Below, piece after piece: positions 1-40,662 of a DNA stretch of 40,662 nucleotides. Both the position numbers and the translations under genes were made by a program. The notes under the pieces are model-generated. The model made no database searches. It was not told where the DNA came from and worked only from the letters and a program-made list of their open reading frames with translations. The first letter of the stretch is position 1; each line of letters opens with the position of its first letter. The DNA comes from Enterococcus faecalis 13-SD-W-01 (GTDB lineage Bacteria > Bacillota > Bacilli > Lactobacillales > Enterococcaceae), in the NCBI GenBank assembly GCA_000415185.1, contig KE351606.1:1-40662 (forward strand), written 5' to 3'.

Positions 1-438
1 TTATGCTACTGAACTTCCATTTAATCTGTTAATTTATCATGGAAATATTTATGCTATTTATTCCTTTTATTATTAATAATAGGATGTCTATCAGCACCAC
101 CCCAACATATACATGTTGGTAAATATGTATATGTATATTATGAAAAGCATACAAGAAAATATATAGGAAGGGGCAATTGTTTCGTAGAAATATTGTATTA
201 TTGAAACTCCAAGAATGTTAGCTGCTGACTATGGAAATATCTATGTTATATACACAAACATGGACATAAACATATTCATGTGTTGTTTTTATTGTTAACA
301 ATTAGATATTTAAACCCCAAACACCAACATGATCATGGACATCAACATGTTCATATACATAAATATGTTGATGTCCATGATCATGTACAGTATAATAAGC
401 ATAAAAGTAAAACATATAGGAAGGGTAGTAGTGACTTT
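1..438. repeat. rep leader with palindromic repeats (origin/partition candidate)
   Basis: Gene-free leader of rep. It is packed with short palindromic words built from ACATG, CATAAATATG and ATGTTTATG. The clearest is an inverted repeat with perfect 21-bp arms at 328-348 and 365-385 and a 16-base loop, ending about 50 bases before the rep start. Another palindromic word (CCAACATATACATGTTGG) lies at 104-121. Although 280-438 is open in the rep frame, its translation is a His/Asp-rich string that simply decodes the palindromes, so I treat it as non-coding. Repeats before a Rep_3 gene usually serve as iterons or as sites for the partition protein; which applies here is inference. Confidence 0.65.
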
Positions 439-1155
439 ATGGAAAATATTGTGCTATTTGATTTAGATGAGATAGATGGTAAAAGAAAAAAAACCTTACA
501 AAAATCTAACAGCTTGATTCGAAAAGCAAAACACTCTTTATCTGCCAAAGAACTAACTCTAGTAGACTATATGGTTACTAATATAAAAGAAACTGACGGT
601 GATTTCTTTACCGTCGAAACAACGATCGCTGAATTAAACGAAATCTGCAAATTCGGACAAGGTGGCGCTGCTCATCAAAATACAGAAAAGGCTTTGCTGA
701 ATTTAGCTAATAAAGGTTTTTGGATAGAACTACCCGATGGAGCAAAAACTATCGGTCGTTGGCTTGATAAACCTTATATAAAAAATGGACGAGTGAAGTT
801 AAGACTAGATTCTGATCTTGCGCCATATTTATTGAATTTAGTAGACGGCCAAGCAACTAAACTATTTTTCCTGGACGTAGTGAACTTAAAAAGTATACAT
901 GCAAAAAAATTTTATGAATACTTGCAATCTTGCAAACCTGATAATGATATTTTTCTATCTGTAGAAGAAGTTAAAAGTTTATTTCAAAAAGAACATCTTG
1001 ACTGGTATAGAGTTCAGCCATATCTCCGTAAAGCAAAAAAAGATATCAATAGTCTTACTACTATGAATATTGATTATCAGTCTGTTAAAGAAGGGCGAGA
1101 AACGATTGGCATAACAGTTCGGCACACAAAGAAAAAAACAAAATTAGTTAATTAA
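439..1155 (+). CDS. Rep_3-type theta-replication initiator protein
   Basis: Plasmid replication initiator that would bind origin repeats and recruit host DnaA/helicase; 238 residues from this start. I recognise the Rep_3 pattern of two winged-helix domains: an N-terminal half with KSNSLIRKAKHSLSAKEL and a C-terminal half with SIHAKKFYEYLQ, FLSVEEVKSLF and a basic tail. The start was chosen at ATG 439 because AGGAAGGG at 419-426 is a good ribosome site and the protein from MENIVLFDLDEIDG looks conserved. A longer reading from 280 would add 53 residues decoded from DNA palindromes. parA follows 75 bases later, after another repeat block. Family is fairly sure; the exact incompatibility group is not. 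Confidence 0.85.
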   Translation: MENIVLFDLDEIDGKRKKTLQKSNSLIRKAKHSLSAKELTLVDYMVTNIKETDGDFFTVETTIAELNEICKFGQGGAAHQNTEKALLNLANKGFWIELPDGAKTIGRWLDKPYIKNGRVKLRLDSDLAPYLLNLVDGQATKLFFLDVVNLKSIHAKKFYEYLQSCKPDNDIFLSVEEVKSLFQKEHLDWYRVQPYLRKAKKDINSLTTMNIDYQSVKEGRETIGITVRHTKKKTKLVN

Positions 1156-1205
1156 GCACATAAATATGTTTATATATATATTCATGTATATGTTTATGTT
1201 CAGAC
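1156..1205. repeat. palindromic repeat block between rep and parA
   Basis: A short AT-rich block carrying ACATAAATATG at its left end and TATGTTTATGT at its right end, forming an imperfect inverted repeat. It is the same motif family as the blocks at 104-390, 2328-2400 and 2461-2478. It sits immediately before the parA ribosome site, so binding here could autoregulate parA. Confidence 0.6.
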
Positions 1206-1230
1206 ATAATATTTAAAGGAGGTTAATTAC

Positions 1231-2043
1231 TTGAAATCATTGACAGTAAATATTGAAAAGGGTGGTACAGGTAAATCAAGTACCGTTTATAACATAGCAG
1301 AAAAAACTTCTGAGGAAGCGTCTGTGCTGCTAATAGATCAAGATAAATCAGGTAACTTAACAGATAGGTACTCAAAGTATGATTATGGTTTATTGAAAGA
1401 TGAAAATAAAATTTCTAATCTATATAAAGGTAAAGAAATTGTTCCGATTCATATTCACAAGAACCTAGATTTATTAGCTGGTGGACCAGAGCTTGCAGAT
1501 ATGGAAGACTTCATCAAGGACAAACCCAACAATCGATTAATACTTTTTTCTTGGTTTGTAAGGAACATTGAAATGCTTCAAGAAAAATATGATTATATTT
1601 TTATAGATACCCATAATGACACGAGTTTAATTACTCAAAACGCTTGGGCTGTTTCTGACGTCATATTAGGGGTATCAGACCCATCAATGGATGGATTCAA
1701 AGCTCTTCTAAAATTAGGTAGAGACATCAATAATTTAAGTAAAGACTTGGTCGAAGTTCGAACAGGAGAAAGCTATCTTGTTGCTGATTATTATTTCATT
1801 GGTAACAAGGTGAAGCACAATACAAACTCTAGCAAAGAATTTTTAGAGATAATTTCTAAGGAACCAAACTATTTAGGCTATATTCCGGATAAAGAACTAA
1901 TTAATACTGCTAACTTAGAAATGACACCATTAGTAGAGTTTTCAAAAGATAAAGATATCTACAAAAAACACAAAAACTTTTTTGATCAAACCTGGGAAGT
2001 ATACGATACCATATTAAATAAATTGAATGGAAGTGATCAATAA
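1231..2043 (+). CDS. parA: ParA-type partition ATPase
   Basis: Walker-type ATPase driving segregation of the replicon. The deviant Walker A motif KGGTGKSS is at residues 10-17, and IDQD follows near residue 36. The Walker B-like segment YDYIFIDTHND lies near residues 122-132, where the usual hydrophobic-D-TPP is replaced by DTHND. Length 270 is normal for small plasmid ParA proteins lacking an N-terminal HTH. TTG start with an excellent AAAGGAGG ribosome site 8 bases upstream. It overlaps the next gene by one base, so the two are translationally coupled. Palindromic repeats on both sides are the likely centromere/operator. Family assignment is firm. Confidence 0.9.
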   Translation: MKSLTVNIEKGGTGKSSTVYNIAEKTSEEASVLLIDQDKSGNLTDRYSKYDYGLLKDENKISNLYKGKEIVPIHIHKNLDLLAGGPELADMEDFIKDKPNNRLILFSWFVRNIEMLQEKYDYIFIDTHNDTSLITQNAWAVSDVILGVSDPSMDGFKALLKLGRDINNLSKDLVEVRTGESYLVADYYFIGNKVKHNTNSSKEFLEIISKEPNYLGYIPDKELINTANLEMTPLVEFSKDKDIYKKHKNFFDQTWEVYDTILNKLNGSDQ

Positions 2044-2306
2044 TGGCAAATAGATTTGAACAAGCAAAAAATTCATTTAAAGAGATACCATCTAATCAAA
2101 CTATTGAAACAACAACACAAAGTAGGCTAGCTACTGCCTTAAATCCTGCTGAAGAACTCGAAAAAACAAAACCCACACAAATAACTCTTTATCCATCTGA
2201 TAAGGAAAAATTGAAAATTCTTAAAAATACACTTAAAAGAAAATCAGTTTCTGAAGTAATTCGCGACCTAATCAATGCTGAGTACGCAAGACAATTTCCT
2301 GATTGA
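2043..2306 (+). CDS. Small ribbon-helix-helix partition/copy-control protein (ParB-like)
   Basis: An 87-residue protein coupled to parA. The N-terminal half is polar and probably disordered. The C-terminal half reads as a ribbon-helix-helix fold: strand QITLYPSD near 53-60, then two helices ending around residue 82 (LIRDLINAEYARQFPD region). Such proteins act as the centromere-binding partner of ParA in type Ib partition systems and also repress the operon. The palindromic blocks before rep, before parA and after this gene are the obvious candidate sites. Role inferred from the fold and operon position. Confidence 0.75.
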   Translation: MANRFEQAKNSFKEIPSNQTIETTTQSRLATALNPAEELEKTKPTQITLYPSDKEKLKILKNTLKRKSVSEVIRDLINAEYARQFPD

Positions 2307-2327
2307 TATTTTTTGTTTAATTCCCAT

Positions 2328-2400
2328 ACATAAACACGTATATGAGCATATTCATATACGTGTTTATGTTTATATACATGTTCATATTTATGTACATGTT
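2328..2400. repeat. Palindromic repeat block downstream of the partition genes
   Basis: Contains a perfect inverted repeat with 17-bp arms, ACATAAACACGTATATG at 2328-2344 and its complement at 2353-2369. It is followed by a second ACATGT...ACATGT palindrome to about 2400. Same motif family as the rep leader repeats, so probably the centromere or an iteron cluster. A terminator function is possible but there is no T-run. Confidence 0.6.
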
Positions 2401-2460
2401 GTTCAATAATGTATAAAGAACAGGTTACACTTTAATTAGTGGTTTTATCCTGAGTTACAC

Positions 2461-2478
2461 ACATAAACATGTTTATGT
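2461..2478. repeat. Perfect 18-bp palindrome ACATAAACATGTTTATGT
   Basis: The cleanest copy of the window's recurrent palindromic motif; every base is self-complementary. It is followed at once by a partial copy to about 2500. It gives the likely consensus for the DNA-binding protein (Rep or the RHH protein) that uses these sites. Confidence 0.65.
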
Positions 2479-2500
2479 TTATGTACATGACCACGTGTAT

Positions 2501-2928
2501 ACCACTTTTTAAGGGAGAAACAAATTATTTATAGCAGACCTGCAAAAGATTCCTACATACCTGCTATACCAGATATATTTAGAAATCCTTATTCACTAAT
2601 AGTTCTTCATTGTAGATGATTGAGTAATTAATGCTTGATCATCTACGTTATATTCTCTCCCATTCAATTTTTACTATGTGAATTCTAAGCTCTTGTTTGA
2701 ATAATCCTCCATCTAAAAATCTGAAATGCGCTCAGAATGCTCCTGAGCTAAAAACACCTTTTTTTGCTTATTATTTCCAGAATATTCTGAGTTACTGAAA
2801 TGATATAAAATCATAAACTCAAGCTACTGATTTTATTGACTTTTAAATCTTAGTATCTATCAGTTTATGATTATGTTAATATATAACTAAAATAAAGAAC
2901 TCAGAATATTTTTAAGAAGGTGAACAAT
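2501..2928. other. Gene-free stretch before the recombinase; candidate recombination/regulatory site
   Basis: I see no gene here. The notable structure is a 13-bp inverted pair, AATATTCTGAGTT at 2781-2793 and its exact complement at 2898-2910, enclosing about 100 AT-rich bases directly upstream of the recombinase gene. Related CTCAGAAT/CTGAG words also occur at 2730-2750. This layout is plausible for a recombinase binding site or for autoregulation. Confidence 0.4.
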
Positions 2929-3483
2929 TTGAACTATAATGTTCAACCGCTGCGAACGATGGAAGAGATCCAAGATTTCCAATTCTGGCTGCGAAGAACA
3001 ACTTATGCTGAACGTGATAGCTTTTTGTTTCTATTTGGGATAAATAATGGTTTGCGAATGTCTGATATTATAAAACTGAGGCTAGGGGACGTTCGTGGAA
3101 TAGATAAGCCTGTAATCGTCGAACAAAAAACAGGGAAGAGAAAGCCAATTTTTATAGATAATCTAAGAGAAGAAATTTCAGTTTATACTGAAGGGAAAGA
3201 AGACCATGAATGGTTATTTCCAAGCAGGCAGCAGGGAGGGCATATCACTAGAGATCGTGTGTATCAAATCTATGCTGACGTAGCTAAAAAACTAGAAAGA
3301 ACAGATATAGGAACACACACTTTACGTAAAACTTTCGGGTATCATTATTATAAAAGAACAAAAGATATCGCTACATTAATGTTCATTTTTAATCATAGTT
3401 CGCAAGCGATCACAAAAAGATATATTGGAATTACAGAAGATGAAATTGGGGCATCACTTCGAGGTTTTAAACTAGGAAGTTAA
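2929..3483 (+). CDS. Small tyrosine recombinase (plasmid resolvase/integrase type)
   Basis: Site-specific recombinase of about 184 residues that holds essentially only the catalytic domain. Active-site residues, numbered from the longer GTG start at 2920 (add-on of three residues): Arg46 in GLRMSD, Lys70 in EQKTGKRK, His133 and Arg136 in HTLRKT, His159 in NHSS and Tyr168 in KRYIGI. The core-binding domain of full XerC/D proteins is absent, as in small plasmid-borne resolvases. I prefer TTG at 2929 because AAGAAGG lies 8 bases before it. Role is probably dimer resolution of this replicon. A strong terminator follows. Confidence 0.8.
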   Translation: MNYNVQPLRTMEEIQDFQFWLRRTTYAERDSFLFLFGINNGLRMSDIIKLRLGDVRGIDKPVIVEQKTGKRKPIFIDNLREEISVYTEGKEDHEWLFPSRQQGGHITRDRVYQIYADVAKKLERTDIGTHTLRKTFGYHYYKRTKDIATLMFIFNHSSQAITKRYIGITEDEIGASLRGFKLGS

Positions 3484-3511
3484 TAAAGATTATTTCAAAA
3501 AGGAAGTTATT

Positions 3512-3552
3512 TAAAACTCTTCAAAAATCTATTTTTTTGGAGAGTTTTTTAT
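3512..3552 (+). terminator. Intrinsic terminator after the recombinase gene
   Basis: AACTCTTCAAAAA pairs with TTTTTTGGAGAGTT, followed by a T-run. It fits rho-independent termination of the recombinase transcript. Confidence 0.75.
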
Positions 3553-3698
3553 ATACACAAGCTAAACTCTAACAAAACAATTTGTTTTGAAATAGACAGT
3601 TTGGTGCGTTTAAATGTATTAAAAATTTTTACTATTCTATAAAAAAATAATAACATATAATATAATTAAGTCTAACAACGTGAATCGAGGTGTTAAAC

Positions 3699-4248
3699 TT
3701 GAAAAAGAGTGCACTTGAATTAATATTAAAAAATAAAAAAAAAAATATTAGTAATCGGACCAGGTGGGGCAGGAAAATCTACTTTATCTTCTAAGATAGC
3801 TCAGCATCTACAAATTCCAGTATATCATCTAGATAAATTATATTGGAAAGCTGGCTGGAACGCGGTAAGTAAGGAAGAATTTGAAGCTGAAGTAGATAAA
3901 ATAATGAAATCTCCAATTGCTTGTATTATCGATGGAGACTATTATTTTAATTTGGAGAAAAGATTAAAACATGCTGACTTAATTATTTGGATTAAGAATC
4001 CTATGTCCATATGTATTTTTAATATTATTAAAAGACGTTTGAAGAACATCAATAGGTCACGCGCTGATGTAACAGAAGGATGTAAAGAGAGGTTATCATT
4101 ATCATTTTTATTGTATACTTTAGCCTATAATCAACGTTCTGGTATAAAAACAAAGATGTTAATTGATGAATCATACAATAAAGAAATAATTATATTTAAT
4201 AAATACAAAGATTTAAAAAAAGAATTTTATAACTTACTCAACAATTAA
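3699..4248 (+). pseudogene. Frameshifted P-loop nucleoside/topology-modulation kinase-like protein
   Basis: A small AAA/P-loop NTPase of the 'topology modulation protein' (FlaR-like, adenylate-kinase-like) type. The TTG start at 3699 follows a GAGG ribosome site, but after about 15 codons the frame runs into an A11 tract near 3735-3745. The conserved body continues in the +1-shifted frame: ILVIGPGGAGKST (Walker A), HLDKLYW, ...IDGDY, then a basic helix to the stop at 4248. The intact family has exactly this order, so this is one gene with an indel in the poly-A tract, a sequencing error, or slippage-tolerant expression. An internal ATG at 3904 would miss the P-loop. Confidence 0.7.
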
Positions 4249-4414
4249 AACGCTTACGTAGTTATAACAGGGAATGTTCGAGCCGTACCAAACAAGACAT
4301 TTGTTATTTACTTGAAGCGTCTTGTTTAGTATATTCTGCAAAAATAAATATAATTGCATAGCTGTATAACGGTATTTTCCTTTAATTTTTTTATAAACGA
4401 AAGAGAGAAGAAAT

Positions 4415-5632
4415 TTGGCAAAAAAAAGATTCTACGGAATAAAATATATCAATAAGCCAGGAATTATTGTTGATACTTACAATAACTATATGACTGCTAT
4501 AAAGAATTATTCTGGTTCTTCAAGTAAAGGATTTAAGGAGTTAGACGAAGCAAAAGAGTGGTTGAATGGAGACTATTCCTTAAATTTAACAAATACTTAC
4601 TCTGAAATCGAATCATTAAAAAAAGAAAATTTAGCTTGTAAAAATTATTATGCTATTTCTAACGGTCGCATAGTTGGTATTACTACCAGTGAGAAAAAAT
4701 ACTTATCTGCAACTAAAAATTATCCAAAATCAAAAAGTAACATTTTTAAGTCAAAGATAGAGGCTACCAGCTGGTTAAAACGACAAGGAATTTCTCCAAT
4801 TAATAAAAAAGGAATCTATGCGATTGCTAGTGGTTGGCGAACGGGAGTATTCAGTTATTTAAATACTTTTGAGAAAAATATGAATGGTTATCCTAATGCT
4901 CTTGGGAGAAGTGGCTTTGCTACCGTGGAAGAAGCTTTGGAATGGGTTAAGAAGAATAAAGTTGCTTCTACTAAAAAAACTGAGTATTTTGCTGTTGCTT
5001 TAGGAAAGCGAACGGGGATTTTTTCTAAAGAAGAAAGCTATTTAAAAAATATCCAGGGACAGAAACAATCCTGGTCGAAAAGAGGATTTTCAACAAAAAA
5101 AGAAGCAAGAAAATGGTTAGACTTGTGTAGATGCTTGATAAAAAATGGTTCGTTAGATCAAGGAGCAAAAAAGAAAGCTATTATTAATCCGGAAAAATTA
5201 CCTATTGTATATATCGATGGTTCTTATTATTCGAATCAAAAAAAATATGGATCTTCTGTAGTAATTTGCCACTCAGATGGAGGTTTAGATACCTTTGCCC
5301 ACAGTAGACGATACCACTCAAACAACACTTTTGCTGAAGTGGAAGCCTTATATTATTGCATAAAATTAATGGCATATATTTATGATATAAAAGAATATAT
5401 ATTGGTATATGATCATGAAAATTTAAATCGAATTGCATGGGGAGAAATACAGATAAAATCTATTTCTAAAAAACTGCAACAAAAAATTGTCCAAGAAATA
5501 GCAGTAAATCAACCAATAATCCATTTTTTAAAAGTTAAATCACATTCGTATTTCAGCGGTAACATATTAGCAGATAAGCTGGCAAAAGAGTCTGTAAAAA
5601 GACTAGATCAAAATCACTTATTGTTTAAATAA
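4415..5632 (+). CDS. RNase H with four viroplasmin-type N-terminal repeats
   Basis: 405 residues. The first roughly 245 contain four copies of the caulimovirus-VI/viroplasmin repeat (YYAIxxGRxxGI...Y...F.T..EA..WL), at about 1-50, 77-125, 134-182 and 193-238. This domain is found at the N-terminus of many RNase H1 enzymes and binds RNA-DNA hybrids; one copy is usual. The C-terminal 140 residues are RNase H: Asp in YIDGSY, Glu in FAEVEAL, Asp in VYDHEN and Asp in LADKLAKE provide the metal-binding acids. It would cleave RNA in RNA-DNA hybrids, perhaps during plasmid replication. TTG start with GAGAGAAG upstream. Strong terminator downstream. Confidence 0.85.
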   Translation: MAKKRFYGIKYINKPGIIVDTYNNYMTAIKNYSGSSSKGFKELDEAKEWLNGDYSLNLTNTYSEIESLKKENLACKNYYAISNGRIVGITTSEKKYLSATKNYPKSKSNIFKSKIEATSWLKRQGISPINKKGIYAIASGWRTGVFSYLNTFEKNMNGYPNALGRSGFATVEEALEWVKKNKVASTKKTEYFAVALGKRTGIFSKEESYLKNIQGQKQSWSKRGFSTKKEARKWLDLCRCLIKNGSLDQGAKKKAIINPEKLPIVYIDGSYYSNQKKYGSSVVICHSDGGLDTFAHSRRYHSNNTFAEVEALYYCIKLMAYIYDIKEYILVYDHENLNRIAWGEIQIKSISKKLQQKIVQEIAVNQPIIHFLKVKSHSYFSGNILADKLAKESVKRLDQNHLLFK

Positions 5633-5689
5633 AAACAAGCATCGCCATGCTATAGAATGTTTGGTAAGCGTTACCTAATACTAATAAAG

Positions 5690-5734
5690 AAACCTAGAGT
5701 GGGAAATAATTTTTCACTCTAGGTTTCTTTGTCT
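5690..5734 (+). terminator. Intrinsic terminator after the RNase H gene
   Basis: A 12-bp perfect stem AAACCTAGAGTG/CACTCTAGGTTT with a short loop and a T-rich tail. The stem is symmetrical, but no convergent gene is present. Confidence 0.85.
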
Positions 5735-5893
5735 TTTATTTTTCTGTAAAAAGTGAATATCACAGCAAAACATGTTCATCAGATCAGTGATATCCATTTA
5801 TCATTTTGAATGCATTGTCTATTCTGGAATTTATTTTGATTTTCCAAATAAAGATATTAGCGTAAAAAATTAGAACATTATGAAAGCTACGAT

Positions 5894-5949
5894 GTAATTA
5901 CTTGTAATTACTCTTTTTTTATACTACAATGAGCTTACTATGTAATTAC
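5894..5949 (+). promoter_or_regulatory. Three GTAATTAC boxes, likely TA autoregulation operator
   Basis: The self-complementary octamer GTAATTAC occurs at 5894-5901, 5904-5911 and 5942-5949. The first two are spaced one helical turn apart and the third sits just before the ribosome site. AbrB/MazE-fold antitoxins typically repress their own promoter through such palindromes. Binding is inferred. Confidence 0.55.
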
Positions 5950-5970
5950 TATTAGAAATGAGGAATTTAT

Positions 5971-6300
5971 ATGATTACTAAAACAAGAAAACAAGGCAAT
6001 TCTATTATGCTGACAGTACCAAAAGATTTTAACGTGCCTAATGGAGTAGAAGTTGAGGCAAAGCTTGTAGAAAATGGTATTCTTTATGAATTTGTTGAGC
6101 CCCAAAAAGAATTCTTTGATTTTAGCGAAGATATTTTGTCTGATATAATCGCAGAAGGCTATGATAAAGATAAAATTCTTGTAGAATTTAAGAATAGAAA
6201 AAGTAAATTGGTCTCTTCCTTTAAAAATATTGCTACAGATACACTTGCTACTTCTAAATCTCTGACTAAAGAGGAGTTGGCAGCAGAGATTGGCTTATGA
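5971..6300 (+). CDS. AbrB/MazE-fold antitoxin
   Basis: 109 residues. The N-terminus, TKTRKQGNSIMLTVPKDFNVPNG, is the swapped-hairpin AbrB/MazE DNA-binding domain (residues 3-45, with the hallmark GNS...VPKDF). The acidic C-terminal half would wrap the toxin, ending SLTKEELAAEIGL. GAGG lies 8 bases before the ATG. The toxin gene starts at a TTG inside its last codons (11-base overlap), typical of coupled TA pairs. Three upstream GTAATTAC boxes suggest autorepression. Confidence 0.8.
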   Translation: MITKTRKQGNSIMLTVPKDFNVPNGVEVEAKLVENGILYEFVEPQKEFFDFSEDILSDIIAEGYDKDKILVEFKNRKSKLVSSFKNIATDTLATSKSLTKEELAAEIGL

Positions 6301-6580
6301 AATCGTTCCTTCAAAACATGTTATTAAGTATCTAAAAAAATTAAAAGAAAAACCTTTAAAAGAGAAATTTTTAAACATAATTTATGATGAGATTGCGATT
6401 GATCCATATACAGGGGTTCAGAAAATTGGAGATTTATCAGGCATTTGGTCCAAGGGATTTAATCATGCTGGGACAACTTATAGAATTGCTTATGAGATCG
6501 AAGAAAATAAAATTATCCCTATATTACTATGCGGTACTCATGAGAACTTTTACGGGCAATTAAAAAGGTTACTAAAATAG
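6290..6580 (+). CDS. RelE/ParE-superfamily toxin
   Basis: 96 residues. Pattern HVIKYLKKLKEKPLKEKF, then DPYTGVQKIGDLSGIWSKGFNHAGTTYRIAYEIEE and LLCGTHENFYGQLKR, matching the RelE/YafQ-type mRNA interferase fold: basic first helices, a central strand with GxxYRIxY, and a C-terminal strand with GTHENFY. It would cleave mRNA on the ribosome unless bound by the antitoxin encoded just upstream. TTG start at 6290, overlapping the antitoxin gene. The pairing with an AbrB-type antitoxin, rather than a RelB/RHH one, is a common mix-and-match. Confidence 0.8.
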   Translation: MAYEIVPSKHVIKYLKKLKEKPLKEKFLNIIYDEIAIDPYTGVQKIGDLSGIWSKGFNHAGTTYRIAYEIEENKIIPILLCGTHENFYGQLKRLLK

Positions 6581-6969
6581 GATTATTAGCTATTGTATAT
6601 TAAAAGATTGTGATCTATAGAATTTATTTCCATCTTAAACGTTACTCACTTTGTACCTAAAGTAGGAGCAATGTCTGTAACCAAAAAAATACCTTAAAAA
6701 AATTCAGATCTTTACATTCGAAAAGTAAAAAATAAGAGGCGAAACTATCCTGGAGAGTTTCGTCTATTATTCGTGGAAAAATTTGTTTCAAATGGAAAAT
6801 AGTTTCGTTCATTTTTAAGTGTCACCAAGGGCTTTACCCAACAAAAACGCAAGCCGTGAAAGATCATGGAACCTTAGTAACGATCAAAAATAATCTCGAT
6901 GCAGTAGATGCCCTCCTGTAAGATCTTTTAAATTATCAACACCTGAATAAAAAGTAAATTAGTTACCAA
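6581..6969. other. Gene-poor interval with decayed coding traces
   Basis: I see no intact gene. A terminator-like hairpin (GCGAAACT...AGTTTCGT, 6737-6763) follows the TA pair. A short open stretch around 6822-6920 ends LVTIKNNLDAVDALL and could be the tail of a decayed gene. The word AAGGGCTTTACCC recurs at 6829 and 7039, suggesting an old local duplication. Confidence 0.35.
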
Positions 6970-7176
6970 TTGGCAAAGGTAATTGTCTCCTGGATCATGG
7001 AGGAGCAGTTGCTGAACTTCTATGAAACATTCCAAGTTAAGGGCTTTACCCTGACACCTAAAATTCAGAAAAATTTGATGCTGGTGACGGATCAAGCTTT
7101 ATTTAATAGAGACTTTCTGATTAAACAAAAAAAGGTTAAAAATTTTTTATTCGAAAAACTGTTATCAGTGAGATAA
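6970..7176 (+). CDS. Unrecognised short ORF, probably a gene remnant
   Basis: 68 codons from a TTG with no good ribosome site. The product (TLTPKIQKNLMLVTDQALFNRD in the middle, split by a Lys-rich stretch) matches no family I know. It shares the KGFT segment with the decayed stretch at 6829, so it may be part of a degraded gene. Low confidence that it is translated. Confidence 0.2.
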   Translation: MAKVIVSWIMEEQLLNFYETFQVKGFTLTPKIQKNLMLVTDQALFNRDFLIKQKKVKNFLFEKLLSVR

Positions 7177-7209
7177 AGGGATATAATAAAATTGAATACG
7201 CTTGCAATA

Positions 7210-7219
7210 GGGGGGGGGG
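7210..7219 (+). promoter_or_regulatory. G10 homopolymer at the ribosome-binding site
   Basis: Ten consecutive G residues occupy the position of the Shine-Dalgarno sequence, 6 bases before ATG 7226. In such an AT-rich sequence this run is exceptional. The tract could both bind anti-SD RNA and vary in length by slipped-strand mispairing, altering the translation rate of the gene and anything expressed from it by frameshifting. Confidence 0.6.
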
Positions 7220-7225
7220 ACAATA

Positions 7226-7561
7226 ATGAGTAAATATACTGATGATGAAATTCGAGAAATGAGTAAAGTAACAATCAAGATAGCCGCTGACTACCTAGGG
7301 ATATCGTCAAATATGTTAACAATTGGAATGAGAAACAATCTATTGCCAATTGGTTTTGCTGTCCACTCTGACGATTCATATCGGAATAGTTGGTCTTACA
7401 GTATCGTTCCAGAAAGATTAATAGCATATAATCATGGGAAAATTAATAATATTCAGGTAGAGAATATTGAAAAAGGATTAGATAAGATTGTTGATGAATT
7501 CTCATCATTGAAAAAGGACTTGGTTTTTTTATTAAGCGAAAACGAGGAATCGGAGGAATAA
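7226..7561 (+). CDS. Small HTH-like protein, possible N-terminal part of a frameshift fusion
   Basis: 111 residues. Residues 5-35 (DDEIREMSKVTIKIAADYLGIS) resemble the excisionase/MerR-like helix-turn-helix used by phage and plasmid regulators; no further function is recognised. The C-terminal helix (EKGLDKIVDEFSSLKKDLVFLL) is coiled-coil-like. Codons 100-102 read GTT TTT TTA, creating the canonical slippery heptamer T TTT TTA. The -1 frame entered there is open all the way through the next gene. It is the first gene of the probable defence island. Confidence 0.65.
   Translation: MSKYTDDEIREMSKVTIKIAADYLGISSNMLTIGMRNNLLPIGFAVHSDDSYRNSWSYSIVPERLIAYNHGKINNIQVENIEKGLDKIVDEFSSLKKDLVFLLSENEESEE
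7525..7531 (+). other. Candidate -1 ribosomal frameshift heptamer T TTT TTA
   Basis: In phase with the 111-codon gene (codons TTT TTA preceded by T). A one-base backward slip continues with ATT AAG CGA and stays open to the stop at 9301-9303, giving a predicted 692-residue fusion. The intervening -1-frame stretch (NYRALIDLTNPRLSKIIFPE and on) looks protein-like. Alternatively the T7 tract carries a simple indel. Seen in sequence; function not established. Confidence 0.45.
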
Positions 7562-7725
7562 GGAATTATCGCGCATTAATCGATTTAACAAATCCAAGAT
7601 TATCCAAGATTATTTTTCCAGAAAGAAATTTCCAAGGTGAAGACACACCAGTTTTCGCAAAAAACTATTCTGAATCAAACTCAACAAATCAAAATAATAA
7701 CGCGGCAGAAAAGGTGGTGATAATT

Positions 7726-9303
7726 GTGGAAGAAGCAATCAAATATTCTGGTACTAGAAAGCAATTATATGAGGAAATATGGGAAATATCGGCCGCGGCA
7801 GTTGCTCGCAAATACGAAATTCCATACACTCAGTTTATGGCCCAAACGAAAGATAATGACATTCCTGTTCCACCATCAGGGTATTGGATGAGATTAAAAA
7901 ATGGCAAGGAAGTTGAACAACCTGAACTGAAAGGGGACATGGACAAGTTAATACAATTAATTGAGAAGACTAAAAAAAGAAAATCTATCGAAATTGATCC
8001 CGAGCCAACCACAACTGAAGATGCTCTGATATCAAACAACGGTGTCAGTCAAGAAAAAATTGAATTTTATGACTCAGATCAAAGTTATAATTATTACAAC
8101 AGACAGAAATTATACGAAGAGGTATGGATTGAACCGATAACAGAAGTAGCGAAAAGTTATCATGTTTCGGATAGTGCAATTCGGAAAGTGTGTAAATCTC
8201 TGAGTATTCCTACGCCACCACCTGATTATTGGTCGAAGACGAGAACAGACGGAAAAAATAGAATTCCTAATTTTCCGATTGGAAATTATCCAACCGGAAA
8301 ATACGGGCTTCGAAATAGACAATGGATTGTGCCACAAAGGAATGATTCAATAGAAACACGGCTTGGCTTCTTGAATTCTGAAGATTTGTCAGTTGTCTTG
8401 TCCGTTGCTGACCAAATATCGATAACCAACGACACAGATAAATTTCATTCAGCGGTCGTAAAACAAAAGAGAATGATTACTAATTGGCAAAAAGCATATA
8501 AAAAGAATCTAGACAAAGATTGGGGCCGACACGGTCTAGAGCATCCTCCTATGAATGCAGACAATTTATCGGAGGAAGGAGTAACTCGGTTAAGTAGGAT
8601 ACTGGACTCTTTAGTTAGAGCACTTGAGCCGTTAGGCTGTGTGTTATTATCTGATGATGCTGCTTTTGTAATCAATGGAGAAAAAGTAACATACTCGTTT
8701 TCTGAAGCAAAAGACAAGATTGATCACATCATCACTCCTAAAGAACACGCTGAATTGTTGAAATATGAAGACGAACGCAAACGTTATTCATGGGCCTCCA
8801 AACCAAAAATAAGAAAGTATGATTACTCGTTTAATGGAAAATTGACCTTTAAGCTATGCAGTAATAAGTTTTTCAGAGACTCTACCTCATATCAATTAGA
8901 AAACCGTCTAGGAGAAATTATCATAGCATTATTCGAAGCTTCGGAGGGAGTTAAACAGCAACGCCTCGAACGAGAAGAAGCTGAAAGAAAAAGGCAGGAA
9001 GAGCAACGTCTACAGGAGATAAAAAGACAAAACTATAATCAAGAAGTGGAAAAAATACTCGTTTTAGTTAACGAAGCAAATGATTTTGAAACATCTCAGC
9101 GGATACGAAACTATGTTGCGGCAGCAAAAGAATCGATGGATAAGGATAAATTTTCAGATGATTGGCTTCAGTGGGCATCAGAAAAAGCTAATTGGTTCGA
9201 TCCAACTGTTGCAAAAGAAGATCCACAATTGGGTGTAAGAGAGCACTATAAAAATGAAAGCGGGAAACAATTAGAAAAGAAAAGTAGCTACTGGTACGGT
9301 TAA
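7726..9303 (+). CDS. Protein with two LYEE(I/V)W...PP..YW repeats; defence-island companion
   Basis: 526 residues from GTG 7726, which has AGGTGG 8 bases upstream (a longer start at 7714 lacks one). Two repeats of about 50 residues at roughly 8-60 and 125-178 (R..LYEEVW..P...VAK.Y.VSDSAIRKVCKSL.IPTPP.DYW) look like HTH-type DNA-binding units. I know this motif from uncharacterised proteins of mobile elements but no function is assigned. A charged coiled coil lies near 410-450 (EREEAERKRQEEQRLQEIKRQ region). It has its own terminator and precedes the IetA promoter. The upstream frame is open back to 7495 without a start, so the protein may also be made as a -1 frameshift fusion with the preceding gene. 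Confidence 0.7.
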   Translation: MEEAIKYSGTRKQLYEEIWEISAAAVARKYEIPYTQFMAQTKDNDIPVPPSGYWMRLKNGKEVEQPELKGDMDKLIQLIEKTKKRKSIEIDPEPTTTEDALISNNGVSQEKIEFYDSDQSYNYYNRQKLYEEVWIEPITEVAKSYHVSDSAIRKVCKSLSIPTPPPDYWSKTRTDGKNRIPNFPIGNYPTGKYGLRNRQWIVPQRNDSIETRLGFLNSEDLSVVLSVADQISITNDTDKFHSAVVKQKRMITNWQKAYKKNLDKDWGRHGLEHPPMNADNLSEEGVTRLSRILDSLVRALEPLGCVLLSDDAAFVINGEKVTYSFSEAKDKIDHIITPKEHAELLKYEDERKRYSWASKPKIRKYDYSFNGKLTFKLCSNKFFRDSTSYQLENRLGEIIIALFEASEGVKQQRLEREEAERKRQEEQRLQEIKRQNYNQEVEKILVLVNEANDFETSQRIRNYVAAAKESMDKDKFSDDWLQWASEKANWFDPTVAKEDPQLGVREHYKNESGKQLEKKSSYWYG

Positions 9304-9336
9304 TTAGATGAATTGCTCAATATTATATTATACAGG

Positions 9337-9392
9337 AAGTCTAGGCAAACTGATCTCGTTGAAATGAGGAGGGTTGCCTAGATTTCTTTTTC
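9337..9392 (+). terminator. Intrinsic terminator after the repeat protein
   Basis: Stem GAAGTCTAGGCAA with TTGCCTAGATTTC (one G-T pair), about 25-base loop, then a T-rich tail. It separates this gene from the ietA promoter. Confidence 0.7.
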
Positions 9393-9445
9393 AAACAATA
9401 AATATCATTTTATGTCCCTAAAGTATATATAGTTGTCCCATAGTG

Positions 9446-9454
9446 TGATATAAT
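9446..9454 (+). promoter_or_regulatory. Extended -10 promoter of the AAA ATPase/protease pair
   Basis: TGATATAAT is an extended -10 element 24 bases before the GTG start, close to ideal for a short leader. No strong -35 is obvious, as usual for extended -10 promoters. A ribosome site GGAGG follows at about 9465. Confidence 0.55.
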
Positions 9455-9477
9455 CCAAATGAACGGAGGGCTTAATC

Positions 9478-10536
9478 GTGAAAAAACAAAATGTTCTCAA
9501 TCTAATTAAGTATCATGTTGAAAAAAATGAAGCTGGTTTTAGAAATGAAGCAATTGAAATTGCCAAAAACTTTGATAGTCGTGGTGATTATCAATTAGCT
9601 GAATACATTATGGGGCTGATTGCTGAAGCCAACCTATACACTCCACAGGCTACTGATTTTGAAAGTGAGTTTTTAAAGCACATTGACATCGCAAATTTAG
9701 GGCCGCTGAACTTGCCTGCAATTATAGCAGAAGATATCAAAGGAATAATTAATGCCGTTAAACATAAAATAGGCATCAATAAATTTCTATTTGAAGGTGC
9801 GCCCGGTAGTGGGAAAACGGAGGCTGCTAAGCATGTGTCTAGATTGTTAGACCGTACACTTTATTATGTGGATTTTGATCACCTAATTGACAGTAAATTA
9901 GGACAAACAAATAAAAATATATCTCAAGTATTCTCAGAAATCAATCGCATACCATATCCAGAAAAAACGGTAATCCTATTCGACGAAATTGACGTAATTG
10001 CTTTGGATAGAATTAACAGTAATGACGTCCGTGAAATGGGCCGTGTCACTTCGAGTATTTTGCGAGAATTTGATCGGTTAACGGAATTAAATACTGAAAT
10101 CGTTTTGATAGCAACAACAAATCTTTTTGATAATTTTGACAAAGCTTTATCACGCAGGTTTGATGCTGTCATCAGCTTTAATCGCTATTCGAAGGACGAC
10201 CTAATTGATATCTCTGAGTACTTCTTCTCAACCTATGCAAAAAATTTCAAAAATATCTCAAAAGATATCAGACTTTTTCGAAAAATTCTAAATAATACTG
10301 AGTCTTTGCCATATCCTGGTGAACTTAATAATGTAATTAAAACATCTCTTGCCTTTAGTGATATTGACAATAGTTATGATTATTTACGGCGACTATATAA
10401 TAATTTAGTTGGAGATCTCAGCACTTTGAGCATTCAAGATCTTCAGCATCAAGGGTTTACAGTGAGGGAAATTGAAAAACTAACTGGAGAATCTAAAAGT
10501 AATGTTTCTAGAAAGCTTAGTGGAGGGGATGAATAG
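9478..10536 (+). CDS. ietA: AAA+ ATPase, IetA-like (antiphage/plasmid-stability pair)
   Basis: 352 residues. AAA+ core: Walker A GAPGSGKT at 107-114, Walker B VILFDEID at 165-172, sensor-1 Asn in ATTN near 215, arginine-finger candidates in ALSRRFD at 226-227. The N-terminal roughly 90 residues are helical. The C-terminal 30 (FTVREIEKLTGESKSNVSRKL) form an HTH-like tail. An AAA ATPase directly coupled to a subtilisin-like protease is the IetA/IetS arrangement, reported first as a stability/incompatibility pair on Ti plasmids and later as an antiphage system. The ATPase probably controls the protease. GTG start with GGAGG upstream; one-base overlap with the next gene. Family sure, system name likely. 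Confidence 0.85.
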   Translation: MKKQNVLNLIKYHVEKNEAGFRNEAIEIAKNFDSRGDYQLAEYIMGLIAEANLYTPQATDFESEFLKHIDIANLGPLNLPAIIAEDIKGIINAVKHKIGINKFLFEGAPGSGKTEAAKHVSRLLDRTLYYVDFDHLIDSKLGQTNKNISQVFSEINRIPYPEKTVILFDEIDVIALDRINSNDVREMGRVTSSILREFDRLTELNTEIVLIATTNLFDNFDKALSRRFDAVISFNRYSKDDLIDISEYFFSTYAKNFKNISKDIRLFRKILNNTESLPYPGELNNVIKTSLAFSDIDNSYDYLRRLYNNLVGDLSTLSIQDLQHQGFTVREIEKLTGESKSNVSRKLSGGDE

Positions 10537-12773
10537 TGTCCAACAACGTACTCGAGTTACGAGGAAACCGATTTGTACAAGCTGCAAAGGTCAATAACAG
10601 ACCAGTACCTAACATGAATAGTAAGAAAACTGTTACCAGCATCGAACTAGACAAACTATCAAAGAAGATTCAAGAGATTAAGAAATTTTGGGCAGGAGAG
10701 CAAAGGCCGTTCAAAGGTGTGTTGGTCAGTGTCCACTATAATAAGATTGCTGCTAAAAGTAACCGAATTAGTGGCTTATTGAAAGCATATGAGTCCAATC
10801 AAGCAATAGTCGGAGCGAAGTTTAACGAGAAAAAAAACAAACATATTATTACTTACTATGTTGAAAATCGCGATCTCGAGAAAACAATCTTGCTTTTAGA
10901 TGAAGCTAGAAAGATTTTGGTATCTTACTTTGATGGCAGAATCGATAAAGCAGGATTTGATAACAATTCTTTCATTAACCGAATACCTTTCAATAAGTAT
11001 GCAATCAGCAAATCAGCATTTAAAGCTGTAATTGGTGATGTCTCATACATCGATGATTTTGAAGTAGAAATGTCCACTGCACAAACAAAGGAGAGCATCA
11101 TCACACTTTATGACACTAAAATGAGTACCCAAAAGTTGTTGAAAGATCTTGGAATTGATATTTTATCTAGTCGAATTATTGACAATCAAACAGTTTTTCT
11201 AAATGAACATGAGTTGGGTCTATTACGTGAGAAAGCGCCATATTTGATTGCCATGGCAACAACTGATCTTTCACAGCTAGCACCATCTGACTTTTCGGAT
11301 TCTTTTGAATCTCAGATGGTCACAATTCCAGAGCCGAGTAATGAACCAACTATTGGTGTTATCGATACGTTGTTTGATAAACGCGTCTATTTTGGTTCTT
11401 GGGTTGATTATCATGACATGGTCAGTGAACATTTTCAAAAAGAAGCGAAAGATTACAATCACGGAACAGCTGTATCGTCATTGATTGTTGACGGTCCACG
11501 ATTGAATCCTTGGCTTGATGACGGATGTGGTCGTTTCAAAGTGCGTCATTTTGGTGTTGCCGCTGGTGGTAATTTTTCTTCATATACAATCATCCGGATG
11601 ATTAAACAGGTGATAGCATCTAATCCTGATATTAAGGTATGGAATATCTCTCTCGGAAGCAATCAAGAAATAAATGATAATTTCATATCAGCAGAAGCAG
11701 CGGTCTTAGACCAAATTCAATTTGAACATGACGTAATTTTTGTAATTGCTGGCACAAATAAACCTTCTCCTGATGTGACTAAAATAGGATCCCCAGCTGA
11801 CTCTATTAATGGTATCGTTGTCAACTCCGTAACGAAAAGCGGGCTATCCACAACTTATACACGCCAAGGAATTGCACTCTCTTTCTTTGCGAAACCTGAC
11901 GTTAGTTATTACGGTGGAAGCAAAGAGGAATTTATTCGAGTCTGCGAGCCGTTAGGAGAATCCAAGGTTGCGGGAACTTCTTTCGCGGCACCTTGGATTG
12001 CAAGAAAACTCTCTTATATGATTGATGTATTGGGAATTAGTCGAGAAATAGCCAAGGCGATGCTTATAGATGCCGCCAAGGGTTGGAATGATAACCCAAC
12101 ACCAGAATATATTGCAGTTTTTGGCCATGGCACTGTGCCAATAAAAATTGACGATATTGTTAAAACACCAGATGATGAAATAAGGTTTTTAGTAACCGAT
12201 ATTAGTGAAAAATGGAACACGTATAACTATAGTTTCCCCATACCATTACACGAGAATAAATATCCTTATATCGCTCGTGCAACTATGTGCTATTTCCCAA
12301 TTTGTAATCGCGCTCAAGGTGTAGATTACACAAATACGGAGTTAAATCTTCACTTTGGCCGTATACAGGATAATGGCAAAATAAAAGATATAAAAGGGGA
12401 TAAACAAAACTCGGATGCATCAGACTACGAAGAAGGCAGTGTCATATTCGAAGCAGAAGCACGAGAAAGCTTTCGAAAATGGGATAATGTTAAATATTTA
12501 GCTGAAAAACCAGGGGGTAGCAAAAGACCTAGAAGGTCCTATTCAAATAAAAACTGGGGGATGGAAATAAAGACCAGTAACCGTCTCGATCCAAAAGATG
12601 GTATTGGGTTGCGTTTCGGAGTCGTAGTCACATTAAAGGAAATTAACGGGATTAATCGAATCGATGAATTTATCAGAAATTGTAACTTGAGCGGTTGGAT
12701 TGTAAATGAACTAGATGTTGCTATTAGACAAGATATCCAGCAAAAGTTGAACGAAGATATTGAGTTTGACTAA
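10536..12773 (+). CDS. ietS: Subtilisin-like (S8) serine protease, IetS-like effector
   Basis: 745 residues with no signal peptide, so intracellular. The catalytic triad is visible: Asp277 in IGVIDTLFD, His309 in DYNHGTAVSS, Ser482 in GTSFAAPW; Asn408 in IAGTNKP is the oxyanion residue. Residues 1-265 form an uncharacterised N-terminal region, and the final 180 residues a beta-rich domain (FPIPLHENKYPYIARATMCYFP). Predicted role: proteolytic effector triggered on infection or on loss of its partner, restrained by the AAA ATPase encoded upstream. Translationally coupled (GTG overlaps the ietA stop). A hairpin with T-run follows at 12911-12932. Confidence 0.85.
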   Translation: MSNNVLELRGNRFVQAAKVNNRPVPNMNSKKTVTSIELDKLSKKIQEIKKFWAGEQRPFKGVLVSVHYNKIAAKSNRISGLLKAYESNQAIVGAKFNEKKNKHIITYYVENRDLEKTILLLDEARKILVSYFDGRIDKAGFDNNSFINRIPFNKYAISKSAFKAVIGDVSYIDDFEVEMSTAQTKESIITLYDTKMSTQKLLKDLGIDILSSRIIDNQTVFLNEHELGLLREKAPYLIAMATTDLSQLAPSDFSDSFESQMVTIPEPSNEPTIGVIDTLFDKRVYFGSWVDYHDMVSEHFQKEAKDYNHGTAVSSLIVDGPRLNPWLDDGCGRFKVRHFGVAAGGNFSSYTIIRMIKQVIASNPDIKVWNISLGSNQEINDNFISAEAAVLDQIQFEHDVIFVIAGTNKPSPDVTKIGSPADSINGIVVNSVTKSGLSTTYTRQGIALSFFAKPDVSYYGGSKEEFIRVCEPLGESKVAGTSFAAPWIARKLSYMIDVLGISREIAKAMLIDAAKGWNDNPTPEYIAVFGHGTVPIKIDDIVKTPDDEIRFLVTDISEKWNTYNYSFPIPLHENKYPYIARATMCYFPICNRAQGVDYTNTELNLHFGRIQDNGKIKDIKGDKQNSDASDYEEGSVIFEAEARESFRKWDNVKYLAEKPGGSKRPRRSYSNKNWGMEIKTSNRLDPKDGIGLRFGVVVTLKEINGINRIDEFIRNCNLSGWIVNELDVAIRQDIQQKLNEDIEFD

Positions 12774-13092
12774 GAAAAGATTACTACCCCTTAATAGATA
12801 TGTGTTTCGAAACACTGTGGTACTAATTAAAATATTATAAGAGATTTATTATGGCAAAATATACAGCACCAGTTTATGGGCACCGTAGTGCTAGGGAAAA
12901 TAGTATTTCTAACAATTGTAATTAATTGTTTTTTTCTCGATTTTTTAAACTTTATTTAAGAGATTTTATATCAATTATGTTGATTGAAAAATAGTAATTT
13001 AGTAATATAAAAATGATAATGAAGCTTGCCTTTAAAGTTAGGTTTAGTCTAATTTTAGAGGCAAGCTTCATTATTATGCTTTTTTACTACAT
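12774..13092. other. Gene-free interval between ietS and xerS with two hairpins
   Basis: Holds a perfect 14-bp palindrome GTGTTTCGAAACAC (about 12799-12812), a 24-codon ATG ORF at 12851-12925 without a strong ribosome site, a terminator-like stem AACAATT/AATTGTT plus T-run at 12911-12932, and the xerS terminator. I do not recognise the short peptide (MAKYTAPVYGHRSAREN...). Confidence 0.4.
13016..13076 (-). terminator. Intrinsic terminator of the XerS-like gene
   Basis: Long stem, AATGAAGCTTGCCTCTAAA pairing with TTTAAAGGCAAGCTTCATT with one mismatch, followed on the minus strand by a T-rich tail. It lies 17 bases after the stop codon. Confidence 0.85.
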
Positions 13093-14178
13093 TTACAAAG
13101 CATTCAACGCATCGATTGTAGCTGCATTGTCTATATGGGTATATAGAGTTGTCGTATTAGTACTCGAGTGTCCTAATTGTTGTGCCGTAAGTACTAAAGA
13201 ATTGGTTTGTTGATAGAGTCTAGTGGCCAACGTGTGACGTAGTTTGTGGGGACTGACTTGGACCCTGAAGCCCTTCGAATATTTTGCTACCATTCGTTCT
13301 ATAGCAATTCCTGAGATCCGTTTTGCTTCTCCTTGATAGGTTGTCAGGAAAAAGGCTTTTTCATCATCTGAAGCTTTATATCGTTCTTTTCGAATAGCTA
13401 AATAATTTGCAAGATATTCCATAGCGAATGCTGCTATATTCACAGCATCTCTTTTATTTCCTTTTCTAGTCACTACAACATTGTTCTTCTCTAAAGATAG
13501 ATCTTCCAAATTAATATTTACAACTTCCGATAATCTCAATCCAGACCCTAAAATAAGAGCATTTATGGCAAGATCTCTTTCAATATCTCTTTGATAGTAA
13601 ACTAATGCTCTTTTACTCAAAGTGTTCTTATAATCCACTGCAATGTAATCCAGGTATTTTTGTGTATCATCTTCTAAAAATAATTTTTTCTCTATAGCAT
13701 TTGCCCGTGCTGCTAAAGTTGTTTTATCTGCCATAGTTGATACTTGGTCCATAGGATTCTTTTCTAAATACGGCTTCCCTAAAGGATTATTCGAGCTCGT
13801 AGAAAGGTACTTAAACAAAACTTTTAGTGCTGTGATGTTTCGGTTAATAGTAGGGATCGATAAGCCCAAGTTATTGTTGTCTTCAAGTTGAGATTTAGTG
13901 GATTCTTTTTTGACATTTTCTTTTGTGCGACGCTTTAAGTGGGACTTATATAGATTTAAATCATAGGCTGTTAATTGCCTTATTGATGCGATGGAAGTAT
14001 CGGCAACAACAGCTTCGCCCAATAACCAATTATAAAAGAGTTTATAATTTTTCAGGTATTCTAGCGTTGTACGAGGAGATTGATCTTTATCCTCACGTTC
14101 CTGAACAAAATCTTTTATATAATCTGGCATATGAAGCAATATTTCATCTATTTTTATATATATTTCCGTATTTTTCAT
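13093..14178 (-). CDS. XerS-type tyrosine recombinase
   Basis: 361 residues from the ATG at 14178, preceded by AAGG at 9 bases; the upstream in-frame extension runs through the promoter and is rejected. The N-terminal SAM-like core-binding domain spans roughly 1-140. The catalytic domain carries Arg215 (GSGLRLSEV), Lys239 (TRKGNKRD), His311/Arg314 (PHKLRHTLATR), His337 (LGHSS) and Tyr346 (LYTHI). Length and architecture match the single-recombinase XerS of streptococci/lactococci rather than paired XerC/XerD. Dif-like sites with 6-bp spacers lie in its own promoter region and at 14977 and 16621, so it probably resolves dimers or moves the flanked module. Divergent from higBA. Confidence 0.88.
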   Translation of the reverse strand: MKNTEIYIKIDEILLHMPDYIKDFVQEREDKDQSPRTTLEYLKNYKLFYNWLLGEAVVADTSIASIRQLTAYDLNLYKSHLKRRTKENVKKESTKSQLEDNNNLGLSIPTINRNITALKVLFKYLSTSSNNPLGKPYLEKNPMDQVSTMADKTTLAARANAIEKKLFLEDDTQKYLDYIAVDYKNTLSKRALVYYQRDIERDLAINALILGSGLRLSEVVNINLEDLSLEKNNVVVTRKGNKRDAVNIAAFAMEYLANYLAIRKERYKASDDEKAFFLTTYQGEAKRISGIAIERMVAKYSKGFRVQVSPHKLRHTLATRLYQQTNSLVLTAQQLGHSSTNTTTLYTHIDNAATIDALNAL

Positions 14179-14219
14179 TATATTCATCCTTTCAAAGAGT
14201 AGGGGAGAGAAGTAACTCC

Positions 14220-14241
14220 ATAATTGGACTATACCAATTAT
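14220..14241. other. Dif-like inverted repeat with 6-bp spacer in the xerS promoter
   Basis: ATAATTGG-ACTATA-CCAATTAT: perfect 8-bp arms around a 6-bp spacer, the geometry of Xer core sites. Its position just upstream of the recombinase start would suit an attachment site or an autoregulatory operator. Arm sequence differs from the two downstream sites. Confidence 0.4.
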
Positions 14242-14274
14242 AAAGTTGCTTGTCAATTGATTTATACACAAAAA

Positions 14275-14308
14275 TTGAAATAAATAAAATATATGATATA
14301 ATAAGTGC
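14275..14308 (+). promoter_or_regulatory. Near-consensus promoter giving a leaderless higB transcript
   Basis: TTGAAA at 14275-14280, a 16-bp spacer, and the extended -10 TGATATAAT ending at 14302. The ATG of the toxin gene begins at 14309, only 6 bases after the -10, so transcription should start at or next to the start codon. No Shine-Dalgarno sequence is present. Confidence 0.65.
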
Positions 14309-14668
14309 ATGGATAAGATAGAATTCGAAACTTATAAACGACCAAATGGACATGATGAATTTTTAGAGTGGGTTACCGCTTTGCCCATTAAAGATCGTGC
14401 AAAATTATTGAGAACTATCAAAGAAACAGAAGTAAATGGCCTGTTAGTCGCACAACGTTTAAAATGGGTGAAAAAAATAGATACCAATTTATATGAATTG
14501 AGAAGTAAAGTTGGTACAAATATTCAAAGAGGGTTATATTTTCATGTTGAAAATGGGCGATATGTAATCACACATGGGTTTACAAAAAAGTCAGAAAAAA
14601 CACCAAAAAAAGAAATAGATCATGCAAAGGAATTAAGAAAGGAATGGTTTGAAAATGAAGATAGATGA
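14309..14668 (+). CDS. higB: HigB-type toxin (RelE superfamily, phage Gp49-like)
   Basis: 119 residues of the Gp49/HigB family: VAQRLKWVKKIDTNLYELRSKVGTNIQRGLYFHVENGRYVITHGFTKKSEKTPKKEI. The hallmarks are LYELR, the R..YF strand and the GFTKKxxKTPxxEI motif near residues 91-103. It would cleave translated mRNA on ribosomes. Toxin-first order, with the antitoxin start inside its 3' end, is the HigBA arrangement. The promoter implies a leaderless mRNA, so translation may depend on 70S initiation. Divergent from xerS. Confidence 0.85.
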   Translation: MDKIEFETYKRPNGHDEFLEWVTALPIKDRAKLLRTIKETEVNGLLVAQRLKWVKKIDTNLYELRSKVGTNIQRGLYFHVENGRYVITHGFTKKSEKTPKKEIDHAKELRKEWFENEDR

Positions 14669-14921
14669 TTTAATTAAAGATATGAAAAAAGACACCGCCT
14701 TTGCAGAAGCTTATCAGAGTGAAGGGGAGAAACTGCAAACTGCTGTAGCATTGTACAAAGCGAGAGAAGAGGCAGGGCTAACACAGGTTGAGCTGGCAGA
14801 ACGCGCAGAGACCACTCAAGCAACTATTGCTCGAATCGAGCGTGGAGATAACGTATCTTTTGAAAAGTTATCGGCAATTGCCCATGCTATGGGGAAAGAA
14901 TTAAAAGTTGAATTTGTCTAA
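14649..14921 (+). CDS. higA: HigA-type XRE-family antitoxin
   Basis: 90 residues. The helix-turn-helix lies at about 35-85 (KAREEAGLTQVELAERAETTQATIARIERG, then VSFEKLSAIAHAMGKEL), the standard XRE/HigA fold. Overlaps the toxin gene by 20 bases. It neutralises HigB and probably represses the promoter at 14275. An intrinsic terminator follows at once. Confidence 0.87.
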   Translation: MKMKIDDLIKDMKKDTAFAEAYQSEGEKLQTAVALYKAREEAGLTQVELAERAETTQATIARIERGDNVSFEKLSAIAHAMGKELKVEFV

Positions 14922-14935
14922 ATAAAACAAGATTG

Positions 14936-14966
14936 ACCCTCTAAAAAAATCTTTTAGAGGGTTTTT
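14936..14966 (+). terminator. Intrinsic terminator of higBA
   Basis: ACCCTCTAAAA/TTTTAGAGGGT stem with a five-base loop and a T-run, 15 bases after the antitoxin stop. Confidence 0.9.
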
Positions 14967-14976
14967 ATATCAATTA

Positions 14977-15016
14977 TTTAATTATATAGAAAGAACAATC
15001 TTTCTATATAATTAAA
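14977..15016. other. Dif-like site 1: perfect 17-bp inverted repeat with 6-bp spacer
   Basis: TTTAATTATATAGAAAG at 14977-14993, spacer AACAAT, exact complementary arm at 15000-15016. Two recombinase-binding arms around a 6-bp core is the layout of Xer/dif sites. It is not followed by a T-run, and the higBA terminator already sits just upstream, so a terminator role is unlikely. It shares the inner arm ATATAGAAA with site 2 at 16621. Confidence 0.6.
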
Positions 15017-15266
15017 TTCATTAAAATAAGTCATTGTAACTAATTATGCTGTTAAGAAAGGTAGGAGACGGAATCCAAAGAACACATATAAATGGATATT
15101 GAGTCCCACAATTACATATACAATTTCTCAAAACTTAACCTAAAAATCTAAACAGATGTTAAGGGGAATTTATTAACTTATTTCGCTATAGATATTTAAA
15201 AGAGTAGACTTGAAAAATTGTACTTGTTTGTAAGTTTATAAACAAATATGAGACTTTTCTGCCTGA

Positions 15267-15362
15267 TTGCAATTAACAGAATATATGCTACAATAAAAGT
15301 ATCAAAAACAGGTTCATATTACGACCGAAGACCACTAGCGGGCTGGCTAGTGGTCTTCTTTT
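15267..15362 (+). ncRNA. Short-RNA unit 1 (promoter plus ~60-nt RNA plus terminator)
   Basis: TTGCAA at 15267, 16-bp spacer, extended -10 TGCTACAAT ending 15294, then an RNA of about 60 bases ending in the perfect 13-bp hairpin GAAGACCACTAGC/GCTAGTGGTCTTC (15327-15358) and TTTT. The size and organisation resemble the antitoxin RNA of Fst/par-type type I TA loci. No Fst-like toxin ORF could be recognised on the opposite strand. Confidence 0.5.
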
Positions 15363-15502
15363 ACGTTCTTTCCGGATTAACGGATAGGCTTGCTGTATTT
15401 TTTTTGCAATTCTACAATCAAGCCATTTCATTTGCAGATTTAGTTGACTGCTACTTCTGCTTCAATTACAAAAAACAAATTTTATCTATTGTATTTAGTT
15501 GA

Positions 15503-15595
15503 TTGTAACTATTAGCAGATATAGTATAATTAATTTAACGAAAAGGTAATGCATTATACACCAAAACCACTAGCTGGCGGGCTAGCAGTTTTCTT
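15503..15595 (+). ncRNA. Short-RNA unit 2 (diverged copy of unit 1)
   Basis: TTGTAA at 15503, 16-bp spacer, TATAAT at 15525-15530, about 60-base RNA ending in the hairpin AAAACCACTAGC/GCTAGCAGTTTT with a CA/CA internal mismatch. Bases on both sides align with unit 1 (shared CCACTAGC, TTTTAC, ATTAACG and GGCTT words), so the units arose by duplication. Possible type I antitoxin-like RNA; the toxin was not found. Confidence 0.5.
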
Positions 15596-15854
15596 TTACC
15601 TTTCTATACGAATTAACGAGGAGGCTTACTGTCTTTCTTGGCAACATTGCAATCATGGAAGATATAGTGTGCGGCTATTACTTCCATGATTGCCAAAATA
15701 AAGTAATGCTTTTATTGAGAGGATAACAATAAAAAATGCATTTAATTTGATTAAATGCGCAGTAATTATAAATATATCTTAAACCGCAGATTGATTATAG
15801 AACAGATACATAATCATTTAGAAAAATGCCTTCTATTGATTTAAAGCCCGGTGA

Positions 15855-15873
15855 CGTATATACTGTATATACG
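15855..15873. promoter_or_regulatory. Operator palindrome of the AbrB/Doc pair
   Basis: CGTATATAC-T-GTATATACG, perfect 9-bp arms around one base, 23 bases before the AbrB-like start and next to its AAGGAGG ribosome site. A natural site for autorepression by the antitoxin. Confidence 0.6.
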
Positions 15874-15896
15874 AAGTCAAAAAAGGAGGCTATATT

Positions 15897-16130
15897 ATGT
15901 CGATTAAAGAAAGAAAATTTAGAGAAGTCGGGAATTCAGTAGTATTAACTATTTCGAAAGAGTTTCTTAAAGAAAATGGTTTGCATCCAGGAGACACAGT
16001 TTTCTTGGATGAAGAAAAACTTCGGTCAGCAATTACAAAAAAACAAACTATATCAGATGAAATCGATATAGCAATATCTCAGGCACTAACAGAGTATGAC
16101 TCTACCTTTAGAGAGCTTGTGGACAAATAG
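15897..16130 (+). CDS. AbrB/MazE-fold antitoxin of the Doc pair
   Basis: 77 residues. KERKFREVGNSVVLTISKEFLKENGLHPGDTV is the AbrB/MazE swapped-hairpin domain (GNS motif at 13-15), and an acidic tail (DEIDIAISQALTEYDSTFRELVDK) would cover the toxin. Strong ribosome site GGAGG. The Fic-family toxin starts 2 bases after its stop. Classic Doc partners are Phd-type; here an AbrB-type antitoxin takes that place. Both this antitoxin and the one at 5971 have N-terminal AbrB folds but very different tails. Confidence 0.82.
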   Translation: MSIKERKFREVGNSVVLTISKEFLKENGLHPGDTVFLDEEKLRSAITKKQTISDEIDIAISQALTEYDSTFRELVDK

Positions 16131-16132
16131 TC

Positions 16133-16534
16133 ATGAAATATTTAGGTGCCAAAGATATTATAAAAATGAATGTGATTCAAATAAAAAAATATTCTCCTAA
16201 TGAGCCTATTGGTGTAAAGGATCCTAATGCTTTAGAAATGTGCGTGGGACAACTTAAAACTACTGCTTTTGGCGAAGAAGTTTATCCTTCTGTTTACGAA
16301 AAAGCAGCTCTTTTACTTATACAATTGATAAAGAAACATCCTTTTCATAATGCAAATAAACGTACTGCTTTCTTAGCTACTTTTGTCTTTTTGAAAATCA
16401 ATGGGCAGCTTCTGACTATTAAACAGAAAGATGCTGTTAATTTGGTAGTATATATTGCTACCTATGATAAGGATTTTGATCAACTAAAATATGAAGTTAC
16501 TAATATTGTAAAGATACATACGAAACCCATTTAA
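16133..16534 (+). CDS. doc: Fic-family death-on-curing toxin (Doc)
   Basis: 133 residues. The Fic active-site loop is intact: HPFHNANKRTAF, residues about 64-75, with catalytic His and the Asn-Lys-Arg anchor. Doc-type proteins inactivate elongation factor Tu by phosphorylation; the NANKR form fits Doc better than AMP-transferring Fic (which has D/E-G-N-G-R). Encoded 2 bases after an AbrB-type antitoxin. Sits inside the segment bracketed by the dif-like sites at 14977 and 16621. Confidence 0.87.
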   Translation: MKYLGAKDIIKMNVIQIKKYSPNEPIGVKDPNALEMCVGQLKTTAFGEEVYPSVYEKAALLLIQLIKKHPFHNANKRTAFLATFVFLKINGQLLTIKQKDAVNLVVYIATYDKDFDQLKYEVTNIVKIHTKPI

Positions 16535-16620
16535 GGTGTTACCGCATATGTCTTTATAGTATTATTAGCTGCTGTAGCTAAAAAATTGAAGTAAATTACA
16601 AAGAGCTATAATCCAACCCC

Positions 16621-16654
16621 AACTATATAGAAAACTATAATTTTCTATATAGTT
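16621..16654. other. Dif-like site 2: perfect 14-bp inverted repeat with 6-bp spacer
   Basis: AACTATATAGAAAA, spacer CTATAA, exact complement TTTTCTATATAGTT. The core GAAAACTATAATTTTC is strikingly close to what I remember of the dif-SL site used by XerS in streptococci and lactococci (memory, not a search). It lies 87 bases after doc and shares the inner arm ATATAGAAA with site 1. No T-run follows, so a terminator role is less likely. Confidence 0.65.
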
Positions 16655-16858
16655 CATTTAGTGTATTATAGCCTTCTCTAATCACAATATTCCAGCTATT
16701 TAAATAAATTGAATTTTAAAAACTAGTCTCGTTGTAAAACAAATAATTTCATTTCCCTATTAATAAATACTTACAAAACTCAAAAGACTATCTAACTATA
16801 TTTCAAGTAATCTCCTTAATCCTCATTTTTTCACTTTCCTATGAAAAAAGCAGACAGT
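16655..16858. other. AT-rich spacer between doc module and lipoprotein gene
   Basis: No gene seen. It separates plus-strand doc from the minus-strand lipoprotein gene. No convincing terminator for the lipoprotein was found beyond a weak GACAGTTTA/...ACTATC symmetry at its end. Confidence 0.4.
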
Positions 16859-17257
16859 TTATTCACTATCTACTTTCTCAAATTTATGATTATCCGTTAC
16901 TTTGTATTCTTCGATGACCTTATCCATCACTGGCTTTTTATACCTAAAATAGCCTTCACTTGTACCTCTATCATACATTTTGTGACCTTCTATATAATTA
17001 CTATCTGCTTTATAGTATCTTGTCTTTTTAATACCACCTTCAAAATCGTCATTAAATGCTAGTAGGTAGTACTCTTGATTATTTTGTTCATATTTTGTAA
17101 TAGTCAACACTTTTTCATGTAATCCTAAATTAGCCGTTAATAACTTATTATATTCATTATAAGTATAGCCAAAGACTTCATTCAGTTCTCTTAAAGAACA
17201 AGCTGAAAAAACTAATATCCACCAGAAAAACAACAACCATAACAATCGGCTCTTCAT
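16859..17257 (-). CDS. Hypothetical lipoprotein
   Basis: 132 residues. Lys-Ser-Arg start, hydrophobic segment LLWLLFFWWILVF, then the lipobox FSAC with the lipidated Cys at residue 20. The mature part is charged, about 110 residues, with no recognised domain. Probably membrane-anchored on the outer face. Ribosome site is weak. A vestige of a second copy of its 3' end lies at 17339-17385. Confidence 0.65.
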   Translation of the reverse strand: MKSRLLWLLFFWWILVFSACSLRELNEVFGYTYNEYNKLLTANLGLHEKVLTITKYEQNNQEYYLLAFNDDFEGGIKKTRYYKADSNYIEGHKMYDRGTSEGYFRYKKPVMDKVIEEYKVTDNHKFEKVDSE

Positions 17258-17640
17258 TCAACCAACGCCTCATTCTTCTAGTTATTCATATTTTAATACA
17301 CTAATTATATACTACAACAAATATTATTTTACTGTTCTATTAAAGATCAGACAATTTATTTACTATCTGATTTTTAATTTGTTATCTTGGGCAGACTCTA
17401 TTAATTTTCAATACCTAATTCTTTCATTAAGCCCTGTAAAGGTCGCGAAATAGGATTGCATATATATGTCTGTTTTATTGACTCTTTCTTTTCGTAAACT
17501 GTCTTCAAATAGGAGTAAGCCTTATTCTATCTTCGCAAATCCTATAGAGAGGTATAAAAATCATGATTTGGTAGCTATTCTATTTTACATAGTTCTGATA
17601 CTTGAAATTTTATCAACATTCATCACATCTTATTTGAGAA
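17258..17640. other. Intergenic stretch with decayed coding traces
   Basis: No intact gene. On the minus strand 17339-17385 resembles the 3' end of the neighbouring lipoprotein gene (GTAGATAGTGAATAAACTGTC versus a matching block with two changes), suggesting a lost tandem copy. A protein-like tail ending RPLQGLMKELGIEN is readable at 17401-17454 on the minus strand but belongs to no gene I recognise. Confidence 0.35.
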
Positions 17641-17770
17641 CCATGCTGTTTTATATAGTTTTCTCCCACAACACTTGTCCTTTCATCTGGTCACACAACT
17701 TGATGAAGTTTACCCTTCAGTGAGTGGATTTCCCCTCACTATTTCGTTGCCAAATCAACGATTTTTTATT
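17641..17770 (-). ncRNA. Candidate guide-RNA scaffold (omega-RNA-like) downstream of the TnpB-like gene
   Basis: Read on the minus strand directly after the stop codon, the segment forms three or four hairpins in a row: CGTTG/CAACG (17745-17760), AGTGAG/CTCACT (17719-17740), TTCATC/GATGAA (17682-17707) and ACAA/TTGT (about 17669-17679). TnpB family proteins use an RNA made from the 3' end of their gene and this downstream region, with the guide at its 3' end. The guide would then lie below about 17668 (minus-strand GGGAGAAAACTATATAAAAC). The scaffold/guide border cannot be fixed by eye. Confidence 0.5.
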
Positions 17771-18967
17771 TTACGTACATCTAACTTCTATTCCATATCT
17801 TTTTCCTTTATTTATTATCTGTTCCTTCAATTGATAATACGCCCACTCACCATAAGTCTTATCTGGTTCAGAAATACAAATGATTGGAGTTTTATTACGA
17901 ATGGCTGTTTGAACGATTTTTGCTGAGCATTGATTGTTATAAGTTTTGACAAAATTACTTTCTCTTTTTTTCATTGCTGTCCATCGATCTTGGTCTAGTT
18001 TCCTTTTTCGACCATGACCACCTTTAGAAAACACACCTCGGCTTTGTTCCCTTGATTTCATTCTTTTAATTTTATTTTTGAAATTACTTATATAGTGGCT
18101 ATCACCAAAAGACAACACCAACTGATCATTAACTAAGCATACTCCGCTACATAGATCTGTAAAATTTACAATCAATTTAAATCCTTCTTTGAATTCAAGT
18201 TCCTGATAACTCTTTTCAAAAGAAATGGTTAGATTTAAAAATAATTTTTTACCGTCAAAAATAAGATTACTTTGATTTAGTTTATAATCCCCATTCATGA
18301 TGCGTTGTAAAGCTATAGCACTATCTCTTGCTTTCCCTGGTTTACTACCCAAGTTTACTTTGAACCTAAAACCTTTAGGTAAAGAAATATAAAATTTATC
18401 AGCTTTATGAATTTTAATATCTCGACCTCTAAAAGACAACAATCCAAATTTACTTCTATTTCTATAGACTCTAGGTGTTCTTTGTCCGGTAATGATTCCG
18501 ATGAAATCATTGCTAAAGTCCTTGCTCGCTTTCATATTTGCAGAATCAGCAAAATAAGCAAAATCAAAATCCATTTTTTTTGCTACATCTCGTGTTCTCG
18601 TTTGACTCTTCAAACCTATAGCTTGGGTTAATATCTCTCTAGCTTCTTTATTTTTAGCTGTTCTCAATTTAGATAATTCTGCTTTTGCTTTCTCTAGCTT
18701 CTTTTCATCAGTTGGATTAGTATATACTAACTTTTTAATCCGATTCTGAATGCTTCGTTTCCTTTCAATAAATCCTTGATCCAGCTCATTGATTGAATCT
18801 TTTATTAGCTCTTCAAACATCAGCTGCTTATATACCATATTTAATGCTTTCACGTATTCTCTACTATTTTTCCAAAAAAATTCAAAGAAAGAATCTCTTT
18901 CCGCTTGAGATCCATAAATATATACTTCTACTTTTTTTGTCATAGTTATCATTGTCAATGCTAGCAC
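17771..18967 (-). CDS. TnpB-like protein with destroyed RuvC site (candidate TldR repressor)
   Basis: 398 residues from GTG 18967; a TTG at 18958 or ATG at 18952 fits the GAGGTG ribosome site better. TnpB features: KSREYVKALNMVY near 33-46, the beta-barrel LSFRGRDIKIHKADKFYISLPK, the GGHGRKRK...RESNFVKTYNNQCSAKIV helix near 316-352, and W..YQLKEQI....YGIEV at the end. RuvC-I, normally GIDLG, reads VNFTDLCSG, so the catalytic Asp is replaced by Thr270 in the best alignment. RuvC-II Glu367 remains (ISEPD). The protein stops right after YGIEVRCT, omitting the zinc finger and RuvC-III Asp. The frame is intact over the full length and no TnpA is nearby. These losses match TldR proteins, nuclease-dead RNA-guided repressors known in enterococci. 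An ordinary decaying TnpB is the alternative. Confidence 0.75.
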   Translation of the reverse strand: MLALTMITMTKKVEVYIYGSQAERDSFFEFFWKNSREYVKALNMVYKQLMFEELIKDSINELDQGFIERKRSIQNRIKKLVYTNPTDEKKLEKAKAELSKLRTAKNKEAREILTQAIGLKSQTRTRDVAKKMDFDFAYFADSANMKASKDFSNDFIGIITGQRTPRVYRNRSKFGLLSFRGRDIKIHKADKFYISLPKGFRFKVNLGSKPGKARDSAIALQRIMNGDYKLNQSNLIFDGKKLFLNLTISFEKSYQELEFKEGFKLIVNFTDLCSGVCLVNDQLVLSFGDSHYISNFKNKIKRMKSREQSRGVFSKGGHGRKRKLDQDRWTAMKKRESNFVKTYNNQCSAKIVQTAIRNKTPIICISEPDKTYGEWAYYQLKEQIINKGKRYGIEVRCT

Positions 18968-19222
18968 CTCGTTATTGTATATCTATAGAAGAACTGAAAT
19001 AGGTTAGTGGTGACTAAATCAATTAGTAAAGTTCTTATCCAGTTAAGTAGAAGTTCGAATGTATTTCGGTTTAATATAGAGCTCTATAAATGTATACATA
19101 TTTTAGTCGTACCATTTTTTTAAATTAAATATCAAAAGAAAAGATATTTTTAAATAGGTATGCATTTCTTTTATTCTTCCTTCAAGTAATATGTTGAGTT
19201 CTGTAAACTTATTTCATCCAAT
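18968..19222. other. Upstream region of the TnpB-like gene
   Basis: No gene seen. Includes a perfect 14-bp palindrome TATAGAGCTCTATA at 19075-19088 and, near 18978-18985 on the minus strand, a TATACAAT element that could be the -10 of the TnpB-like gene. No transposon left-end hairpin or TnpA gene was recognised. Confidence 0.35.
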
Positions 19223-20253
19223 CTATAATTTAATAAGTTTTTCATATGTTGCATCCCATACATCAAATATGTGATCTATTGAAAAAGAATCAGCAACGCG
19301 GAAGTAAGCTGCCTTAGAATATTGTCTACGTCTTTCTTCAGAATCCATTAAGTATAAAATACCCTCTATGAACTTTTCAACATTTCCTGCATCATACAAA
19401 AGTCCATTTTCATTAGGAATAATCACTCAGGAATTCCACCTGTAAAAGTACTTATATTGGGAACCCCATTAGCCATGGATTCTAATATAGACATAGGTAA
19501 GCCTTCTTTATATGAAGGTAATAAATGAATTGCTGCCTTTTTAAAAAGACTATTAGTATCGGAACTCCATCCATGTATATGAATATTTTTCAAACTATGT
19601 TTTTCAATTAATGATAAGACTTTTACTTTTTCTTCACCACCATCTCCATATAAATGAAATTGGATTTTAGGATTAATTTTCTGCATAGCTTGAGCGATTT
19701 TTAATATATCAAAGCTTCCCTTTCTTCTTCCTATTCTACCAAGTGTAATAATATCTGAGGAAGAAGTATCATAGTGTATATCAGTTGATAATTCTACACC
19801 ATTTGGAATAATTTTAATTGTTGTTTTTGTTAAAGTTGAATAGAATTCTCTCCAAGTCTGATCTAAAGAAACAATCAAATTTGCTTTGTCCATAATAAAA
19901 TGGATATAATATTGTACAATTGTAGTTTGAGAACTATAAAAGGAATCGAATTCTGCTGCATGGAAATGAAAAATTGTTTTAATCCTTTTAGGAGTTAAAA
20001 GTAACAAGATACTTTTTCTAAAAAAACTACCTTTTTCAGCTACATGAAAATGTACAATATCTATATTTTGCTTTTTCAGAGTTTTCCTATAATTAAATAT
20101 TCTACCTAAAAATAAACGATTCTTTTTTTTCCTACGCCATGTATCATACAAATAAAAATCATTTTCCCCCATATATTTTGTAAGGAAATTTTTCACTACT
20201 GTAGCCATTCCACCTTTTTCAACAGGAGAGGGGCCTACAATTAATATATTCAT
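19223..20253 (-). pseudogene. Glycosyltransferase family 4, interrupted by a one-base frameshift
   Basis: GT4 sugar transferase. The N-terminal half (MNILIVGPSPVEKGGMATVV, then VHFHVAEKG) and the nucleotide-sugar half (IIPNGVEL, LGRIGRRKGSFDIL, LYGDGGEE, LLPSYKEGLPMSILESMANGVPNIST) are intact up to GGIPE at 19426. There GAGTGATT replaces an expected GAGGTGATT, so the frame stops. The last 66 residues (VIIPNENGLLY to the end) continue in the next frame. One missing G explains it, either a mutation or an assembly error. Cytoplasmic, probably for a surface polysaccharide; it stands apart from the main cluster. Confidence 0.85.
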
Positions 20254-20372
20254 TTCAATTACTCCTCATATCTTCTTTCCTTAGGATTATATCTGCTCTA
20301 AACCATAATTGTTTTTATTTAATTCAAATATCTTTAAAAAATAAAAAAATCTCAGTAACAAGTGTCTGTTCA

Positions 20373-20948
20373 CTAAGAGTAGTCACTTAGAATTTTTTTA
20401 CAAAGATAAAAACCAACTGTTGTACCTATTAAATTTAAAAATATATCTCCTAATGAAAAAGTTCCAAGATAAAATAAGTATTGAATCGTTTCTATTCCTA
20501 AAATCGTGAAAAATGAAAGAATACAATATTCTTTTTTATTTGCTCCTAAACTAAAAATCATACCTAGCGGAATAAAATAAATGATATTTAAAGATGCTTC
20601 TCTTAAAACTTTGGCATCAAATTGTAAAAACTCGACAACATTTAGACTAACTTTTCTATATGCAGTTGATTTGGTAAATAAAACAGCAAATAAAAGAAGT
20701 AGATACATGCCTGCTACAAAATATGTGTATACAGGAGAAAATGATTTCCGTCTATTTTGAATATAAAATAACCATAAAGCTAATGTGCATAATAGCCATA
20801 ATATAAACTTTGTATAATAAAACCTATTTAGAACATTTAGTAAATGTGAATATGATACCAATGTTGGAAAAGCGATCCAGTAAATACTTACAAAGCTAAA
20901 TATCATTGAAATAAAAAAAGAAACAATATATTTACTATAATTTTTCAT
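20373..20948 (-). CDS. VanZ-like membrane protein
   Basis: 191 residues with four to five membrane segments. The VanZ signature is readable at the C-terminal half: SLNIIYFIPLGMIFSLG, then ILGIETIQYLFYLGTFSLGDIFLNLIGTTVGFYL, with the conserved N..IPLG, E..Q and DI.LN..G elements. VanZ proteins are linked to low-level glycopeptide tolerance but most have unknown roles. Not clearly in an operon with the glycosyltransferase (119-base gap). Confidence 0.8.
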   Translation of the reverse strand: MKNYSKYIVSFFISMIFSFVSIYWIAFPTLVSYSHLLNVLNRFYYTKFILWLLCTLALWLFYIQNRRKSFSPVYTYFVAGMYLLLLFAVLFTKSTAYRKVSLNVVEFLQFDAKVLREASLNIIYFIPLGMIFSLGANKKEYCILSFFTILGIETIQYLFYLGTFSLGDIFLNLIGTTVGFYLCKKILSDYS

Positions 20949-20983
20949 TGATTAACAGTCCCATCTATTTTTGCCTAAAGATT

Positions 20984-21023
20984 CAGCTGATAATCATTTT
21001 ACAAGAAAAAAGATTATCAGCTG
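20984..21023 (-). terminator. Hairpin between the 311-codon ORF gene and vanZ-like gene
   Basis: CAGCTGATAATC/GATTATCAGCTG, perfect 12-bp stem with a 16-base loop containing an A/T run. It lies 60 bases after the stop of the upstream minus-strand gene. A plausible terminator, although the T-run is inside the loop for this strand. Confidence 0.55.
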
Positions 21024-21082
21024 TTCAAAATAAAACTATTAAGTTGATTTACTGGTTTTTATCTATAAGCTAGTTATAAGAT

Positions 21083-21979
21083 TTACATTTCTTTATAGAA
21101 TGTGTAACTTCCCTCCCAACTAAATATTTCACCTGCCCCTATCTCAAATGCAGTATTGACCAATGTGTAATAGAATTTATAATAAGGTTCTGCTCCACCA
21201 TTTACAATATCATCTACGTCTAAATTAACTTTTTTATATTTGGCTTTTGTAAGTTTAGCTTCTAAGTAATCTCTATTTTCTTTATTACGTAAAGTAACTT
21301 TATCGGCTAGACCAAACTTACTGATAGGTCCACTTGAGACACCTCTTCCAAAATCTTGAAACCCAAATACTGCAGAATTCTTTATTTCTGATTGATTGTA
21401 GTATTGACCGCTAAGTTGTAATCCGCTGTACCAAATCCACAAACAGCTTTCTTTAAATTGATTTTCTAATTCAACATTTACTTTTGCATTGAAAACAGAA
21501 TATGTGACTTTTTCTTCTAAAACATATCTTTTGTGATTAATGTGGGTATTACTTGCTTCAATCATATTTGTTGTAACGATTATTAAAGGACTTGTAAGAG
21601 AAATGTTCGTTATATCTTTTGTAACGATAGAATTATTTATAAAAACATCTACATATATACTTTCAGCTGTTGGTTCACCTGTAGCACTCGCATGGCATCC
21701 ACCAGAAAATTGATGACCATCTGTTGGAATATCGACATTATTTAAGGCATTTATTTTGTATGGTCCAATCCAATCTGTATAAGGTTGAATAATCGGTACA
21801 TTGTTATTCAAAACTTCTTCATCAATTTTGTCCATTTGATCGATTAAGAAAACCTGAGCTAATGAAAAGATGTTATTAGGACCATAGGGCATAAAAACAA
21901 TTACAATTGATTGTTTCTCACCATAATCAGTCATATAGATCAATTTTTTCTCTTCAAACTTATAAGTAACTAAATTCAT
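21083..21979 (-). CDS. Unrecognised beta-rich protein
   Basis: 298 residues from ATG 21979, which follows AAAGGAGGAAAAGGA; a further 13 upstream codons are open but poorly supported. No signal peptide and no membrane helix. Mostly alternating beta-type sequence with a Cys-His-rich point (SGGCHASATGEP near 93-104) and an aromatic run (ESCLWIWYSGLQLSGQYYNQ near 178-197). I do not recognise a family. It faces a divergently transcribed Mga-like regulator across a region of nested inverted repeats, so it may be that regulator's target. Confidence 0.65.
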   Translation of the reverse strand: MNLVTYKFEEKKLIYMTDYGEKQSIVIVFMPYGPNNIFSLAQVFLIDQMDKIDEEVLNNNVPIIQPYTDWIGPYKINALNNVDIPTDGHQFSGGCHASATGEPTAESIYVDVFINNSIVTKDITNISLTSPLIIVTTNMIEASNTHINHKRYVLEEKVTYSVFNAKVNVELENQFKESCLWIWYSGLQLSGQYYNQSEIKNSAVFGFQDFGRGVSSGPISKFGLADKVTLRNKENRDYLEAKLTKAKYKKVNLDVDDIVNGGAEPYYKFYYTLVNTAFEIGAGEIFSWEGSYTFYKEM

Positions 21980-22123
21980 TCCTTTTCCTCCTTTGTCTGT
22001 ATAAGAAAAAGTTATCATTTATCAGATAAAATTATTATTCTTTTTTTTATAAACATTAAAAAAATAAATGATTTATTTTCAACCTTATCCATTATTATTA
22101 AAAAAAGATGTTTCTGTCGTATT

Positions 22124-22264
22124 TACTCAATTAATAGCTTTACGTGTAATAAGATAATCAAAATTATAAATTGCTTTTTCTAGATGTCATTTTACATAAA
22201 TTTCGCATTTCTTAAAAATTTTGAAGATAATTGCGAAATTTATGTGTTTGAGCCTAATTGAGTA
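22124..22264. promoter_or_regulatory. Nested inverted repeats in the divergent promoter region
   Basis: Outer pair TACTCAATTA (22124-22133) and TAATTGAGTA (22255-22264); inner pair ACATAAATTTCGCA (22194-22207) and its exact complement (22232-22245). Both centre near 22195-22220, between the unrecognised gene and the Mga-like regulator. Likely regulator sites; the inner pair could also be a hairpin. Confidence 0.5.
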
Positions 22265-22326
22265 GCTTCTATTAACACCGTATACTTTATTTTATAATTA
22301 GTTATGTATACAGGAGTGTAATACAA

Positions 22327-23778
22327 GTGAGTATATTTAATAGAGATGATGAGCGTAAACTACAATTATTGCAATACATTTTAACAAAGAAAAATCATTA
22401 TTGCTCAATCATCGAATTGGAAGTCAGATTTGACCTATCTTACTATTTGGTTCGTACATTGATGGAGGAACTTATTGAGGATGCTCAAAATTCAGATATG
22501 ACAAATAATAAATTCCATATTCAAAAACGAGACAATGGTTATTCATTTGAGGGAGATTATGCACATATTGTTTTATATTTAAATTGGATTTATGGCAAAC
22601 AATCAAAGTTGTTCAAATTTCTCCATGCTACGTTGACCAATCCTTTTTTCAATATACTACAGTTTTCTTCAGACAATTATCTCAGCAGTTCTACTGCATA
22701 TAAATTACGAGCAGATCTGACTACGCTATTAGCTCAATATAATTTAGAATTAGACCATGAGTATAAAATAATTGGAGATGCATTTGTTATTCATCAATTT
22801 TTATACTCTATTTATTTTAAAATCTTTAATTATTTTGAATTTCCATTTAATAGTTTTATAGAAACTGAAGCAAAAAAGCTGGTTTATACAATTGAAAACT
22901 CATTGGATGTACCGCTTTCTAGAAGCGATTTTACTAAGTTATCTCTTTTTTCCGCTATTGTTTTTTTGAGAAAAAATTACTTGCAAGAAGATGATACTAA
23001 AAGTTTTTTTTATAATATTCTTCCATATGATACCTTTCAATCTATTTTCAAAAATACTAAAGAGTTGCATTTGAATGCAGCCCAAGTTGATACTATCTCT
23101 AAAGATTACCAATGCTTTTTAGAGTTTGAACACATCATGCCTTACTCACAGATTGTATTTACCTCTGATATTTATTTAGAGGTAAATAAGTGTACTTCCT
23201 TAATTTTAAAAGAACTCAACTTTCTGAATTTGAAAATCAAAAAAAGAACAGACTATGATTTAGTTTTTTCTACCATAAAAAACTTTATACTTCATAGTAA
23301 GATTATTGAAAAAAATAGAGTAGACTTTTCTTTTCCTGAAATCTATGATTTTTCAAAAAATTATTATTTTGAACGTTTTCTTATTAAGCGGATTCAAGCT
23401 TCATTATCTGCCTTGAATGACATGCTTATTTTCAAGCAAAAAAATTCTCAATTTAGATTAGCCCTATTGCTTAATAAATTGTTGAACTATTTTTATCTAG
23501 AACAACCAATAAAAATACATTTCGATTTAAATTTCAATAAAACAAGTATCTATGAAATAATTGAAAATTTAAAAAAATATTTCTCATTAGACATTGCTCT
23601 TTCATTGTGCGAGTTTTCGGAAGCAGATATTTGTATCAGTGATACACCCTTTTTAGATAAAAAAATCGAAAAAAGTATTGTCTATACCTCACCTTTTATT
23701 ACAGAGACGGAATATAAAAAAATAGCAGATGTCATTATCTCAATTATAGTAGATAAACTTACTTATACACTAGAGTAA
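22327..23778 (+). CDS. Mga/AtxA-type transcriptional regulator A
   Basis: 483 residues. The N-terminus has two winged helices (YILTKKNHYCSIIELEVRFDLSYYLVRTLMEELIED, and SSSTAYKLRADLTTLLAQYNLEL near 119-141) typical of Mga. The middle (residues about 180-370) is a helical PRD-like region; the C-terminal 90 residues resemble an EIIB-like fold (KIHFDLNFNKTSIYEIIENLKKYFSLDIALS). GTG start with AGGAG 10 bases upstream; TATAAT at 22293. Mga proteins control surface and virulence genes in streptococci and enterococci. Its own target is probably the divergent neighbour or the polysaccharide locus (inference). Confidence 0.78.
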   Translation: MSIFNRDDERKLQLLQYILTKKNHYCSIIELEVRFDLSYYLVRTLMEELIEDAQNSDMTNNKFHIQKRDNGYSFEGDYAHIVLYLNWIYGKQSKLFKFLHATLTNPFFNILQFSSDNYLSSSTAYKLRADLTTLLAQYNLELDHEYKIIGDAFVIHQFLYSIYFKIFNYFEFPFNSFIETEAKKLVYTIENSLDVPLSRSDFTKLSLFSAIVFLRKNYLQEDDTKSFFYNILPYDTFQSIFKNTKELHLNAAQVDTISKDYQCFLEFEHIMPYSQIVFTSDIYLEVNKCTSLILKELNFLNLKIKKRTDYDLVFSTIKNFILHSKIIEKNRVDFSFPEIYDFSKNYYFERFLIKRIQASLSALNDMLIFKQKNSQFRLALLLNKLLNYFYLEQPIKIHFDLNFNKTSIYEIIENLKKYFSLDIALSLCEFSEADICISDTPFLDKKIEKSIVYTSPFITETEYKKIADVIISIIVDKLTYTLE

Positions 23779-24104
23779 CATATTTTTATTTTTATTTTTG
23801 CATAACTATTTTGTTCATTATCCAGTTGAAGAATTATTGAAGGTATTGAAGTGTACTGCGTAACTTCTATCACTTCAGACATCCAGGGAGAAAGCAAAAC
23901 AAGCGGCTAGACAAATAAGCTGCCTAGTCACCTAACTTATTCAATTGATTTCACTCTATTAATACTAGTTGATAAAGTATCTCATAAAAATAAAATGTTT
24001 TTTTCTCTAACAAATAAGAAATCCGCCTAGTGATTTTCTGTACTAGGTAGATTTCTTATTTATTAGTTGTAGATTAAAAATTTTTTCTCATGTTTTTATA
24101 TCAC
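23779..24104. other. Convergent intergenic region between Mga-like A and galU
   Basis: No gene seen. Contains a strong bidirectional terminator at 24013-24062 and weaker inverted words (GGCTAG...CCTAGTC) at about 23910-23940. Confidence 0.5.
24013..24062. terminator. Bidirectional terminator downstream of galU
   Basis: AATAAGAAATCCGCCTAGT pairs with ACTAGGTAGATTTCTTATT with two mismatches; A- and T-rich tails on both sides serve the converging galU and mga-like transcripts. Confidence 0.8.
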
Positions 24105-24977
24105 TTATTTAAGTGTGTTTGCTAACAGTGTTATATATTCTGACAAATTTTTTGATAATTCTGGGTGTTTAAGACCGTATTCAATATTTGTTTTTATAAA
24201 ACCTAATTTATCTCCTACGTCAAATCTTTTTCCTTTAAATTGATGTGCAAATACTCGTTGTGTTTGATTCAAGCAATTGATTGCATCTGTTAACTGAATT
24301 TCTCCCCCAACACCAGGTGCACCATTTTCCAATAAGTCAAAGATCTCTGGTTTCAACAAATATCTCCCGATGATCGCCAAGTTGCTGGGAGCTTCTTGTA
24401 GACATGGTTTTTCCACAAATGAGACAACATCATATAAATCATCAGAATGCATAGAACTTGGTTCGATAATTCCATATTTGTATGTTTCTTCTTTTGGTAC
24501 TTCCATCACAGCAATGATTGAAGAATGTGTTGTTTGATACTCATCGATTAACTGTTTTGTTAAAGGCACTGTATCTTCCATTAAATCATCCCCTAACATC
24601 ACTACAAATGGTTCATCTCCTACAAAAGCTTTTGCTTGCAGAACTGCATCACCCAATCCGTTAGGGTGTTTTTGCCTGATAAAATGTAGATTGATATTTG
24701 TCGTTTCTTCTACAAGTTCAAGTAGTGCTAACTTATCTTTTTCTAATAAGTTTTGTTCCAATTCTATATTTGAATCAAAGTGATCTTCAATTGGTCTTTT
24801 TCCTTTACCCGTAACAACTAAAATATCTTCGATACCAGATGCGATGGCTTCTTCTACGATAAACTGAATTATTGGTTTATCAACGATTGGTAACATTTCT
24901 TTAGCGATTGCTTTAGTCGCAGGCAAAAATCTTGTCCCTAAGCCAGCAGCTGGTATGACTGCTTTCTTAATTTTCAT
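24105..24977 (-). CDS. galU: UTP-glucose-1-phosphate uridylyltransferase
   Basis: 290 residues, the usual length. Makes UDP-glucose from UTP and glucose-1-phosphate, precursor for exopolysaccharide and, after epimerisation, UDP-galactose for Glf. Signature nucleotide-binding loop [19 protein letters not shown] at 10-28, then MLGDD near 129 and FVEKP with GRYLL further on. Last gene of the polysaccharide region on the minus strand, 15 bases after the small membrane protein. ATG start with AAGGAG upstream. Confidence 0.95.
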
Positions 24978-24992
24978 ATACTTAAAACTCCT

Positions 24993-25427
24993 TCATTTCA
25001 AAAAATAAATAGATCTTTCTGATTCTTTAAACTCTCCATATAATAATGTTCCTGACATTACTCTAGCAATTCGAGCAATTTGGCTACTGGAAGAATTATG
25101 GCTACCTCCACCAGATCCATGATGATTATTTAGCACATTTATTTTTTGCCTTTTCTTAGAAAAAGTTTTATGTTTCTCTCTATTTTCTTTTCTATATATT
25201 ATTTTGTATTCTTTACTATCAGAACCAAATACACCAGAGATTATAGATGGAAATGGCTGATCTATCATCCAAACCGTCTCTTCATCATACTTTATTTTAC
25301 TTTCATTCTTTAGTTGGCCACTTACAATAGTCTGTCCAATAAAAGTACTGAGAAAGGTATCAGCATTAAACATCAGCAAACTACAGATTGTACCCACTAT
25401 TATTAGTTTATTTTTCAATTTCAACAT
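24993..25427 (-). CDS. Small exported/membrane-anchored protein of unknown function
   Basis: 144 residues. One N-terminal hydrophobic segment (LIIVGTICSLLMF, residues 8-20) that could be a signal peptide or anchor. Then a charged region and a Gly/Ser/His loop (NNHHGSGGGSHNSSSSQ near 99-115). No known domain. Overlaps the 3' end of the Mga-like gene by 20 bases. ATG sits directly against AAAGG, so the TTG three codons later is a better-spaced start. Not recognised; the operon position suggests a surface role. Confidence 0.55.
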   Translation of the reverse strand: MLKLKNKLIIVGTICSLLMFNADTFLSTFIGQTIVSGQLKNESKIKYDEETVWMIDQPFPSIISGVFGSDSKEYKIIYRKENREKHKTFSKKRQKINVLNNHHGSGGGSHNSSSSQIARIARVMSGTLLYGEFKESERSIYFLK

Positions 25428-26844
25428 CCTTTAACTTAACAATTAAGTTTATTAAATATTCCCAATCATATTCATTCGGTGGATTTTTCCAGATAACTTG
25501 ATGTATATCTAGTTTATAGTTATAATAGTCTGATATATAAATCTGTGTATCTGAACGGATGGTATTACTGATCTCCACATTTAGATTGTAGAGACTTCGT
25601 ATATTTTTAGCTATATAATTGGAATAGGTACGCCCATTTGAAAAATCAACAGTCATATTTATAGGTTTTTCCAATTCTGTTATATCGATCTTATCAATTA
25701 GTTCAAAAATATAATCGTAGTAAATATTTACTTTTGTCTCTTTATCTAATTCTGTCAGTAAACTAGATAATCTTTCTTTTATAAAATTTATCGCAAAAAT
25801 ATGGAAGACATGATAGTTCTCCTGAAAATACGCAATTTGTTCTTCATTGATGAAGGTATTACTAATATTTGTGAAAAATAGTACTTTTTCATGTATCGCA
25901 GTAATGTTATTTTTCATTTTTTTTTCAATTGCTATTTGTTTCTCTGGATTCAATTTCAATATTCTGCTTAATTCGTTAAAAAAAAGTATATTAAGTGTAT
26001 TAAGTGTCTCGTTAGCTGCCAGATTTCTTTCAAAATAATCAGCATCAATAATCCTGTTAATTCTTAGAAATAAATAAAAGTCAGAGATTTCATTTAAAAT
26101 CGTTCCTTCTGGCACATTTAGTTCATTCAAAAAAAATTTTTTTACTTTATAAATACTATCTAGCGAAATATATCCATCAGTCTTATTGCTAAAATGGTGT
26201 TTATTTTGCCTTAAAATAGCAATGCTCAGATAAAATTCTATTTTTGTTCTTTGAGTAAGTGTCAAGTGTATCTTTTCGTTAATTTCTAGAAAGTAAATAA
26301 ACTTTTGACATTTCTGCTGGGTCTCATCATCAAATGGATAGTCGATGCCATTAAAAAAGTAGTAATAGACATTGAAAATAAGTTGCCGAATATTCCCTTC
26401 TTCACCAACTAGCTTATTTTCTTTAATCGTTATACCATATTGTTCAAGGATTTTTTTTACGGAATTTCTTAGATTATATGTTTTGGTCATTCCAAGAAAG
26501 TTTTCTCTACTAAAATCTTTTAATTTTTTATTTTCAAATGTAAGTAGGTCAAACATTTTAGATTTCAGTGTCTGTTTAAAATAATTAGATTTTAGTAATA
26601 GTACATCTTCATTGAGAATATTTATATTTTCAAATTCACCTTCGTTAAATATATAAGGTTCTTTATTCAAATAGATAAAAAAGTCTTCCACAATTTCTAC
26701 AATCAGTTTTGCTGATAAATAATCTGATAACCCAAGATCCTTTTGTAAATCAGCAATAGTTAGTGATCGTTGATTTTGATGAATATATTCAATAATAGCG
26801 ATTTTTTGAGCTTCTACTTGATCTAAAAAAGAAATTGCATTCAT
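25408..26844 (-). CDS. Mga/AtxA-type transcriptional regulator B
   Basis: 478 residues, same architecture as the 22327 gene: N-terminal Mga HTH (IEYIHQNQRSLTIADLQKDLGLSDYLSAKLIVEIVED), second winged helix (TYNLRNSVKKILEQYGITIKEN), central helical PRD-like part, and a C-terminal EIIB-like domain (ITELEKPINMTVDFSNGRTYSNYIAKNIRSLYNLNVEIS). It lies inside the polysaccharide operon between the MucBP protein and the small membrane protein. Probably controls these genes in response to sugar-phosphotransfer signals, as for AtxA/Mga (family knowledge plus inference). Confidence 0.78.
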   Translation of the reverse strand: MNAISFLDQVEAQKIAIIEYIHQNQRSLTIADLQKDLGLSDYLSAKLIVEIVEDFFIYLNKEPYIFNEGEFENINILNEDVLLLKSNYFKQTLKSKMFDLLTFENKKLKDFSRENFLGMTKTYNLRNSVKKILEQYGITIKENKLVGEEGNIRQLIFNVYYYFFNGIDYPFDDETQQKCQKFIYFLEINEKIHLTLTQRTKIEFYLSIAILRQNKHHFSNKTDGYISLDSIYKVKKFFLNELNVPEGTILNEISDFYLFLRINRIIDADYFERNLAANETLNTLNILFFNELSRILKLNPEKQIAIEKKMKNNITAIHEKVLFFTNISNTFINEEQIAYFQENYHVFHIFAINFIKERLSSLLTELDKETKVNIYYDYIFELIDKIDITELEKPINMTVDFSNGRTYSNYIAKNIRSLYNLNVEISNTIRSDTQIYISDYYNYKLDIHQVIWKNPPNEYDWEYLINLIVKLKDVEIEK

Positions 26845-26870
26845 TAGTTCCCCTCATAGTTCATTATTTA

Positions 26871-28934
26871 CTAATTAAAAATAGTCCTTTTAGGTATATA
26901 TGAATATTTTTCACCAATATTTCCTTGGAAATATTTTGGTGGTGCTATTTCCTTACCACTTTCATCTACAAATTTGATAACTACAGTTCCCGTAGATTTC
27001 TTATAATAAAAAGTAATAAAAGTTGTTTTCTTTTGATAATTTCCCTTGATATTCCCTATAACTTTTACTATATCCATATTTTTCATTCTCTGTTTTGTGG
27101 TAAAATCATACGGATCTCCCACTTGTCCTTTTATTTTTTCATCGTTTTTAATTTTATGACCTTCTTCATCAAAATAATGTATGATTACAGATCCAAATTC
27201 TATTTTTTTATAAACAAAAGTAATCTCCTTATTTTCTGAAGAAAAAACACCTAAATAATTTTTTGGAATATCTTTGATTTCCCAACCATTGATTTTTAGC
27301 GGTTCAACGTGGTAAGAAGTTCCTGTAATACCTGTTATTGTTTTCGACTTTAAAATATTATTCCCATTTTCATCTCTATAAAAAATCCTGATAGTCTCAT
27401 TTTCTGTTTTTGTATTCTTATTTTTTATTTCTACTGAAGCATGATTCTTTTTTGGTTCTTTTTCATAGATGATTTTGATGTTTTGTTTACTTTTAGAAAA
27501 GATGCCTTTACTGTTTGTGGGAGGACTTAATACCTTCCATCCAGTAATTTTTGGCTTGGTTATTTGGTAAGATGTGCCGACCTCCCCTTTAATGGTATTA
27601 CTATTTTTTATTTTCTCGCCATTTTTGTCCACATAATCAATCGTTACTTCTCCAAAAAGTTTTTTTATTGTTACTGAGACAGATTTTTCCGTAGTCAATC
27701 CTTGGCTATTTTCTACAGTATATTTAACGATATCATGATATGTTCCTGGCATATTAGCTACTTGTAATAGATTATGATAATCAACTTTGATCTTTTGATT
27801 GAGATTGCCTTCCTTGGGGTCAGAGGCAGAAACATTTTTCAATAATAATTCCAACAGATTTGTCTTTGCCAGTATTCCTTGATCAAAAGCTTTATTTTCT
27901 GCCTTTATTATAGGAAAAATAGATACTTGATTTGGTGATGCAAACTTACTATGCAAATAAAATATATTCGTTTCTTTTATTGCAGTTGTTTGATTTTGGA
28001 TTTTTACTTGTCCTGATGATTCATATATTTCCTTTAAATCCTCTACAGTAAATATACATTTTATATTATAAGCATGACTTTCTTGGATTCGATTATTACT
28101 TTGTTGAGGTGAATTAAAATCAACAGTAACTTTGATATCCGATGTATTATTATTTTCTATCTTTACAGTATATAAGTTAGGGGGAAGTTCTTCGCTAGTA
28201 TCTAAATCTGTAACTCTTAATTTTTCTTCTTCAAAATGGATGATCGAGTTTGTATGGTTCTTAAGTTCAAGTTTTCCTATATAGTGTTCATCATTTTTCA
28301 AGCTATCTGTATGCCCTCGATTGATATTTATCTGATTACTTATCTCATTTGTAGTATTCGAAAAAATCCCCGTGACATTATCTTCAGCAGTTGGATCTTT
28401 CCCTAAAAATGTTCCTGTGTTGGTTGGCTCGTAACCCCAATAAAGATTTAGCAATCCAAATGTTACGTCCTCATTTACAACTGTGATTTTTTTTATATTA
28501 GGCATGATTACTGTCCTATTACCAGAATTATCTTGATAAAATGACGAGATGCTGTACTCTCCACTCAAAGTTCGAACCCTACTAAATAATGTAAAATTTA
28601 TATTTGCTCGTCCTATTTCTTTTTGTACAATAAGTTCTATTTTATTCTGACTTGGGATAGTGTTTATCTTAAAAAGTGATGCCTCTGCTGAATCTAAATA
28701 TAATGTATTGAAATTGAGCAGTTCGCTAGGGATTTCTAGTACTATTTTGGAACCAGCACGTATACTTTCTTGTTCGTAATTTCTTATACTGATAGCTATC
28801 GGCATTGTATAGTCCAACTGATAGACTTCTTGAGGTAGCGTTACTGAAAAGTCAAGATTTTCTGCTGTTGCGGTTTTTCCTCCAAAAAAAAGACCCAAAA
28901 AGAGGATCAAAAAAAACAAGTTTTTCTTTCTCAT
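26871..28934 (-). CDS. Secreted MucBP-repeat surface protein lacking a cell-wall anchor
   Basis: 687 residues from ATG 28934 (AGGAG upstream; the longer TTG reading is too close to it). Signal peptide MRKKNLFFLILFLGLFFGG, cleavage near TATA-EN. Residues about 25-350 are a beta-rich region, followed by a short Ig-like segment ending TTEKSVSVTIKK. Then four MucBP repeats (VTIDYVDKNGEKI, IRIFYRDENGNNI, VIIHYFDEEGHKI, VVIKFVDESGKEI) which in related proteins bind mucin or glycans. The fourth repeat breaks off at SYIPKRTIFN with no LPxTG motif or membrane tail, so it looks 3'-truncated or is released. Twenty-six bases before the Mga-like regulator. Confidence 0.82.
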   Translation of the reverse strand: MRKKNLFFLILFLGLFFGGKTATAENLDFSVTLPQEVYQLDYTMPIAISIRNYEQESIRAGSKIVLEIPSELLNFNTLYLDSAEASLFKINTIPSQNKIELIVQKEIGRANINFTLFSRVRTLSGEYSISSFYQDNSGNRTVIMPNIKKITVVNEDVTFGLLNLYWGYEPTNTGTFLGKDPTAEDNVTGIFSNTTNEISNQININRGHTDSLKNDEHYIGKLELKNHTNSIIHFEEEKLRVTDLDTSEELPPNLYTVKIENNNTSDIKVTVDFNSPQQSNNRIQESHAYNIKCIFTVEDLKEIYESSGQVKIQNQTTAIKETNIFYLHSKFASPNQVSIFPIIKAENKAFDQGILAKTNLLELLLKNVSASDPKEGNLNQKIKVDYHNLLQVANMPGTYHDIVKYTVENSQGLTTEKSVSVTIKKLFGEVTIDYVDKNGEKIKNSNTIKGEVGTSYQITKPKITGWKVLSPPTNSKGIFSKSKQNIKIIYEKEPKKNHASVEIKNKNTKTENETIRIFYRDENGNNILKSKTITGITGTSYHVEPLKINGWEIKDIPKNYLGVFSSENKEITFVYKKIEFGSVIIHYFDEEGHKIKNDEKIKGQVGDPYDFTTKQRMKNMDIVKVIGNIKGNYQKKTTFITFYYKKSTGTVVIKFVDESGKEIAPPKYFQGNIGEKYSYIPKRTIFN

Positions 28935-28987
28935 TAAACTACACAACTCCTAAACCACTTTTTGTTAAAACTCGAAGGAAAATCAAT

Positions 28988-29752
28988 TTAAAAAATACCA
29001 AATTTTTTAATCTTTTTAGGAGAATAAATTTCCATCTCTTTATCATTCTCTCTTTGATAGATTATCTTATTTAAATTTTTCATCTCAGCCACACGTTCTG
29101 TACTGATTATTTTTTCCAATTTACTGTAAGCTTCTGTCATTTGGAAGTTTCTATTTTTAAGATTATGGGCATCTGAGGAAACAATATGTGCGAGATTGTT
29201 TTTTACCATTTTTACAGCACACTTTTGTGACTCTTTTCCAAAGTTTCCTCTGATACTTCCAGCAGTTACTTGAACCAATGCACCTAATTGGATGAAGGGA
29301 ATTAAACGATTAGGATCCTTCATAAAATAATTGTTTCTTTCTGGATGTACGATAATTGGGATTTTATTTAATCCTGCTAAAGTATCAAATATCCTTTCAG
29401 AAAATACTGGCACGCTAAAGGTAGGAAACTCAATCAATAGAAATTGTTCCTTATTTCCCCAAAAAACAAGTTTATTTTTTTGGATATCTTCTATCAAATC
29501 AGGTTTGATATGCACTTCTTGCCCTGCTTTTATTTCCAATGGGAGGTCATTTTCTTTTAAAATTACTTCAAATTCTTGAACTGCCTGTAAAATTTCTGTT
29601 TTTGTATTTGGATATACAGAATTATAGTGAGGAGTACATAAAATATGCGTTATTCCTTGCTCTACAGCCGCTCTGGCCAATGCTAAACTTTGATCAATTG
29701 TTCTAGGACCGTCATCTATTCCTGGTAATAAGTGACAGTGAAGATCATACAT
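28988..29752 (-). CDS. cpsB: Mn-dependent PHP-type tyrosine-protein phosphatase (Wzb/CpsB)
   Basis: 254 residues. PHP metal-binding motifs: DLHCHLLPGIDDGP at 3-16, TPHY near 42-45, HPERN near 136-140, SDAHN near 192-196. It dephosphorylates the tyrosine tail of the CpsD kinase and so controls chain assembly. ATG 29752 chosen because AAAGGAG lies 8 bases before it. Unusually placed after wzx instead of next to wzz/wzd as in streptococcal loci. Confidence 0.92.
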   Translation of the reverse strand: MYDLHCHLLPGIDDGPRTIDQSLALARAAVEQGITHILCTPHYNSVYPNTKTEILQAVQEFEVILKENDLPLEIKAGQEVHIKPDLIEDIQKNKLVFWGNKEQFLLIEFPTFSVPVFSERIFDTLAGLNKIPIIVHPERNNYFMKDPNRLIPFIQLGALVQVTAGSIRGNFGKESQKCAVKMVKNNLAHIVSSDAHNLKNRNFQMTEAYSKLEKIISTERVAEMKNLNKIIYQRENDKEMEIYSPKKIKKFGIF

Positions 29753-29780
29753 AAAATTCACTCCTTTGTTTGCTGCTATT

Positions 29781-31205
29781 TTAATAGCGAATAGTACTTC
29801 GAATTTTCTTCAATTGAGTCATAATAGATGCTTTCAATACGAAGAGAAGAAAAAAATAAATCCCTACTCCGCAAATGATTTCCATTAAAAAGGAAATCAA
29901 ATTACCAGCCATCATACTATGTAGCCAGCGAACGATAGCAAACATTAAGATACTGGAGAAAAGATATTTCCAAGTGCCTGCCAGTAACGATTTAAGTGCA
30001 AAGTCCTGTCTCACATAGTAGAATTGGACAAAAGTTACTAGTATTTCAGATATTACGGTCGCATAAGCTGCTCCTACTACGCCCCAGTATTCGATAAAGA
30101 GAATATTTGCTAAAAAGTTGAATAGCGCTCCACAAACTACTGATATCGTAAAATATTTTGTTTGATTCGTCGGAAGCAGATATTGTGTACCTAATACATT
30201 GCTCCATCCAATCCAAATAATGATTTGACTCATGATAATGATAAGATTGCTAGTCTCTTTAAATTCACTACCTAAAAACCATACTGTGAATTTTGGTGCT
30301 ATGGCCATCAAACCAAAGGCTAAGGGGAAACAAATAGCAGAAACAAAATCAAAACTTGTAAACAGATATTGATGGATCTGACTTTTTTGTTTATTGGCAT
30401 GAGCATTTGCAACGCGAGGCAACATAACAGTTCCAGTTGCAGTGACAATTGCAAGAATGATTTTTATCATTTTGTTTGCATTTTCATATTCTCCGACACT
30501 AGATATATCTGAAAAAATACCTAACATCGTTTTATTCAAGACAAGATAGATTTGGGTAGCAATTTGTGGGATGAATAGTCCTATTGTCGGAAGCAAATGT
30601 TGCCGCAGATTTAACTGTAAGAATAGCGGTTTAGAAATGTATTTTTTTAAAGAAACCCATAAAGTTAGATTACCTAAAAGCGAGGAAGCACCAAGAATCA
30701 ATATATAGATCCCTAAATCATTTTTATCTTTGACTAAAGTAAATACGGCTATCAAAGAAAGAAATTTAATTACTGTATTCCTTGTTACTGTTTTTTTAAA
30801 TTCTTCTAGTCCCATAAAAAACCATGAAATATCTAACATGGCTGCCAATAGTCCTAAAGATTGATAGAAGTAATATACTTGGTATCTATTGACATACATC
30901 ATAAAGAATATAAATACCGTATAAGAAATACTTAGACAAATGATTCGAATGAATAATAATTCCCAAAACAATCGACTTAACTTTTCTTTTTTATCTCTTA
31001 CATAAGCTACTGCTCTATTTCCATACATATTTATGCCTATACTACCGAATAGAAGAAAATATTGAATAATAGAATCTGTGTACGCATTTATCCCCATACC
31101 TTCTCTACCTAATACTCTGGAAATATATGGAACTGTTATAATGGGAAGCAACATTGTGAATAGTTGATATCCTACGTTATATAAATAATTTTTTATTAGT
31201 TTCAT
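29781..31205 (-). CDS. wzx: Polysaccharide flippase (Wzx)
   Basis: 474 residues, about 12-14 membrane segments, MATE/MVF-like polysaccharide transporter (YNVGYQLFTMLLPIITVPYISRVLGREGMG at the N-terminus is a typical Wzx start). It flips the undecaprenol-linked repeat unit to the outside for polymerisation by Wzy. Nineteen bases upstream of cpsB's ribosome region; 42 bases after cpsD. Confidence 0.92.
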   Translation of the reverse strand: MKLIKNYLYNVGYQLFTMLLPIITVPYISRVLGREGMGINAYTDSIIQYFLLFGSIGINMYGNRAVAYVRDKKEKLSRLFWELLFIRIICLSISYTVFIFFMMYVNRYQVYYFYQSLGLLAAMLDISWFFMGLEEFKKTVTRNTVIKFLSLIAVFTLVKDKNDLGIYILILGASSLLGNLTLWVSLKKYISKPLFLQLNLRQHLLPTIGLFIPQIATQIYLVLNKTMLGIFSDISSVGEYENANKMIKIILAIVTATGTVMLPRVANAHANKQKSQIHQYLFTSFDFVSAICFPLAFGLMAIAPKFTVWFLGSEFKETSNLIIIMSQIIIWIGWSNVLGTQYLLPTNQTKYFTISVVCGALFNFLANILFIEYWGVVGAAYATVISEILVTFVQFYYVRQDFALKSLLAGTWKYLFSSILMFAIVRWLHSMMAGNLISFLMEIICGVGIYFFLLFVLKASIMTQLKKIRSTIRY

Positions 31206-31247
31206 GTCCTACGAAGAATTGATATCCTTCTCTCCTTACAAATAGAT

Positions 31248-31937
31248 TTAGTAATAATATCCCTCATATACATTATCTTCCACACCATTGTATATCGCAC
31301 CAAGTATGTTTACATTTGTTAACTCTAGTACTCCTTTTGCATTAATCAATTGCTCTTTATTTGTGACGTTCTCTCTTACTACTAACAAAACACCATCTAT
31401 TTTTGTAGAAAGAATCGAACTATCTGGTATACCAAATAATGGTGGTGTATCAAAAAAGACGTAATCATATAAATAAGAAACTTCTTTTATAAATTGTTCC
31501 ATTTTTTTCGAAGAAAGCAGATCTGATGGGTTGACTGGCTTGATACCGCTAGTTATAACATCAAGATTTTTGATCGTACTTTTTTGGATGATCGAATCTA
31601 AAGCTAAGTTATCTCTTAGATAAGAACTAAATCCATCAAAATTTTCCATTCCAAAAGTTAAGTGAACAGTTGGTCTTCTCATATCTGCATCAATGAGCAA
31701 GACTTTTTTATCATTTTGAGCAAAAGTTACTGCCAAATTTGCGCAAATAGTAGATTTTCCTTCTCCAGGACCTGCGGAAGAAACAACAATTGTTTTTATT
31801 TTTTGATTCATTTCAGAGACATAAGCAACATTCATTCTGATCATTCGATATTGTTCTGAAATAATTGAAGAAGAATCTGCAGCTGCCAGCGATATAGCTT
31901 TCGGCTTACTTAAAGCTCTTTTTTTCTTGAACATCAT
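31248..31937 (-). CDS. cpsD: BY-type tyrosine kinase (CpsD/Wzd)
   Basis: 229 residues from ATG 31937, which has AAGGAGAG 8 bases upstream; the longer open frame lies inside wzz. Walker A SSAGPGEGKSTICANL, Walker A' VLLIDADMRRP, Walker B YDYVFFDTPP, and a C-terminal tyrosine cluster (Y in VYEGYYY) that is autophosphorylated. Works with the membrane Wzz encoded just before it and is reset by CpsB. Start moved because the 26 extra codons are Lys-rich and share sequence with the wzz tail. Confidence 0.92.
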   Translation of the reverse strand: MMFKKKRALSKPKAISLAAADSSSIISEQYRMIRMNVAYVSEMNQKIKTIVVSSAGPGEGKSTICANLAVTFAQNDKKVLLIDADMRRPTVHLTFGMENFDGFSSYLRDNLALDSIIQKSTIKNLDVITSGIKPVNPSDLLSSKKMEQFIKEVSYLYDYVFFDTPPLFGIPDSSILSTKIDGVLLVVRENVTNKEQLINAKGVLELTNVNILGAIYNGVEDNVYEGYYY

Positions 31938-31941
31938 CGAC

Positions 31942-32694
31942 TTATCTCTCCTTACGTTTTCTTTTTCTACTTTTTGTTTTTTTTCTAGTGGCAATATTTT
32001 CTTTTTCACTTGCATCTAATTTAGGAATCACACCAAAAATAGGATAACCAAGCTGTTCTTCTATGAATGCTTTATCTTTTACAGTTGTTTCCATCAAATC
32101 ACGGATCAAAGCAAAAGCAATTCCAATAATAAATCCAACCGCAAGACCAATTAAAAGAAATAATTTCTTATTTGGTGCTGCAGGAACATCACTTTTTTTG
32201 GCATTAGAGATGATGGCAATCGATTCAACATTCATGTATTTTTCGGCAACCTCTTTGAAAACATTCGTTGTCGTATTTGCGAGTTCTGCCGATAGTTCTG
32301 CATCTGAAGTCATTGCTTGAATAGAAAACATTTGAGAATTATTTGCTTGATTAACTGTTAGAGCTTTTTTTATAGAAGCTGTATCTAAAGTGATGTTATG
32401 CTCGTTTTTCATTTTTTTCTGTACACTGTCAGCTACTAGGTCCCCTTGTATCAAGTCTTTGAAAGTAGTAATCAACTGGATATTCATATTGACATTACTA
32501 ATATTTACAGTACTCACATCCCCTTTTGGAAGAGTAACCAATAGTTGTGTTTGTGAACTATACGAAGGTTGGATGATCTTGACGGCAACGATAAAAGAAA
32601 CAGCTGCTCCCATAGCTGTTAGAATGATTATTCCGAGAATATTTTTTTTTAATATTTCTAAAATATCTGTTATTTTTAAAGTTTTTTTCCTCAC
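31942..32694 (-). CDS. cpsC: Chain-length regulator / kinase activator (CpsC/Wzz)
   Basis: 250 residues. Membrane segment 1 near 18-38 (ILGIIILTAMGAAVSFIVAVKI), an outside region, membrane segment 2 near 173-195 (KLFLLIGLAVGFIIGIAFAL), and a basic cytoplasmic tail (RKKTKSRKRKRKER). Typical Gram-positive Wzz that binds and activates CpsD. Four bases separate it from the kinase gene. Confidence 0.9.
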   Translation of the reverse strand: MRKKTLKITDILEILKKNILGIIILTAMGAAVSFIVAVKIIQPSYSSQTQLLVTLPKGDVSTVNISNVNMNIQLITTFKDLIQGDLVADSVQKKMKNEHNITLDTASIKKALTVNQANNSQMFSIQAMTSDAELSAELANTTTNVFKEVAEKYMNVESIAIISNAKKSDVPAAPNKKLFLLIGLAVGFIIGIAFALIRDLMETTVKDKAFIEEQLGYPIFGVIPKLDASEKENIATRKKTKSRKRKRKER

Positions 32695-32756
32695 TTTTTT
32701 CTCCTTAGTTTTACTCTGATAAGTAAATCAAAATTAGTTTAATAAAGTAACGTATT

Positions 32757-33521
32757 CTATATTGTATTGTTAGTTGAACTCTTTTTATTATAGGAAATTT
32801 TTTCTTTCAGAACTTTAAAAATAAATACTGTATTTCCCACAAAATATCTTTTGAATAATCTACGAGGTTCTTGAATCACTCGAAACAGCCATTCAATGTT
32901 CATCACCTGCATCCAAACCGGCGCACGCTTTATCTTTCCTGATAACACATCAAAACTACCGCCCACACCCATGAATACTGAATTGACTCCTTTTTTCATA
33001 AAATAATCAATCAAATATTCTTTCACGGGTGAAGTAATTCCGATAAAAACAATCGCGGGGGCAAGTGACTTTAGTTCATCCGTGATCGTTTCCCATTCTG
33101 CTTTATCAAAATAACCATCTCTATATCCTGAAATAACTAAATCTTCGTACTGAACCTTTAATTTATTGACCATCGTAGAAACAACTTCTTGTTTTGCTCC
33201 TAAAAAATAAACTGGATAACCTTTTTGATTGCTTAATGTTAACAAAGATTGCATTAAATCAATACCCGCTACACGCTCTGGTAATGGTTTATTCAAAATT
33301 TTTGATGCTAAAACGACTGAAGCCCCATCAGCATTGATGATCTCTGCTGATTTTACAATATTATCGTAGTACTCATTTCTATCTAGCTCATTTATTTTAT
33401 CCGCATTTATACCTAATAGATGCGTGGGTACTCGTCCACAAATGCGTTCTTCCACAACCTGAACAGTTTCTGACATAGTCAAACTATCAATTTCTATACC
33501 AAAAAATAACTTTTTCACCAT
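32757..33521 (-). CDS. WecG/TagA/CpsF-family glycosyltransferase
   Basis: 254 residues. Family signature INADGASVVLASKILNKPLPERVAGIDLMQSLL near 77-110 and IFIGITSPVKEYLI later. These enzymes (GT26) usually transfer ManNAc or a related N-acetyl or uronic sugar to the lipid-linked first sugar. ATG start with GGAGAG upstream, 13 bases after the priming transferase stop. The second sugar of the repeat unit is probably its product (inference). Confidence 0.88.
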   Translation of the reverse strand: MVKKLFFGIEIDSLTMSETVQVVEERICGRVPTHLLGINADKINELDRNEYYDNIVKSAEIINADGASVVLASKILNKPLPERVAGIDLMQSLLTLSNQKGYPVYFLGAKQEVVSTMVNKLKVQYEDLVISGYRDGYFDKAEWETITDELKSLAPAIVFIGITSPVKEYLIDYFMKKGVNSVFMGVGGSFDVLSGKIKRAPVWMQVMNIEWLFRVIQEPRRLFKRYFVGNTVFIFKVLKEKISYNKKSSTNNTI

Positions 33522-33534
33522 TTATATCTCTCCT

Positions 33535-34218
33535 TCAATACGCCGAATTTGGGAATATAATGATCTTGAAGGTCGAAAAAATGATTTTTAAATCTTTCCA
33601 GAAACTTTGATTAGCTATATACTTCAAATCTAATTCGACCATTTGAGCAAAAGATAGATCATTTCTTCCGCTGATTTGCCACAAGCCAGAACAGCCGGGT
33701 TTTACTAGCAAACGTTTCAAATCATGCTCGCTGTATTCAATCACTTCTCTAATCAATGGTGGTCTTGGTCCTACCAGACTCATTTCACCCTTTACTACAT
33801 TGACTAGTTGTGGCAATTCATCTAAACTTGTTTTTCGAATCAAACGTCCTATGCGAGTTACGCGAGGATCATTTTTCATTTTGAACATGGCTCCGTCCAA
33901 TTCATTTTTATCAATTAAACTATCTAGTTTTTTTTCAGCATCTATACACATAGAACGAAACTTATACATACGAAAAATGTTACCATCCTTTCCTAGTCTT
34001 TCTTGACTAAAAAAAATGGGTGAAAAAGGTTCTTCCAGCTCTATTGCAAGAATAATCAGTAGAAATAATGGGCTTAATAAAAACAAACCAATCATACTAG
34101 CAATTAAATCAAAAAGACGCTTTTCAAAAAGATATAAACGTTTTTTATTTACTCTAAGCTCTAATGTAGATAGATAATTTTCTTTATAATAGTAAGTATT
34201 TTTATCCAATTTTTTCAC
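33535..34218 (-). CDS. Undecaprenyl-phosphate sugar-1-phosphate transferase (priming enzyme)
   Basis: 227 residues, monotopic PglC/WcaJ-C-terminal type. One hydrophobic hairpin (LIASMIGLFLLSPLFLLIILAI), then GNIFRMYKFRSM, the catalytic Asp-Glu in SLDELPQLVNVVKGEMSLVGPRPP, and GLWQISGRNDLSF. Attaches the first sugar phosphate to undecaprenyl phosphate and starts repeat-unit assembly. GTG start with AAAGGAAAG upstream. First gene after a 540-base leader with a terminator; earlier genes of the locus lie beyond it. Confidence 0.93.
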   Translation of the reverse strand: MKKLDKNTYYYKENYLSTLELRVNKKRLYLFEKRLFDLIASMIGLFLLSPLFLLIILAIELEEPFSPIFFSQERLGKDGNIFRMYKFRSMCIDAEKKLDSLIDKNELDGAMFKMKNDPRVTRIGRLIRKTSLDELPQLVNVVKGEMSLVGPRPPLIREVIEYSEHDLKRLLVKPGCSGLWQISGRNDLSFAQMVELDLKYIANQSFWKDLKIIFSTFKIIIFPNSAY

Positions 34219-34317
34219 TTCTTTTCTTTCCTTTTTAATCTCATTGAATCACTTATATATAATATCTATTTAATCCATCATTTGATTTTTTTTATTTTAA
34301 AATGCTCTAAAAAATTT

Positions 34318-34350
34318 AAAAAGGATGAGAAATAGCTTCTCATCCTTTTC
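34318..34350 (-). terminator. Strong intrinsic terminator within the polysaccharide locus
   Basis: AAAGGATGAGAA/TTCTCATCCTTT, 12-bp perfect stem with a five-base loop, T-rich in both directions. It separates the transferase/polymerase genes from the priming-enzyme operon and may be an attenuator. Confidence 0.85.
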
Positions 34351-34369
34351 TTTTATCTATTCTTTTAAA

Positions 34370-34411
34370 CTAAAAATTATTGCATTTTGTGTGTTTAATT
34401 AGAGTCGACAT
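34370..34411 (-). CDS. Possible 13-codon leader peptide
   Basis: GAAGGGG ribosome site, ATG at 34411 and the short product MSTLIKHTKCNNF end 20 bases before a strong terminator. A leader peptide plus terminator is the arrangement of attenuation. No run of a single amino acid is present, so the sensing logic is unclear and it may be chance. Confidence 0.25.
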   Translation of the reverse strand: MSTLIKHTKCNNF

Positions 34412-34757
34412 TATCCCCTTCACATGAACAAAATATAGATTGAATCAATTGATTAAAAATAATCAGAGGAAAAACGCGTTAAACTTATTTTAACAACTAA
34501 ATGTTTAGTAAAAAAAATCAGTTTCAACTTTCGATGTTTTCTGGTGTAACATTACTTCAATGGACATTTACAATCAGCTTTTTTTGTGAATGCAATTGTG
34601 AGACTATTGTATCTAGCATAATCAACATAATAATCTTACAGGTACCAAGTATATATTATCTGAATATTTTCCAATAAATATTTGATTGTCTTATTAACTT
34701 TTTGTCAATTTATTGAAGTACATAGTTTTTGCTTTTATAAACACACAAGAGTTATAT

Positions 34758-35744
34758 TTAATTATTATTCCCTGTATTAATTTTTATCCATGCATTATCT
34801 ATTAAAATTTGTTGTCTCTCACTAATTTTACTCCACTTATCGGGTGATATTATAATTTTTTCTTCGTGAACTGATAGCCACTGAGCCCACCAGCTGAAGG
34901 TAGAATTTGATATTATAAAATGTTTGCATCTAGACATCATATATAATTTATCTGATAAGCTATCACTTCCTTTTTCAAAGTGAACACTATATTGAGTATC
35001 AAATTCTTTTTTCCACCACTCTCTAGACCATTTAATATCATCTGAAAAAACAAAAAAAATTGGATTTTCTACTTTTAAAAGAATCGTTTGAATGGCTGAT
35101 CGAAAGTATTCTTCGTCAGCAATAAAATAACTGTCTTTAAATTGAGTTGATAAAAAGTCTCCTCGCCGAATTGAAAGACACACAGATGGGGTAGAACTAG
35201 CTAGCTGAGCAAAGTCTTCAGCAGTTTTAGCTGGAATCATTTTTGACGTAAATTCGGTTAGTAAAACTTCTCTGATTTCATTAGCATAGTCTGCATATTC
35301 AAATTCACCTTGAACAAATACTGGCTTATTTTCCTCACTGATTGAATTAACCAAATATTTTCCAAGGGGATAGATATACAGATTAGATTTATGCAAATAA
35401 TTGGCAAAGCCTCTTTCAAAAATTGACAATTCTTCAAAATTTTTATTTGAACTGATAATTTTTAGTCTCTTCAAAAGAAAATAAATAATATATTTAATTT
35501 TTTGAGAAAGTTTTCCATAACGTAAAACAGGATATCTTTCATGAAATACGTTATATCTTGTATTAAAAAAACGTAGGCCGTCTCCCCATCCCTCTTCTAT
35601 CGTTCCATATTGTTTTAATGCTTCAAAAGAAATATTCAATTCTCTGTTACTTTTTAGAGCTAAATATCTACCAAAAGCATATTGAAATAGTTGATTTCCT
35701 AGTCTTCCTGAACTTAATAAGTAGATATTATCTTGATTCTTCAT
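34758..35744 (-). CDS. GT11-family (alpha-1,2-fucosyltransferase-like) glycosyltransferase
   Basis: 328 residues from ATG 35744, which has AAAGGAG upstream; the longer reading lies in the preceding gene's end. GT11 motifs: LSSGRLGNQLFQYAFGRYLA near residues 8-27, SIRRGDF near 195-201 (matching H-x-R-R-G-D-Y), and SNSTFSWWAQWL near 283-294. Likely adds fucose or a related 6-deoxyhexose to galactose of the repeat unit. No GDP-fucose genes lie in the window, so donor supply is elsewhere or the sugar differs. Confidence 0.85.
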   Translation of the reverse strand: MKNQDNIYLLSSGRLGNQLFQYAFGRYLALKSNRELNISFEALKQYGTIEEGWGDGLRFFNTRYNVFHERYPVLRYGKLSQKIKYIIYFLLKRLKIISSNKNFEELSIFERGFANYLHKSNLYIYPLGKYLVNSISEENKPVFVQGEFEYADYANEIREVLLTEFTSKMIPAKTAEDFAQLASSTPSVCLSIRRGDFLSTQFKDSYFIADEEYFRSAIQTILLKVENPIFFVFSDDIKWSREWWKKEFDTQYSVHFEKGSDSLSDKLYMMSRCKHFIISNSTFSWWAQWLSVHEEKIIISPDKWSKISERQQILIDNAWIKINTGNNN

Positions 35745-35781
35745 TTGACTTTCTACTCCTTTACATTTGTTATCACGATAC

Positions 35782-36750
35782 TTATTTTTCATAATCAGAT
35801 TTGTTGGGGAATTTTTTTTCAAATAAAGATTTAATTGTTTTCAGACCATTTTTTTCTGTCAGGTTATCGTTCAAACACAATACTTTTAATTTTTCTTCTT
35901 CCATTTTCTTCATTATTAATGGAAGATTATTAAATTGAAGTAATTTGCCAAAATGGATATCTTGAGGAGAAAAATTTCCTTCTTCAATTTGCCAATAACG
36001 CATCAACCATTGTGATAGATCATTAGAGCTGCGAAATCTATTTTCACTTATTTTATGAAGCAGCTGTCCTTCTTTTCCCCAAACTTTGTGATAAGTACTT
36101 TTTAGTAAACTACCTGTTAAATGAGCATTGTAATATCCTGTAATGTAGTCAAATGGAAGAGTATATAGCGTCTGAAACTGCTTCAATCCGTACTTGTAAC
36201 TGAAATCATTTTTATTTAATCGCTTTTTAGTGAAATGTTTATTAATGATTGATACATTGTTGAATATAATATGGTTAAACAATCCTGTCGGCGAAACAAA
36301 ACTTCGTATACCATAATCTTTAGGCAATCCATTTTCAAAAAAGTCTTCTTTTGTAGTAGGAGCATTTAAATAAAGATCATCATTGAATAGTACAAAATGT
36401 TCTGATAAGTTTTTGATACGATGAATATGCAATTCAATAACATTAGAATTAAACGTAGGCAAGTATTCTTTTGGAATATAATCTTCATGCTTTATATGAA
36501 CGAGTTTTTCGTGGTCCAAGTTTAGCCACTTAGGTACATGTCCACAAGTAATCAAATATACTTTATTTACCCATGGTGCATATTTTTCTACTCCTCTAAA
36601 CCAGTACTTGAACAACCCCAATTCATTGTATCTGTCATCTCCATTCAAACTTTCCTCCTGTATCTGATATTTAGCTTTTTCTTTTTTCCACTCTGTATCT
36701 TTATCATCAACCCATAGAACTACAAAATCTATCTTAAAGTCTATCTTCAT
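35782..36750 (-). CDS. Stealth-family sugar-phosphate transferase
   Basis: 322 residues with the Stealth conserved regions in order: FVVLWVDDKDTEWKK (CR1), DDRYNELGLFKYWFRGVEKYAPWVNKVYLIT near 35-70 (CR2), SEHFVLFNDDLYL near 115-127 and the ASTTPAFP-like stretch HKVWGKEG region (CR3/4). Members add hexose-1-phosphate to form phosphodiester-linked capsules. This suggests the polymer carries a phosphodiester. ATG start, 17 bases after glf's stop. Not duplicated. Confidence 0.82.
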   Translation of the reverse strand: MKIDFKIDFVVLWVDDKDTEWKKEKAKYQIQEESLNGDDRYNELGLFKYWFRGVEKYAPWVNKVYLITCGHVPKWLNLDHEKLVHIKHEDYIPKEYLPTFNSNVIELHIHRIKNLSEHFVLFNDDLYLNAPTTKEDFFENGLPKDYGIRSFVSPTGLFNHIIFNNVSIINKHFTKKRLNKNDFSYKYGLKQFQTLYTLPFDYITGYYNAHLTGSLLKSTYHKVWGKEGQLLHKISENRFRSSNDLSQWLMRYWQIEEGNFSPQDIHFGKLLQFNNLPLIMKKMEEEKLKVLCLNDNLTEKNGLKTIKSLFEKKFPNKSDYEK

Positions 36751-36767
36751 CTATGTGGCCTCTCTCA

Positions 36768-37868
36768 CTATTTTAGTTCTTCATCTACACATTTAAGTGC
36801 CTCAGCAATAACCATATGCATATCATAATAACGATAGGTCCCTAATCTCCCGCCAAAAATATAATTTGCTTCTTGATCTGCTAACTCTTTGTATTTTTTA
36901 TAAAGCAACATATTTCTATCGTCATTGATTGGATAGTAAGGCTCATCACCAATTTCAAACTTTTTAGGATATTCTTTTGTTATAACTGTCTTTTTTTGCT
37001 TCCCAAATTCAAAATGTTTATGCTCAATAATTCTTGTATATTTTTCGGTATCTGTATAATTGACTACTGCATTTCCTTGATAATTTTCAGAATCCAATAC
37101 CTGTGTTTCAAACTGCAAAGAACGATAATCTAATTTTCCATGTTTATATCCAAAAAACTGATCGATCATACCGGTATATACGATTTTAAGTGCTCTCGCC
37201 TCAAGTTCTTCTCTTTTGTCAAAAAAGTCTACATTTAATTCCACATCAATATTTTCATGCATCAGCATTTTTTCTATGATTGGAGTATACCCCCCAATAG
37301 GGATACCTTGATATTTGTCATTGAAATAATTATTGTCATAGGTAAAACGTACTGGCAATCTCTTGATAATGAAAGAAGGAAGTTCTTTACATGATTTTCC
37401 CCATTGTTTTTCAGTGTAATGCTTGATCAACTTTTCATAGATATCTGTACCCACTAATGAAATCGCCTGTTCTTCTAAGTTTTGCGGCCTTTTTCTATTT
37501 AAAAAGTTTTTCTGTGCATTAATGATTTTCTTTGCTTCTTGTGGTGTTTTTGTTCCCCATAACTTATAAAAGGTATTCATATTGAAAGGTAAATTATAGA
37601 GTTCACCTTTATAGTTTGCTATGGGGGAATTAGTAAAGCGATTGAAATCTGCAAATTGTTGAATATAATTCCAGATTTTTAGATTCGAGGTATGAAAAAT
37701 ATGCGCACCATATTTATGAACATTGATGCCTTCGATTGTCTCGGTATAGATATTTCCGCCAATGTGTGCTCTTTTTTCAATAACTTTAATTTTATATCCT
37801 TTTTTTGCAGCTTCGTGGGCAAAAACCGAGCCAAATAATCCAGACCCTACTACAAGATAATCATACAT
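36768..37868 (-). CDS. glf: UDP-galactopyranose mutase
   Basis: 366 residues, normal length. FAD-binding N-terminus YLVVGSGLFGSVFAHEAAKKG at 4-24, then HIGGNIYTE and NVHKYGAHIFHT near 50-62, plus YTGMIDQFF and the C-terminal FGGRLGTYRYYDMHMVI. It converts UDP-galactopyranose to UDP-galactofuranose, the donor used by the transferase encoded just before it. ATG start. A galactofuranose-containing polymer is thus strongly suggested. Confidence 0.95.
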   Translation of the reverse strand: MYDYLVVGSGLFGSVFAHEAAKKGYKIKVIEKRAHIGGNIYTETIEGINVHKYGAHIFHTSNLKIWNYIQQFADFNRFTNSPIANYKGELYNLPFNMNTFYKLWGTKTPQEAKKIINAQKNFLNRKRPQNLEEQAISLVGTDIYEKLIKHYTEKQWGKSCKELPSFIIKRLPVRFTYDNNYFNDKYQGIPIGGYTPIIEKMLMHENIDVELNVDFFDKREELEARALKIVYTGMIDQFFGYKHGKLDYRSLQFETQVLDSENYQGNAVVNYTDTEKYTRIIEHKHFEFGKQKKTVITKEYPKKFEIGDEPYYPINDDRNMLLYKKYKELADQEANYIFGGRLGTYRYYDMHMVIAEALKCVDEELK

Positions 37869-37882
37869 TTAAAATTCTCCAT

Positions 37883-38881
37883 TCATACTTCATTTATAGT
37901 CGCAACTGCTTGTTTAATAAAATAGCCGCTTCTTAATTTTTCAGATAAAAGCTGTGCATTGCTTTTTAAATTTTGGTATTGCTGATCAGATAATGCAGCT
38001 ATTTTTTCATCAATTTCAGATAAGTCAGACACTGAAAATCCTACTTGGTTTTCAACCACAAATGAACTCAGAGCTGCTTCTGACCAGATGATGACCGGAA
38101 TACCCAGTGTTAGGTACAAAGAAACTTTATGCGGATTGTTATACTTCATATATTCTCCAGTTATTCCAGAACATTCTTTTACTGTTTCTCCATCCCAAAC
38201 GATGCCAAAACTTCCCTGCATTTTCTCTCCTAATTCTTCGGGTGAAAAAGTACCATTATAATGAATATTATCTGGGTACCTTTCTGCTGGAGACACACCA
38301 AATAACTCAATTTTTTTCTTTAAATCAAGTTGAGATAAAAATTGGGATTTTCCCAGATTCCCTGCAAAAACCAGCGACATATCTTTATTTCCTTTGCTTA
38401 AAGGAGCCTGCTCCTTATAATCAAAAATCTCTAAATTAATGATTTTTCTTATAACACCATGATGAATAAGCCAATCTTTCATTTTTTGATTATGAGCAAT
38501 AACATAATCGAATTTATTGATGAAGCTTAATTCCCGTGCACGATTTTTAGGCTGATCTTTGTAGTAACGTAATGCTTCTAAATCATGGACAATCAGAACT
38601 TTCCTGATTTCTTTTTTTTCTGCTTCTTTAATAAAGATATCACCTAAATAGCGACTGTAAGCAGGATACTGATAATATAAAGTATCACCTGATTTAAAAT
38701 CTTTTAGGATTTTTTTCCAACATTTTTTTATAATTATCGGACGACTCCATTTATTTTTAGGTACAGAAATTTTTAATTTTTTAAAACCCGCTCTCTCCAA
38801 AAAATAAGCGATATCTTCCTTAGCTTTTGTACCAGCTGTTAATTTTTGTCCTTCGATGACCTCTAATATATAGTCAGACAT
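37883..38881 (-). CDS. Beta-1,6-galactofuranosyltransferase-type enzyme
   Basis: 332 residues from ATG 38881. GT-B fold: N-terminal half with LIVHDLEALRYY and FDYVIAHNQKMKDWL, C-terminal half with VFAGNLGKSQFL, FGIVWDGETVKECSG, YNNPHKVSLYLTLGIPVIIW. This pattern I associate with galactofuranosyltransferases such as those paired with Glf in lactic acid bacteria. A GTG four codons upstream is also possible. Pathway match to glf directly downstream supports the assignment. Confidence 0.8.
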   Translation of the reverse strand: MSDYILEVIEGQKLTAGTKAKEDIAYFLERAGFKKLKISVPKNKWSRPIIIKKCWKKILKDFKSGDTLYYQYPAYSRYLGDIFIKEAEKKEIRKVLIVHDLEALRYYKDQPKNRARELSFINKFDYVIAHNQKMKDWLIHHGVIRKIINLEIFDYKEQAPLSKGNKDMSLVFAGNLGKSQFLSQLDLKKKIELFGVSPAERYPDNIHYNGTFSPEELGEKMQGSFGIVWDGETVKECSGITGEYMKYNNPHKVSLYLTLGIPVIIWSEAALSSFVVENQVGFSVSDLSEIDEKIAALSDQQYQNLKSNAQLLSEKLRSGYFIKQAVATINEV

Positions 38882-38930
38882 ACTTTCCCACACTTTCTTC
38901 GTTTGGTTTCAAAATATGGATTTTTTTAAT

Positions 38931-39449
38931 TCATTTTCTACTTTTGATCATTTTAGCTGGTACGCCACCCACTAATTGATAAGGATCAATAGACTTAGTA
39001 ACAACAGAGCCTGCTCCAATAATCGCACCTTTTCCGATAGTGACTCCTGCCAAAATAATAACCCGTGCACCAATCCATACATCGTCTTCTATAACAATTT
39101 TTTGCTTTTCAGTATCTCCTTGTTTTGCCATAGGGACATCTATTCGCTGATAATTATGGTTCTGGGTATAAATCTTCACTTCAGGACCCATCATGACATA
39201 ATCGCCAATCACAACCGGACCGTGAATTTCACTACCTTTGCCTAAACTTGATCCTTCTCCTATTAAAATCTCCCCTTTCAGAGACAATTCTAAATTTTTT
39301 TGGATAATTACATCTTCTTGTTTTTTTTGCTTATGGATTTTCCGGAAAAAAAAGTACCTCAACTTATTACTGAATGAACCAAACAGAGGTAAATAGCTGT
39401 CAGGAAATTTATTAAAAATCAAGAATAGTAAATAAAAAAAATAGGTCAT
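38931..39449 (-). CDS. Hexapeptide-repeat O-acetyltransferase
   Basis: 172 residues. Left-handed beta-helix repeats ([20 protein letters not shown] and [29 protein letters not shown]), catalytic His in TQNHNYQ, C-terminal [11 protein letters not shown] as in maltose/galactoside acetyltransferases. An N-terminal hydrophobic stretch (FFYLLFLIF) is unusual for this fold and may anchor it. It probably acetylates the repeat unit. Adjacent to the polymerase gene. Confidence 0.85.
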
Positions 39450-39450
39450 A

Positions 39451-40656
39451 TCAAACTCCTTGTCCTCTTATTAATAGATCATTTAACTTTCCCATGTGTG
39501 TCGTTTCTTGTTTGTCATTCTTTTTATAAACTGGCAGTTGGCAAAATAGAACTAGAATAAATGGGTTAACGAATGGAACATACAAAAAATCTGCAATTAT
39601 TGCATTTATAAAAATGACTATCAACGAAATAGATAAAATCCAATATTCTTTTTTGTAAATCTCTATTAATTTGAAAATAAAAATAAGGAATAACAGCAAG
39701 GTGAAAATTGGTCCATATTTTAGAAGGATGGATAGATAAGAAGAATCAATATAAAAATATTCATTTAAAAACCCTTCCTGTCCAGATATCCCGCCATTTC
39801 CTCGAGAGTAAATATATTGTCCAAAAATTTTCCAAATCGAATATTGACTGAGTGCTACGTTCCCTAGTGTCAGCCTTCCTGACATTAATTTATCTATCCA
39901 AGTATATATATTATCCATGTTATTAAAATTTTTAGATAAATAATAAGAAATAAAAAAACATATGCTCGGCGTAAAAATCGCCATAAATTCAATTGCTCTT
40001 TTCAATTTTTTAATAGGAAATCGACTAATTATACTCATGACCAATACGATTAAAATACAAATAGTATCTAAACGTCCATAAGTTTGAAAATAAATATAAA
40101 CTGTAGCTACCGATAAAAACAAATATTCAAATATTTTCAAGTTATAATCTCTTAGAAAAATGTAACTCAATATTAGAGAAAAAAACTTAGATGAAAGATT
40201 CGTTGAATACATTGTTCCTAGCGCATGTCTGATTTGTCCGTCGCGTATATTGATCAAATCAGGAACTACCCCTACTTTTGAGCTCAGGATGATTAACAAC
40301 AGAATAAGAGCTGATGTTATGAAGTAGACTTTTATAATTAACTTAAAATTTATATCTTTTGAAGCAAATATAACTATGGTATAAAACAGCAACTCATTAT
40401 AACGGGTGGTTTTAACAATAAAAAAAACTAAACATATTATGAATAAAAATAACAATACTTCAAAGTGTGTATACGTACTGTAAAACAATATTTTACCCAA
40501 TAAAACCAGCAAAGAACTATAAAGTAAAATCTTCAAACTAATACTAGGAAGTCGATATAAAAACATTGAATTATACAAGTTGCCCCAGATAAGGAAAAGT
40601 ACTAGACCTGTAGTGTACAACTGTTCACTGATTTTTAAATTACCAATCTTTTCCAT
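39451..40656 (-). CDS. wzy: Polysaccharide polymerase (Wzy-like)
   Basis: 401 residues, at least ten hydrophobic segments and a large exterior loop with [21 protein letters not shown] and [24 protein letters not shown], the variable but recognisable O-antigen-ligase/Wzy pattern. It joins repeat units outside the membrane. The ATG lies only six bases from the window edge, so the start and ribosome site cannot be verified. Low residue similarity among Wzy proteins makes topology the main evidence; paired with a Wzx, Wzz and priming enzyme in the locus. Confidence 0.78.
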
Positions 40657-40662
40657 ATTCCC

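Follow-up and report, generated by a model that had tools for sequence, protein, structure and literature searches.

What is a protein that resembles an RNA-guided nuclease and lacks its catalytic parts doing on a contig with a capsule locus? The protein is encoded on the minus strand at 17771–18967 of a 40,662-nucleotide contig (KE351606.1) of Enterococcus faecalis 13-SD-W-01, which was analysed over its whole length and is called the window below. The contig is plasmid-like, as it carries at 280–2043 on the plus strand a Rep3-type initiator (280–1155) and ParA (1231–2043). A preliminary description, made from the letters of the window, had proposed a candidate TldR: a TnpB-like protein with a lost nuclease and an intact frame, under selection for DNA binding and expected to have a new target.

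Sequence profiles and predicted fold place the protein in another family. The PADLOC V-F model PDLC01699 matches residues 8–396 (E = 4.7e-45; Cas12u3 was also named), and a single-sequence search of the PDB is topped by 8hr5 and 9nzp, the former over residues 70–396 (E = 2e-17). When an AlphaFold model (mean pLDDT 75, pTM 0.44) is used for a fold search, CnCas12f1 (8hr5) comes first (E = 9e-22), with RhCas12f1 (9nzp) at rank 20, the first TnpB at rank 22 (E = 7e-9) and Cas12m2 at rank 32. No Cas12m model appeared among the PADLOC matches, and homology to Cas12m (V-M) is not supported. PDB 8HR5 is the entry named CnCas12f1 in the accessible text of PMC13186708. The NCBIfam model guided_TnpB scores weakly (E = 8.9e-9, 35 bits versus a cut-off of 100). 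One sequence profile includes intact relatives, and its scores are therefore not those of the window protein alone. Homology to Cas12f extends over the full effector by profile, by PDB sequence and by fold, and the protein is a nuclease-dead Cas12f of type V-F, V-U3 branch. Of the TldR proposal, a nuclease-dead protein of the TnpB/Cas12 kind stands, and the family assignment does not: profile, fold and a CRISPR array with plasmid-matching spacers give Cas12f, and a TldR/TnpB identity is disfavoured by scores in which Cas12f models and structures outrank TnpB, the phylogeny beside them being a tree of 15 sequences only.

The open reading frame (ORF) encodes 398 amino acids from a GTG start with no internal stop, as the preliminary description had read it. 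The annotated start of several homologues is an ATG that lies 24 bases inside this frame, which corresponds to 18943 here and may also be the start of the window protein; other annotations differ. In the alignment, RuvC-I reads VNFTDLCSG in the window protein and GVDLG in intact relatives, with the catalytic aspartate aligned to phenylalanine. An aspartate stands two residues on (FTDL; conserved in Enterococcus, asparagine in E. nangangensis), so a shifted alignment is possible at the RuvC-I site alone. The RuvC-II region is absent through a 7-residue gap, and the chain stops at YGIEVRCT, short of RuvC-III and the zinc finger; the losses first noticed at RuvC-I and at the C terminus are thus borne out. 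With neither the RuvC D/E/D residues nor the zinc finger of Cas12f intact, the protein is an inactivated Cas12f variant and not a nuclease; a dead RuvC in a conserved frame is also what a TldR would have. No IS200-type TnpA was found by Pfam among 31 window ORFs of at least 120 amino acids and one of 77, in line with the earlier reading.

The lesion is not confined to the window copy. The alignment holds 8 Enterococcus rows, namely the window and seven plasmid copies, of which one has a further stop; in all of them, as in E. nangangensis, the RuvC-I aspartate is missing, RuvC-II falls in the gap and the chain ends at the same point. By contrast, a protein of Bacillus arachidis, 29% identical, keeps GVDLG, the glutamate, ADYN and the zinc finger. 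In the 15-sequence tree, the dead copies and E. nangangensis form one clade apart from six intact relatives. A lone truncation of the window copy, which the preliminary description had named as a possible refutation, is ruled out by the common lesion and the single dead clade.

Directly downstream of the effector, at 17566–17765, lies a guide-RNA scaffold with the remnant of an array, which the first reading had missed; its parts are all on the minus strand. The tracr-like scaffold (17668–17765), with three predicted hairpins, is fused to CRISPR repeat 1 (17632–17667), whose 5′ end is altered and whose border is approximate. The guide, a 30-nt spacer matching wzz/cpsC (17602–17631), and the decayed CRISPR repeat 2 (17566–17601), 66 bases from repeat 1, complete the array, which consists of two altered repeats and one guide. 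This is a reduced form of the adjoining array and tracr-like scaffold by which Cas12f is recognized. The junction of repeat 1 and scaffold is 4 bases shorter in the window than in homologues. The leader end has a role in spacer acquisition, and the altered leader–repeat junction of the window copy probably no longer accepts new spacers. An Rfam search returned a single match, below threshold (E = 0.41), and free RNA folds did not return the repeat hairpin consistently.

The window copy is one member of a plasmid family. The effector was found by tblastn in 113 plasmid records, 108 of them of Enterococcus, and it occurs on many plasmids of E. faecium, those of pHT type and the linear pELF plasmids among them. 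The accessible parts of PMC9071438 and PMC11656645 describe V-F as enriched on plasmids; the accessible part of the pELF paper PMC12691693 mentions anti-CRISPR genes only. Of 15 genomes of the genus, only the window's own (G000) contains the effector, so conservation of the wzz guide was not seen among them, and single-protein scans of viral and genome contigs gave no effector match. From the tblastn records, 18 Enterococcus plasmid loci were fetched. All have the scaffold with at least one 36-nt repeat and 17 have at least two repeats, E. mundtii having a single intact one; array and scaffold are also present in E. nangangensis. Across the family, 36-nt repeats with 30-nt spacers follow a conserved scaffold. 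The effector is broken in four of the 18 loci (L007, L010, L011 and L013: a stop, an IS66 insertion, several pieces and IS1216). Eight fetched loci (L004, L005, L009, L014, L017, L018, L021 and L022) have a second scaffold, which stands with its repeats downstream of the first; second-array spacers of pHTbeta, CP063551.1 and NZ_CP041255.1 match one transfer-region gene of sister plasmids. On the plasmid of Bacillus arachidis (L012), an intact Cas12f-like gene, repeats and a separate tracr-like stretch with an anti-repeat, recognized by inspection, stand downstream of position 4422, which is likely an active V-U3 system.

Spacers vary close to the scaffold and are common to the arrays at the distal end, the pattern that insertion of new spacers beside the scaffold would leave, and one locus (L019) has the array of another (L008) plus one new first spacer, a leader-side gain. 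The scaffold–repeat border is TTGAG/GTTTTAGA, for instance in L005 and L008, and the border is GAG/GTTTTAGA, with a 66-base spacing, in the type II-A arrays that stand at four cas1 loci of the genus. These matching borders and the spacing make it plausible that spacers are acquired through the II-A adaptation machinery of the host. Type II Cas1 scored above the cut-off in 8 of the 15 genus genomes and was not found in G000. Neither cas1 nor cas2 was found in the annotated 1.5–6 kb flanks of the plasmid loci, where gene tables are incomplete, or among the scanned window ORFs, and the family is thus not an autonomous adaptive CRISPR system with its own cas1 and cas2.

What do the spacers target? 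Seven single spacers were searched against plasmids, and three had matches beyond arrays. L005 spacer 1 matched 504 plasmid records, with a target between repA and traE (placed in one record); L006 spacer 2 matched 421, with a target in a class A sortase gene (named in 48 of 60 records among the matches listed); and L017 spacer 2 matched 686, with a target downstream of repA; all three counts include array carriers. In a local scan of 42 distinct 30-mers that follow repeats, some of them array trailers, three more spacers match an 878-aa gene, adjoining a conjugative coupling-protein gene, in the transfer region of sister pHT-type plasmids. Reversed-spacer controls gave no match of at least 24/30 in 508 kb and one of 23/30 in pTT39_p1. 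Finally, L008 spacer 2 and L009 spacer 3, which fit one degenerate pattern, match one gene in each of two genus genomes, with CCG upstream in G009 and CTG in G013; this gene has a weak winged-helix match only, and the 36 plasmid records matched by L008 spacer 2 are presumed array carriers.

Other spacers gave nothing comparable. L004 spacer 1, L008 spacer 1 and L017 spacer 1 matched carrier or presumed array copies on plasmids and no foreign target, with one weak extra match in each of two of these searches. L014 spacer 1 matched six plasmid records and no foreign target, the L007 spacer had no target in the 15 genus genomes, and most of the 42 30-mers had none in the sequences searched. Matches of one array trailer to another, or inside L011, were not counted. 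A phage search with one natural array returned four records of Prevotella phages, whose 79% match covers sequence behind the first array and not a spacer, and two spacers scanned for exact occurrence in viral contigs gave no match.

Counting the wzz guide, the L008/L009 pair, the three single spacers and the three transfer-gene spacers, there are eight independent protospacers, and all eight have a 5′-CCD PAM in at least one target: CCA (wzz), CCG (in G009; CTG in G013), CCG, CCT, CCA, CCA, CCA and CCA. At a CCD frequency of 0.027, eight such PAMs would arise by chance with a naive probability of 0.027 to the eighth power, a figure that is too small since 'at least one target' was counted. Such a 5′ PAM beside the protospacers is as expected for Cas12f. 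Among six in-gene protospacers, four have the same sense as the wzz guide and two are antisense. In all three cases in which a carrier plasmid has a like site of its own, that site is altered in PAM or sequence. Two of them have CTA, one with a single mismatch and the other with a full match; the third, that of spacer 7 of pHTbeta, has CCA and matches at 27/30, its three mismatches being at 12, 15 and 27.

The guide in the window matches a resident gene, wzz/cpsC at G000:C52:159430–159459, in 27 of 30 positions, with the first 19 perfect and a 5′ PAM of CCA; the expectation of a new target is thereby answered. This wzz, on a 371-kb contig, also holds the only other exact 18-nt match to the guide in the genome. 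Nine other near matches were found, of which eight were readable, at 17–21/30 and none with CCD. The mismatches at 20, 26 and 29 all fall at third codon positions, so the likeness of the guide is to a wzz gene. The genome has four Wzz homologues, of which the guide hits one, standing after a LytR-CpsA-Psr gene and before the CpsD and CpsB genes. The Wzz/CpsC of the window itself (31942–32694, minus strand) is 43% identical to the targeted Wzz, and its site has CCG upstream and matches the guide in 19 of 30 positions, including 14 of the first 19. The site lies at codon 148 of 259; the guide has the sequence of the coding strand and is thus predicted to pair with the template strand. Dead Cas12a blocks elongation best when its guide pairs with the template strand. 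Elsewhere in the genus, wzz of two other genomes matches the guide at 28/30 (CAA upstream, no PAM) and at 27/30 (CCA), so the spacer may come from a relative. Targets inside ORFs, those of fliC, are also described for CsrA-associated TldRs in the accessible text of PMC13418256.

We consider it probable that the dead Cas12f of a capsule plasmid silences the capsule operon of its host under RNA guidance. In this reading the locus is a minimal type V-F CRISPR system with a Cas12f that has lost its nuclease. On enterococcal plasmids, Cas12f with array-derived crRNAs would bind DNA at 5′-CCD PAMs and hinder rival plasmids without cutting. In the window copy, the effector is kept and the structured scaffold is joined to a single guide, which the changed leader–repeat border would lock in place. 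Base-pairing of that guide to the template strand within resident wzz/cpsC, near the head of the host capsule operon, would hold dead Cas12f there and so stop transcription of wzz and of the genes that follow. With the resident operon blocked and the plasmid wzz spared, the plasmid-borne capsule locus would dominate. The sequence itself shows the identity of the protein, its lost active-site parts, the array, the PAM, the match to the target, the spared paralogue and the constraint; from these we infer expression of the RNA, binding, silencing and a capsule switch. Weighing against silencing are the three mismatches of the guide, the position of the site within an ORF, the wzz matches in other genomes, the decayed repeat 2, the occurrence of the effector in one genus genome, the broken effectors of other loci, the mixed covariation of the scaffold and the pTM of the model. 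With somewhat less assurance, we also favour the wider reading that a one-locked-guide dead Cas12f, of anti-plasmid ancestry, switches the capsule of the host while sparing that of the plasmid, as an independent, CRISPR-derived counterpart of the flagellin-remodelling TldRs of phages.

The strongest alternative, which we regard as unlikely although well short of negligible, is that the window copy is a relic of a decaying plasmid-competition system, its last spacer taken by chance from a gene of a rival capsule plasmid or of a past host and now without a role. An array down to two repeats, the second decayed, with an altered leader–repeat junction, would fit such a relic, as would the imperfect match to the present host and the broken effectors in four of the 18 fetched loci. 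The self match tolerated by pHTbeta at 27/30 with a PAM indicates that a 27/30 site can be a spared one, and slightly lowers the odds of host-capsule silencing, although two of the pHTbeta mismatches are at 12 and 15 and those of the window guide start at 20. Against decay, the effector frame is intact, with dN/dS of 0.094–0.136 to five homologues, a figure that spans the whole lineage and not the window branch. This agrees with the selection, fit for DNA binding, that the preliminary description had supposed, and is far from the value near 1 that it had set as a refutation. The first 19 guide positions and the PAM also fit the present host, and the paralogue on the contig is spared.

Pair changes in the scaffold also weigh against decay. 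In a structure derived from the window's own fold, five pairs are changed on both sides, three in E. nangangensis and two, compensatory and in helix 3, in the window copy only. As many both-side changes arose in 1 of 500 shuffles, and slid controls gave 0–2. Compared with shuffles, the covariation score was reached in 7/500, the number of cells paired in 26/500 and that of cells changed on both sides in 72/500; further pair types did not exceed shuffles (479/500) and lend no support. Helices 4 and 5, of the repeat hairpin, pair in 70 and 85% of cells. The covariation is mixed, and the dN/dS near 0.1 with the two compensatory scaffold changes supports a function at the sequence level.

Far less likely is that the family destroys its targets by recruiting another nuclease, the window guide being tolerated only through its three mismatches. 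Targets in rep-flanking and transfer regions would suit such plasmid elimination, but no partner gene is common to the neighbourhoods annotated on pHT-type, pELF and E. mundtii plasmids, whose gene tables are incomplete, and a resident target that has a PAM and matches perfectly over its first 19 nt would carry a risk. Least credible is a TldR proper, a TnpB-derived dead repressor with a transposon-derived guide, for which the missing RuvC parts and zinc finger, the weak guided_TnpB score and the analogy to fliC-TldRs that silence a host surface-structure gene for an element-borne isoform (accessible text of PMC13418256) can be cited, and against which stand profile and fold, and a CRISPR array whose spacers change and have protospacers on plasmids.

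Silencing of the host capsule by a dead Cas12f would join features of several known systems. CnCas12f1 and RhCas12f1 are closest to the window protein by sequence, CnCas12f1 also by fold, and both use a scaffold and repeat guide as the enterococcal family does; they keep the RuvC acids and zinc finger and cut DNA, whereas the enterococcal family has lost these parts and the C terminus. Another dead Cas12f, PDB 9n9c (dCas12f), is the second-best fold match and more distant by sequence than CnCas12f1 (E = 1.6e-7 versus 2e-17); it reportedly has a role in RNA-guided transcription. Type IV-A effectors are multi-subunit and class 1, unlike the single Cas12f of the window. Type IV-A plasmid CRISPR systems are similar in silencing other plasmids and in using host adaptation machinery, according to the accessible part of PMC11656645. 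The NCCD PAM of RhCas12f1, as given in the accessible text of PMC10090079, agrees with the CCD of the enterococcal family. Cas12m (V-M) is likewise nuclease-inactive, plasmid-enriched and acting by binding, and inactivated effectors of V-C and V-M block by binding (accessible parts of PMC11656645 and PMC12669027, the latter for V-C and V-M), but Cas12m2 is a low-ranking fold match. Similar in logic are TldRs, especially the fliC-associated ones of prophages, with which a mobile element shuts off a gene for a host surface structure and brings in its own version (PMC13418256); they are TnpB-derived, whereas the window system is Cas12f-derived, has CRISPR repeats and concerns the capsule, and the words 'CRISPR array' are absent from the accessible text of that paper.

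In open-licence PMC literature we found no report of dead Cas12f on Enterococcus plasmids or of RNA-guided capsule silencing. If the proposed silencing holds, this CRISPR effector would be on its way from a weapon against plasmids to a regulator of genes, having reached the logic of TldR from another ancestor, and it would offer a testable mechanism for enterococcal capsule replacement and hence for phage and immune recognition. Across the family, spacers against rep-flanking and transfer regions of other plasmids could help to explain plasmid coexistence.

The capsule locus of the window (28988–40656, minus strand) runs to the contig end. It encodes CpsB, a flippase, CpsD, CpsC, a WecG/TagA-type transferase and an initiating sugar transferase, together with GT11, Stealth, UDP-galactopyranose mutase and a hexapeptide transferase; the ORFs at 37883–38893 and 39451–40656 have no Pfam match, and the latter is polymerase-like by inspection only. 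Adjoining the locus are a MucBP-repeat surface protein (26871–28946) and two Mga-type regulators (22327–23778 and 25408–26844). A Glycos_transf_1 glycosyltransferase at 19223–20253 is split over two overlapping frames (276 and 67 amino acids) and is probably frameshifted. At 9478–12773, an AAA ATPase is followed on the same strand by an adjacent subtilase-family protease, which may form a two-gene defence-like pair, and at 15897–16534 a small antitoxin-like protein with no Pfam match precedes a Fic/Doc protein, a probable toxin–antitoxin pair.
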